From NCBI GenBank assembly GCA_947034885.2, contig OX344754.2:4657001-4721000 (forward strand): a stretch of 64,000 bases of DNA. The letters are read 5' to 3'. This DNA is from Thuidium tamariscinum (lineage: Eukaryota; Streptophyta; Bryopsida; Hypnales; Thuidiaceae). The translations under genes and the position numbers were made by a program. Below are positions 1 through 64,000 of this stretch, one piece after another; within the stretch, counting starts at the first letter, position 1; each line of letters begins with the position of its first letter. The notes beneath the pieces are model-generated. The model ran no database searches. It saw nothing but the letters and a program-made list of their open reading frames with translations, and was not told the origin of the DNA.

Positions 1-10
1 GGGTTGACAG

Positions 11-3000
11 GATCGAATTTGTATATTCAACGGCATGTTGCGGGAGTTGTCTGGACCCGGGTTCTTGGAAGTTATTGCACCACAATGGCTGACAAAGAAG
101 ATGTAAGGCCAATTCTTCTTTTAACTCGGTACATTAGTTTGCACTATGGTATGCAAATTTTGCGTATTTTCTCAAAAGATCCCCATTATTTTTACAGAGT
201 TATAAATGCTAATTAGTTTTAATCTAATTTGAATAATAGATCAATGATATAAAAATGTTAAATCAAGGTCAAGTCACCCTTCTAAATGGTTACTTAGCTG
301 TTGACAAAGTGGTGTATCAAGTTAATTCCAACGACATTAACATCACACTTACATTAAGTTAACACTATTTGAAATCATATTATTAACATGAAGTCACCAT
401 TAGAATTATTTGACTTTAATGTCTACTGATTGAACATAAAGAACTTTGTCAATTTAATTGGGGTTCTTTTGTGATGATGCTTTCATTGAGCTCGTCTTTA
501 GTGTCGCAGCCAGCTGGTTGTGGGTGGAAGAGTATTCGGACTGATAGTGAGCTTGTGGTTTTGGTAGCTGGGCTGTAGTTTTGCCAACCGAGAGGGATCC
601 TAGACGAACTCCAAAGTTTGACCTTGTAATCTACCAGTCACCAAAGGTGAGTTCAAAGGGCTAAAAATTCTTGCCAATTGGTATTTGTGATGGCCCTGTG
701 TTCGTGACTAACGTGTGTTCATCAAATGTTGATCATAAATATTAGTTTGAATTTTGGCTTGTTTTTTAGAAGGACCTGGAGGGTGATTTAAGGTTGGTTC
801 TGGCAGGGCTGGTGCCATGTTAACCCCTAAGTTCTCAAGCTAGAAATAGAAAATCCACTTTGGAGCTGAGAAGTCTATCATAGCAACTTCAAAACATATT
901 TTTACTATAAATGATTATCGGGTGTGATTTTTTCTTTCTATTAGTTCAAGCTTCCTTGAAACTTCCTAAATGATATATTATAACTCCTATTGTCATGGAA
1001 GTGACCATTTTTTCCATATGGGCACTTGGGTTAATGATAAATTAGGATAACATATGATTTTGAATGTTCTGTAAGAATTTGGTTGTCTTCATTCCTGCAT
1101 GAAGTTTTGAGCTAGAATGCTTTGGTGATGACTTAAAATATTTGTTGCATGACAGGTGAGCCTTTGGAATGGGGGGAGTACGTCACCTTCAGGTCATGCT
1201 GCAGGATTCTCCAATGTTCGTAAGCCGTTTAGGACTGTGAGAAGATGATTTGTCATTCTTAACCCGGAATCACGAATGGTATCAAGTAGTGTAAAGTCAA
1301 AGTCGAGATGTATGAAAGGCTGTTCGAATTGTGGAATTTGTGCAGGTTCCAGCACCTCGCACTATCATCTCTCTATCAAAGGCTGAAGTGGAAGAACCTA
1401 ATTTTAGTTCATCGGACCCAGTTCTAGTCATCTTGGACAAAAACTCAAGTAAGATTTCTGTTCATTGTTGTATACTGAGACGTGAGTGCTGAACTGAATT
1501 TTGAGTTGAGGTAATTGTGGTGTGTTGCATTTCATGGTGGGTACTGCGAGGCATCAGATATAGATGCAAGTGTCAAAATGGTTTGTTTGTTGATGATTAA
1601 CTCAAATGACCCAGTGTGACGGTTTCTATGCCTTCGGAGTTAATGAATAATTTAGTAAGCTCTAACAAAATGTAGCATTTGAAGATCATATCTTACATTT
1701 TTGAACAATGAAAGTATGTTTAAAAGTTACTATAGCTTCCAAAGTAAATTTTCCACTTTTATCTTGGGCAATGAGGGCCCATTGGAAGTTGCTTATGCTA
1801 AATTTCAGTAACGAATGAAGGTTTTGAACTCTTGTTATTTGTTTTCTATGATATGAAAGACTGAGCAAAAGAAACGCAAACCTCATTCTAGCATCTGAGC
1901 TACTCATTCACATTTTGGCAACTGATTCTCCCTGCGTGTCAACAGAAAATAAGTACAAGTTCTTGGCGGAATCACCGGGGAACAAGGTTCAACTCGAACG
2001 GTTTTATAAAGCCTGCAAAGGCACTCAGGTACGTAGTTACATATATCAACTGCAAAAAGAGAACAGGCATCTTTTTTGTTTTAACCCAAAAGTGGCCGAA
2101 CTAACAATGGAAAATCCACTTTGGAAGATCCTAGCAAATAAGACGTACTTCCAAAACATATTCTTATCATTAAAAAATTTGTTGCATAATTTCTTCTTTA
2201 TAATGGTATAATTTCGTACCTTCGTTGAAACGTTCTAGACGATTCATGTCATAATTCCCAGATATGGGAGCAACTACTTTTTGACCATTTGGCATCTAGG
2301 AGTCAACCGCTAAGTACCCAAATAAGCAAAAGTGGTTGCTTCCAAATCCATAGGTGTTGAAATAAATTATTTCTAAAGTTCCAAGGAAGGTTGCAACAAT
2401 GTATCACTTGAAAGGAGAAATGATACCCTACACTTTTTATTAATTGGAATATGTTTTGGAAATGACGATTGTCATTTATTAGCTTCCGAAGTGGACTTTC
2501 TGTTTAAGCTTTAGTTGATATGTTCTCTTTTTTCCTGTTTTTGGGTTTCTTTCCTTTGGCCTACCTGTTGTTGCAGTGAGCTCACTCAAAATTTCTATGA
2601 TATGTCCAGATCGGTCCTGCACCACGGAGTACCCCACAAGCTGTTTCACAAGGGTTGTCAGCTCTATCGCGGCCAACAACTCGCCCTCCCACACAGGAGC
2701 CACCAGGTCCTTCCCAAACAGGCGGCACCCCTCACAACCCCAAGAACCGAGTCGAATTATCAGACGAGGCTGCTCTGAAAATGGCTATTGATGCCTCCCT
2801 ACGCACCGCATCTGCAGAAGGGGTTCTACTTCTCACCTACCCTGGTGATGAGGCAGGACCCAGTCGAGTCTCCGAAAATATCCAGTCTGCTGAAGTAGCG
2901 GCTCCTGTCGCAGCTCCAGTCGCAACCCCTGCAGCAGCCCCTGCTTCCGCCCCCACTCCCCCCTCGGCTCCTCCCCTTCCTATTCACTACCCAGCTATTG

Positions 3001-3263
3001 ATACCACCCCAGCGAATGTGGAGACCCCGGCACAACCCCCGGCCGTGTCCCCAGCTCCTGAGGAAGCACCGGCGCCCAAGGCTGCTGAGGAGAAGGGAAG
3101 CCAGTGTGTGGTTTGCTGGGATGCTCCTGCAGAAGGGGTGTGCATTCCTTGCGGTCATTTGGCTGGTTGCATGGAGTGTTTGTCACAGATCAAGGCCAAG
3201 GAGTGGGGTTGCCCGGTTTGCCGGGCTCCTATAGAGCAAGTCATTCGAGTTTATTCTGTGTAG
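11..3263 (+). CDS. XBAT35-like RING-type E3 ubiquitin ligase, 3' part (five exons; 5' end outside window)
   Basis: Exons as I read them: 11-102, 568-646, 1346-1448, 1946-2028, 2610-3263. All junctions are GT-AG and the phases agree, giving 336 visible residues. The first exon encodes a segment with GPGFLEVIAPQW, followed by IWAVVLPTERDPRRTPKFDL, PAPRTIISLSKAEVEEP and YKACKGTQ. These match, in order, the linker between the ankyrin repeats and the RING of plant XBAT34/XBAT35. After a Pro/Ala-rich stretch comes IHYPAIDTTP, also typical of that family. The C-terminus is a C3HC4 RING: CVVC, then IPCGH, CMEC and CPVC, ending in EQVIRVYSV. Family knowledge: XBAT35 is an E3 ligase with N-terminal ankyrin repeats, which here would lie upstream of position 1. 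The acceptor before 11 (TTGACAG) and an in-frame stop at 2598-2600 fix two of the exon starts. Recognition is strong; the substrate is unknown. Confidence 0.9.
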
Positions 3264-4188
3264 CACTTGCTATTTTTGCATCCATGTGGCGTATTTTAGA
3301 GGGATTTTTCCCATGGAGCAGGAACCAGCCAGACTGATTGATTTGATTTTTGGGGGTGGAATTAGACTATCATTAGTCTAGCTCTTGGATTAATCGGAAA
3401 CTCTCCCTCAGTAGAACTACTTCCAGACTCTTCTTCATTCATGGTGGCGTTTAGGGCTAGGTAGTTCTTGATTTTAGTAATTCCAACGGAGACTATTCCT
3501 CAAGCTTGAGTTGGGATGAAGTTCCTCGAAGTACTGGAAGTTGCAGAATGCAGACGGCACTCTTCACCGGAGGAATGCTGGTATGGCTTTTCTGTTGCTA
3601 GTTTTTGGCTGCCTACTTACGAGCAAGATCACCATTCCTTTGGAGATTCACGTCGCAGCCCATTGTTGAGAATGCTCTGATGTTGCCGGTCGGCAGTCTT
3701 TCTGTACCAAAAGTTTGAGGAATCACTGTAGGTGTCAATTTTGTTCACAGGAAGATTTTCTGAATTTCAGGGGTAGAGCTTAGGTGCTTTGTAGTGATAG
3801 GAGATAAGGTCGGTAGGAAGGGCTTGGATAGATGACGAGGCGAACTCTGTTTGATGTAGAGTGTAATTTGATTCATCAGCATTGATGCGGTGCTTCTTGA
3901 AGGTGCACGAAATTAGGGTTTGGTTCGCAGATTAGAGAGTGTAGGTGTGGCTGTGTACAATGGGAAGATTTAGTTGAAGCTACTACAATTGGCAGCTGCC
4001 ACATTGTTTCTGTCTGAAATTGAGAATCTGTGTAAGTTTCCTCGGAAGTGTACGTTCACAGGCATATGAAGGATATGCTACTATAGAGTAAATGGTGAGC
4101 CATCAGTTTCTGTCACAACTTGAGAGGAAGTGCTGAGAACTTCAACAGGCTCAACCTCTAGGAAGTCAGTAGTGCCATTTGAAACTAA
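3264..4188. other. Convergent intergenic region, probably both 3' UTRs
   Basis: This stretch lies between the stop codon of the XBAT35-like gene (+) and the stop codon of the PsbP-domain gene (-). Base composition is intermediate, not as AT-rich as the repeats further on. I see no open frame with coding character. The two transcripts probably end here and may overlap. Confidence 0.5.
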
Positions 4189-7100
4189 TTATGTAATTGC
4201 TGTCTGCTTGAAATTCTGAACAACAGACTTCATGCAACTTGCATTGCTCAGCCATAGCTCCTCTGGAACTTGCAGGGTCAAAGAAAGCACCTGCATACAA
4301 AAAGAAAACTGAATTAGCTCCAAGAGGACATTCTTGCTGACGAGTAATGATTACGCTAATTTGTAGGCAAGCCGTTGCAACAATTTCACCTAAACCTGCG
4401 CAACTTACACAACATGATACTATATTGGGGGTTGTCAGATTGGGTTACTGAAAGATTCATTGCTTCCCTAGATAATCCAAAATTTTGACCAACTCTCTCT
4501 TGTAGACGTCAAGGGCTCACAGGTCCACAAAGAGCTTGAAGATAACTAGCATGAAGCAGTGTTTTTCCTGTTCCCTACCAAAAGTAGATCAAGTAAAAAC
4601 ATTTCCGTCTTGCACTCCCCAAACTTTTGAGGGCTTGTAAGGTTTACACCAATAGGAGACCGCCAAGTGGGTACAAAAAATTAGGCGAACATTTTGGAAT
4701 ATAACCGGAGAAGCCAAAATCAACAAACGGAATCTCTCTCTAACTGAATCTGGCAACCCCTACTGCAGTCAGATTGTCTGCGACATCACGAACACCACGA
4801 GAGACATGCTAACCTTTCTTTCAGTTCGAATCAATTTCGTCAGGAAGTGCCGCTGTTTACCACCCGCGTCCACTAACAATTCAATGGAGTAGCTTCTGCA
4901 AATCGATGCCACAAGAATTCAGATTTGAAATCCCATGTGCCTCAATAAGCCTACTCTGGCTTTGTAAAACATTCCAAGCCCTTTGGAACTAAGTTAAATG
5001 GAAAGTAATGGCCATTCTAGCTGCTTTAGGGAGATGCCACAGAATAACCAATCATGTGACCTAACAACAAACAAGTCCGTTGTGTAGTTTCTAGCAAAAA
5101 CTAAGAGGCTTACCATGCAGCAGGAAACTAGAAGAATAGCAATGAAGTGTAAGCAAGACTATTAGAGCAAGCGAAGAAAAATCGAAGAAAATTTAAGGAG
5201 TCCTTTTTCATTTTGGGCATTCTTTAGATATCCTATGAGAAACATGAAAAATATCATGGCAATGAAGAAGAAACTCTTCTTCTTCTAGCCACTAATACTT
5301 AAAGCCTATGAAACGGAGAGGGAGAACGTTTATACAATATTTATTCTATTTATTAAATATGCCATTTGAACTAGGGCACTAGGCCCAACGACAGTGGTGT
5401 TGCATGCCTCTGCTATAGCGAGGGTATGCCCTAATTAAAGCAATCTTTCATGAAATGTGATCAATTCTGAGATATGATATGTAAGAAAATCAAGTGTGAA
5501 ACTACGTACTTGATACTGCTCTCATCTTGCTTCATATCGACTCCTAGCAGCTCGGCCTGGAATGATGCAGATTTCGAACTTATATCATACTTCTAATATT
5601 TAAGATTCTAGTAGACTTGCCCCAAAATTCAATGAAACGAATAGGCTCACAATCCATACAGAAGTTTCATTCAAGACAGCACTAAGAAGTAGATTATCCA
5701 AATGCAAGGTGCACCAATGATTGGTTCTCCGCAATGTCACATTGTACAGAATATTTTCGGTCTGAAAGCATGAACAATCAAGGCAAGAGATATTATTCAA
5801 CTTATTTGTTTGAGGTATGGATGATCGAACCTTATCTATTGTAGGAGATTTTTGATATTGAGCAATAATCGCTTCTCCAACCTGTGCATCCGAAATACTA
5901 GTCAACATCGACATCATTGATCAAACACGAGGTGGATAAAAATGCATGATCGATGCTCTTCCTCTCTTCGAAGGACTACAAAAGCATAAAGCTTTCCAAA
6001 TTAACCCTTAAACAGCACAAGCAACCAAACGGGTAATTTGAGGGTCAAACATCAAGTTTGTGAAGATATTCATTTCGTATGCTTTTGAGCTAAACTAACA
6101 CCTATCCTTACCAGTTAAATTAAGATAAAAAAGCAATATCACGTGAGATACGAATGCTTCAAATTTGGACTCTTACTAGTAAAATTCAATAAAACTTTGA
6201 ATATCCTTTAATTTCTCCAATGTAGGATAATTTTCATTCTTAAGGAATTCAAATGCATGTGATCCTAAAATCGCAAAGTTTTGGATTTTACATCAAATAA
6301 ACAAAAAAATTACAAATAAGTTTGGAAGTCTTCGATGGCTCCAGTACTTCGTTGATTCCCTGTCTTGCACAAAATTAAATTGTCTTGTAACGTTGACGTG
6401 TTCCTTCTTATGTAATGCACAGCTTCAATTTACGAGGCCTCCATGTGGCTTCAATTTACGAGGCTTTACCTCTGCCGCTGAGCCCGACAACGTTCCAGAT
6501 TGGGTAGGACTCGTGAAGATACTCAAATTTAATTCAGAAACTTCTGGATCATGGGCCAACACCTGCATCACAATTGCACGTGGATATCAACCAACTAAAC
6601 CAATCATGTATCAACATTAAACTAATTCTAGACCATATCCTTGTCTAGATATAAATAGGTCGAATGCTAAGCAACTGTCGGGCCATCAGTAGAGCTGCTC
6701 AACTCGAAATTATTGATCGAATATTTCCGAAAGCAATGATAATGACTAATGAATACCGCAATTCCTCCTCAAATCGTTAAAAACAAAAAAAAATGAAAAA
6801 GCAGCTCTTATAATGACCATCAAAGTAAAATAATCCGAAAACTTTTTATTCTCTGTGAAGCAATGCTCGCATGGCCAGTCGATGGTCTGAATGTAACAAA
6901 ATAGTCGAGACTTACCGAAATAGTCTGGAATTAGTCAAATTGGACAAATTGTCAATACTCTCACTCATTTTCGCTGCCCTAATTCGAAATTGTTGATGAA
7001 TGATAGTGAGATGTTTGGTAGAAAAACAACCTCAATTCCACGTATCCGGTCACGAATCCATGTTTCAGGATAAGCATACTCATATCCATTCGCCTGCACC

Positions 7101-7653
7101 CCCGTCAGTGAACACCTGTCAAACCCTTCCTGCACCTTCAGAATACAAAACACACAAAAAGATAGAATAGAATGAAGAGTACGAGACCAGAAACAAGTCA
7201 AAACGAATACAAAACAAATGCTGTAATCCACCTCCTCCAAAATTAAGGAAACCAAGTTTGAATAAAACCGAAGGAAAAACGAATTTCTAAGCCAAGGTCA
7301 TTCGGCCATTACTTTGAAATTGCCGAATTCAAGTTCTCAAAATCAGCACTCAAAGCCGGCGGAACAGAAGTAATGAGAACCGCTGCTAACAGCGACACCG
7401 CCAAATTAACGCCAGAAAGTTCGAAGACGTTCTCCTTTTCCAGTTCCCCAATCCTAGCGACCACACCGGAAACTCCAGCCATAGAATTGGACTGACAATA
7501 TCGGATAGGCAAGCATCGGTTCGCATTCAACCTATACAGAATACAAATTCGTGGCTTAAATGATGCTTCTACGGCGCACCGTGTCTTTGCATTGTAACTC
7601 AAGAGGCTTCCGTACCGGAAAATCTGAAAACAGAACAAAAGGCTCAATAACAT
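4189..7653 (-). CDS. PsbP-domain protein, predicted thylakoid lumen (six exons)
   Basis: Reading the minus strand, exons are 7653-7313, 7115-7031, 6562-6470, 5881-5831, 5761-5660 and 4290-4189, all GT-AG with consistent phase, about 257 residues. The N-terminus is rich in Arg, Ser and Cys and low in acidic residues, like a chloroplast transit peptide. A hydrophobic stretch (NLAVSLLAAVLITSV) follows and ends in ALSA-D, a plausible thylakoidal processing site. The mature part carries NGYEYAYPETW, IEVLAHDPEVSELNLSIF, EVGEAIIAQYQ and a C-terminal VLSLTLQVPEELW. That pattern follows PsbP-family domains: an xGYxFxYPxxW start, a D-P segment before a beta strand, and an xxLTxQxPExxW strand before the last helix. 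Which PsbP-like (PPL/PPD) group it belongs to cannot be said. The start is uncertain: an acceptor-like TTTTCAG ends at 7624, so the true 5' exon may lie further right. Two donors (GTTGTT, GTTCGA) are weak. The last intron is about 1.37 kb. Confidence 0.58.
6422..6464. repeat. 17-bp direct repeat beside an exon donor
   Basis: GCTTCAATTTACGAGGC occurs at 6422-6438 and again at 6448-6464. The second copy runs up to the donor site of the third coding exon of the PsbP-domain gene (GTAAAG on the minus strand, 6469-6464). It looks like a small local duplication in the intron. Confidence 0.85.
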
Positions 7654-7788
7654 TAATGCCAAATTTGCAAGAACAAATGCCGCAAACGCAGTGGTTTATT
7701 AGGGTTTAAGATTCTCGGCAGTGATGAGTGGCGTAACATCCATGAGACAATCTTCACTAAAACACAAAGAATTTCAAATCTTACAGCA

Positions 7789-8043
7789 ATGAACATGGAA
7801 TTGCTGCGAGAGCAAATGCGCGAGTTGCTGGAATTGAATTCCAGCATATTAGAACAAAAGAATTTGTTATACGAATTCGCGGAAATCACCTGGAGGGACG
7901 TCATGGTGCAATTCAAGCAGGCTAACGACCCGAAATCCTACACCCTAAGAAACCTCTGGAACAAATCCACAGACCAGAAAAAAGAAGTGCCCCGTTCCCC
8001 GTTCCCCGTGCTCGGTTCCCTTTCACTTGTGAATTACAAATAG
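7789..8043 (+). CDS. Small hypothetical protein, divergent from the PsbP-domain gene
   Basis: An 84-codon frame begins with two close ATGs. The second is in a strong plant context (AACATGG). The first 60 residues are strongly helical and amphipathic (MELLREQMRELLELNSSILE onward), with WRDVMVQFKQAND and TLRNLWNK. The tail is encoded by a short C-rich repeat (CCCCGTT twice) and looks less protein-like. The frame stays open upstream of the ATG. The start lies about 135 bp from the putative start of the minus-strand PsbP-domain gene, so the two could share a promoter, or this frame could simply be antisense to that gene's 5' exon. I do not recognise the family. Confidence 0.35.
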   Translation: MNMELLREQMRELLELNSSILEQKNLLYEFAEITWRDVMVQFKQANDPKSYTLRNLWNKSTDQKKEVPRSPFPVLGSLSLVNYK

Positions 8044-10050
8044 AAATAGTGTGTCCGAAATAAAGGTAAAAGTAATTTTTTAATTTTTTTAATTCATAAA
8101 AATTTCAAAATTCATTCACTTTCACATCATGATTTCAAACATCACGAAAAAAAAGCCTATGCACCCCTCCTTGTTGAGAGCTTTCTATTGGTACCAAGAA
8201 TGCAATGAAGGGATGGACAATCAAAGAGATCTCAACATAATAAATTACACAAATAAACAAACAAACAAAATAAATAAATAAATAAATTGTCAAGTGTGGT
8301 GGGTGAGCATTTTTGGAATCCAAGGAGTGTATACACAACAGGGCATTTGCAAGATTTTCAATCTAATAAGGACATTGAGAATTACAAGTGTATGATGAAT
8401 GATTTTTAATCCCTCAATGCCCAAGCAATGGAATAAACATCTTCATAGCTAAAGACATGAGGCTTCTCCTTCGTTATAATCTCAATATCAAAATGCTGGA
8501 ATCAACCAAAAAAATTCTCAATTCATACATAAGTTAATTGAGGATGTAAATTAATACCAAAATGTCTAATAATTCCCTATTTTTTCTATGAAATGCTATA
8601 GAGTACAAGGGGCCCTGACATTAAGTTAAATATGCCATTCAAATGAGGGGTTGAGGGATTCAAGAAATTGCAAGAACAACAACACATCTATTCATTCTAA
8701 ATTATGATTATTTTTTGTCAAGTATTCAATGAATGACTTTCAAGAAAACTCTAAAATGATACATGCACCAATTCATTTTAGACTTTGATTATTTCTGGCT
8801 AACTACTATAGCCAAAGGGGGGCATCATTTCAAGATTAATGACAATTTTTCCACAAAACCTTATTTTTATTATTGTACCTAATCAGTAGTCAATTCTATT
8901 AGAATTCAACATTTTGAAATAGCAAAATTTCAATAGTAGCTACAAATTAAACTAATGCCAAGTAAATGCATGAAGTTTATTCATATAAAACCTCTACTTT
9001 TTTTTGTCCCAAGGTAGCTTGATGGTCAAAATGATGAAATTTTTAATGTGAAATTGTTAAATTCCTTAATGAAAATCCAAACCACCAAATTATTTTGTAC
9101 TTTTTTGATACTCACACAATATTCTATGAATTTTTTAAGTTGAAAATTATCCTACTCATGACACTAAACTCCCCTTAAATAAACCCTGTAAAGCATGAAA
9201 TACTTGAACACCCATTGGTTGCCTCAAGAAAACCCTTCAATTTTCATTAGTTGCTCTTATACACTTGTTGCAATTTTGAAATATCAAGTGAATCCTTTTC
9301 CATAAAAATGAAGAGGTGCAATTAGAAACAATGTGGCTTTAGGTGCAACTACCTTATGAGAACCAATTATGGGTGCTTACAACCTTGATTCAATTACTTC
9401 AACTTTGGCACATTAGTGAGGTGGCCATGAGTTCAAACCCAAGCATTGGTAGGGTGCTTATTGCCATAGTTGGTAGAGGGGTCCAAAAACTACCTTATTG
9501 TTCATATGGTGACTTGAGAATTTCTTAAAGGAAGGAATATGTTAGTTCTTTATTATAGGGTCTACCTCCTAGTAGAGGCATCAAGGATGGAATTTACTAT
9601 CTAAGTCTATGAGACTGAGATAGTTAAACCACTCCCAATAAACACCTTTATTCACACCAAACTTTTAAATCAAAGTTACCTTTTTTTTAAAGCATTGGCA
9701 TGTATATAATATGGCAATCTCTACAAGGCTAGTACACCCAATACATGTTTCAATTTGCAATATTTAATTTACTCTTCTTTGATTGATTGTTGTATTGTTG
9801 CCTTTTGCTTGATTACTACTTTTTTTTCCTAAACGTATTGTGTTTGTACAATTGTCTTTTTTAACTTTTTGCTTGTATTTGGTGAAATCTTTAACTTGTA
9901 TAGGAGAAAATTGGTGGGGCTTCTCATTCCTTATCCCCATCCCCACTCCCCGCATCTCTGCTCCCGACCCCTTCATCCAGATGAAGATAGGGATAGGGAA
10001 AAATTAGTTTAGATGCTCTAAGCTGAGAAATTCATTGCTTTCCTTACTTT
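8044..10050. other. AT-rich intergenic region
   Basis: No gene is visible. The part near 8095-8285 is a diverged copy of sequence at 48785-48990 (shared core around ATGCACCC, GAGATCTCAA and ACAAATAAACAAAC), so it is a dispersed repeat of unknown type. The rest is unique AT-rich sequence with homopolymer runs. Confidence 0.5.
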
Positions 10051-10080
10051 GGGTTGCATCTGAGCTTCATCGCTTCCCTC

Positions 10081-10152
10081 AACTCCGAAAATCCTCGCAG
10101 ACACGATACGCTTCCACAAACAATGCTGCAGTTACCTCGAGATCATCTTGTC
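10081..10152 (-). pseudogene. Decayed copy 1 of the hexose transporter C-terminal tail
   Basis: Read on the minus strand, this stretch aligns with the end of the transporter's last exon (the coding for [19 protein letters not shown]). It still shows a readable WKRIV, but has an internal stop and indels. It lies about 600 bp beyond the intact stop codon, in the same orientation. It is a remnant, not a working exon. Confidence 0.6.
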
Positions 10153-10385
10153 GTTGGATACAATTCCAACCAATGCTTTGTAAAAGCTTCTTGCTTTGAG
10201 CAACATGTGCAACAGGAGCTTATATTTCTCAGATTAGCTTTGTTTGACTTCCTTCTAATGTACAGATGCTTATTACAACGCGATTTCAACAAGATACAGT
10301 TCTGAGTACATACGATTCCAAGGGTTGGGTCTGCTCTGCTTTACAGAAACTACAGACTGAACAATCTTCTATTTCTCCGTTTTGT

Positions 10386-10470
10386 AAGCAGGAAATTCAA
10401 ATCCTCCGCAGGAACGATGCGATTCCTGAACCAATGCTGGCGCCACACAAACATCACCTCCTCCATGGGA
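10386..10470 (-). pseudogene. Decayed copy 2 of the hexose transporter C-terminal tail
   Basis: On the minus strand this reads EEVMFVWRQHWFRNRIVPAE, clearly homologous to the end of the transporter ([20 protein letters not shown]). It is better preserved than copy 1. No upstream transporter coding accompanies it. The shared segment TAATGTACAGATGCTT occurs after each remnant (near 10256 and 10671), so a unit of about 0.3-0.4 kb that includes the tail has been duplicated in tandem. Confidence 0.75.
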
Positions 10471-10763
10471 ACCAGTGGGAGAGAGAAGCCATTTCAGAGA
10501 GAAAAAATTTGAAGACACAATTCAAATGTTTTGTAATTGTAACAGAAGCTTCTGTTTCGCACGATAAGCGGAATAGAAACTTTGAGCAATCATTACGTGT
10601 AATAGAAGCTTCTGTTTCCCAGAAAATCTTTTGTTTTGCTATCGATTTGACTTCCTTTATAATGTACTCATAATGTACAGATGCTTGTTACACCACGGTT
10701 TCCACAACATCCCAATTGCTGAACCGCCTCAAGCTCCCCACTTCCAAATCCAGAGCTCGATCC

Positions 10764-13244
10764 CTACTCTACAACCTTCGGCTTCTCCGCTTCATACGTC
10801 GGAAAATCCTCTGCCGGCACAATCCTCTTCCAGAACCAATGCGCCCTCCACACATAGATCATCTCCTCAATCGGCACCCCTTTCGTCTCCGGCAGAAACG
10901 CGGCCACAAACACCGTCATCACAACCACCCACCCGGCGAAGAACAAGAAGATCCCATATCTAAAATGACACAAAATCGTCAGAAACGCTTGCGCAATCAC
11001 AAACGTGAACGTCAAATTCGTCCCAACTGTGATCGCCTGCCCCGCTGACCGCGTCTCCAACGGAAAAATCTCACTCGGCACCAACCACCCTAACGGCCCC
11101 CACGACCACGCAAACGCCGACACGTAGATACACACAAGCGCCACAATCGCTGATGCTTCTGATTTCGAAAGATCATGGTTGCCGCTGAACTTCAGTGCGA
11201 GGATGATGGCGATGATCACTTGGCAGATCAGCATTTGGATGCCGCCTTCCAGGAAGAGAATTCGACGGCCATACTTGTCGACGGTGGCAAGAGAGACGAG
11301 AGTGGCCACCACGTTGACGGCGCCAACGATGACGGCGGAGTAGAGGGAGGCATCTTTGCCGAAGCCGATGGTGTTGAAGAGGACGGGGACGTAGAACATG
11401 ATGGCGTTGATGCCCGTGAATTGCTGGAAGAAAGGGATGAGCACGGCCATGACGAGTTGCGGGCGGTTGCGGCGCTGGAGGATGGTCCGGAAAGGGTGGC
11501 GGACGCGTTGGGAAAGCTCGCTGGCTTCGATGAGGTCGGAGTATTCGGCCGAGACGTTGTCGGTGCCGCGGATGCGAGTCAGGATGCGGCGACCTGGGAA
11601 AAAATGGAGTGGAAGGGTGAGTACAGATCAAGCGCGAGGAGAAACTGTGTACTGAGCTATTGATTGAATGCACTCACGGAGACAACAATCTATTCACGAC
11701 AATCACTGTGAAACCATGCGCTGTGGGCATAAACTCATCATGAACACGTGATTGCTGTTTAGTACATCTTCTGGACAGCTAATATTTTATTGCAATCACG
11801 GACACAATAATGTAGCTATTCACGAAAAGCACTGAGAATGCACTGCGGGCAGATCTCAAGATCTAGTGCTTGAATGCAGTCGCGGACACAATGATCGTAA
11901 TTGCTTGACAACTTCAAGCTGCAATTCTCGGAACGCATTCTCTACGCTGATGTTGCTACTGTGAACGATCAAACGACTTGAATAACGAGAGAGACACGCT
12001 AAAAACGAAAAAAACAAAACGAAAACATTCCATGAGAAAAATCAACAAAGAAATGACACCCGAATTCTAGAACCTGATCACTACGCAGGCGGCGCTACTG
12101 TTTACAATTGACCGACTTAAAAGATAAGAGAAACAAGACTAAAACCGAAAAAAAACGAAAGCATAGAAACAATTCAAGAAAATAACCTAAAAAGAAATGG
12201 CGCTCGAATTCTAGGAACGCATCTCTACGCTGATGACGCTTCTGTTAACAATCAAACGACTTGAACAACAAGAAAGGCAACGCTAAAACCGAAATCCTGA
12301 AATCATGGAAACATTCTTAGAAAAAAAGCAGTAAAGAAATGGCGCCCAAAATCTCTGGACGAATTTCACGTCACACGTTACCTTCCTCTTTTTTGTTGCG
12401 TTCGATCAAGCTGTTGGGCGTCTCCGGACAAAACAGACCGCCCAGAATAAGCAGCGTGGCCGGCACCGCCGCCAGCCCCAACGATACCCTCCACCCGTTC
12501 GGATGCATCTTGTTCGTCCCATAATTGATCAGATTCGCCGCCAAGATCCCGATCGTGGTGGCCAACTGGAACATGATGTTCAATCCCCCTCTCAGCCTCG
12601 CGGGCGCCATTTCCGATAGGTAGAGCGGCACCGACTGATTTGCGAATCCCACTCCGAATCCCAGGAGGATGCGCCCGATGATGAGCATGGCGAGGTTGGC
12701 TGCCGCAGCGTTGATGATTGAGCCCACCAGAAATGAGATTCCTGCAATCAGCATGCTCACCTTGCGTCCGAGGACTCGCGTGGTGAAAGAAGCGAAGAAG
12801 CTGGCGACGAGGCCAGCGAGGTAGAGGGAAGACGTGAAGAGCTGGAGGCCTTGGTCGTCGTACTTGCAGTAGTGGCTCTCATGGAGGGAGCCGGAGTGTG
12901 TCTTGTTGTAAACGTGGGGGAAGAATTTCTTTTGGAAGTCGTCCATTGCGGTGACACCCCCTGCATATATCCCCACATTGTGAACATCAGCAAACCTTCA
13001 AACATAAAACCCAACACACAAAGGCTAATTCAGTGAGGGAGGAGTCGAATTGTGGACGGAATTGGGTAAGGAATGGGATCCCGAATTGGGTTTGAGGTTG
13101 GGGACCTGAAATGCCGATGTCGTAGCCGAAGAGAAGGCCGCCGCTCGCGGCGACGACGCACGCGATCACCACGTAGACCGTGACGCGGCCTTCATACTGC
13201 TCCGCTCTCATTCCTGCATGCCTTACCACTCCACCGCCCGCCAT
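10764..13244 (-). CDS. STP-type monosaccharide/H+ symporter (three exons)
   Basis: Minus-strand exons are 13244-13106, 12960-12382 and 11593-10764, giving 515 residues, the usual length for plant STP hexose transporters (major facilitator superfamily, 12 membrane spans, plasma membrane). Visible family marks: [12 protein letters not shown] with the conserved intron just before GGVTAMDDF; the first-half loop [29 protein letters not shown] after span 6; [12 protein letters not shown] in span 7; [20 protein letters not shown]; and [11 protein letters not shown] near the C-terminus. The start ATG at 13244 was chosen because the frame MAGGGVV...[13 protein letters not shown] matches the family N-terminus. 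Family knowledge: proton-coupled glucose/hexose uptake. Intron 2 and the upstream region carry local tandem repeats, and decayed copies of the 3' tail follow the gene. Nothing in the coding sequence is broken. Confidence 0.95.
11935..12357. repeat. Three imperfect tandem repeats (about 140 bp) in transporter intron 2
   Basis: A unit with the marks GGAACGCAT.CTCTACGCTGA, CAAACGACTTGAA, GCTAAAACCGAAA and AAAGAAATGGCGC appears three times (starting near 11935, 12071 and 12214). The last copy runs almost to the donor side of the intron. A second, less clear repeat (CACGGACACAAT...) occupies 11680-11900. Confidence 0.7.
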
Positions 13245-13326
13245 CGCCAATTACTTCTAGCGCTTCACCTGATGATCGATCGACCTCTGCAGCGGGAAGC
13301 AATCATGACGTCAATTCAAGCAAAAA

Positions 13327-13760
13327 GAATTCAACCAAGAAGCGGGAGCTGCGAAGGCTTTTAATCTCTAACTACGGAGCTAGCCTCGAGCAGCGGTGTA
13401 CGGCTCGGTGGTCGCGACAAGCCCTGAGAGTGTCTGTTTGCAAATTAGCTGCAGAATCAAACACCCACACGGTCGGAATACATCTCAGACGCACTTAGTC
13501 AGCGAATTGAAGAGAGCTTGCTAGCAAGAGGCTATCATTCTAGAACTTTAATCTTCACCTCCAACCGCGAGCTGCACTGGCTCCTAATCTCTGAAACTGC
13601 AGAGCTTAACCAGCGGCATACAGCTCAGTGAAATGAGGCAAGTCCCGAGGGTGCTGATCCCAAATTAGCTTCAGATTCAACACACACGGCCGAAATATAG
13701 TTCTATATCTCGGTAGAAGGCGAGTTCTCGAGATCTCACGCGCTAGCAAAAGACTACAGT
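13327..13760. repeat. Two imperfect tandem copies (about 220 bp) upstream of the transporter
   Basis: The segment GCGGGAGCTGCGAAGGC...TAATCTCT...GAGCT.AACC, followed by CGGTGTACGGCTC, CAAATTAGCT and ACACGG, appears from about 13330 and again from about 13555. It covers what should be promoter or 5' UTR of the transporter gene, so it may duplicate regulatory sites. Confidence 0.65.
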
Positions 13761-14159
13761 ATGATATAATAAAAATGTAAGCAATTACCAGAGCTAGCTA
13801 GAGATGATCTTGCTGGAAGCTAAAATACTTCACCCGTTTGCAACCAACGCTGGCAAAGCTCGCACCTCTAGTTTCAACTCTGGAGCGTTGCTACCTCAAA
13901 AGAACCTCAACTTGTGGCGGAGATGGTGCTCGAGATAGTGCAACGACAACCTGGTTGCAGCTTTGACGCTGCCAGAGAAATATACAAAGCTAAAAAGCCG
14001 TTTTCTTCGAGGAAGCGGCGTAACTACCTTTAAAGATTGTGCACTCTCCCTGACGCAACTTATACTCTCCAGAATCTCAAGCTCACACTTGGTCTACCAA
14101 CTCCTTGCATTCAATGCGCGCCGCAGAAACGAGAAAGGAATTTCATAACCTCAATTAGC

Positions 14160-14531
14160 TTGCTGATCGAGTCAGCCCTGGCCGGAACTGATTGAAGAGA
14201 GTGATTGTACGTTACCTCCAGTCTTATGAAATTGTGAAACTGTCTGTAGGGATTGTAAGTGTACGTGATAGCTTGGTGGTCGTTTAAGTTGGTCGTTTAG
14301 ATTGGTGTAAGAGGCTGAGCTAGTGTGAAACATGCTTACCTGCAGGAACAAGCCTGAGTGACCTGCAGCAACGGGAACAGCGGGATGCCAGAGGGGAGGG
14401 AGGGAGACGTTGGGGAGGTCCATAAAGCATACGGCTACTGCATCATCAATGACTGGCATAGATAATTGAAGAAAAATGTCACGTTTCCTTAGATAGGGGA
14501 TGCATTTAGAGCATCTCCTGCACCCCTCCAA
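14160..14531 (-). other. Open stretch upstream of the transporter, possible leader exon
   Basis: On the minus strand 14531-14172 has no stop for 119 codons and contains a good donor (CTGCAG-GTAAGC at about 14340). It is better in GC than its right flank. I recognise no protein. It could be a non-coding 5' exon of the transporter, or chance. Confidence 0.2.
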
Positions 14532-14766
14532 TTATCCTAGCCCCTTCAATTGAAATCTCTCCAATTTGGAGGGGATGACCACTTGTATCCCCAACAATAC
14601 AACCCACTAAATAAACTTCCAACCAATCACAAATCACATAAAGTGCAAAAGTAATAAGTAAACTATCATTTATTACACCGACTTGCTAATTCCAAGAGAA
14701 TATATAGCATGTAGAGGGGGTAGTGATTCCTTCAAATATGGCTTATTTGGAGGGGGGGAAGTGTAG
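14497..14766. mobile_element. Short MITE-like element with GAGCATCTCC terminus
   Basis: Begins TTTAGAGCATCTCCTGCACC..CCTCCAA and ends TTGGAGGGG.. in inverted orientation, with AT-rich non-coding sequence between. The terminus resembles the GAGCATC termini of elements at 25075 and 30246. The ends are not sharply defined. Confidence 0.4.
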
Positions 14767-14976
14767 GTCGAGCCTGACATACATTAGAATTGATTGTTTA
14801 TCATCCAAAAATTAGAAGAGAGGGGATACTTGGAGAACTGCAAGACATGCTTCACAAAAATTTGCATATTCATTAGATGACACTAAGTTTTCATGGGATA
14901 TTTCCACTATATACAACCAAAGATCAATATCGCCTACACTTAACTCCACAATTAAGTTCAAATTTTTTGCTACTCT

Positions 14977-15350
14977 AAGGTAGCCAACCCATTTTCGATC
15001 ACCCCCCCCCCATTTTCGATCACCTTTCCGTGAACTTGTGGTGCAACTCCCAAAGCAATTGTGGCACATTAGGATTGGTTGTAACGCTCTCATAAATGCA
15101 ATCAACCCTTGATTGATTTTGCAATCATCCCTTGATTAGAAATAGTAAGGTCTACATTACCATTATAGGTCAAAAAGAATCTTCTACAAAAAAATTCATA
15201 GTAATTATGTTGTGTGTAATAAAATTCTAGGAAAATATGCTATCCTTCCAAACTCTATTTCTGTACACGGGAAAAAATTTGCAATAAAAAAAAACTGCTT
15301 TCTAACTATGCGTAATTGCTTAAGTGATTGGAAATAGGTCAGCTACCTTA
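14977..15350. mobile_element. MITE, copy 1 of the GTAGCCGACCCATTT family
   Basis: Termini AAGGTAGCCAACCCATTTTC and its inverse GAAATAGGTCAGCTACCTT form TIRs. The inside (GGTTGCA..CGCTCTCATAAATGCA, AAAGAATCTTCTAC, GGAAAATATGCTATCC) is matched in inverse orientation at 26175-26558. A 34-bp local duplication around CATTTTCGATCACC (14991-15025) is separated by a run of C. Confidence 0.75.
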
Positions 15351-15544
15351 CCCACACCGAGCCCCCCCCTTTTTTTCTTTCTTCCACCCTTGGTGTGAAC
15401 GGACCTCCGCCTCCCGGTTTTTAATGTTTAAATAGCATCCATGTGGGCGGGGCTGTTGAATTGCGGAGGTGTGCGTCAGGCTGGTTGGACTTTGAAGGGA
15501 ACAGAGATATTATTATCTAGTATGACCAGCTGCAGCGTCAGGCT

Positions 15545-15660
15545 GGCTAGCTACTGCCATGGGAACTCGGGGACGCCCTCCAGGGAACTTAGGGAAGCCG
15601 CCATGAGAACCTGGGAACGGTCTCGTGGGAACATGGGAACGTCGCCCTTGACAAGGCTTA
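15545..15660. repeat. GC-rich minisatellite, block 1
   Basis: Irregular repeats of about 23-27 bp built on GTGGGAACCTGGGAACGTCG. The GC content stands out from the surrounding AT-rich sequence. The block is interrupted at about 15665 by an AT-rich insertion and resumes at 15963. Confidence 0.75.
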
Positions 15661-15664
15661 CAAT

Positions 15665-15930
15665 CAGGGCTTTTTTTTTGGCTTTCCAGTGCCAGATTGC
15701 ACCAGAAAAAATAATTTGGCTAAAAAACACTACAAAAAATGCCAAAAAATTTGGATGAAATCGCCAAACAACTTTGAAATTTAAAAAAATATTAGATGAA
15801 ATCGTTGATTGTGGGTAAAAACCATACTATACATCCAATAAGTGGATGAATGTTGCAATTTGGAGCATCATTATAACATTTTATGGCGCCACTATGGCAC
15901 TTCTTCAAATATGAAAAAAACAAGCCCAGG
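15665..15930. mobile_element. MITE with CAGGGCTTTTTTTTTGGC terminus, copy 1
   Basis: The left end CAGGGCTTTTTTTTTGGC and the right end AAAAAAACAAGCCCAGG are inverted. The inside shares TGGATGAAATCGCCAAA and GGCACTT.TTCAAA with the copy at 17781-18067. It splits the GC-rich minisatellite into two blocks. Confidence 0.6.
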
Positions 15931-15962
15931 CTTACAATAGTATTAGTACCCAGACCTTACAA

Positions 15963-16232
15963 CATCAGGAACTCACATGGGAACATGGGAACTCCGCCAT
16001 GGGAACCTGGGAGCGTCGTCCTTGCCAAGCCTTTAGACCTTACAGGTACAAGGGAACTTGGAAACGCCCTCGTGGGAACGTAGGAACGCCCTCGAAGGAA
16101 ACCTGACAGCATCGTCGTGGGAACACGGGAACGTCATCACGGGAGCTTGGGAACGCCCTCGGGGGAACCTGGGAGCCTCGCCGTAGGAACGTGCGAACAT
16201 CCTCGTGGGAACCTGGGAGCGTCGCCGTCCTT
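15963..16232. repeat. GC-rich minisatellite, block 2
   Basis: Continues the 23-27 bp unit (GTGGGAACCTGGGAGCGTCG and variants) in about ten degenerate copies. Open frames through it on both strands reflect the repeat, not genes. Confidence 0.75.
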
Positions 16233-16504
16233 TTCCTTGCGGGCCGACTGGCCGAGGCTTGCTTCCGCTTGTCGCCATGATCATTGTGGATTTGCGGGTC
16301 TCGTCAGGGGTACCGTGGAGGTTGGACTTTGGGGTGCAGATTCCTTCCTTGGAGGCCTGGATTGAAAGACGTGCATGGGACAAATCTAAAACTTATTATT
16401 CATTGTTGGGACTTGGGAGGGAGTCTTGCCGTCTTGGCCTCTTGGGGAGAAGCAGAGTCAAGCTGTCCTTTCTCGCTCATGTTGGTGGTTGGTAACTTAG
16501 TAAA

Positions 16505-17488
16505 AGGCCTTGTTTACAACCCAAAAAAAAAAAAAAAAATTGGGGTTGGGGTTGGGGTTGGGGTTGGGGCCCAAAAGAATGGAGTATTTTGATTGGAAGA
16601 TAGCTATGGTACCAATCCAAAGTTCCAAGGAGAAGACTCCATTCCTTTGGGCTCCAACCCCAAGGGTTTTTGGGTGTAAACAGGCCCTTAGTACGGCCTT
16701 GTTTACACCAAAAAAAACTTTGGGTTGGGGCTCAAAAGAATGGAGTATTTTGATCGGAAGATAGCTGTGGTACCAATCCAAAGTTCCAAGTAGAAGGCTC
16801 CATTCCTTTGGGCTCCAACCCCAAGGGTTTTTTGGTATAAACAAGCCCTTAGTAAGGCCTTGTTTACACCCAAAAAACTTGGGGTTGGGGCCCAAAAGAA
16901 TGGAGTATTTTGATTGGAAGATAGCTGTGGTACCAATCCAAAGTTCCAAGCAGAAGACTCCATTCCTTTGGGCCCCAACCCCAAAGTTTTTTGGTGTAAA
17001 CATGCCCTTAGTAAGGCCTTGTTTACACCAAAAAAACTTTGGGTTGGGGCCTAAAAGAATGGAGTATTTTGATTGGAAGATAGGTGTGGTACCAATCCAA
17101 AGTTTCAAGCAAAAGAGTCCATTCCTTTGGGCCCCAACCCCAAAGTTTTTTGGTGTAAACAAGCCCTTAGTAAGGCCTTGTTTACACCCAAAAAAACTTT
17201 GGCTTGGGGCCCAAAAGAATGGAGTATTCTGATTGGAAGATAGCTGTGGTACCAATCCAAAGTTCCAAAGAGAAGACTCCATTCCTTTGGACCCCAACCC
17301 CAAGGTTTTTTGGTGTAAACAAGCCCTTAGTAAGGCCTTGTTTACACCCAAAAAAACTTTGGCTTGGGGCCCAAAAGAATGGAGTATTCTGATTGGAAGA
17401 TAGCTGTGGTACCAATCCAAAGTTCCAAAGAGAAGACTCCATTCCTTTGGACCCCAACCCCAAGGTTTTTTGGTGTAAACAAGCCCTA
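16505..17488. repeat. Six-unit tandem array of a palindromic MITE-like unit
   Basis: Six head-to-tail units start near 16505, 16694, 16855, 17013, 17172 and 17332 (spacing 158-161 bp, the first longer). Each unit is itself an inverted repeat: left arm GGCCTTGTTTACACC..AACTTTGGGTTGGGGCC plus AAAAGAATGGAGT; right arm ACTCCATTCCTTTGGGCC.. and GGTGTAAACAAGCCCTT. The middle is TTGGAAGATAGCTGTGGTAC. Units 5 and 6 appear identical, so the last duplication is recent. Long open frames on both strands here are an effect of the repeat. Confidence 0.92.
16540..16569 (+). repeat. (TTGGGG)5 tract
   Basis: Five perfect TTGGGG copies follow a run of 17 A inside the first unit of the tandem array. It has the four-or-more G4 runs needed for a G-quadruplex. 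The other units carry only a single TTGGGG, so this is a local expansion. Confidence 0.9.
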
Positions 17489-17780
17489 AGTTATGGGTCT
17501 CAACTTGTGGGGTGAGTGTTTTTTTCCTGAAACCAATGAAAACTTAGATTTCATCTGTGTCCAGAAAAAAATGAGAAAAGGAAGAAAAAAACTCCATTTG
17601 TTTAAATAAAAATTATTTTTTTTTAAAAAAGTGGATTTTATTCCAAAGAGGAGAAAACAACTGAAGCACGCCATTTACAAGTGATGGGTGTGGAAGGTTT
17701 GGTCTGACTGGGAAACGAATGGGGGCAGAGCCGGGAGCATCCTTGGGGCACAAAACTTTAAGAACCAACACCGGGAGGGG

Positions 17781-18067
17781 GCCAGCCCTTTTATTTCTGG
17801 CGATATGGTGCCGAAAAGCACCATTTCAAAAAAAAATCTTTTTTTCGCCAGAAAAGTATTAAAAAAGTAACTTTTTTTCGCTAGAAATTTACCATTTTTA
17901 TGAAAACCGTGGATGAAATCGCCAAATTTAGATGATAAAGTGTATGAATATAACTATAAAGTATTTTTTAGTGCAAAAGTTGGAAGAATGTAGAAATACA
18001 ATGCTTCACCAAATTTTAAATGATCGCCATGTTGGCACTTTCTCAAAAAGCAAAAAAAAAGGGCTGG
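17781..18067. mobile_element. MITE with CCAGCCCTTTT terminus, copy 2
   Basis: GCCAGCCCTTTTATTTCTGG at the left and AAAAAAAAAGGGCTGG at the right form the TIR. The inside matches 15665-15930. A related end may also appear at the right edge of the window (63970-64000). Confidence 0.65.
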
Positions 18068-18215
18068 AGGGGGCCCCTTTGGCTTGCCGAGCTAGAAAGC
18101 GGGAGGCCCAACTTCCTTATCCATTACCTCTCTCTCTCCAATCTCCAGCTTCATGCAATTCATATCTCTCTCTAGTCAACTGATGATGAACTGAATTCTC
18201 TTCTAGGAACCCAAG

Positions 18216-18492
18216 TAAGGTGGGTACACCTAAAATGGCCACTTATTCTTACTGGGCCTAATTCCTGTCATCATGTTGTTCAGATTTTTATATAGTCTTG
18301 TTGGCAAGTGAAAACATGTTCTAACGCACCAAAGAACATAGGATTTGGATACTGTATGCAAAAGTTATTAACGGTCAAAGTCTGTTTCTGAAATGGCCAT
18401 CTATAGTCTGGGTATATGATTGTTTTCGGAAATGTATGCAAGTTGTAGATGGCGCTTTAAGGTCAGGTGCCATTTTGGGTGTACCTACCTTA
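18216..18492. mobile_element. MITE, TAAGGTGGGTACACC family, copy 1
   Basis: TAAGGTGGGTACACCTAAAA at 18216 pairs with TTTTGGGTGTACCTACCTTA ending at 18492. The inside shares AATAACTTTTGCATAC and CACTTGCCAA.AAGACTATAT with 63711-64000 and with a diverged copy at 37160-37400. Confidence 0.8.
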
Positions 18493-18497
18493 AGGGA

Positions 18498-18775
18498 GGA
18501 GGGGAGGAGGTTAAATTCTACCATTGAAGGTGGGCCGAGTAGGATAAATTTTGAATTCTTTGGTATAAAAGTGAGAAAAAAAAAAAGACCCCTATTTTGT
18601 CCCCTAACTAGGACATGTTCTAAACCTCTCCTAGCTAATTTGGGGTCGCTAATTGGAAATATGAATTTAGAACTTGTATAAAGAATTATTTGCAAAAAAT
18701 AAAAAATTCTTGCATTTTTTCTCAAGGTAAGTCCATCTTGTTGGGCCCACCTTTGAAGGTAGGATTTAATGTCTT
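18498..18775. mobile_element. MITE with CATTGAAGGTGGGCC terminus
   Basis: Left TTCTACCATTGAAGGTGGGC and right GGGCCCACCTTTGAAGGTAG are inverted. The inside (AGACCCCTATTTTGTCC, CTAGCTAATTTGGGGTC) is related to the inside of the element at 30261-30540. It lies directly next to the preceding MITE. Confidence 0.6.
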
Positions 18776-18779
18776 CCAA

Positions 18780-19110
18780 AGAAGAGGTTCTAAAAGCAAG
18801 CACTTTCTAAAATGGAGCACCTCTTTAAATGTACTCTATTTGTATATTTCTTTTATAGCCTTTAGTAATGTACAAATAATATACATTTTAGGAGGTGCTC
18901 CACTTTAGAGCCCTATACCACTTTAAGTTCAAAATTTTGTAACTAATTCCACAAAGCTCTATAAATGATTTTTAAAACAAAACAACTTGGGTTCGATATC
19001 AATTCTACTTGGTTTTTAAAGTAAAGTTACTAGAAAATATTTCAAGATGTTTCTCCTTTCCAAAATTCATTTCCTGCCCTTAGATGCTCTATTTATAGAC
19101 CTTTTTCCTT
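18780..19110. mobile_element. 0.33-kb MITE family (M330), inverted copy
   Basis: Contains TTTAGTAATGTACAAATAATA, CCACTTTAGAGCCCTAT and CATTTCCTGCCCTTAGATG in the same order as the better copy at 58490-58826. This copy is degraded at both ends. Confidence 0.55.
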
Positions 19111-19285
19111 GACATGGCTTTCCTCTTTGGCAAAATTTGCTAAATCTATAAGAATCTAACCATTCTAGCTTTGTACTTCTTAAAATTGGTATGTATAGTG
19201 AGGGCATCGAGGAGGACATTAGTAAAAGAAAACATTGATTTCAAGGAGGGATTATTTCAAGCTTCAAAGGGGGGAAAGAATTTAA

Positions 19286-19592
19286 CCTTTAGAGGACAAA
19301 ACTGCCTTCTTTGGCATCATAGCGATTTTGGGCAGCTCACTATGGATGGAGGGTTTGTTTTTCTTTGAAATTTTGACACAACGTGTGCCCAAGGAGTAGC
19401 TTTAAGGCCCAACAATTTTCATAATTTTTTAACCATGAGGTCAAAAGCTATGAAAATTGTTGGGCCTTAAAGCTACTCCTTGGGCACACGTATTGTGTCA
19501 AAATTTCAAAGATAAATAAATAAAAACTCAATCCATAGTGAGCTGCCCAAAATCACTATGATGCCAAAAAAGGTAGTTTTGTCCTCTAGGGG
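19286..19592. mobile_element. Fold-back element flanked by TTAA (arms of about 140 bp)
   Basis: Flanked by TTAA at 19282-19285 and 19593-19596. The left arm (CCTTTAGAGGACAAAACTG, TTGGGCAGCTCACTATGGAT, AGCTTTAAGGCCCAACAATT) is repeated inverted on the right with few mismatches. The short loop is near 19425-19445. The arms come from the end of the 0.93-kb TTAA family, so this is a head-to-head remnant of two such ends. Confidence 0.8.
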
Positions 19593-19850
19593 TTAACCTC
19601 TAAAGGACCAAGTTGCATTTTTTTGGCAACATAGAGATTTGGAGATGATCACTATGAATGGAATTTTTATTAGTTTTCTTTGAAATTTTTACACAATACG
19701 TGGACAAGGTTCTTTAATGCCCAACAATTTTCATAACTTTTGGCTACATGGTTAGAAAGATTGTTGTATTATATACATGTTTTTTTCCATTAGGGCAATC
19801 TAGTTAAATAAGAAAATCATTTTTTTAAAACAAAAATTTAGAATTTGTTT

Positions 19851-19965
<115 letters not shown>

Positions 19966-20005
19966 AAAGTTTTGAATCATTTCATTTTGATTAATGAGAT
20001 GAAAG

Positions 20006-20245
20006 CAACGATGCTAATATGTGAGCATGAAGATGTGAACATGTGAGCCTTGATTATGTATATAAGTAGATATACATCAACCATTGATGGTGATTATGAC
20101 GTAAACACCTATAATGTAGGTATTTACAACATAGTTGCACTATAATTATAAAAAACTTCAATATTATAGACACCTATACTATAGATATGTAGTCTTCTAA
20201 GCTCATGGGCTTACACTTTTAGGCTCATATATTAGCACCCCTCAT
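20006..20245. mobile_element. hAT-like MITE (TGCTAATATGTGAGC termini), copy 1
   Basis: ATGCTAATATGTGAGCATG at the left and GGCTCATATATTAGCA at the right are inverted. ATGAAAG flanks both sides (19999-20005 and 20246-20252). The host element in other copies reads GAGATGAAAGTTATGA here, which is the empty site. Confidence 0.85.
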
Positions 20246-20952
20246 ATGAAAGTTATGAAGAGTTTTAGCTTACATGCAATTATGGATTCCAATAGTAAAA
20301 TAAACTTTGAAGTCTTTTATTTAACTCAAATTTCAATACCCAATATTTCAAAATAGAATATAGATTGTTTATTACAACATTACAATTATTGGGCTTGGCA
20401 TATTTTAATTCTATTATTACATTCTTAATAATTTGGTAATTGAAACATTACCTAATTATTTCTACTTACCATCTTTTTCACACTTGTAATTCTACAATTC
20501 CAAATGATCAACAATTTTTCAAACATGTTGCCAACTTGCTTAAAAGAATGAATGCAAAAACCATCATCAACATGGATAATGTTTAATACAAATGTGACCT
20601 TGTGAAGCAAAGCTCCCCTTCTTTTTGCAAAAAAGATTTTCGTCAATTCAAACGCTAATATCCCACATTCCACATGATGGAAATTTCTTGAGTCTTTTTT
20701 ACATCCTTTCAAAATAGAGTACTATAAGTTCTTATAGTTATATATTTCCTAAAATTTCATTTTTCCTAAAATGTCATACATATATTAGAAATGACAATAT
20801 TTGAGCATTTTTGGTGAGAACATAGTTAAAAAAATTTAGAGGTTTAGTTGACTTGCACAATGTTATGTGAAAATGTCCATGCTTGTTTATTTTGAACTCA
20901 ACAACTTATTTTCTATCAATACAATAGAATTCCCAAAAAACATGTTTGTACT

Positions 20953-20983
<31 letters not shown>

Positions 20984-21130
20984 AAAATTTGTCCATTGCA
21001 TATGGATTGTGCCCCATCTACAACATTGTTCAAGATTTTGGGGCTAACATGTTATGTAGATGTATATATGAATGTAGTTTAGAAAGGGACATTTGGGTGG
21101 GTATGTCGTGTGTAAATGCAAAGCTTTGTT

Positions 21131-21488
21131 GGTTGTAAACAATGGTAAGGGAGGAGGTCCATAAACCGACCATCTAAGGGTTGGAACAGAATTTTGGGCA
21201 GGTCAAACATCTTGAAATATTTTTCAATGAATTTTTCTTGAAAGACAGCTTGAATAGGCATTGAACCCAAATCGTTTCATATTTTTTGGAGCTCTGTAGA
21301 ATTAGTTATGAATTTCTGAAGTCAATATGGCATAGGGCTCCAAAACTGCCCACCTCCTCAAATGTTCACTGGTTGTACATTATTGTAAAGATAAAAAAGC
21401 ATCATGTACCAGAAATATACATTTCATAAGGTGAGCGGTTTTGGAGCCTGAGTGGTTTTGGAGCCTGAGCGGTTTTGGAGCCTCCTCC
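21131..21488. mobile_element. M330-related MITE
   Basis: Carries GGTAAGGGAGGAGGTCC at the left, CATCTAAGGGTTGGAACAG, AAATCGTTTCATATTTTTTGG, and a right end GGAGCCTCCTCCCTTAC. Inside the right end a 17-bp unit GAGCGGTTTTGGAGCCT is repeated three times (21433-21483). Confidence 0.7.
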
Positions 21489-22040
21489 CTTACTAGAAGA
21501 GGGTATTCGCTTAACAAATTTTCCATTCAAAGAGAATGAGAAGAATTTGGACTATGATTTTATTTGAAAAGCAAATTAGTTTTGCAATGATGAAATTCTT
21601 GTAACATAGTTTCAATCTTCTATATTTTTATAGTTGTAAATGTACAATAAACATAATGACAAGAAGTAGAAGACTTGGGTTATCTATAGTGGAGATTGAG
21701 ATTCAACTTGGGCTAGGTTGTAAGTTCAATTTTATATGCTAAGTCATCTCAATCCTTGTATTTATTGAATTTTAAAATCTACAATTGGATATAGTTATCT
21801 TTCATGCATCCATTCAAAATTGGATTTATTACCAAAGTAATAATGAATTAGTTCTAATGGGTCATTCAAAACCATTGATTCTCACTCTATATATATGAAT
21901 TTATTATCTATTATTTATCAAAGATTATATATCTTCTATGAATTGTATAATTACCAAAAATAATTATGGAAATATGAAAATATTGTAGATTTTTGAAAAT
22001 AAGAAAAAAAAATTTATATCAAACAAAAAATATGCTTTAA

Positions 22041-22963
22041 CCCCTAAAGGACTGAGGCATTTTCTGGCTTGAAAACCACTCAAAACTGCCATGTTTGCTA
22101 CTTCCTCCCAAAAAAAACAAAATTTTTTTTTTATTAGAATCTAACCGTAGGATCTTGTAAATTATTTGTCTGAGATCATATGGTAAAAATTTCATGAAGT
22201 TTGACGGTACCGATTGGAAGATATTAGCATTCAAAGTTGGAAAAAAAAGTTTTTTTGAACTCTGACTTGCAATTTCAGATGACTTTGATTGCCATTTGTT
22301 GAATTTTTTTGCACTATGGACCATGAAGTTAAAATTTATTATGTTGAACATTTGAGTTGGGAATTAGGGAAAAAAATTTCAAAAAACTACTACTTGATTT
22401 TCATTCATTAAAAAATTGTTAAGTAGAAGTAGGTCCAAGATTGAACAAAACACTAAGTTGTTAATAACTTTAAGATGGAATTGAAAAACCATGATCCCAA
22501 CGGTGAGCTTGTTCTTGCAAACATCCTAAACCCTATCAAAAAAGAAAATTTGAAAAATTTGAAAAATTGCATTCAAAAATGAATTCTATAAGTTATTTTC
22601 TGAAGAAGGTGCTTAGATTGCCCAAAATTCAAGATTGTCCATAACTTTCTCATTATTAGTCCAAATAAAATGAAACAAAGCTTCAGATGTAGAAAAAAAC
22701 AAAATCTTCAAGAAAAAAAATAAAAAATAAAAAAATAATTTTTTTTGTGGTTTTTTTTTTCTGCCCGGCGAATTGCTTTTTGGACATAGAATGGCATAAC
22801 TTTTGCTTCCAAGCACCAATTGAAATAAAAATTATATTTTTGGAAAGCTAATCTGATTTCCTATCTTCAAAAAACAATTCAAAAAATAATATAAAAAATT
22901 CAAGTCACACAAGCCTGCCCGAAATTCCAAGTGTCCCCCGAGGGGACTTCAATCCTTTAGGGG
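22041..22963. mobile_element. 0.93-kb TTAA family, copy a
   Basis: TTAA at 22037-22040 and 22964-22967 flank CCCCTAAAGGACT...AATCCTTTAGGGG. It is non-coding; the open frames inside are short and contain T-runs. This is the most diverged complete copy. Confidence 0.85.
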
Positions 22964-22967
22964 TTAA

Positions 22968-24370
22968 ATACTTATGTGTATATTATAGTGGTTTAAAACA
23001 TCATACAAAAAATCAATTTTCATATCAATCTATATACTTAAATATAATTATAGGCTTTCAACTTAAAAACTATTCAAAAAATAATAATTAAGGAAAAACA
23101 TTATTCAAGTTTTTAAAAAGTTTTCAAGAAAAATAGACAATAGATTCAACTAGATATGATAATTTTATAAATTAAAAAATAAAATAAAATTCTTTTAATT
23201 TTATAAGTTTGATATAAAGGAGGAAAATCCTTCAAATTCATCTTGAATATCAAAATAAGTTCTAAGAATAAAAAGTCTTATTCAAGTTCTAAAATATTCT
23301 TGAATGGATATTCCAAGGGAATTTAAACAAATCTCATACAAATTCAAAAAAGTAAACTAGTTGGTGAGTATATATTATTCATTCCATAGTTGACTCATGG
23401 CAAGTCCCTAAGACTTGGTTTTGATAGAATTGTTGACTAGAAAGTATTTTGAATTTTTTTTAGGAATGTTTCATTAAACTGACCCCACATCTACAATGGC
23501 TTGCCAAGTACCACATTTAGGTTGCAAAGTCAAAGTAGTATTCTTTGTTCACTTTTGCATACTTTGACCAAAGAAATTTTGGACAAACAATTGAAGATGC
23601 ATACCTTGCTTGAAAGTGACTTTTGATTCTCCCTTGGATTGCCTATGAAGCAAGAAAAAGATTTTCATTTGATAGTCAAAACATTGCTCACAACAAAACG
23701 AATAAACATCATTAATCCTCTATCACTGTCCACATTTTTTCATTCATCAAAAAGATGGTTGGTTTGGCATTAGCTAGTATTGGAGGATGATCTACTTGCT
23801 AATATACATTTTGATAGTAGACCTTATTTGCACAAAGGTGAACAAAGCCCATTACCACCAACCTTCTCAATTCCACCTTCACTTACGAGTAGTGTAAGTT
23901 TTCCCTCTAACTAATGTACCCCATGAGTACATGAAGCCAAAATTGAGAAAGGTGTGTTGGTTCATCTTGTGTGGCTATTTGTGTCACTTCATGGCCACTG
24001 TGTATAGTTATCAATGTATCTAGAACATACATTTAAAAGTTTAGTTTCTTTTTTCTTCTTCTCTTAAACAAATATAACAATCAAAAGTTCAAATTACACA
24101 ATAGTAATTGATAAGTTGACATCATTGCAATAGATAAACAATGGAATTAATCATAAAGTGGGTGCAATGCCAAACCAAGAATTGGAGTTTGGAGAACACA
24201 TAGGACTAGAGTCCTTGGAGCACCAAAATTGAGGTCCAAATAGAGTTTGGAGCCATGTTTCCTTACTACTATTCTCAATTATATTCCCCTTTGACACCCT
24301 TGTTTCAAACTAGGGTTTCCTTTATGATTAACTCTACCTCAACAGAGTTTGTTTTTTCTCAACAAAGACC
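22968..24370. other. AT-rich intergenic sequence
   Basis: I see no gene, no inverted-repeat element with clear ends, and no tandem repeat here. It is the longest stretch in the left half without an identifiable repeat. Confidence 0.5.
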
Positions 24371-24375
24371 CTGAA

Positions 24376-24607
24376 CCCTTGAACGTTGACACAGACACCC
24401 AATGTCCGATGGATGATAGAGAATCTTTTACTATGGGATGAAAGAACAACTATTCATCCTTGAAATTTTGTGTGGAAATAAGAGATCGTCTCTGGTACTT
24501 TGACTTGCAATAAACACTTCTGGAATTTTTTGAACAATTGATTCCCATGATATCGTTGATTCCCAAACTGTATGATTTCACAGTCACCAGGGTTTGTCCT
24601 TCCATGG
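24376..24607. mobile_element. 0.23-kb TTAA MITE, copy s1
   Basis: CCCTTGAACGTTGACAC at the left after TGAA (a mutated TTAA), and CCTTCCATGG-TTAA at the right. The inside has GGATGATAGAGAATCTTT, CAACTATTCATCCTTG and TTCCCATGATATCG, shared with the other five copies. It is followed at 24649-24730 by a 31-bp sequence (ACTGAAAGAATCCTAGGC) present twice. Confidence 0.7.
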
Positions 24608-25074
24608 TTAAGTTTGTTTTTTCTGTCGTCCCACCCGGCATAATTTTCACTGAAAGAATCCTAGGCTGTTTTGAAATTGCTGTCCCACTGTAAATCCCAC
24701 TGAAAGAATCCTAGGCTTGTTTTGAAATTGGTGAAGTCAATGTTCTGGTTTCTTGAGTGAGGCGCAGTCATGCACTTGATCCCTCTGAAGATGCCTCCTG
24801 GTCATGTCAAGGACATGCCCTCCTTTGAGACCCTTGAATCATGGAACTGGTGGAATTAAGTTAGAAAGGATTTTCTTGCCCAAAATGTCCTCTCATCCAT
24901 TTCATTGGTGTCCCCAAAAAATAATAATAATAATGGTCATCTCACTCAATCTTTGTGTGGGTAGGTCTGGAGCTTTTTTCTTTTCTTGGAATGCAGTACT
25001 TGGTATCATGGATTAAGATGGTGGTTTTAGATAAGGGGCGACTTTTGGGGTGCTTATCATATCTAATAATCTTA

Positions 25075-25499
25075 GAGCATCCCCATGGGTTGCGCAATGG
25101 AGAGGCTCAGGCAAGGCTACCTTGCAGAGCTCAAGTAATGTGGCCGTCCACTTGCTGTTCCACTAGCCTATAGGAAGACGGTGACAAGACACGGGGATGG
25201 AGACTTAGCGCAGGAACCAAGATTGTAAGTGTGCCATGTCGTCACGGAAAGCTCACAGTGCCTCCTATATGCAAAAAAAGTCTTCAATGCTATGCTTTAT
25301 ACATAGAAGACTGTGTCGTCTTACATACCGCACCTCTGCCAGCGTCCACCATTTGGCCGTCTCTTGGCCATTTTTGGTTGTGGCCGGTTATTTTTTCCAG
25401 CTCATAGTGCCTCCTGTGGGGCAAGCACTGTGGCCAGGCATGGTCATTTGCAGTGTTTGCGTCGCTCCCTGAGGCCCTATGGGGATACTCTTAATCCTT
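25075..25499. mobile_element. GAGCATCCCCATG element with a 17-bp flanking direct repeat
   Basis: GAGCATCCCCATGGG at the left pairs with CCCTATGGGGATACTC at the right. CATATCTAATAATCTTA lies at 25058-25074 and again at 25500-25516. It is richer in GC than its flanks. No complete coding frame. Confidence 0.75.
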
Positions 25500-26174
25500 C
25501 ATATCTAATAATCTTAACCTTGTAAGGACGGGCTGGTCTTCGTGAAAATCATGCTTTTTGAAACTATAGGAATCATCTACTTTAAAAAAAACTCAAAAAT
25601 ATTCATTGAAGACCAAACCACTATTCATGTCCTAACCTATTTGCACAAAGTTTCAAGAATGAATAATTGCAATTCTATCTTACATATAAGAATTCTCTAT
25701 CATCCATTGGACATGTAGTGTTTGTAGCGACGTCACTAGGTTAAATGTAATGAAAGTGTATTTCTACAAGGAATGAAGTCTTTCATTGATTGAATTTCAG
25801 AGATTGGCTTCAGAATTTGTTGTAAGGATATTATGACATTGGAATATGTTGAGATGAAGATTTGACAAGAGTGCGAGAAGAAACCATAAAAATAAACTAA
25901 TTTTAAAAAATTAAATTAAAGTATTTTTTTGGTTGCACAAATGAACAAACCATAGAATCTTTTATCTATGCCTTTACAACATAGCTAGTACACCTATCCC
26001 ACCAAACTCATCATTCACTTTGGTCAAAAATCCATGAATAGGGACATGCACAAATCTTATCAATTCATTAATCACCTCTACAAATCATAAATAAATAAAT
26101 AAACAAAAAAATAAATAAAACATTAGATTCATCTACCCGCCCTCCAAAAATCAAAAACACTTTGATACAATACA

Positions 26175-26558
26175 ATAGGATAGCCGACCCATTTCCAATC
26201 ACTTAAGCAATTATGCATATTTAGAGTGCAAGTTTTTATATTGTAAATTTTTTCCCATGTATAAAAATAAAGTTTGGAAGGATAGCATATTTTTCTACAA
26301 TTTTATTATACAAAACATAGTTACTATGAATTTTTTAGTAGAGGATTCTTTTTGACCTATAATGGTGATATAGACCTTTCTATTTGTGACTATAGGCTGG
26401 TTGCAAAATCGATCAAAGGCTGGTTGCATTTATGAGAGCCTCACAACCAATCTTAATGTGCCACAATTGCTTTGAGAGCTACACCACAACTTCGCGGAAA
26501 TAAAACAAACTATAGATTGGAAATGAGGAGGTGATAAAAAATGGGTCGGCTGTCTTAT
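26175..26558. mobile_element. MITE, copy 2 of the GTAGCCGACCCATTT family
   Basis: ATAGCCGACCCATTTCCAAT at the left pairs with ATGGGTCGGCTGTC at the right. The whole element is the inverse of 14977-15350. Confidence 0.8.
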
Positions 26559-26763
26559 ATGAAATACACATGGAATTATATATTTGGGTATGATATAAAA
26601 AATATAGATGGATTATGTAAAATATTGAAATGTTTTAGGGTTTGGGTACAAATATAGGATGTGATTTTTAATCCTTGATATCCATTGGAATCTAGCATAT
26701 GCAAGAAAAGTATAGATATGGAAATAATGAAAATGTATTGTATGATAATTTGTTTATTATTAA

Positions 26764-28611
26764 CCCCTACATGATCAATATTTTGAGCAAGTCACTACAA
26801 ATGGAGGTTTTACTAATTTTTTCTTAAATTTTTTCACACAATATGAAGACAAGGAAATCCTTTATTGCATAAAAATTTTCATAACTTTAATTACATGGTT
26901 AACCCCTAAATGTTTTTGACTATGTTTTGCCAAAAACACTCCAAAACTGCCACTTCTAGTACAAGACCAAAATATTTTTTTAAAAACATCTTAACACAAA
27001 TGTAACCATAGGATCTTATAGTAAACTAGTTTGAAAATATGTGGAAAAAATTTCAGAAATTTCCACCGTATAGATTGCAAGATAATAGTGTTTGAATTGT
27101 CAAAAATGCTTTTTTTGTCCCTGCGAAAATCCGGGCAGCTGCACTTCAGTAGCTCACTTTTGTATGAAAAAAAGTCCAAAATGGTTGTTACTCTTTTAAT
27201 TCATTCTTTTAGTCAAGTTAGCTACATGCCTAAAAAATTTCAAATCATTTGGAGTTGTATAACATGTAGAAAACAACTAGTAAGTAGAAAGAGGTAGAAA
27301 ATGAATCAAAATATTAAAATAGTAATAATTAATTTTTGAAATTGAAAATTTCCAATCCCAATGGTTGTAATGTTGTAATAGACAATCTTCACCTAATGTG
27401 TTTATTTTTTTTCAAAAATATTAAAAATTGAGTAAAATAATGGACTTCAAAGTTTATTTTGGAGTAGAGATTCCATAACTTCCCACAAACTACCTTCAAA
27501 CTAAAACTCCCATAACTTTCATTTCACAAATCAAAATGGAATAATTAAAAGCTTTCCAAGTAGATAAAAATCTAAAGAACGAATTTCAAATTTCAAATTT
27601 TAGAAAAAGTGATTTTTGAAGAAGTTTTTTCAGCTGCCCAGGCTGCCCGCCGAGCAAAACAAATCACATATCATGCAATAACTTTTTATTCATGTTGTCA
27701 AAAGTTATGAAAATTGTTGGGCCTTAAAGCTACTCCTCGGACACACGTTGTGTGAAAATTTCAAAGAAAAAAAATAAAAACTCCATTCATAGTGAGCTGC
27801 CCAAAATTGCTATGTTGCCAAAAAACGCAGTTTGGGCGTTTAGGGGTTAAAAGGTTATTGTATGACATCTAATTTTTCTCTTCAACTTAAAAATCTAGGC
27901 AAATAAAGGAAATTTTTTTTTGTAACAAAAATTTGAAATTGATTTTCTAGATTTATATATACATTGAAAGCTTTGAATCATTCCGTCTTGATTAATGAGA
28001 TGAAAGTTATGATGAGTTTTAGTTGGCAAGCACTTATCATTTTTTTACTTTAAAAAAAACTTTAAAGTTCTTTATTTACCTAAATTTTCAATATTTTTTG
28101 AAAAAATAAAATTATTGAATATAGATTGTTTATTACAACATTACAACCATGGAGTTAGTATTTTTCGATTCAATAACTCGATTCTAAACAATTTAGTATT
28201 TTGAAGTGTTTTCTACTTTTTTCTACTTACTAATTTTTTTCTATATCTTCCACAATTCCAAATGATTTGAAATTTTTTGAGCATGTATCCAACTTACCTT
28301 GCCAAATGAATCCAAAGAAGTACCACCAATATAGATACTTTTTTTATAGAAATTTGAGCTTACAAAGTACAGATGCTTGTTTTTTGTAAGGCCCCTAAAA
28401 GGATTTCTATCAATTCAATTGTTAATATCCTACAATCAGTATAGTGGAATTTTTTGAATTTTTTGAATCTTCTCAAACCAACATACTACAAGATCCTACA
28501 ATTACATGTATCCAAAGATGTTGATTTTTTTGTAAAATTTGATACTTGTACTAAGAATGATAGTTTTGAAACATTTTTTTGGGTATAAATATACTCAAGC
28601 AACTTAGGGGC
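26764..28611. mobile_element. 0.93-kb TTAA family, outer copy, split by a nested copy
   Basis: TTAA at 26760-26763 starts CCCCTACATGATC; the right end ACTTAGGGGC meets TTAA at 28612-28615. A second family member sits inside it at 26903-27846. Removing that and one TTAA leaves about 900 bp, the family length. The flanks of the insertion read ACATGG-TTAA...TTAA-AAGGTTATTG; the uninterrupted sequence in another copy (near 33474) is ACATGGTTAAAAAGTTATTG. Confidence 0.9.
26903..27846. mobile_element. 0.93-kb TTAA family, copy b (nested)
   Basis: 944 bp from CCCCTAAATG to CGTTTAGGGG with TTAA on both sides (26899-26902, 27847-27850). It is in the inverse orientation to its host copy. It contains the family's GC motifs AATCCGGGCAGCTGCACTTC and GGCTGCCCGCCGAGC. 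No long reading frame. Confidence 0.92.
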
Positions 28612-28615
28612 TTAA

Positions 28616-28837
28616 CCCCTGAACGACACACATGCCATATTTTGGTTGATGAACAAGACATAATCTTTCTGTATAGGATAGAAATGCAATTATTCATCTT
28701 TAAAATTAGGGGAAGAAAAGGGAAGATTTTATACAGTGCTTTGACTTCCAACAAGAGCTTTTAAATTTATTGGAACTAATGATTCCCATGGTATCAAAAT
28801 TCATGATTTCCATGGCCACCGACTCGTCGTTTAGGGG
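28616..28837. mobile_element. 0.23-kb TTAA MITE, copy s2
   Basis: TTAA-CCCCTGAACGACAC... to GACTCGTCGTTTAGGGG-TTAA, 222 bp. It shares its left TTAA with the preceding 0.93-kb copy and its right TTAA with the following one, so three elements are joined at single TTAA sites. Confidence 0.9.
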
Positions 28838-28841
28838 TTAA

Positions 28842-29772
28842 CCCCTAAAGGACCAAATTGCGTTCTTTGGCAACATAGTGATTTTGGGCAGCTCACTACA
28901 AATGGAGTTTTTATTCTTCTCCTTTGAAATTTTCACACAATATGCGCCCAAGGAGTAGTTTTGAGGTCCAACAAGATTCATAACATTTGACTACATAGTC
29001 AAAAAGTTATTGCATGATATGTGATTTCCTTTGATCTCTGGGCAGCCTGGGCAGATAAAAAAAAACTTCTTTAAAAATAATTTTTTGAAAAAATGAAAAA
29101 TTTTATTTAGAATTTTGTGTATGCAAGAATCTTTGAATCATTCCATTTGGATTAGTGAGTCAAAAGTTATGAGGAGGTTTAGTTTGTGGCTAGTTACAGA
29201 ATTCTTACACTACAAAAAAAAAGTTTGAAATCCTTTATTTAATTCAATTTTTAATATTTTTGGATAAAAATAATTTAAATAGGTGAAGATTGTTTATTAC
29301 AACATTTTAACCGTTGGGATCAGAATTTTTCAATTCCATAAATAAATTGTTTATAATTTAGTGTTTTGGCTCATTTTCTACTTCTTTGTACTTGTTATTT
29401 TTTTCCTCTATGTTTTACAACTCCAGATGATTTGAATTTTTTTTTGCATATATCCAACTTCCCTTTAAGATTGAATCCAGAGAGTAACCACCAATTTGAA
29501 CTTTTTTACATACAAATGTAACCTTGTGAAGTGCAACTGCCTGGATTTCCAAAGTGGTAAAAAAAGGATTTTCGTCACTTCAAACACTAATATCTTGCAA
29601 TCTACACGGCGAAAATTGCTGAAATTTTTTCCACATCTTTTTAAACTTATACTCTAAAAGATCCTACAGTTACTTTTGTCCAAAATGTTTTTTTCTTGAA
29701 ATTTGATAGTTGTCTAATAAATGACAGTTTTGAAGCGATTTTGGTAAAAACATAGTCAAAAACCTTTATGGG
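28842..29772. mobile_element. 0.93-kb TTAA family, copy c
   Basis: 931 bp, CCCCTAAAGGACCAAATTGC at the left to CAAAAACCTTTATGGG at the right, TTAA at 28838-28841 and 29773-29776. Uninterrupted, and a good reference copy for the family. Confidence 0.9.
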
Positions 29773-30245
29773 TTAAGTGAGAGGATGTATGGTTGAAGTG
29801 AATTCCCTCACCATCTGGCCCACAAACAAAAAGAACACCCTTTCATGTAAGTTTCACTTCTCTTGAGGATGGGGTCTCTTTTCCAAAAGTCCAAAGCAAT
29901 TGTATGGTTTGATTTGATTGTTGTTGACCTATGCACCTCTCGCGGTAGTCACTTGCAGAATGCAGACAAAAAACCCCAAATCAATCAATGACATACACTT
30001 TTGAATTTTGCCGGCATTGATACCCAATTCCAAACTGCAGTACAGTACAGTTGATATTATAAAACTGAGTGGAAAGTTATGCAGTTTTTTGGTGTTATTT
30101 ATAAACAAATGTTATGCAGTTTTTTCAAACCCAGATGAGGTGAACACCAACTTCTTTGTCCTTGCTACTGGCTGTTTCTGTAGGCTTGTACTTTACATAA
30201 CATATCAGCTCTTACATTGGATTCTCACCAAGGCAGTGTTTTATA

Positions 30246-30945
30246 AGAGCATCCCCATGCACGAGACGCTGAACACCCCCCATCGAGCCTTCTGCGGAGG
30301 CTGCTTTATTCTGCCCAGGGGTGAATGTAAAAAAAAAGCCCCCTATTTTGTGCCGTCTCAATTGTTATTATCATCAACACCCCTGGCTAATTTGGATCCC
30401 CTGATTCCAAATATGTACTCAAAATTTGCAAAAAAATTTATGCGTGGTTGATAAAAAGTTCCTGCGTTTTCCCCAGGGGTAAAACGGGGGGTAAAGCAGT
30501 CTCCGCAGAAGGCTCGATGGGGGGTGTTTAGCGTCTCGCATCCCCCATGCCTGCATGCCAAAGGGCTGCAAATTGATAATGTGAAGTGTTTGCCCTGTGA
30601 AACTGCCCCATGCGAGGCCCTCCAAACAAAATATTTACCCAACAAAAACTTCAAAGTAACAATCACACTCAATTGTTGTGTTTCTTCCCCGTGGCTCACT
30701 AAATCTTGATTTCCTCAATCTGGCACATTCTCAAAGAATTTTCAGCCATTCGGAGCTTGGAGGCCCAACACTTGGCGTGACACCTTGCACCTGGCTTGAT
30801 AAAGGTAGTTTTTTTGACTTGGGAGATGTGTTTAGTGAGTCAATTAAGAGTGTAGGCATGGGGCACGAAGCACTTTCACCAACCATGAACCCATGTCAAA
30901 CCCCATTTGACGCCCCTGCTTGAAGGCTCTAGTACGGGGATGCTA
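30246..30945. mobile_element. GAGCATCCCCATG element, first of an inverted pair, split by an insertion
   Basis: Left end AGAGCATCCCCATGC at 30246-30260, right end ACGGGGATGCT near 30945. Its body (CTGCAAATTGATAATGTGAAG, GTGGCTCACTAAATCTTGA, AGTGTAGGCATGGGGCACG) is repeated in inverse orientation in the next element. A fold-back element is inserted 15 bp inside the left end. Confidence 0.8.
30261..30540. mobile_element. Fold-back element with about 45-bp inverted arms
   Basis: CGAGACGCTGAACACCCCCC...GAGCCTTCTGCGGAGGCTGC pairs with GCAGTCTCCGCAGAAGGCTC...GTGTTTAGCGTCTCG. The flanks GCATCCCC-ATGC are duplicated on both sides, which fits insertion into the terminus of the GAGCATC element. The inside resembles the MITE at 18498. 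Confidence 0.88.
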
Positions 30946-31361
30946 TAAGAGCATCCTCATGCCAAACCCCTCAAGTAGGGGTACCAAATGGGTTTTGACA
31001 TAGGCTGATGGCTAATGAAGGTGCTTCATGTCCCATACCTACACTCTTAATTTACTCACTAAACACATCTTCCAAGCCAAAGAATTACTTTTATGAAGCC
31101 AAATGAAAGATGTTAGGCCAAGTTTTGGGCTTCCAAGTTCCGAATGGATGAACATTCCCTAACAGTGTGCCATAATTGTGAAAATCAAGATATAGTGAGC
31201 CACGAGGAACAAACACAAAAGTTCAGTGCCATTGTTACTTTGAAGTGTTTGCTGGCTATATTTTTTGTTTGGAGTGTTTGGCATGGGGTAATTTCACAAG
31301 GCAAATATGCTACATTATCATTTTTCAGCCCTTTGGTGTGCATGCACGGGGTTGCTCTAAG
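30946..31361. mobile_element. GAGCATCCCCATG element, second of the inverted pair
   Basis: Starts TAAGAGCATCCTCATGCC next to the end of the first element and ends CACGGGGTTGCTCTAA. It is a reverse-complement copy of the neighbour's body. Confidence 0.8.
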
Positions 31362-31517
31362 AGAAAACATCATGTGTCTTGACTATCCGGTTTTGTTTCT
31401 ATTTTAAAAACTTTATAGTTTACTTTTTAGAGGAAAAGTTCAGGGGAACATGATAAATAAAAATTGGATAGATTATTCGGCAATGCATCAAACCCTAACC
31501 CCCAAAGGTTTTTGACT

Positions 31518-31852
31518 AAGGTAAGAGGTCCTATAATGGACCATCTAAGGGCTACAACAGAATTTCAGGGAGGTAAAATTTCTAGAAATATTTTTCAATA
31601 AATTTTCCTTGAAAGAAAAGTAGAATTGACATTTAACCTAAGTCGTTTCATATTTTTCTAAGCTTTGTGGAATTAGTTATCAAATTTTGAAGTTGCAAGG
31701 ACATAGGGCTCTAGAATGGTGTCCTAGCTAAAATGTACATTGTTAGTACATTGCTGAAGGCTATGAAAAAGCAATATGTACTAATATTGTACATTTAAGG
31801 TAGGGCACCATTTTGGAGCCCGCTCCATTTAAGAACCTTCTACCTTAAGGGA
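31518..31852. mobile_element. M330 MITE copy
   Basis: GGTAAGAGGTCCTATAATGG at the left, CTTCTACCTTAA at the right, with CATCTAAGGGCTACAACAG and AAGTCGTTTCATATTTTTC inside. It sits in a degraded 0.93-kb-family end (CCCCCAAAGGTTTTTGACTA). Confidence 0.8.
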
Positions 31853-32189
31853 GAAACATCCAATATTGCACCTTCACCTTGCATTGGACTCTAGATTCAT
31901 CCAAAACCATCCCTAGATTGCAGTTAATTTGTTTGCCAAATGTTTGACTCTAATTTACTGATGCATATTAAAGACACATACCCAAATCTGATTCCAGGCT
32001 CATTAATGATTTTAGCAATGTTCAAATTTGGGGGCATCTATTGAATAGTTTCAATGGTTTAGGGATCCAACACTTTGGAAAATCATAGAAATTACATATG
32101 GTGTCCAATTTTTTTTATGTTCATGATTTTCACTTTCTAATATTAGAAAAATATTATTTAAGAAAAAGATCCCTCCAACTATGCTGAAT

Positions 32190-33316
32190 TCCTTATTTGG
32201 ATGATTTTGGGTGTTTCCACCATATGCTTTCACCAAAACCACTTTAAAACTATCATTTTTAGGACAACTACCAAATTTTAAGAAAAAAATATTTTTGGAC
32301 AAATGTAACCATAGTGAGGATCTTTTAGTACACTAATTTGAAAAGATGTGGAAAAAGTTTCAGAAATTTTCACTGTGTAAATTACAAGATATTAGTGTTT
32401 GAAGTGAGAGAAATCATTTTTTACCACCATGAAAATCCAAGCAGCTCCATTTTAGAAGGCCTTATTTGTTTGGAAAAATGTCCAGAATGATTGTAACTAT
32501 TAGGATTCATTCTTCAAGTCAAGTTGGCTACATGCTTGAAAATTTTCAAATCATTTGGAATCATACAACATATAGGAAAAAAATAGTAAGTAGAAAGAAA
32601 TAGAAAATGATTCAAAATACTAAATTATTAAAAATTTATTTATAGATTTTGAAAAATCCAATTCCAATGGTTGTAATGTTTGGTTAAACAATCTACACCC
32701 AATGTTTTTATTTTTTTTCAAAAATATTAAAAATTGAATTAAATAAATAATTTCAAACTTTCTTTTGTAGTGTAGACTCTAGAGATTCTATAACTAGCCA
32801 CTATCTACCATAAACTAAAAATCCTCATATTTTTGGACTCATTGATAAAAATGGAATGAATCAAAGCTTTTCACTTAGATAAAAATTGAATTAAATAAAT
32901 AATTTCAAACTTTCTTTTGTAGTGTAGACTCTTGAGATTCTATAACTAGCCACCATCTACCACAAACTAAAAATCCTCATATTTTTGGACTCATTGATAA
33001 AAATGGAATGAATCAAAGCTTTCCACTTAGATAAAAATCTAATTAACCAATTTCAAATTTTTATTTATTACAAAAATAAATTTTCAAGAAGTTTTTTTTT
33101 CTACCCAGATTGCCCACTGAGCAATGAAAATTACATATCATACAATAACTTTTGAACCATGTAGTCAAAAAGTTATGAAAATTGTTGGGCCTTAAAGCTA
33201 CACCTAGGAAAAATGTTGTGTGAAAATTTCAAAGGAAAAAAAAATAAAAACTCCATTCATAGGAACCTACCCAAAATCGCTAAGTTGCCAAAAAATGCAC
33301 TTTGGTTCTTTAGGGA
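32190..33316. mobile_element. Degraded 0.93-kb TTAA family copy with an internal tandem duplication
   Basis: The body follows the family order (CAAAACCACTTTAAAACTATC, TTTCAGAAATTTTCACTG, AGCAGCTCCATTTTAGAAGG) and ends TTCTTTAGGGA-TTAA at 33317-33320, shared with the next copy. It contains a 152-bp tandem duplication (32729-32880 and 32881-33032). The left end is lost in older rearrangements. Confidence 0.65.
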
Positions 33317-33320
33317 TTAA

Positions 33321-35171
33321 CCCCTAAAGGACCAAAGTGCCTTTTTGGCAACATAGAAATTTTGGGTAGGTACGTGTGACTAGAGATTTTCATATTTTGG
33401 GACAAAAATTTAATAGAAGGTGTGGACAAGGAATATGTTTAAAGCCCAACAAATTTTTGTGACTTTTGACTACATGGTTAAAAAGTTATTGCATAATGTG
33501 TTGTTTCTTTCTCAACTCGGGTAGTTCGAGCAAGTCATAAAAAATCACATTTTTTCGAAATAAAAATTTGAAATTGGTTTCATAGATTTATATATATGTG
33601 GAAATATTTGAATTATTCCATTTGGATTAATGAGTCAATAGTTATAAAGAATTTTAGTTTGAGGATAGTTATGGATTCTCAAACTTTGAAGTCGTTTATT
33701 TGACTCAATTTTCAATATTTTTGGAAAAAAATAAAAACATTAGATGTAGATTGTTTATTAAAACATTTGAAACATTGGAATTGGTAAGCTTTAATTCCAA
33801 AAATAAATTCTTAACAATATAGTATTTTGAATCATTTTCTACTTCTTTCTACTTACTATTTTTTTTGTAGATGTTGTACAATTCCAAATGATTTGAAAAT
33901 TTTCAAGAATGTAACCGATTTGAATTGAAGAATGAATCCAAAGAGTTACAACCATTTTAGACATTTTTCATACAAATGTGGCCGTTTGAAGTGCAGCTGC
34001 CTAGATTTTTGCAGTGGGAAAGAATGATTTTTGTAACTTCAAACACTAATATCTTGCAATCTTCATGGTGGAATTTTTTGAAATTTTTTATACATGCTCT
34101 GAAACTAGTGCACTAAAAGATCCTACAATTACATTATTCCAAAAATATTTTCTTTTAACCCCTAAACCCCTAACAACGTTTTCACCAAAAAAAATACTCC
34201 AAAACTGCCATTTCTAATACAAGAGCAATTTTTTTTTAAAAACACATTTTTGACTCATGTAACCGTAGGATCTTTTAGTAAGGTGGTTTGTAAACATGTG
34301 GAAAAAATTTCAGAAATTTCCACCATGTAGATTGCAAGATATAAGCATTTGAATTGACAAAAACTGTTTTTTTATCCCTGCGAAAATCCGGGCAGCTGCA
34401 CTTCACAAGGTCACATTTGTGTGAAAAAAAATTCAAAATGGTGGTTACTCTTTGGATTCATACTTCAATGCAAGTTGGCTACATTCTCAAAAAATTTCAA
34501 ACCATTTGGAGTTGTACAACATATAGGAAAAAATAAGTAAGTAGAAAGAAGTAAAAAATGAGCCAAAATACTAAATTGTGAACATTTTATTCATGGAATT
34601 GAAAATTTTCAATCCCAATGGTTAAAATGTTGAAATAAACAATCTACACCTTTTTTTTAAATTTTTTTCCAAAAATATGAAAAATTGAATTAAATGAAGA
34701 ATTTCAAACTTTTTTTGTACTGTGGAGATTCTGTAACTAGCCGTAAACTACCCCAAACTCAAAATCTTCATAACTTTTGATTCAATGGATTGATTCAAAG
34801 CTTCACATGTTTGTATAAACCTAAAGAACCAATTTGAAATTTCACTTTTCAAAAAAAAGTTTTTTTGGAAAAGTTTTTTCAGCTGCCCGGGCTGCCCGCC
34901 GAGCAAACAAAGTGACATATCATGCCATAACTTTTTATCCACAAAGTCAAAAGTTATGAAAATTGTTGGGACTTAAAGCTACTCCTCGGACACACATTGT
35001 ATCAAAATTTCAAAGAAAAAAAATAAAAACTCCATCCGTAGTGAGCTACCCAAAAAATCTATAATCTCAAAAAACGTTGTTCAGGGGTTTAGGGGTTAAA
35101 ATTTGGTAGCTATCCTAGAAATGGCAGTTTTGGAGTGGTTTGCTGGAAACATTGTTGCGGTCCTTTAGGGG
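33321..35171. mobile_element. 0.93-kb TTAA family, copy d, split by a nested copy
   Basis: CCCCTAAAGGACC at 33321 and GGTCCTTTAGGGG at 35171 form a 13-bp perfect TIR, with TTAA at 33317-33320 and 35172-35175. Copy e is inserted inside it. Without e and one TTAA the length is about 910 bp. Confidence 0.92.
34159..35095. mobile_element. 0.93-kb TTAA family, copy e (nested)
   Basis: 937 bp, starts CCCCTAAACCCCTAACAACG and ends CGTTGTTCAGGGGTTTAGGG plus G, so the TIR is about 20 bp. TTAA at 34155-34158 and 35096-35099. The flanks join to TTTTCTTTAAAATTTGGTAG, the host sequence. No coding capacity. Confidence 0.93.
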
Positions 35172-35175
35172 TTAA

Positions 35176-35402
35176 AACAATGCGAAGGTTGTTTTTTGGT
35201 CGATGAATAAGAAAGCATTTTGTTTATATGGGACAAAAGTGCTATTATTCATCCTTGGAATTAGGGATAGAAAGGGAAGATTCTCTTCAATACTTTGACT
35301 TCCAAAGTGCACTTTTGAACTTTTTTAAATCAATGATTTCCTTGATTTCAAAAAGCATTATTTTTAGGGTACCCTTACTTCATTTAGGGATCAAGGTAAC
35401 TA
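35176..35402. mobile_element. 0.23-kb TTAA MITE, copy s6 (degraded)
   Basis: Follows the TTAA at 35172-35175. It shares GTCGATGAATAAGAAAGCAT, TATTATTCATCCTTGGAATT and GATTTCCTTGATTTC with the family. The right end is decayed. Confidence 0.55.
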
Positions 35403-35500
35403 CACCTTAAATCACACAAATAAGCAATTCAACATGGTTACTATTATAATATTGGAAATTTTTTTGAACAATATTGTTGGTAGTTAAAAGGGGATTCTAG

Positions 35501-36324
35501 GCGGGGATGCTATTTTGTGAGCCTGTGAGCGTAAGCCTATGAGCCTGTGAGCTTGTGAGCCTAGAATTTTTTGTGAAATTTTTTGTGATTTTTAGGGCAT
35601 GGACCTATTACCGTGCTTTAAGAATTTTGGATTTTTATATCTAGTATCCCCTTCATGAGATTTGAAATTTGTGACTTTCAAAACTATTTTTTTCAAAAGA
35701 GAAATTTCAATTTTTTTCAATTTTTTTTCAATCCTTTTTTTATTTTTCAAATTTTTTTGCAACTCCATCACCCTCCAAAATCCCTCTTGATATTGAAAGG
35801 GGTTTGGAGGTAGAGGGCTTTGGAGCTCTCAAAACTTTTTTTTTCATTTTTTTTCTGACTATGTTACTAGTTCATTTTTGTTGCGACTTTTCACCCTCGA
35901 AAACCTTCTCTCGGTACCGAGAGATGAATTTCAGGGTGATAAAGTCGGAAGGAAAAAGAAAAAAAAAAAACTTTTTTTTTTCCCCACAACTCCATCACCC
36001 TCAGAAACCCCTTGTTAGATTCTAGATTTTGAACCTCAAAAAAAATTTCAAAAATTCAAAATTTATTGTGGAAGGTATTGAGGGGCTCTTTAGAGATAGT
36101 AGGGTTTGAAATTTTAAAATACATTAACCACATTTCCACGGTCATAGGTCCATGGTCATAAAGCTGAAATTTTACTATAAATAGATTTTTTTTAAATGAC
36201 TTCACTTTTTTTTACTCTTGGCTTAAAAAACTCATAGTTTTTTTTTATTAATTCTCTGGGCTCACAAAACCTACGCTCACTGCTCGCAAGCTCATGCTTT
36301 TAGGCTCACAAACTAGTGTCGTTG
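35501..36324. mobile_element. hAT-like element, long (0.82 kb) member of the TGTGAGC family
   Basis: GATGCTATTTTGTGAGCCTG at the left pairs with CTCACAAACTAGTGTC at the right. The 8-bp direct repeat GATTCTAG lies at 35493-35500 and 36325-36332. The inside is full of T/A runs and has no transposase-like frame. GTGAGCC repeats at the left end (35518-35561). Confidence 0.8.
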
Positions 36325-36939
36325 GATTCTAGGTTCCATTATAATGCATTTAGAAACTATGTGAATAAACTACCACTACAAGAAAAAAAAATCATCCAAA
36401 ACAATATGAAATTGAATTGATATATAATGATTATGTCTGTTGGTTAGGACTTCTTGATTTCAACAAATAGTCAACACAATTGTATTGATTTTCTTTCAAG
36501 ATATTCAAAAATCTCAATTTATAGACTATTACATAGGCCAAAATCACCATAAACTTGCAAGTTTGCAAGATAGGTAGAACCAACATATGGATAAGACTAT
36601 AAAATTTAGTTTAAAAATTTAATTAAAACTTAATTTTATTTGACTTAGCACTACATTCAAAGCAATTCAACGAATCATGAACCAATGAGCTTTGAGTGCC
36701 TCATTAATTAGTGTTAAGTGAGGAAAGATAACAACTTCTTTATACAAGTGGGTGGTAGGAGGTCGAACAAACCACATGGGATACAAAAATTAGGATGAGT
36801 TCCTCAACCACTCATAGTTAACTTATAACTAGCAATTCTTGTTAAAAGTAAAATAATTTTTTTCAAAAAACTTTGAACTAAGAAAAGATGGAAAATCTTA
36901 CCAAGTTTCATCTCCAAAAATCTATTTGACATTTTGAGT

Positions 36940-37400
36940 AAGTTATAGACAAATTTCATGAAAATGACATATCTTACAATAATTTTTTTACCATGTAGTC
37001 AAAAGTTATAAAAATTGTTGGACCTTAAAGCTACTCCATGGGTACATGTTTTGTGAAAATTTTAAATAATAAATAAAAAACAAAAATTACATTTGAAGTG
37101 AACTCCCTAAAATTGCTATATTGCCAAAAAAATGTAGGTTGGGCATTTAGAAGTTAAAATCAATTATACACCTCTATGGGAGAAACATTTTTAAAACCTA
37201 ACTTTGACCTTTCATAACTTTTGCGTATGGTATCTAAATGTCACATTCTTCAATGCATTGGAACTTCTTTTTACTTGCCAACAAGAGGATATGATAATTT
37301 GACCTACATTTTTATAGTAATTAGGCACAATATCAATTTGTAGTATTTTTGGATGTACCTAACTTATATAAGCTTCACTTGGTAGTACATAGCAATTGGA
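36940..37400. mobile_element. Fragments of a TTAA element and of the GGTGGGTACACC MITE
   Basis: 36940-37155 is the end of a 0.93-kb-family copy (AAAATTGTTGGACCTTAAAG, ending GGGCATTTAGAAG-TTAA). 37160-37400 shares CATAACTTTTGCGTATGG and TTTACTTGCCAACAAGAG with the MITE at 18216, and ends GGATGTACCTAACTTA. Confidence 0.6.
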
Positions 37401-38862
37401 ATGAAAAATGTGAGGAAATTATAAGGTAAAACAACCCAATGTGGTGAGAATTAGGAGTTTGGCCTCATACCATTGGTGAAGTTTTAAAATTATTTCCCAC
37501 ATGAAGACAAGTGTAAGAAACAACAAGAGCAATTGGAATTATAACTCATTTTTTGACAAAGTTTGGGATTTTAATGAATTTTTGAAGTGTTCAACCAATT
37601 ATAGCCCCTAAGAATTTGTAGACCACTCCAAAACCAATAAAATTTGCATCCATTATGCATGTCTTACACACCTAAGTAGTCACAATAATTTATAATGAGG
37701 AAGGCCTAAGAAGTCACTTCAGGAACTAAAAGACAATTCCATTCTTGGTATACAAACGTAGAAGATCTTGTATGAAAATTTAGGACATAGATATGAATAT
37801 AATTGATTAGGTCAACAATTGAAAAAACACAAGAGTAGTCAACCTACTAAGGCAAAAAAGCACAGAGAACTTTTGTTCATATATTATTCATTGCTATTTT
37901 CTGTACATAAGGGGAAGTTTTTGCTCATATCTTATCCACTGCTACTCTCTAAATGTGGAAGGAAGTTTTTGCTCTTGTATTATCCAGTATCCACTACTAC
38001 TTTGTATGCAAGGAGGAAAGTTTTGCTCATCTATTGTTTTACTACTACTCTCTCTGTACAAAGCAAAATTTTGCTCATGTTCCATTTTGCTACTAAGGTA
38101 GCAGCATCTATAACCGTCATTACACCCATAACTGGCAAGTAGAGGGCCCTTAAATTGTCTTCAAGAGTACCTTGAAACAATCATCCATTCTTAATGTTGA
38201 TTGGTAAGCTTTGAATTTTTTAGATTTTGTTGTGAGAATCAAGGTAGATTTACTAGAGTGTGGTATAGGGTGCCCTAGTCAGTTCTACTTTGAAAATTCA
38301 TAGAAATTAGATGCCTTGTCCAAAAAATTTATTTTATTTTTTGAAAATTCATGATTTTCAGTTGCTAATACTGTGAAAATATTTTTTCTAGAAAAAGAGA
38401 CCTTTAACTCTACTGAATTGCTTATTTCGACAGTTATGGATGTTGCTACCTTACTCTTTCTTTGCAGACAATGTCTCCAAGCTTCACATCCTCTCAATCA
38501 AACTATCTTCCTTCTGCTACTCATGAAATTTGAATTGTGGGTCACCAATGCAACATATGTGATCCTTGTGCAAGTACAAATACAACAAGCCCACCCAATC
38601 AAGAAAGTCAACCATTGACTATGAATACTACATCGAAACAAGTTTGATTGTTCCAACACCGTGAGGAATGCCCAACAAGGGGCTGGAAAGGTCCTTTGGA
38701 AAGGGTTGCCTTATGAGTTTGAGTGGTCCTCCCGGATTGATATTGATTCGATGTCACTGATGAAGTTGAAGTTGACAAACGCAGATACGGGTACATGAAG
38801 AAAACCCCAGCAAGCTCCATCATGTGCACTTTGAAAAACTCAGAAGCCACCTTCCTTTCAAC

Positions 38863-39090
38863 CCTGAAATGACAAGCCGGTGACCGTGAAAATCATGAAT
38901 TTTGATACTGTGGGAATCATTGGTTCAAAAAAAATTCAATTTTCTTCATGTACCCGTTGGAAGTCAAAGCACTCGAGAAGATCTTTCTTTTTTGCCCCTA
39001 ATTCCAAGAATGAATAGTTGCATTTTTGATCTACACAAAGAGATTCTCTTCCATTCATTGACCAAAAAATGGTCTTTGTGTCGTTTAGGG
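38863..39090. mobile_element. 0.23-kb TTAA MITE, copy s3
   Basis: TTCA-ACCCTGAAATGACAAG at the left (mutated TTAA), TGTCGTTTAGGG-TTAA at the right (TTAA 39091-39094). It shares GTGGGAATCATTGGTTC and GGAAGTCAAAGCAC with copy s5. Confidence 0.75.
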
Positions 39091-39164
39091 TTAAGTTAAT
39101 GCTATTGACGATTGCTCCATTGGAAAAAAAAAGAGGCCACTTGACAAGGGACTTATAATTTAAC

Positions 39165-39325
39165 TTAAGTTAACTCCGCCTATGATAGGCACAACTCTGA
39201 ATAAGCCCAATGCAGTTCCAATTTTTCTTGAATGGTACATTTAACAAGACATATGTACATCACAAGAATTTTTGGGACTAGGATAGGTATGTCTAGAGTT
39301 GTGCTTGTCATAAACTAAGTTATCT
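39165..39325. mobile_element. Short palindromic MITE (TAAGTTAACTCCGCC terminus)
   Basis: TAAGTTAACTCCGCCTATGA and CACAACTC at the left are inverted at the right (GAGTTGTGCTTGTCATAAAC, TAAGTTA). A related element with GTCAGCCTATGATAGG lies at 59008-59166. Confidence 0.6.
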
Positions 39326-39466
39326 CAATGAAGATTTGCATGCTGAGAGTCACTAAAGTTTTGCTTCTTTCAAAATTGGTCCCAAATGAATGTAGTCTAG
39401 TAGAGCCTAGGCAAAAATGGCCAAATTTTAACAATAAGTTGACTTATATGAGCTTTATGACTTTAG

Positions 39467-39688
39467 CCCTTGAAGGACAGACCATAGTGACCGTGAATCA
39501 TCCATTTTGATATCGTGGGAGGCAATAGGTTGAAAAAAATCTCAAAGCACTCATTAGAAGTCAAAGCTCTCTAAAAGATCTCCCCTTTTCACTCAAAATT
39601 CCAAGGATGAATAGTTGCATTTTTGTAATACACACGAAGATTCTTTATCATTCATTGGACACTAGATGTTAGTGTCAACGTTCAAGGG
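39467..39688. mobile_element. 0.23-kb TTAA MITE, copy s4
   Basis: Begins near TTTA-GCCCTTGAAGGACAG and ends GTCAACGTTCAAGGG-TTAA (39689-39692). It carries ATATCGTGGGAGGCAATAGG and AAGGATGAATAGTTGCA of the family. Confidence 0.7.
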
Positions 39689-40601
39689 TTAATTTATTTT
39701 TATTACACTATGTATTGGTAAGCAAAGAGTAGGTTGGACAACACCAATTTTATTATACATTACATCCATAACATTATGACTTTTACTCCTTTAGGTGTTA
39801 ATTAACCTACTTTTTAGAGGTCAAGACTATTGTAGAATTCATTTTAAAGATTATATTTCTTTCATACTAGGGACTCTTTTTACTATGGCCAAAGGTCAAG
39901 AGGCCATGGGGTTCTACCAATTCAATTTTGAGAAACTAAAAATTTGGCCTCTCAAGCCTTGACATTAAAAGACCGTAGAGTCCAAAGGCCATCACCCTAC
40001 CAAGTGCTACATAGCAACAAAATGCCTACATGGTGACAAAATTCTTGAAGGAAATTTTGATTAGCTAAAAACAAAAATCCAAACTATGGTTTAGAGTCTC
40101 TTGAATTTATTTTATAAAAATGAGAAATTAAAAAATTCTTCATCATTAATGTAGAGGGAGATGGATGGAAATCAAACAAATGGTATAGATTTGGACTTAA
40201 GGTTTGGCCTTTGGAGGCTTTAATTTGCACTATGGATGTCCAAATTGAGAGGCCACAAGAGTTCATTGCCTTGGGTTTGGATTTTTGACTTGGCCTTTGG
40301 AGGCTTTACACTATCAATAACTAAAGGCTCCATTCTTATATTTTGTGCCTTATTTTCATTTCTTGGACTTTCAACAAAGTTTGGCCATTCAATCCTTACA
40401 ACCACTCAACTTGGATTGCCATAGTGTGAAGTGGCCCTAACTTGATGGCCAAATTTGACAAATAATCAAAGAGGATGGATTTAATCTTTTCCATTTCAAA
40501 AATAACCTTGATCCACTAAATAAATTGCAATAAATTTTCTAAGTAAGTAGGCAAAATGAATATAGAGCCCATTTAAACATAGTATAATAGAACCTCTTTA
40601 A

Positions 40602-40828
40602 ACAAGGGTTGCTAGTGTGTGAGCATAGAAGTGTGAGCTTATGAGCCTCAAAGATCATGCACCTATAGTATAGGTGGTTATACTATAGAAACCTTCTATG
40701 ATAAGAGTATATTTTTATATTACAGGTATTTTTACTATAAACACCTTCAAAGGTAGTGGTATATCTACTTATATACATATTAGAAGCTCACATACTCGCA
40801 TGTTCATGCTCACATTCTAACATCATTG
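40602..40828. mobile_element. hAT-like MITE (TGTGAGC family), copy 3
   Basis: TTGCTAGTGTGTGAGCAT at the left pairs with ATGCTCACATTCTAACAT at the right. The 8-bp direct repeat CTCTTTAA is at 40594-40601 and 40829-40836. Confidence 0.88.
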
Positions 40829-42144
40829 CTCTTTAAAGAAATAGGGATGGGATTAGACTAACTATATGACACTTGAGAGTTTACTACATTAGGGAAGGTA
40901 ATTGCATTAATCACATTTGAACTTGGTCCACTGCACGACTATGCATTGAATATTACCTTAAGAATATCATTACTTTAGAAAGTATTACTCGAGAGAGATT
41001 CTACTAAATTCAACTTTTGGCAATCACTACAAAGATAGTTGGTGTAAGAATACTCTTAGATTCATTAGATGAGATTTGAGGCCTCCGGAAAATTGTGGGT
41101 TCTCAAATTGCAGGAATGTTGAAATTGTCATGGGAACGCATTTCACTATCGCGGGAATACAGAAACTATATAGTCCAACGTGATTGAGAATTCGAGATCG
41201 TGCCATGTCATTGAATTTTTTTTTTGAATTTTTTTCACATTTCAAAATCCAATTTTTTGAATTTTTTGGTATTTATTGTCTAGTATTTTGGGAACTATTT
41301 CAAGAACAAGCCCAAAACAACTTTCTCAAGGTCTCAAATCTCATCTAATGATTGAAAAATAATTAGTTTTTCTATCTTATGAGAAAGTTTCAAAAAGTTG
41401 CACCAAATATTAAGGTCATAGGAACTTAGTCGAAATCCATTTTGTCCCTAGAGGGGACAATGGTCCTTTAGAAGTTAACATCTTGAAGACAATTACATTA
41501 AAAAAATACAATAAATTATAAACTATAAACCCTAAATTCTAATATCCAAAATCTTGAATGTAAAAAAACTAGCTTATTTTCCTTAATTTCATGAACTTTC
41601 TTGCATTAGAATACATCATTCATGACGGAGGGAGTATAACATAATATATCCCATTGAATTGCTTTTTCAATCATTTGCATCTTTCATGTGAGTGTTATTT
41701 GAGAATTATAATGCTCGGATACAACACATTTGTATAGATGACACATATAGAGATGGCTTCAATAGATGATACATTTGTAGCTTTTAGTCACATAAGAGAT
41801 AAATTCATGAAGAAAAAGAGAAGTGCCATATATTAGGTAATCTAATGCAACGTGAGGTCAAACTCTTGACATGTATTGCATACAACTCATGTACCTTCTA
41901 TGCCAAATATATAAAATTCACTATGCAATTTAATTAGATTCCTAAAGTGTAAAATTTAGATAATAATATTGTATCCAAAACAATCTTTCTTCCTCTATTC
42001 TTTATTTTTAATTATATTGGAGCATTAGAATGCTTTTAAGCTCCGATGGATGTACTTTTTAATTACAATGCCTTGGAAATTTTAAGATTTTGAAAACTCA
42101 TTGCTTATTTTCTTGAAGGTTAAACTTTTTCTTTTATTAGAAGA

Positions 42145-42410
42145 AATTTGAGGGCATTACAGGGCTGTTTCGGGTCTGTTCCCGAAACGGCTCCCAATGT
42201 TGCTGGCCGTTGTCAGACCGGCTTTAATCTAAATAAATAAATAAATAAATTTTGGATCCTGAAATATGAAAATAAATTCTTTTTTTTTTTTGAAAAAAAA
42301 GAATTAATTACATGGTAGGGGTGCGACCACGTAGGATTCAAGTTCACAGGGCAGAAACTACGTTCCCGTAGTCCAAGAATCCGCAATCTCCTAATGCCCT
42401 CAAATTTCAT
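42145..42410. mobile_element. Element with GAAATTTGAGGGCATTA inverted ends, possibly SINE-derived
   Basis: GAAATTTGAGGGCATTA at 42146 is repeated inverted at about 42393-42409. On the minus strand the inside reads GTGAACTTGAATCC, loosely like a tRNA-type B box, followed by CGCACCCCTACCATG and then a T-run. The left half contains a perfect stem (GTTTCGGG.CTGTTCCCGAAAC) and (AAAT)n. The class is uncertain. Confidence 0.4.
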
Positions 42411-42704
42411 CTAATGGATGATTTTGTATAGTACATCAATTGGAAAACAAATAAATTGATGATATTTTGAAAATTTTGAGGTTGTTATTGTAAGTTACTT
42501 TATAAGTCAAGAATGAATTTGTAAGATGGTGACATTGCATTGTAATACTTAACAAATTTTTCAATTATATTATACTCAACAATTCTCTCTTCTAGTGAAA
42601 TTTAGGAATTAACATCCTAAATTCCCTAAGTGCTTGCTCCATAGTCTACATTCAAGATGATGAATAATGTATTTCAAGCCAATTTTTGGATGTCATTAAG
42701 GCTG

Positions 42705-44230
42705 AGAAAAAACAAATGAATGAAAAATTGTATGGATGAGAATGTGATGGATGACATCACAACATGTTTGTATACATATATCGTCAAACTAAGATCCAAG
42801 CAAAAGCCTGCAGCAATTCAAATAACTTAGGGATCCGGGCATTCTAGAATTGCAGCGATTTTCAGCCTCTTTCTTCACACAAATGTGCTCGATCGACAGG
42901 ACCCAGCTCGCAACACAACCAGATTAACCGTTCGACAATTCCACCATAGCCCATAGATCCCTCGGACGCGGAAGGCCGGCAACAGTATCGTAAACCAGTC
43001 TCTCGCGTCTTGTGTGGAGACGGACTGATCGCGCAATGGAACTCAAAGTCTACTGTATGCAAACTCGGAGGGATGTTCGTTGGCATAGCCTTCCAAGGCC
43101 ATCGCCGTCGCTACAGCGAAGTTCTCCAGGTGCTTGGGCGGAGGGGCGTCGGTGTTTGAAGGAATATAGTTGATAGTCCACTCAGTGATGGTGGAGTCAC
43201 CGGCGGCACTAAGCTTGAGAGTGTTTCGGATGTCAGTGTAACGGGGATCACCGCCTTTGATGATGGAGTAAACGAATGTGTGCGTCGCATCGTCCAGGAC
43301 GTCACGTCCACGCGCTCCTTCACCTGTCTTCCTGCGCACTGGGGACCAAGGCCTGCGAATTGGTGAAGAAATTGGTTCAAGAAATTGTTGGGTCAATGAG
43401 GATTACATCGGTGAGTCAATTGCAGTTTCGAAATGGAAAGACAAGGCGATACAGATTTAAGGTCCTTTGATCAATGACTAGAGGATGGCATTTTAGCGTA
43501 GAATCGCGTTGAATAGAGAGATCGAACGGGATATTCAAGATTTTATTATTCTACTCTAGGAACAATTTGCATGTTTTTCAAAGCTTTTCAGTATCTGTAT
43601 GTGTGCTTACTGCTTATTAAGAACAGAGTCTTGGAGAATAAGAGCCATCAAAATGCAGTCTAATTCAGGCAATTGACGAATGTTAAGAACGAGAGGACTC
43701 CGTTCTCTGCTAAAAACAGAATCTGCAGGGACAGAATGTAAAGAAACGCAGAACTGTGAGACAATCGGAAGTGCAATTGGAAATGTGTGAGAACCGGAGG
43801 AAACGCGTAGATACAGCCTCAAGCATCGCTAAAGATTTGCTTCGAAACAATCGAATGCGTTGAAGGAGATGAGGTATGTTGCAACACGAATAGTGCCAGC
43901 GCCACCATCACCCTCCACGATCTCGATCTTCGCAAAGAACAGGGGCAAGAGCTTAATTGGGCAGGAGCTGATCTCCCTTGCTCAAAGTCTTCCATGAGAC
44001 ATCGAGAGGCCGGCACTGCATTGGTGTACGCGACCTTGTGCTCGGACGACATAGTGAAAGGCGGAGATGAGATCGGGAGCTGAGAGATCAGGGATCAAAG
44101 AGTGCTTGGGAGATGGGAATGTAGGTTGCATGATAAAACAGGTGAGACTGAGGTTGTAAAGCTCGCCTGCGACGTTCTCAGTCCCTGCGACGCCTTTCAT
44201 GGCTTGTTGACTGCCGTGTGTTGTTGTCTA
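42705..44230. repeat. Segmental duplication carrying PR-10, copy 1
   Basis: Similar over about 1.5 kb to 49130-50660, in the same orientation. The shared part includes the far flank (GAAAAATTGTATGGATGAGA), both exon regions and the intron (GTGCTTACTGCTTATTAAGA). It shows that the two PR-10 copies arose by one duplication. Confidence 0.85.
43043..44052 (-). pseudogene. PR-10/Bet v 1-like pseudogene
   Basis: Minus strand. The first-exon region starts MSSEHKVAYTNAV, like the intact copy ([13 protein letters not shown]), but compared with that copy it has a 4-base gain near 44010, another 4-base gain near 43955, and loss of about 50 bases near 43881 that removes the exon end and the splice donor. 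The second-exon region (from acceptor near 43352) has a net 5-base gain near 43285-43310. After that it returns to frame with THTFVYSIIKGGDPRY and PPKHLENFAVATAMALE, and the stop is lost in favour of four extra codons (YSRL). With several frame breaks and no donor it cannot make the protein. The TATA box seen at the intact copy is also missing. Confidence 0.88.
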
Positions 44231-44350
44231 CCCGCTTATAAAACCCTTAACCCTGAAACGTCTCCATCCTTTTTTGAATTTTTGCATATTTTCGCTTATA
44301 GCTTTGTCCAGATGTGTTATTTACCAGAATTTAATGAATTTGGTCGTTAA

Positions 44351-44571
44351 CCCCTAAACGACGAGCCGGTGGCTGTGGAATTGAGGAATTTTGATACCGT
44401 GGGAATCATTGGTTCAAAAAAATCTAAAAACACACGTTGGAAGTCAAAGCACTATAGAAGATCTTCCTTTTCCACCCCTAATTCCGAGGATGAATGATTG
44501 CAATTCTATCCTACATAGAAAGATTCCCTGAAGTTCATCGACCAGAAAATGGCTTGGGCGTCGTTCAACGG
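44351..44571. mobile_element. 0.23-kb TTAA MITE, copy s5
   Basis: 221 bp with TTAA at 44347-44350 and 44572-44575. Left CCCCTAAACGACGAGCC, right GGGCGTCGTTCAACGG. It lies just upstream of the PR-10 pseudogene (in that gene's orientation). Confidence 0.88.
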
Positions 44572-44599
44572 TTAAGGAAGGTTGTCTTTTCTAGATTCA

Positions 44600-46730
44600 A
44601 GTGTTACATTTGATAAATGAGAAGTTAATTGGATGAAACAATGCCTTGAAGCCCTTTGTTCATTGTCCAGAATATCATGGACATCAGAGTACTTCAGGGT
44701 TAACCCTTGAGCGCCCTTGAGCCTCCTACCTTACATTAGTGCCAAAAAAATGAGCTAAATCCGATGATATATTGTATTCTCAATTGATGTCAATCATTGT
44801 TGCATGTTCTGTAAGTCTAAAAAGTTATAAATGGAGACATATTCTACATGTATGGCATCATAGTTGAGTTTAATTAGATGTAGTTCTTAAAAAGACATTC
44901 AAATGAAAGATGCTAATAGTTGAATTATCAATCTAATGGTATATATTTTGTAGTATTTTAGTACATAATCCAAATTTTAAGAGTCAAATACCTTATTGTA
45001 AGTATGATTCTCCTTGTCGTCTAAGGATTAACACGTTCAATTTTATCCATGTTCTTTCAAATCAAGCAAAACTTAAAGTTGCAAAATTTTGGGATTGTAT
45101 TGGGTTGGACAATTTTTTTTCATAGAAAATTAAGAATTGATATCTTTAATCTTCATGCACTCCAAAGTCTACATTCAAGATGATTAATAATGTATCTAAA
45201 GGCAATGTTTTGATCAAATAAATTCTCATTCATCAAAATTAATACTTTCAAAGATAATTAAAAGTTAATTCATCTTTAAAAATAACCTTTTTTACCAACC
45301 AAATTGAGGAAATGAAAATAAATAATATTGAAACAAAACCTAGCACAATGCCATGACATTTAGGAGTCTTCAAAGAGTGTGCTTTTTCTCTTTAGAGTCC
45401 TTATCCATCTCTACATTTGATGGGGAATTGAAGTCAACTTCAATACTAAAATAGCGGTAGTACATTTTAGGTGTTTACTATTCTTTTTGCTAATCTAGCA
45501 ACCAATCAATCAAATCAACAAAAAATGTTAAGATGAATTGCTAAAAATCTAAAGAATCCTTGAAATCAAATATTTAACTCATTTTAACCATCTATATTTG
45601 AAAATAAATTGCAATAGCACAATGAAGAGAGACCCTCACAAATATTGATAGAATCAAAGACTAGAAATGTTATTTTTATAGTAAAATCCATTATCCAACA
45701 TAAATCTTTAAAGGGTGTGGGATATTTTTGAAGATGAGAGCTTGACTACTCATTGTCAAATGTAAAAATTATGTTTGAAGTAGAAATTTAAACCTCATTT
45801 AGGTATATTAGATTAATTATTTTCAAAAAACTTAAAAATAAATGAAGTAAGTAAATCAATCTAATTTTTAATTTTTAATTTCTTAATTTTTTTTTGAGAT
45901 TTCAATCAAAAGTTATGAATAAAATTCAAAAACTATGTTTGAAAATATTAAAGAAAATGTCCCTTCCAACCCTATTATGAAATTTGTTCATAACTTTTGA
46001 TTGAAGGCCCAAATTCTGAAAAAGATTTTGGAGATGGAAGTTGTCTTCATTTACTAATTTTTTTAAAGTACAATGTTTCAAAAAAAAAGATACTCTAGTA
46101 TGCCTTAATAATGTTTGAAATTCTATTTCAAACAATTTTTAAAAAATTTAAACTATGAGTGGTTGAGATCTTACTTATTTTGTTTTACATATGCCACATA
46201 GGATGGTTTACCTCCTACCACCCCATATCAGATGAATAAGGTAGAACCACTAATAATCAATCATTTAAGGTATTTTAGACATGATTTAGTGTCATGCAAG
46301 GCAAAACAAATACTTCTAGAGGTGTAATAATAGAAATGACGCGGATTGCAAAAACTTTGGTAATTTTATTACATGAATTGAAATTACTATGAATTTTGAA
46401 AGGCAAAAGTTGGGCTTGATCTATGACCAACATCTAGAGTCATCCAATTCTAATCATCCAAGAGTTACTTTCCCATTCATTGCTTCATACTTTCTTGCTC
46501 ACTTATGTGTCATTAAGTTATTGGTCTAAACCTTAAAAAAATACAAAATATGCATCCCAAGGAGAAAATGGAAATCCGTTCCAATCTTGGTTGGAAATAT
46601 GGTACCCTATTGATTGGTTATAGGGTGGTGATAAAAAATGGGTGGTTCTACCTTAACTTGTGAAGCTAAGTGAGTGAACTTAGTTCATGAATTCATTGTT
46701 TTCAATTAATAGAAGGTGTTTTTTTACAAA
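44600..46730. other. AT-rich intergenic sequence
   Basis: No gene seen. Parts near 46140-46260 resemble the inverse of 36740-36960 (ACTATGAGTGGTTGAG, CCTCCTACCACC), so a dispersed repeat is present, but I could not define its ends. Confidence 0.4.
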
Positions 46731-46737
46731 GAATTTT

Positions 46738-48167
46738 CACTAGAAGAAAATTAGGTCTTTTGCGACTGTGGTTAGCAACTAGTTTTTTAGTTGCAATAGA
46801 TGTTTGCAATTGAGTGAGAATTTGGAGTCCACAGTTGTAGTAGACAAGTCACAATAGTTGCAATGTAGTTGCAAAATTGAAAAGATTGTTTTTCATCCAA
46901 TAGCCTATGTAGAACTCATCGATGAACTCTTCTGATGTGGAACTTGCCTTTTTGCAACTTGTTTGCAACTAGTTTGTAATTAGTTTATGACTACTTTGCA
47001 ACTAGTTTGTAACTTGTAGATTTATATATGAGAGAAAATTTGAGGATAGTAGAGGCCCCTTTTAGCTATAGTGAATGTACAATTATAAGCAATTAAAAAA
47101 TTAAATCATTTTTTTAGATTTTATTTATTATTTTATTTATTATTATTTTTATAATATTTTTTTAATCCGAAATCTAACGAGGCACATGAGCTAACCATTC
47201 ACCTTATAGATTCTCTGACTGCTTTTGGGTTGATTTTTCCTATAAATGTACATTTCGCATGCATCTATGAGACCTCTACATAGTCTAGATTTTCTCTCAC
47301 AAAATTTTCAAATTTTATTCTTAATGATTGTAGATTTTAGAAATTTAATCTCAATGATTTGTAGATTTTAGAATTTCAGATCTAGCTTTTTTTTAGATTA
47401 TCAAATTCAAATATTGACATTAAATAGGTTTCACAAGTTTTAAAATTTCTTGTACTTTAAATATTTGTAAGTTTCTGATTGTAGAAACCTACAATTGATA
47501 GATTGTAAAAATGTACAAGTTGTAGAAATCTACAAAATGTAAAAATATTAAAATTGTGATATTAAACTTCATTACTAAAAGATGCTATAACTTATAGTTC
47601 TTATTTGTACAATCTAATGGTACTCTTGACAATTGACATGGGACAAATGATATAAAACTTGATCTATTTGTTTTCTAATTGTGTTCTAGTCATCTTTTAG
47701 TTGCATTCTAGTCGTTTTCTAGTTGTATATTAGTAGTTTTCTAGTTAAAGTTTAGTGATTTTTTTGTTGAATTCTAGTTTCTTTCTAGTTGAGTTTTAGA
47801 CATTTTCTAGTTGCTACCTAGTTTCATTCTAGTCAAATTTAGATTATATGCATTTGTAGTTTGACACACTAAACTCTACAAAACCTAAAGTGGTCCATGT
47901 CAACAAGTGTGATGAATCTTGGATGTAGAACATCTCACATCAATCCTTTTGTTACATTCTTGTAACCCAAAACTTCAATTTGCAACTACTTTGCAACTAC
48001 ATGCAACTTGAAACTTCAATTTACAACTATTTTGCGACTATTTTGCTACTACAATAGTGTAAACATTAAATTTGGTGCAAATACAGAGGATTGTAGTTGC
48101 AGGGAAGTTGTGGAGGACACATAGTTGCATTTTAGTCGGTTGTGGTGGATGCAATTTTCTTTTAGTG
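46738..48167. mobile_element. Non-autonomous CACTA (En/Spm) element
   Basis: Starts CACTAGAAGAAAATT and ends AATTTTCTTTTAGTG, a 15-bp TIR with one mismatch. TTT flanks both sides (46735-46737, 48168-48170), the 3-bp target duplication expected for CACTA. Both subterminal regions carry many copies of GCAACTA/TTGCAACTAGTTT, in keeping with transposase-binding repeats. The middle has a second repeat (TTCTAGTTG..., 47690-47830). 1,430 bp, no transposase frame. Confidence 0.93.
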
Positions 48168-48313
48168 TTTGGTACTTTTAATGCTTATTTAAAAGTACCC
48201 AAATTTCTTATGGCATTGTCCTACAAACTATGGTGCAATGTATTGTACAATTGCAACTCCTAGCTAATTATTAACTTTTATTCATTTTTCTGACAATTTC
48301 ACCATATGGCCTT

Positions 48314-48725
48314 AAGGTAGTTGGCTTTAGAATGGAGCAGGCATTAAGAATGGACCCTATAAAAGGTTGTAAAATGAACAATAGTGGTTCTTAAATGGAC
48401 CTCTACATTCATTGAATGAATAAAGGAAAGATGCATTGGAAATAGTGAGAGCCAATCATGCTCTTTGCTTTTCCATCTTTCTTTAGAAATTGCAAGTGAA
48501 CCATTCATGGAAGACCTAGAGACACCAATAGGGACCTATAGCACATATCCTTTGAAAATTCATAACTAATTCAAAAATGCTTCAAAAATTATGAAACCAC
48601 TTGTGTTAGATTCCTCATCAATTTCTGTTTTTTTGAAAAATGGGCTAACAATATTTCCATTCAAGTAAATACATGAAAAAAGGGGACCAGCCCTTAGATG
48701 GTCCATTACAGAGCCGACTACCTTA
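48314..48725. mobile_element. M330-related MITE
   Basis: AAGGTAGTTGGCTTTAGAATGG at the left is inverted at the right (CAGAGCCGACTACCTTA, preceded by CTTAGATGGTCCATTA). The inside has CATAACTAATTC and GGGACC.AGCCCTTAGATG as in the family. Confidence 0.7.
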
Positions 48726-49491
48726 TAACTACTCACCAGTGCGCCTTGTGCCATTGCCATAGCCAAAATCAAAGTAAAGTAATTTCTCAATTTTTCAATT
48801 CACAAAAACTTTGAAATTCAAGAACTTTTTCATTGTAAGTCGGAACTCTATGAAACAAAGTCCAAAGCCCATGCACCCTTTCTTGCTGAGAACTTTCCAA
48901 TGGTAACAAGAACACAACCAAGTGATGCACAGTGCAAGTCTACAAGAGATCTCAATGTGACAAACAAACAGAACAATAAACAGCCTGTCATAAGGTATGG
49001 ATATGTGAGGGATATCCTACACCATTTTGTTGGAGGGAAGGCAGTGCAACTGAATGTTATGACACCGCTAGAAACGTTTGTATCAAATTGCATGATTTCC
49101 CTGAGAATATGTTGGGATGCCTATCAAACATATGAATGAAAAATTGTATGGATGAGATTGAACGTCATGGATGACATTGTGACATGTCTGCATTTTCTCC
49201 GAGAGACATTTCTTCACAGATCAATACAAGCAAAAACATGTAACAGTTCAATTACGGATTCAAGCATTCTAGAATAGTTGCGGCGATTCTCAGCCTCTTT
49301 ATTGACAGAACTTAGATGCGCTCGTCTCGACAAGGTTGCCGAAACGAGGACAGTTCGCAATACATCCAGACCGACCGTCCAGCAATTCCACCATAGCCAT
49401 ATAATTCATCTCACCATATCCAAACACAAGGACGTACAACAACGTCACTTGCGTCTTGGAGACGGACTGATCGCGCAAGGGAACTCAAAAT

Positions 49492-50528
49492 CTAAGCAAA
49501 CTCGGAGGGATGCTCGTTGGCATAGTCTGCCAAGGCCTTCGCCGTCGCTACAGCGAAGTCCTCCAGGTGCTTGGGCGGGGGGACGTCGCTGCTGATAGGG
49601 GTGTAGTTGAAAATCCACTCCGTGACTGTGGAGTTTCCGGCCGCCTTAAACTTGAGAGTGTTTTTGGCGTTAGCGTAACGGGGATCACCGCCTTCGATGA
49701 CGGAGTACACCAGTGTGTGCGTCGACTCGTCCAAGCTGTCGATGCGCTCCTTCACCTGCTTTCCTGCTCCTTCGGGACCAATGCCTGCGGATTGGAAAAG
49801 AAATTGGTTCAAGAAAGTGTTGGGTCAATGAGGATTACATCGGTGAGTCAATTGCAGTTTCCAAGTGGAAAGACAAGGCGATACAGACTTAAAGTACGTC
49901 GCCCTTCGATAAATGAAGGATTAGGAGGATGTCATTTTGGCACAGGATCGCATATATTAGGGAGATTGATCAGGATATCCTCGAGATCAATAGTCTAGGA
50001 ACGATTTGCCTGTTTTTGGAAGCTATTCAACTTTTGTATGTGTGCTTACTGCTTATTAAGAACAGAGTCTTGGAGAACAAGACCCAACAAATCGCAGTCT
50101 AATTAAGGCAATTGAAGAACATTGAGAATGAGAGGACTCCGTTTTCTGCTAAGAACAGAATCTGTAAGGACAGAATCTAAAGAAACGCAGAACTGTGAGA
50201 CAATCGGAAGTTGTGAGAATCGGAGCAAACGCGTAGTGACATACAGCCTCAAGCATCGCTACAGATTTGCTTCGAAACAATCGAAATGCGTGGAAGGAAA
50301 ATGATGAGGTATGTTGCAAACTAGGGTGGATTGAAGGCCAGTTGCGTTACCTGGGCCGAGGGTCACAACACGAACAGTGCCCACGCCGCCATTACCCTCC
50401 ACGATCTCGATCTTCGCAAAGAGTTGGGGCAAGAGCTTGGGCAGAAGCTGGTCTCCCTTCCTCAAAGTCTTCCATGAGACATCGAGAGGCACTGGACTGG
50501 TGTACGAAAACTTGTGCTCGGACGTCAT
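49492..50528 (-). CDS. PR-10/Bet v 1-like protein (two exons)
   Basis: Minus-strand exons 50528-50351 and 49784-49492, GT-AG intron of 566 bp, 156 residues, the usual PR-10 size. Exon 1 carries [16 protein letters not shown], the glycine-rich loop of the family. Exon 2 carries [37 protein letters not shown] and a C-terminal amphipathic helix ([20 protein letters not shown]). Family knowledge: a small cytosolic START-like fold with a hydrophobic cavity for lipids, hormones or phenolics, often stress-induced; the ligand here is unknown. The intron position, at the end of the first third, agrees with PR-10 genes. A TATA box lies about 106 bp before the ATG. Its sister copy at 43 kb is dead. Confidence 0.93.
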
Positions 50529-50633
50529 AGTGAAAGGCGGAGATGAGAACGGGAGCTGAGAGATCAGGAATCAAAGAGTGCTTGGGAGATGGGAAATGTG
50601 AGTTGCTTGATAATACACGCTGGGGTGAGGTTC

Positions 50634-50641
50634 CTTATATA
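50634..50641 (-). promoter_or_regulatory. TATA box of the PR-10 gene
   Basis: TATATAAG on the minus strand, about 106 bp upstream of the ATG, which suits a 5' UTR of about 75 bp. The matching place in the pseudogene copy reads TTGTAAAGC, so the box is lost there. Confidence 0.7.
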
Positions 50642-51553
50642 CAGCTCGATCGCCTGGGACGACGTTCCCATTCACTGCGGCAAGACGCTTCTCATCTGTC
50701 TTGCTGACTCTGTCGTCGTCTTTCTGCTTTTTCAACACGGACAACCTTTCTTTGCAGCTTGTTTTTTTCTTTGGTTGCAGAAAACACCGTCATCAAGTAC
50801 ACTCCAAGTTATTGAAGGGGATGAGGATGGTCAGTGTTGGAGGAACATAGGTTTGGACGAGACGCTGATGACGTTATTGGAGTATCTGTGATTAGGTCAT
50901 CGGAAAAGCAAAATTGTTGATTATTATGTGATAAAACTCTTAGTAATGGAAGTTGATGGTCAGGGTGATGGAGAGCATTGTTTAAGGTATGTTTGCACTT
51001 GGTGCTAAAAGAATGTTCTCATTGAGGATCTTAGGAATGGATGTAGACCCACTTCTGGACTGGGTTCAGATTGCAAATATCACCCCTAATACCAAGTGAA
51101 TACATACCTTTTAGAGCTAGAGCACATTTGCACTTGTTTATTCAATGTTGATCGCAATCGTGGTTGGTGAATTGCGACCCCACCGCAACGAACGGATGGG
51201 AGAGGCTCCATCTTCGTAGAAATTCCCAATTCGACGGTAATCAAAGGCGGGCGTAAGACGGAGAAGCAGAGAATCGTGTGCTTTCAGTGTTGAGGTTTAG
51301 CCTAAGAATTCTCCTGACCACTGATGCCGCTGTATGCGCTTACTTGCACCAATGCGAGAAGCGCCCAGATTATTTACCTTGACACAGGCTTATACCCTTG
51401 ATAAGATTAAGAAGCCAAGCAGGGTCAGGGAGTGACTGACCAAAGCTTCCACGCTACAGTACTGCTGAGTCATAACTGAAAGATGCAATGGATCGATGAT
51501 CGCACGTTTTCTTTCCTGAAATTGACCGGGAGGCTTTGGGACTGATCAAGGTA

Positions 51554-52434
51554 ATGGGCCGCGATCTACGGCTTTCTCTTGGAACCAATCCCAAGGCTCT
51601 TTCCCCGCGTCCAGTACTACCAGAGATCCAAACCCTAATTTACTCAAAAGTTCAGGATTCGGCACTGGTACTTGAAGAAGCTGAACAGCGCCTGCACCTT
51701 AATTTTCGAAGGTAAATGATTCTCTTCAATCGCTAATGGTCCAGTTTCTTAATTAGTAGCAGATTTCTCAACAGATTTACTTAATTAGCTTCGAAGCAGA
51801 AAGAGTATGGACCCATGGAGGAGACGTAACTTACACGAGGGAAAGTTCGAATCTTAAAGTCCTAATTGACCGCGATGATGGTGATGCGGTTCACTAGCCA
51901 GGAAAAAGAAGTACATTCTCTTTTGGCTCAAATGACGAGGCGTTCATGGTATAAAAATAAGTGCAGCACAGCCAGTACTGCAGCCCTTCGCAGGCCCGGC
52001 CCTGACCTTCTAGAAGAATTTCTAAACAACCTGGAAACTTGGTATTTGGTTCAGACTCGGTGGTAGGGATGGTGTTTGCAAAGTGAATCTGGTCTACAAG
52101 TAAGTCGGAATTCGCGCCTGAGACGCTAACTTAGTACTCTTTTAACACACTTTTAACACAACATAACAGACCTGTCCGTCGTCTTTCCATCGCAGTGCTA
52201 CCCGATCAGAAGTACCAGGGCACGGATGATCGCATTGTGTCAGTAATTTAGACCGTCAATTTCATGAGATTCTGGGTACCCAAATTGTGAAATTAGTAGA
52301 AATTTTTGTTACCACTGTTCGCTCGCAAAGGGCATGAATTTCTAGCTGCCGATGTAACTAAATTGAGGTTTCTGCAGGGAAAAGACGCAATCCAATTGGG
52401 TCGTGGCTCAAGCACAGTGATCCTGAGGATTTGA
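51554..52434 (+). CDS. Unknown conserved-looking protein, four-exon model
   Basis: Model exons 51554-51711, 52055-52099, 52171-52243 and 52378-52434: 110 residues, all GT-AG, with phases 2, 2 and 0 agreeing at each junction. Two splice sites are strong (CAA-GTAAGT at 52099, TTTCTGCAG before 52378). The product starts MGRDLRLSLGTNPKALSPRP, continues LIYSKVQDSALVLEEAEQR, then GGRDGVCKVNLVYK, VRRLSIAVLPDQKYQGTDD, and ends GKDAIQLGRGSSTVILRI. The frame is open upstream to 51500 (FFPEIDREALGLIKV), so an earlier exon may exist. I recognise no family. The local GC level is raised as at the other genes, and AATAAA follows about 160 bp after the stop. The model is assembled by eye and could be wrong in part. 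Confidence 0.45.
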
Positions 52435-52593
52435 GGAATTGAAGGTTTAGACTTGAGACGAGCTCTTGGGCAGGTCTCGCAAATTTGGCGAGATGATATT
52501 TACAGTTTATATTGTAAAAGCTCTTGTATCCGACTTGAAACTGCTGTATTTGAGATATTATTACAACAGTAGCGAGCTCGCATTCCTAGATGA

Positions 52594-52599
52594 AATAAA
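52594..52599 (+). terminator. Possible polyadenylation signal of the four-exon gene
   Basis: AATAAA about 160 bp past the proposed stop at 52434, in the right orientation. Confidence 0.35.
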
Positions 52600-53796
52600 A
52601 CAGTTTTGAAAAAGAAATGGAAGCAATTCCTGGTTTCCTCCTAACTTATCAATCTGTTTTGGGGTTGCGTGGTTGAAGAGTTTTGCTGCACATCACGTGA
52701 CGAGACTGGTAGGTTGGAGTCTACACTGAACAGGGGTTTTCGGGGGACCAACCAATGATTTTGGGAATGATTTTGGAAAACTGTAGATGTTTGAAACGGG
52801 ACGGAAGTAGAGACCCAGCACACTTCAATAACTATTGATGTACATTAGAGGTAGATATTTATATAGTGTGAAGTGTCGGTTAGTTAATATGGGTCCCCTT
52901 GAAATCCCTATTCTGTGTAGAAGCCTTATCTCCAACTTTGTCTGATTGGTATATTCGGTCTATACCTACTAGCCAAATGCCGGTGCTCTAAGTAACTGGC
53001 AGGGGTGGGAAGAGAATAAATATTAGAAAAAATCTAGTTCTCTAAAGTAGACGATCCTCTTACCACGTAAAATTGTAATCTGACTATCTTGGGTGAATAT
53101 TATTCAAAGGGGTGTGCTTGTTTCACAAGTCAAATCCTGGTGGAATTTTAACTTTCCTTATCAAAATTGTATTTTTTTTTTTAAATTTTGAAGTTGTCTG
53201 TCTTGACATTATATTGACATTATATTGACATATTACCCCTTTTGACATTAATGCATTCAAAATATCAAAAAAGAACAAATTTTCTTGATGGATTAGATAA
53301 AAGTAGGGCCAAAAATAAGGTGATGGAGTTAGAAAGTAGATAGTAACAAATTGGTCCACCTTAGAGGGAGAGGATATGTCATTCGATTGTACAAATACAA
53401 GAAATTTAAAGAATATTTACAATGTACCAATGGTATCTAAAGTAATAATGTGGTCCATGATTTTAACAATATTGAATGTTCTTAAAAACCTTTTTTTTCC
53501 ACATCTAGCTAATAGAGAAATATTGAGCTCCTACGAGTCTATATGATTTCTAATGACTTCTTGATATTTGTCTATGACTACAAAATCTTTGCAAACCACC
53601 TAAAGGACCATCAAGTAGAAGTGAATCAATTGATGCTCTTGAAACCTTAAAAGATAATAATCTCACCAAGCATATCCATGAATAATGAAATTTAAAAAGG
53701 AGCAATTTAAAGGAATGCAAAGTGTCAAAATATATATATATATATTTGTAAGTATATATTGGACAAGTGTTAATCTTCAAGAAATTTGAAACTAAT

Positions 53797-54041
53797 GATG
53801 CTAGTATGTGAGCATCAAAATGCAAGCATGTGAGCCTTGAACATATACATAAGTAGATATACAACAACCATTAATAGTATTGTAACATAAACACCTATAA
53901 TATAGGTATCTATAGCATAATTGCACTATAATTATAAATAATTTATATACTAACAAAGGCACCAAAGTATACGATAGGTATGTAGTCTTTTAGGCTCATG
54001 GGCTTACACTCTTAAGCTCACATAATAGCAACCATCATTTA
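53797..54041. mobile_element. hAT-like MITE (TGTGAGC family), copy 4
   Basis: GATGCTAGTATGTGAGCATC at the left pairs with AGCTCACATAATAGCAACCA at the right. The 8-bp direct repeat AAACTAAT is at 53789-53796 and 54042-54049. The inside closely follows the copy at 20006 (GTAGATATACA.CAACCATT, AACACCTATAAT.TAGGTAT). Confidence 0.92.
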
Positions 54042-54049
54042 AAACTAAT

Positions 54050-55918
54050 TGGAGAGTTGAGCTGTTTGACTTTTTTGATTGCTTAATCAATCAAAATATG
54101 CCACAATGGCAAAAGTCTTGTGCATTAGATTATCTTAGTTAGCGGATTTGCACTCCCTAAGCTAAAAGTAGTTGGTAGTAAGGTAAGATGCTTTTAAATG
54201 GAGTAGTCATCAAGAATTGCCCTTAAAGTGGCCATGAAATTGTGCAAAAGTACGTGGTGTAGAAATATGGCCAAGTTCTAGATAGTGTGGTTACAAAATG
54301 TCTATCCCATGGAGTGGTTTCAAGACAATTAGTAGTCTATACAAAGTTGTAGACTATGTAGTTTGTAACTCATTAATGAGCACTTCAATTGGCTATAAGA
54401 AATTTATATGATGGTAAAAAGTAGAAGTATAAGACTCTCTCTTTGCCTACCATACAACCCAAAAAATGATTACAAAAGCAAGTGCAATCAATTATAGAGC
54501 ATGATTTGTTTATGAAATTCTTTGCGCACTTTCTAAAACTCCCATGAACATGCTGAGCTTTGTATTCATTAATTTCTAGACTCACCTGCTACATTCTAAG
54601 GTACAATTTGATTCATTATTGATGAAACCTATGTGAAAAAATAGCACCCTATGGACTTGCCCCTTTGTAAAATTGTAGTTTATTCAATATGACTTACAAA
54701 ATTTTCAAAAAAAGGGCTTTCAATTGCTTTCCATTTTTCTATGTACTTAAATGAATTGGAAATTTTTGGGTGGATTGTTCCATCATTAGATTCATTTTTT
54801 CCCTTAGATGAATGATTCTTGAGCATCCTCATAGAATAAAGATTTTTAGGTGATTGCAAGAAATACTTGTACTATTTATTGCGTTTTTTATTTTGAACAT
54901 TCTTAGAGAATATTTTTGTACTTTTTGTACTATGAGTCACCTTTAGTATTAGTAGAGGCATGGAACATGAAATCTAGGTAGTTGATTGGATTTTAGATTT
55001 ATTATTTTGAAAACTTGTAATGTTCATCAATGGATGGCAAGGATGGAAGGAAATACTTAATTCACCGAAAAAAATAAAAGGCATATTGATAAATTCGAGG
55101 CACTATAGGTCCTAGTAGTATTGTTGAGTCCTTTTGTACCCTAAAATACTATTTTGAGCAACATGCTACAATTTATGCTAGAAAGTGAGACTTTTGCATT
55201 TTTATTTTTTTAAATTAGAAATGTACCTGAAAATTTATTTTGAAAGTGGCCATTGTTGCCAACTAAGAGCAAAGAGAGAACATCAAAGCTAGAACTAAAA
55301 AACCATTTTCATTTCAACCTAAAGTCAACATGAATATAGCACACTTGAAGCCAATGTAAAACACACTTGGAACATATTTTTGGGAATTTGGCTCTTGAGA
55401 TGGTGCATTTCAATTAGAAGAGCTAGCATACCAAATTTGACAATGTAGCTCTTCAAAAAAGGTACTTGATAGTACTAAAACCACCAAAATCACATGTGTG
55501 ATATGTATTTGAAATTCAATATCATTTATTGAACTAATTTTGAAAAAATTAAAATAATTCAAGTACATTTTCTATTGTTGTAGGAAGTTTATTTCTAAAC
55601 TTCATGTTCATTTGATTATTTTTTCAATACTTATGGCATAAAACAACTTCCACAATGAACATGTGATGGAAAATAGGACGGGTGTTTCTTATAATCATTC
55701 TCTTCTCATTACTAGACCAATGAAATTTCTACTTCATACCTATAATTGTGTTGAAAATTTGTGCAAGGCAAGTAGAGAGTATCATTAGTCTTAATTTGCC
55801 TCTCGTCAACCTCATGTAGTAGAAACTACAATAATGTTCAAAAAGGATGACTATTGCTGCAAGTCTATATATTATTATAATTGCCAGTAGAAGAAACATA
55901 AGGAATCATGATAAGCTC
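54050..55918. other. AT-rich intergenic sequence
   Basis: A degraded M330-like left end (AAGGTAAGATGC..TTAAATGG) lies near 54180. Otherwise I see no gene and no clear repeat. Confidence 0.4.
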
Positions 55919-57876
55919 TTAACCCCTCACCACCCAAGGGGACCAAAAGTATCCTCACATAGTCTAGCAATCAACTTCAAAGTACTGTAACTTTTTCATC
56001 TAATGTCCAAATTCAATAAAACTTGTTGGAAAAGTTGCAAATACTAGTCTATTTTTTGTGATAAAATTTTCAAATCTATCCAAGATGTATTAACCCCTCA
56101 CCACCCAAGCCCCAACCATGTCAGGAAACAACCCTACTTTTCAAGTGTTATAAGTCTAAATGTGAGTAATGTATGAAAATCTGAACTGCACAATCTTGTA
56201 GTGTACATGTTAAAGATGTTGTAGATCAAATTTGGAGTCATTTGACCATATAGATTGAAAGATTATAATGTTTTAGTGTTCAAAAAAGATGCTGAAATTT
56301 TCTTAAAAACACATTTAGAGGTGAAATTTGATTTCTAAAATTACTCAAATGAAAAAACTTTAAACTACAAAATGATTCAAAATAAACGAAAAAAAATTTG
56401 GTGAAAGAAAATATCATTAATTAAATTGACTTATTGTGTTTGCAAAATTGTTTTGAAGTATCATAAAACAGTGAAAAAAGTAGCAAAAAATCACATCTAT
56501 GGTTGAACTTCTCTTTACTAAATTGCTTCTAAGTCACTCATTAGGTCTTGGATTGATATGAAATTTGAACCACAAAAATTAAACTAGTATGCTCAACTTT
56601 TCCAACAAAAATTGTTGTAAATGGACCATGTAAAAAGAAGTTATAAGTCGCCAAAGTTCACTACACTCCAAAAATGGCAGGATTTTGAACTTCAAATTGC
56701 TCCCAAACATTCAAAACAACTTGGATTGACATGAAAATTTTACCACAATAACTAGACTTCAAGACAAACAAAAACCAAGAAATTTTACTTAAATCAAGAA
56801 TTTAATGCAAAAGATACAAGCCCCCAAAGTTGCAGCCCTAAAATGCAGTTCGGTGATTTCAAATTTAACTTGCAAGCTTTGATTGGCTGCCAAAAATTCA
56901 ATACAACTTGTATTGATCTGAAAATTTTACCATAGAAACTAGACTTCTATGTGCAACTTTCCCAACAAGTTTTATTGAATTTGGACATCAGATGCAACAG
57001 TTACAGCACTTTGAAATTGGCTGCTAGACTGTGTGAGGACACTTTTGGGCCCCTTGGGTGGTGAGAGGTTAAGTTTTTGAAATCCATTCAAATTTTGCAA
57101 GTTCAATTTGAGGTCATCACACTGCATTGAGATGGCTGCAACTTTGGGGGCTTGTATCTTTTTCATCAAATGTTAGTTTTCAATAAAATTTGATGAGTTT
57201 TGTTCCCTATAAATTCTACTAATTGTGGTAAGACTTTCATGTCAATCCATGCTATTTTGAATGCTTGAGAGCAATTCAAAGTTCAAAATCCAAATTTTTT
57301 TGCATAATAATAGTGAACTTTGTTGGCTCATTACTTTTGTAGAAAGGGTTTGTTTCCAATAACTTTTATTGGAAAAGTTGCACATACTAGTCTAGTTCTT
57401 GTAGTAAAAATTTCATATCAATCCAAGATTGAGTTATGATTGAGTGAGAAGCATTTTCGTAGAGGTAGGTTCAGCCATTGATGTGTTTTTTTGCTATTTT
57501 TTTCACAGTTTTTTTACATTTCAAAACAATTTTGCAAATGCAATGAGTCAATTGAATGATTTTTTTCCACCAAAGGTTTTTTTTAATTTTGAATCAATTT
57601 GTAGTTTAAAGTTTTTTCATTTGAGTAGGTTTAGAAATTGAATTTCGCCTCCAAATGTGTTTTTAGGAAAATTTCAGCATCTTTTTACAACACTAAAACA
57701 TTGTAATCTTTCAATCTATATTGTCAAATGACCCCAAATTTTTTTATACCATCTACAACATGCACAATGTACGGTTCAGATTTTCATACCTTACTCACAT
57801 TTAGACTTATAACACTTGAAAAGCAAGGTTGTTTTCTGATAAGCTTATGGTTAGCCCTTGGGCGGTGAGGGGTTCA
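55919..57876. mobile_element. Interleaved inverted-repeat structure, arms A-B-A'-B', TTAACCCCTCACC termini
   Basis: Arm A (about 55919-56089) begins TTAACCCCTCACCACCC and is inverted at about 56900-57072. Arm B (56090 to about 56890) also begins TTAACCCCTCACCACCC and is inverted at about 57073-57876, where it ends GGGCGGTGAGGGGTTCA. So two inverted pairs overlap rather than nest. Arms A are closely similar over about 150 bp, arms B over about 0.8 kb (for example AAGTGTTATAAGTCTAAATG and GATACAAGCCCCCAAAGTTG in both). No coding frame. Confidence 0.85.
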
Positions 57877-58076
57877 TTCTCCAAGTACATTGATTGAAAT
57901 CAAAGTGATCCCTTTATTTCTTAACACTTCAGAAATCTTCCAAAAAAATTCAAAAATGCATATAATACAAGTGGTTCTCGATGGACGTATCTTTCACACG
58001 AGCACCACCATCAAATGGTTAGCAAGGAAGGCAGTCACATGATCACTCCTGAATACGGACAATTTTCTTGTTGTAA

Positions 58077-58407
58077 GGTAAGAGGTCCTATAATGGACCA
58101 TCTAAGGGCTGAAACAGAATTTCAGGTAGGTAAAACTTCTAGAAACATTTTTCAGTAAATTTTCTTTGAAAGACAAGTAGAATTGACATCTAACCCAAGT
58201 CGTTTCATATTTTTTTGAGCTTTGTGGAATGAGTTATCAAATTTTGAAGTTGAAAGGGGATAGGGCTCTAAAATGGTGCCCTAGCTAAAATGTACACTGT
58301 CAATACACTGTTGAAGGCTATGAAAAAGCAGCATGTACAAGTATTGTACATTTAAGGTAGGGCACCATTTGAGAACCCACTCCATTTAAGAGCCTTCTAC
58401 CTTACCC
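58077..58407. mobile_element. M330 MITE, first of an inverted pair
   Basis: Starts TAAGGTAAGAGGTCCTATAA and ends GAGCCTTCTACCTTA. It is nearly the same as 31518-31852 and is followed after about 85 bp by an inverted copy. Confidence 0.88.
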
Positions 58408-58489
58408 CAAAGAACACTGCAATATGAATAACAAATGTCCGGAGCTCAATTGAATATGATAAGCTAAATTTGTTCATTAACTTATTGTA

Positions 58490-58826
58490 AAGTAAAAGGT
58501 CCCAAAATGGAGCGGGCATTAAAATGGTGCCCTATCTTAAATGTAAAACGTTTGTACATGTTGCTTTTTCATAGCTTTCAGCAGTGTACTAACAGTGTAC
58601 ATTTTAGCTAGGATACCATTTTAGAGCCCTATGCCCTTTCAACTTCAAAATTTGATAACTAATTCAAAGAAGCTCCAAAATATATGAAACGACTTGGTTT
58701 AGATGTCAATTTCACTTGTCTTTCTAGAAAAATATACTGAAAATTATTTCAAGATGTTTCACCTCTCCAAAATTCAGTTTCAGCCCTTAGATGGTCCATT
58801 ATAGGACCTTCTACCTTATTCACTTT
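58490..58826. mobile_element. M330 MITE, second of an inverted pair
   Basis: GTAAAGTAAAAGGTCCCAAA at the left, ATAGGACCTTCTACCTTA at the right. The inside is the reverse complement of 58077-58407 (AAACGACTTGG, CAGCCCTTAGATGG). Confidence 0.88.
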
Positions 58827-59007
58827 TCCTTGACCTTGCAGCTTACCAACTTCCCTTCAAGTACGACTTTTCCAATAGGTTATACCTTATTCATGCAATG
58901 TTCATACTTTGTTTTTGCAATTAACACCAATCCTATGATCAAGGGGTTGTGACATGTTCATATTAGAATAATTATGCAAAGGGTTAGTCATGGAATCAAC
59001 ACCACTT

Positions 59008-59166
59008 AAGGTAAGTCAGCCTATGATAGGTCAAATGGGAGCCAATACGTCATAGGACAAATTATGTTAATGGTGTACATTCTAGTTCTGAAATGTGTAC
59101 CATTAGAATAATTTGTTGTGTGATGAACTAGCTCCCATTTGGCTTGTGATAGGTTGAGTTAACTTA
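59008..59166. mobile_element. Short palindromic MITE
   Basis: TTAAGGTAAGTCAGCCTATG and CAAATGGGAGC at the left are inverted at the right (GCTCCCATTTGGC, ATAGGTTGAGTTAACTTA). It can form a near-complete hairpin and is related to 39165-39325. Confidence 0.75.
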
Positions 59167-59328
59167 CTAACCACAGTGTAATCACCACAAATGTGAGATA
59201 ATTGTTCTACTATGGTAGTTAGGCACACAATGTGAAGGTGAACAAAGTTTGTCAAATGAACTACAAGATGAAATAATTGCTTGCACATCAAATTACCAAA
59301 GTATTGGAATTCAATTCCACCCTCTTAA

Positions 59329-60241
59329 CCCCTAAAGGACTAGCTTGCCAAATTTGGCAACATTTAGCAATTTTGGGCAGGTATGTGTGAATGGAGATTT
59401 CCATATTTTGAGCCCAAATTTTAATAGAAGGTGGAGAGGAGGAATATCTTTCATATGTACAAAAATCAAGACATTTGGAAATACACGTCAAAAGATATGG
59501 TCTAATATGTTATTTTTCTTTGTAATTGGGCAATTCAAGAAAATTGGAAAAAATTGCTTTATCCAAAAACATAAACTTGAAATTAGTTTTCTTCATTTGT
59601 GTGTGTATAGAAATCTTTCAATCATTCCATTTTGATCAATGAGTTAAAAGTTGCGGGTAGTTATAGATTCTCTATTCTAAAATAAACTTTGAAGTCCTTT
59701 ATTTGACTCAATTTTCAATATTTAAAAAAAAACAAAAAATTACAGGATGAAATTTGTTTGTTACAACATTCCAACCATTGGGATCAACATTTTTTAATTC
59801 CACAATTAAATTCTTAACAATTTTATATTTTCAATCATTTGCTACTTCTTCTTACCTACTATTTTTTCCCTATATGTTGTACAATTCTAAACAACTTGAA
59901 ATTTTTTAAGCAAGTACCCTACTTGGCCTCAACAATGACTCCAAAGAGGTACAATCATTTAGGAAAAAATTTCATATGATAGTCGCCGTATGAAGTGCAA
60001 CTACCCCATTTTCCACAAGGTGTAAAAAATGATTCTTGAGCATTCAAACACTAATATCTTGCAATCTTCATGGTGAAAAACTCTGGAATTTTTTACACAT
60101 GTTTCAAACCAATTTACTACAAGCCCCTATGGTTGCAAACCTCATAAAATGTTTACAAAAATAAAAATTGGTATTGATATTAGAAATGGCAGTTTTGACA
60201 ATTTTTCAAGTGAACACAGTCAAAGAACTTAACTTAAGAGG
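59329..60241. mobile_element. 0.93-kb TTAA family, copy f
   Basis: 913 bp, TTAA at 59325-59328 and 60242-60245. Starts CCCCTAAAGGACTAGCTTGC and ends CACAGTCAAAGAACTTAAC..AGAGG. Same order of internal blocks as copy c. Confidence 0.88.
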
Positions 60242-60469
60242 TTAACTTTGAAAGGGCCCACAAGACCTTTGCAACCATACAATACAATATGTTATGAATG
60301 TTGTGATGTATAATAAAAAAAACATTGACTAAATACATTTCAATGCAAAGTAAATTAATTATCATGGTAGTTTATAACAAGGTATCACAATTCATGTATT
60401 AAATCACAATTGAAAAGTTATAAGACTAAATATAAATTATACAGAGAAACCCCGTGGGCCTTTCACGGG

Positions 60470-61520
60470 TTAAAACAACTATTCAATCAAATTGGCATTT
60501 GAGCACTTCTTGGGACAAGAACACCAATAATACAAGCTCTGGTGGTACAAGTTCCAATGGTGTGCGAAGTACTACAAAGTCTCCATTCACCAGTCACCAC
60601 CCAGTGGAAACTTTTCCATCTGTCACATAGAACCTTCTGTGGACCATTTGGTAGTTTGCACTTTCATTTTAATGTAACAAGCTGCTGAAGAATCAGTTCG
60701 AAAAAACAAAATGTCAATAGATGTACCTTAGTCTTTTCATACTTCGCACTCACAAATCAAAGCTTGCTTGGATGATTGGTCAATGAAACCTTTAATTAAT
60801 CTATTATATTCAGTACAGATGGTCACTTGTCACTACTTAATGTCACAAAATCAGACATGTTTTCATCCTTCTTTTCTCATCATGTTATTTCATCTCACTC
60901 CTATTTGTGTGTACGTGACAGCTTGGCATCACACCTAACCCTAATGACATTAGGGGTTGTCACACCACTTCTAAGAAGCAATATTTCTCAAAGAATGAAA
61001 AGTTGGTGAGAAAAGCAAGGAGTCAATGGGGAGCCATTGTCCTCAACACCGGTGTGACATCCCTTTTGAATGCATTGAGTATGGAGACTGAAAACCCCAG
61101 AATCACTTTACCTACAACGAACCTACAATGAATGATGAATGCTCTCAAGCTCACCAACCATTAGAGCCTCCAACATCAACAAGCAACAACAAAGATAAAG
61201 CTGTGAAGGGTGAAACTAGAGGAGCGGAGGATAAAACATTCCTCAAGAAATCTGTCACAAGTGTGGTTTCTTCACTTGCTCACAAGAAGAAATGACATTG
61301 AAATTTCTCAAGGAATTATTGATCCGGCTACCACAAACAACCAATGACAACTAGACATGTGGATATTTTTGGAGAAATGTGCTAGCCTCAGAAGTGCTGT
61401 AATGACACCTATTGCAAAGCTTTGGTTATTGTTGAGAGAAGAAGAGGTAGTAAAATTAAACCGTTTGTGCCACTCTATCAAAGATACACTTGAATTTCTT
61501 GATCTTCTCTTCAACCCTTG
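60470..61520 (+). other. Coding-like remnants of unknown origin
   Basis: Three short open stretches look protein-like but are separated by stops and frame changes: one near 60480-60630 with TSSGGTSSNGVRSTTKSPF, one near 61130-61295 with PPTSTSNNKDKAVKGETRG and SVTSVVSSLAHKKK, and one near 61360-61520 with CASLRSAVMTPIAKLWLLL and LCHSIKDTLEFLDLLF. I recognise no family. A dead gene or captured gene fragments would fit. Confidence 0.3.
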
Positions 61521-61529
61521 AATCAAATC

Positions 61530-63710
61530 AGTGGGCTAGAATTTGATTCCAAGCAAGAATTATGAAAGTTCATTCTAGTGCCAATCTTTGAGTTTTGGCT
61601 ACTTTCTTCTAAGTTTCATCTTGATGACAGTGTAAGCATTGATTGTCTTACATTTTTTATTCATCTCCAAAGGCATGAGGTACTTGCCATTGGTTGTGAA
61701 GATGAACTCTTGAATTATCATGCATTGTGAGCTACTAAACCATCTCATTTTGTGAGCATCACAATGATCGTGACAAGGTAGGGATTGCTAACATTGGACC
61801 ATCAATTGAATGCAAGAGCCTTGGTGCATTTCCTTGAATTTAAGTTGGCATCTCTTTGTGTTTATTGCTTGAAATATAAAAGTTTATGGATCCTTAGTTT
61901 TGATTTTGAATAGCTTAAATTAGAAATAGGTGCAAAATTTAAAGTAATTCTGTGCAAAGCAATTTGGACATGTACATCCTTGGTTTCTAGGCTTAGTATC
62001 TAGCTCACTATTAGTTTCTATCTTCACTAGTTGTATAGAGTGGTTTATAATGTACATTTCCATATGAATGACATAGGCATCATTTCAATCATTTTGGAGA
62101 AAAAATCAAAATTGAGGACCCAAAAATGAGGGCTATCGGAAGATACGTAAAAATCCTACAAATATTTTGCAAGGTGCACAATAAGATCTATGATATTTTT
62201 GAAAAGATGAAACTATTCACAAATTTACTAATAAGAATCTAACTAATATTATAATAGAAAAGAGATTCAACCAAATTACTACCATTTCCAAGAGTAGAAG
62301 TTGTTTTTCTTCCACATGTATTAGAAGACTATGCTTTATGCATATGGAAATGATTTGCTATAGCCATGATTCCACATGTGAAGATGTACATGTAGTCATG
62401 TACTTTGCCATCAAGCCAAGGAAAACACTCTATAAGATTGCTACACAACATTTGAACATGGAAGATCAATTTCAAAAAAACCCAAAAATCAAATGGTTTG
62501 AGGAAGTAGGTTTGTTATGTAAACTATCAAAGAGACAACTAAACCAATACAAATTAGGCTTCATAGAGTGAGTCATAATTTGATGTTAAAAACCCAATTA
62601 ACACCTAATTATACAAAAAAATTCATAAATATATGACAAGAAACAATTAAATATTATTAAAACTTTTTTTTTATTCATCATGTTGCATTTCTGCTGCATT
62701 GCAACGGGCTCCATTCTAGTGTATTGTATGGTTGATGGAGACTCTACCTTCAAATTCTATCAAGCAAATCAAAGTGCTGCAACTTTGTAAATTGTAGCAC
62801 AATCCTTGGTCGATCAGTTCCAGTCTTCATTTGTCACTTCTTCCTTTGCCAATCATAGATTACAAGAATTTTGTACTAATGGTGAATGGTGAATTTAATT
62901 AAAATGGCAAAATTCCATTACTTTAACACTTTTTATAGTCTAGACCATGCAGTTTGAAATCTAAATTTGTCATAGAATTTTGAAATCTACACGTGTCCTA
63001 GATGTTTGAAAAACTATGCCTATCTTCGATGTCAATTTTCAATTCGAACTATGTGGTTTGAAAATGGCGTATGGAATATTTCCATTTTAATAAAATTCAT
63101 CATAATTACTGTCAAAGTAATGCTCAACAACAACAACATTCTTTACACCAACATCAAGGTATCCCCTAGATCACCAAGCTTATTGAAATTCAATAGAAGT
63201 GCACCCAAATAAAGCCCTCAAACCAGGGTGTTTTTTTTGGTTTTCGGACAAATGGTTATGTGGCCTTCCTTTCAAGAAGGTTTTTAATTGTCTGGCTCCT
63301 TAATTTGAAGGACTTGAATTGAAAAAGGCCATATTTGAGTATGCAGTTTTGAGTGCATAATTTTTGTATGTAATTTTTGTATGTGCTGGCTTTGCACAAT
63401 AGATGAAATGAAAATTTTGAAACATTGTGGCAACAGTGTGCAAGGGCATTATTGCTATTTGGCATTTTTTAACGCATTTTCCCTCTTTTTTTCCTATATT
63501 TTTTTCTATAGGCTTGAACTGAGGGTAAGAGCAAAATAATGCAGAAACACCTGCTGACTGAAAGTTGTGAGGCAAGGCTCGTGGGGATGCCAATGAAGAA
63601 GGAGCTGGAGAATGTGTTCCCCATGCGGTAGTGAGGAAGCAAGGCATGGAGGAATACCAGAATTTTGTCACCGGAAGTGATGGACACGGAAGCTTGAATC
63701 CATTCAATTA
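61530..63710. other. AT-rich intergenic sequence
   Basis: No gene that I can support and no clear transposon ends. A 77-codon frame at 62338-62571 has no recognisable domain. Confidence 0.4.
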
Positions 63711-64000
63711 AGGTGGGTACACCTAAAATTGCACCTCACCTAAAAGTGTCATCTATAGTTGCTGTACATTTCTGAATTCCATTATGTACCTATTTGACTA
63801 GAGTGCTTTTAGAAATAGACTGTGAACCTTAATAACTTTTGCATACTGTATCAAAATGCTGCGTTTTTTTGGTGCATTAGAACATACTTTCACTTGCCAA
63901 GAAGACTATATAAAAATTTGATCAGACCAGTAATAGTTACTAGGCACAGTACCAAAAAGTGGCACTTTTAGGCAGGGTTTTTTTTTCTGGCACCAAGGGC
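63711..64000. mobile_element. MITE, TAAGGTGGGTACACC family, copy cut by the window end
   Basis: Starts AAGGTGGGTACACCTAAAAT and shares AATAACTTTTGCATACTGTA and CACTTGCCAAGAAGACTATA with the inverse of 18216-18492. The right terminus is outside the window or replaced by the CAGGGTTTTTTTT end near 63974. Confidence 0.75.

What the first reader, a model, noticed from the sequence alone, without database searches (positions are those of the whole stretch)
22037..35175. A land-plant family of 0.93-kb TTAA-flanked elements with CCCCTAAAGGACC termini, with readable empty sites
Copies at 22041, 26764, 26903, 28842, 33321, 34159 (and 59329, 19597 outside this span) all start CCCCTA and have TTAA on both sides. 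Twice one copy sits inside another (26903-27846 and 34159-35095). In both cases removing the insert and one TTAA restores the family sequence and the family length (about 900-910 bp). This is direct evidence for TTAA target duplication. Known families with TTAA targets are piggyBac, whose ends begin CCC, and Kolobok. As far as I know both are rare or poorly described in land plants. The elements are non-coding, so an autonomous partner must exist or have existed elsewhere in the genome.
Basis: partly seen in the sequence, partly recalled or inferred. Interest (0 to 1): 0.85.

Follow-up and report, generated by a model that had tools for sequence, protein, structure and literature searches.

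The report
Plant piggyBac transposons and short derivatives
The short repeats in this plant DNA are cut-down copies of piggyBac jumping genes, a kind described mainly from animals, fungi and protists, and the same genome also holds full-length, apparently intact copies that moved recently and could drive them.

Summary
The window carries at least two, probably three, related sets of non-coding elements with TTAA flanks and CCCCTAAAGGACC-type ends. In both nested cases, joining the outer flanks on one TTAA gives 900- and 910-bp family members. In the window's 363-Mb genome, TTAACCCCTAAAGGACC occurs 4,780 times, reversed control 0; a 22-base family end is preceded by TTAA in 373 of 385 cases. 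The genome holds piggyBac transposase genes: 116 scored of 659 candidates, all listed rows over Pfam's cut-off. Four full-length copies are 99.94-100% identical at different sites. Window element 22041-22963 matches a 5,135-bp transposase-bearing piggyBac flush at both ends, at 65% and 69%. A CCCCTAAAGGACC end lies 3.4-9 kb upstream of a piggyBac transposase, on the right strand, at 16 of 40 places; chance 0.04. So these are piggyBac MITEs with transposase-bearing relatives in the same genome; direct parents of the window copies were not found. Extra lead: a conserved second ORF upstream of the transposase in 16 of 20 loci. Species unnamed.

The parts
22041..22963 (+). F3 element, 923 bp; TTAA at 22037-22040 and 22964-22967; subterminal hairpin at the right end
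   Evidence: Flush homology at both ends to the L057 piggyBac: 1-517 at 65%, 721-923 at 69%; read
26764..28611 (+). F1 element (outer copy) interrupted by 26903-27846; 900 bp without the insert and one TTAA; extra C before the right TTAA
26903..27846 (-). F1 element (inner copy), 944 bp, inserted in a TTAA of the outer copy; TTAA on both sides
28616..28837 (.). F2 element, 222 bp, TTAA on both sides, CCCCT ends; not tied to a piggyBac terminus
   Evidence: Read by eye; one search gave no match at element ends
28842..29772 (+). F1 element, 931 bp, TTAA on both sides; shares its left TTAA with the F2 element
32223..33316 (-). F1 element with an internal 152-bp tandem duplication; one end lost, TTAA at 33317-33320
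33321..35171 (+). F1 element (outer copy) interrupted by 34159-35095; 910 bp without the insert and one TTAA; TTAA on both sides
34159..35095 (-). F1 element (inner copy), 937 bp, TTAA on both sides
19286..19592 (.). Fold-back element: two inverted copies of the F1 CCCCTAAAGGACC-side end; TTAA at 19282-19285 and 19593-19596
19597..20842 (+). F1 element with a 108-bp AT run and further extra sequence; starts CCTCTA; far end decayed, no TTAA there
59329..60241 (+). F1 element, TTAA on both sides, far end decayed (AGAGG before TTAA 60242-60245)
36962..37153 (-). Half copy of F1 (CCCCTAAAGGACC-side end, decayed) ending at TTAA 37154-37157
41387..41474 (+). F3 end with hairpin, ending at TTAA 41475-41478; rest of the element not delimited
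   Evidence: (88 bp at 65%)
44351..44571 (+). F2 element, 221 bp, TTAA on both sides
   Evidence: Read by eye
39467..39688 (+). F2-like element, 222 bp, left flank TTAG, right TTAA
   Evidence: Read by eye
38862..39090 (+). F2-like element, 229 bp, left flank TCAA, right TTAA
   Evidence: Read by eye

Best explanation
The F1 and F3 elements are non-autonomous members (MITEs) of the piggyBac superfamily in a plant nuclear genome: internally deleted relatives of ~5-kb piggyBac transposons of the same genome. A piggyBac transposase recognises the 13-bp CCCCTAAAGGACC ends plus asymmetric subterminal sequence, cuts the element out and inserts it at TTAA, which ends up on both sides. Shown by sequence: TTAA target, two nested empty sites, homology of both element ends to transposase-bearing elements, and transposase genes with open frames and the conserved aspartates. 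Inferred from the known family: that this transposase moves the short elements, and the cut-and-paste chemistry.
For: TTAACCCCTAAAGGACC 4,780 times, reversed control 0; TTAA before a 22-base family end in 373 of 385; outermost T replaced in 118 places against 540 with the element's first C replaced, so the outer T is part of the target and TA or TAA alone does not explain it. Two nested empty sites. PF13843 transposases: 116 scored of 659 candidates, best E 5.7e-80, 0 of 14 control genomes. Window 22041-22963 collinear and flush with both termini of the L057 piggyBac. F1-type CCCCTAAAGGACC end upstream of a transposase on the right strand at 16 of 40 places, chance 0.04, none on the other strand within 10 kb; 15 of 39 without the query place. 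Opposite end from L064: 17 of 40, chance 0.026; 16 of 39 without itself. Four full-length copies 99.94-100% identical with identity stopping at TTAA and different flanks. D662, D767, D883 invariant in the three transposases aligned, at the positions of the corresponding motifs in piggyBat; piggyBac D268/D346/D447 are catalytic (PMC2533014, passages).
Against: No transposition was observed. L057's own ends read CCCCTAAATGCCC and CCCCTAAGTTCCC, not CCCCTAAAGGACC. End identities between window copies and the autonomous elements are only 58-69%, so direct parents of the window copies were not found. For window 28842 the far-end match to L057 stops about 40 bp short of the terminus. F2 has no transposase link.
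Confidence: 0.95

Rival explanations
1. Kolobok or Sola3 MITEs, which are also said to use TTAA targets (recalled), with piggyBac present only by coincidence.
For: TTAA target alone fits.
Against: Both element ends are homologous to transposase-bearing piggyBacs, and the exact end lies at fixed spacing upstream of piggyBac transposases. No Kolobok or Sola3 search was made.
Confidence: 0.02
2. Tc1/mariner (Stowaway, TA) or PIF/Harbinger (Tourist, TTA/TAA) MITEs with a sequence preference around a shorter target; TTAA is palindromic, so the nested sites alone cannot tell.
For: The two nested empty sites read the same under a TA or TTAA duplication (by reasoning).
Against: The outermost T is kept in 4,780 of 4,898 ends, more often than the element's own first base (4,780 of 5,320); the linked transposase is piggyBac.
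Confidence: 0.01
3. The elements prefer to insert at the TTAA beside a sibling element (self-targeting), which explains the cluster.
For: Four TTAAs in the window are shared by two elements (19593, 28612, 28838, 33317); simulation of 12-16 insertions expects 0.3-0.6, probability of 4 or more 0.0001-0.0015. In L061 an autonomous copy sits at the TTAA of an F1 copy.
Against: Genome-wide, the exact palindrome of two perfect ends around one TTAA occurs at one place; my rough chance estimate is 2-4, from about 2,390 elements and 1.4-2.4 million TTAAs. The window finding was itself picked for its cluster.
Confidence: 0.1

Closest known systems
piggyBac superfamily transposons (Trichoplusia ni piggyBac, bat piggyBat)
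   Same: TTAA target, short CCC-starting inverted ends, PF13843 transposase with the conserved aspartates (PMC2533014 and PMC10813416 passages)
   Different: Host is a plant; elements 4.9-5.6 kb against 2.07-3.47 kb in beetles, where each intact element has a single 500-725-aa transposase ORF (PMC12732532 passages); here frames of about 770-1,090 aa and, in 16 of 20 loci, a relative of a second ORF upstream
piggyBac-derived MITEs of corals (CMITEs)
   Same: Short TTAA elements whose ends are shared with autonomous piggyBacs of the same genome; an empty allele was shown there (PMC2872659, passages)
piggyBac labels in land-plant repeat annotation
   Same: PiggyBac named among seven MITE superfamilies of angiosperms (PMC10004981, passage); 1,230 elements in a table of the Ceratopteris genome paper (PMC6890710, passage)
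   Different: The passages I saw give no transposase, ends or activity; PMC12732532 calls plant occurrences occasional and names red algae (passage)

Membership tests
piggyBac superfamily | TTAA target site on both sides | tested here: met
   373 of 385 for a 22-base end; two nested empty sites; L059-L062 identity stops at TTAA
piggyBac superfamily | Short terminal inverted repeats with a CC[C/T]T or CCC start (PMC2872659 and PMC10813416, passages) | tested here: met
   13-bp CCCCTAAAGGACC at both ends of 18 fetched pairs, chosen for it; 16 transposase-bearing elements with CCC starts at both ends, found by a scan that required TTAA and, for two of them, a relaxed score
piggyBac superfamily | DDE_Tnp_1_7 (PF13843) transposase with three catalytic aspartates, in the autonomous element | tested here: met
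   D662, D767, D883 invariant in three aligned proteins; role of D268/D346/D447 from PMC2533014 passages
piggyBac superfamily (non-autonomous member) | Both ends of the short element homologous to the termini of a transposase-bearing piggyBac | tested here: met
   F3, window 22041, against L057; F1: L006 flush at both ends but weak at one (58%, E 0.005), window 28842 flush at one end; F1-type end upstream of transposases
piggyBac superfamily | Precise excision and transposition by its transposase | not testable with these tools
   Needs an assay or orthologous loci; relatives' genomes are not held
F2 as piggyBac MITE | Ends homologous to a transposase-bearing piggyBac | tested here: inconclusive
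   Matches of three F2 copies to fetched piggyBac loci are not at element termini
Kolobok / Sola3 | Kolobok or Sola3 transposase linked to these ends | not tested
   No model was searched; the linked transposase found is piggyBac
Stowaway (TA) / Tourist (TTA, TAA) | 2- or 3-bp target duplication | tested here: not met
   Outermost T of TTAA kept in 4,780 of 4,898 ends

The most novel reading that the evidence does not exclude
This plant lineage carries a distinct, recently active branch of piggyBac transposons of about 5 kb with two genes: a large transposase and a second ORF (~270 aa in the two read whole, conserved over about its first 110 aa, no Pfam or PDB relative found) placed upstream on the same strand and overlapping the transposase frame. 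These elements feed thousands of ~0.92-kb MITEs and make piggyBac a major mobile element of a land plant. The second ORF may be a DNA-binding or regulatory partner, or a first exon spliced to the transposase.
Probability: 0.5. Interest if true: 0.78.

Novelty: new member of a known kind. Interest (0 to 1): 0.62.

Why it matters
piggyBac is described as widespread in animals, fungi and protists and only occasional in plants (PMC12732532, passage). Near-identical full-length copies with open transposase frames in a plant would supply a native plant piggyBac for study. They would also give a MITE-to-relative series in one genome and a test of how plants silence or tolerate TTAA transposons. The conserved extra ORF is a new piece to explain. 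The MITEs themselves are ordinary in kind.

Tried and rejected
One single family: rejected, since 22041 and F1 share only patches. A 7.2-kb TTAA-flanked pair (L027) was fetched as a possible autonomous element: its two ends are of F3 and F1 type, so it is probably a chance pair; it was not searched for a transposase. Self-targeting of sibling TTAAs: suggested by the window, not supported genome-wide. Coding remnants in the short elements: longest stop-free stretches 44-107 aa in 23 elements, taken as chance; no family search was run on them. The F1 far-end query from L006 returned 40 scored places of 4,673 candidates, all 96-100% alike; I did not compare these with the transposase list, so it gave no link, but it shows a young subfamily. 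F2 was not tied to any piggyBac terminus. Profile of the second ORF against PDB: 39 sequences up to E 1, best E 0.017, mostly glucocorticoid receptors, taken as chance; Pfam: three single-member hits with E 0.18 or worse. Paper searches; the one moss-genome hit for piggyBac was the word 'piggybacking'. Three papers asked for by DOI are not held. No structure was predicted. No search of other plant genomes was possible with these tools.
Full report
WHAT IS IN THE WINDOW. TTAACCCCTA-like sites number 26 against 4.75 expected. Self-comparison shows ~0.93-kb elements in both orientations. Aligned, they form family F1 with two different ends: one CCCCTAAAGGACCAAATTGCG..., the other CCCCTAAA... followed by TTTTTGACTATG in several copies. 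The eight window copies compared average 71% identity, so these particular copies are old. The copy at 22041 belongs to a second family, F3, with a subterminal hairpin at one end; the ~920-bp F3 copies fetched elsewhere are 68-99% alike (the 99% pair, L024 and L025, share their flanks and so may be one duplicated insertion). A third set, F2, of ~222 bp also has TTAA flanks and C-rich ends (by eye). The 23 F1 and F3 elements examined are 28-32% GC without long frames.

EMPTY SITES. The inner copies at 26903-27846 (944 bp) and 34159-35095 (937 bp) interrupt outer copies at a TTAA. With one TTAA kept, the outer copies measure 900 and 910 bp and run on when aligned with whole copies. TTAA is palindromic, so this alone cannot tell a 4-bp duplication from a shorter one.

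GENOME-WIDE TEST. The window is part of a 363-Mb assembly of 19 contigs. TTAACCCCTAAAGGACC occurs 2,453 + 2,327 times; its reversed control 0. The outermost T is replaced in 118 places, while the element's own first C is replaced in 540. The 22-base F3 end occurs 385 times, 373 with TTAA; the 12 others were not examined. So the target is TTAA. Eighteen pairs of perfect ends on C1 were fetched: 17 span 915-934 bp including both TTAAs and one, which holds further ends, spans 1,171 bp. They were chosen for perfect ends, so their TTAAs are not an independent test. Some subfamilies are young: 40 of 40 scored places (of 4,673 candidates) match one F1 end at 96-100%.

THE TRANSPOSASE. Pfam PF13843 gives 116 scored of 659 candidates in the genome, all listed rows above the cut-off, and rings in 0 of 14 control genomes. 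Eleven rows have a 1,023-aa frame with no stop and scores of 269.4-269.6 bits. Of 20 loci read in detail, 16 show a TTAA-anchored pair of CCC-starting ends 4.9-5.6 kb apart around the transposase, two of them only at a relaxed score; four (L050, L056, L063, L064) did not. Because the scan required TTAA and C-rich starts, this is not an independent test. The four copies L059-L062 are: they are 99.94-100% identical over about 5,096 bp, the identity stops within a few bases of TTAA on both sides, and the flanks differ. In L059 the frame from ATG is 1,009 aa and matches piggyBat (E 1.1e-27) and piggyBac (E 1e-22) structures. L054 and L055 are 99.6% identical over 5,616 bp, with a 1,087-aa frame in L055. 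D662, D767 and D883 are invariant in the three transposases aligned and fall on the matching motifs of piggyBat.

THE LINK. Window element 22041-22963 matches the L057 piggyBac at both termini, flush: first 517 bp at 65% (convincing over about the first 300) and last 203 bp at 69%. F1 matches the same termini more weakly: L006 flush at both ends, 66% and 58% (the latter E 0.005); window 28842 flush at one end (60%) and about 40 bp short at the other (64%). L057's two near-copies (97%) have the same ends at TTAA with other flanks; three of their four ends were read. L057's ends are CCCCTAAATGCCC and CCCCTAAGTTCCC, not the exact motif. For the exact CCCCTAAAGGACC end, I noticed that one hit lay 3,391 bp upstream of a transposase, read it, and found it related to the F1 end: 69% to L019, 61% to window 28842. 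A search with that end gave 40 scored places of 1,835 candidates. Of these, 16 lie upstream of one of the 78 listed transposases on the right strand within 10 kb and none lies within 10 kb of one on the other strand; 0.04 were expected. Four are 100% alike (rounded) with exactly 3,391 bp spacing, three of them with 951-aa frames without stops and one with a stop. Leaving out the query place it is 15 of 39. The opposite-end query from L064 gave 17 of 40 within 6 kb, or 16 of 39 without itself, against 0.026 expected.

SECOND ORF. In 16 of 20 loci, upstream of the transposase and on its strand, lies a relative of a ~270-aa frame read in L059 and L055 (tblastn up to E 0.01; none found in L050, L056, L057, L066). 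Four of the 16 are the near-identical L059-L062 and two more are L054 and L055. In L059 and L055 it overlaps the transposase frame in another reading frame. The two share 24 of 78 residues, E 6e-7. Twelve aligned segments share five invariant columns. No Pfam match and no convincing PDB match was found. Whether it is a separate protein or a first exon is open.

HOST. A LEAFY-type domain (PF01698) is present: 6 matches over the cut-off, best E 1.6e-27, 0 of 14 controls. The sugar transporter in the window is closest, among solved structures, to Sugar transport proteins 10 and 6 (that these are Arabidopsis proteins, and that LEAFY is a plant factor, is recalled). So the host is a plant, most likely a land plant; species and group were not determined.

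MECHANISM. Best reading: piggyBac transposase made by the ~5-kb copies cuts the short elements out at their CCCC ends and inserts them at TTAA. Ends, target and transposase are shown; the reaction is inferred from the known family.

LIMITS. Direct parents of the window copies were not found. No Kolobok or Sola3 search was made. F2 is unplaced. Literature searching was limited to an open-licence library; statements on rarity in plants come from passages of PMC12732532, PMC10004981 and PMC6890710, and my searches turned up no described plant piggyBac in what I saw, which is listings and passages only.

Noticed in passing
L049-L068, e.g. L059:5321-6139 (minus) and L055:5471-6268 (minus): Conserved second ORF upstream of the piggyBac transposase, overlapping it in another frame in L059 and L055; a relative in 16 of 20 loci; no Pfam match, no convincing PDB match.
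   Followed up: partly
window 19286-19592: A fold-back element: two inverted copies of a single F1 end between TTAAs, suggesting rearrangement of one terminus into a hairpin element.
   Followed up: partly
window 19593, 28612, 28838, 33317; L061:1717: Neighbouring elements that share one TTAA; more than simulation expects in the window but only one exact palindrome genome-wide.
   Followed up: yes
window 28616-28837, 38862-39090, 39467-39688, 44351-44571, about 35176-35380: A ~222-bp set, F2, with TTAA flanks and C-rich ends, its parent unknown; the stretch after 35175 resembles it but has lost its ends (by eye).
   Followed up: partly
window 16558-17491: A tandem array with a ~160-bp unit (5.8 copies, 94% matches) and a long open frame through it.
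   Followed up: no
L050 and L056: 6.6-kb stretches 99.5% identical at two places, each with a piggyBac transposase match, for which the TTAA-anchored scan found no pair of ends.
   Followed up: no
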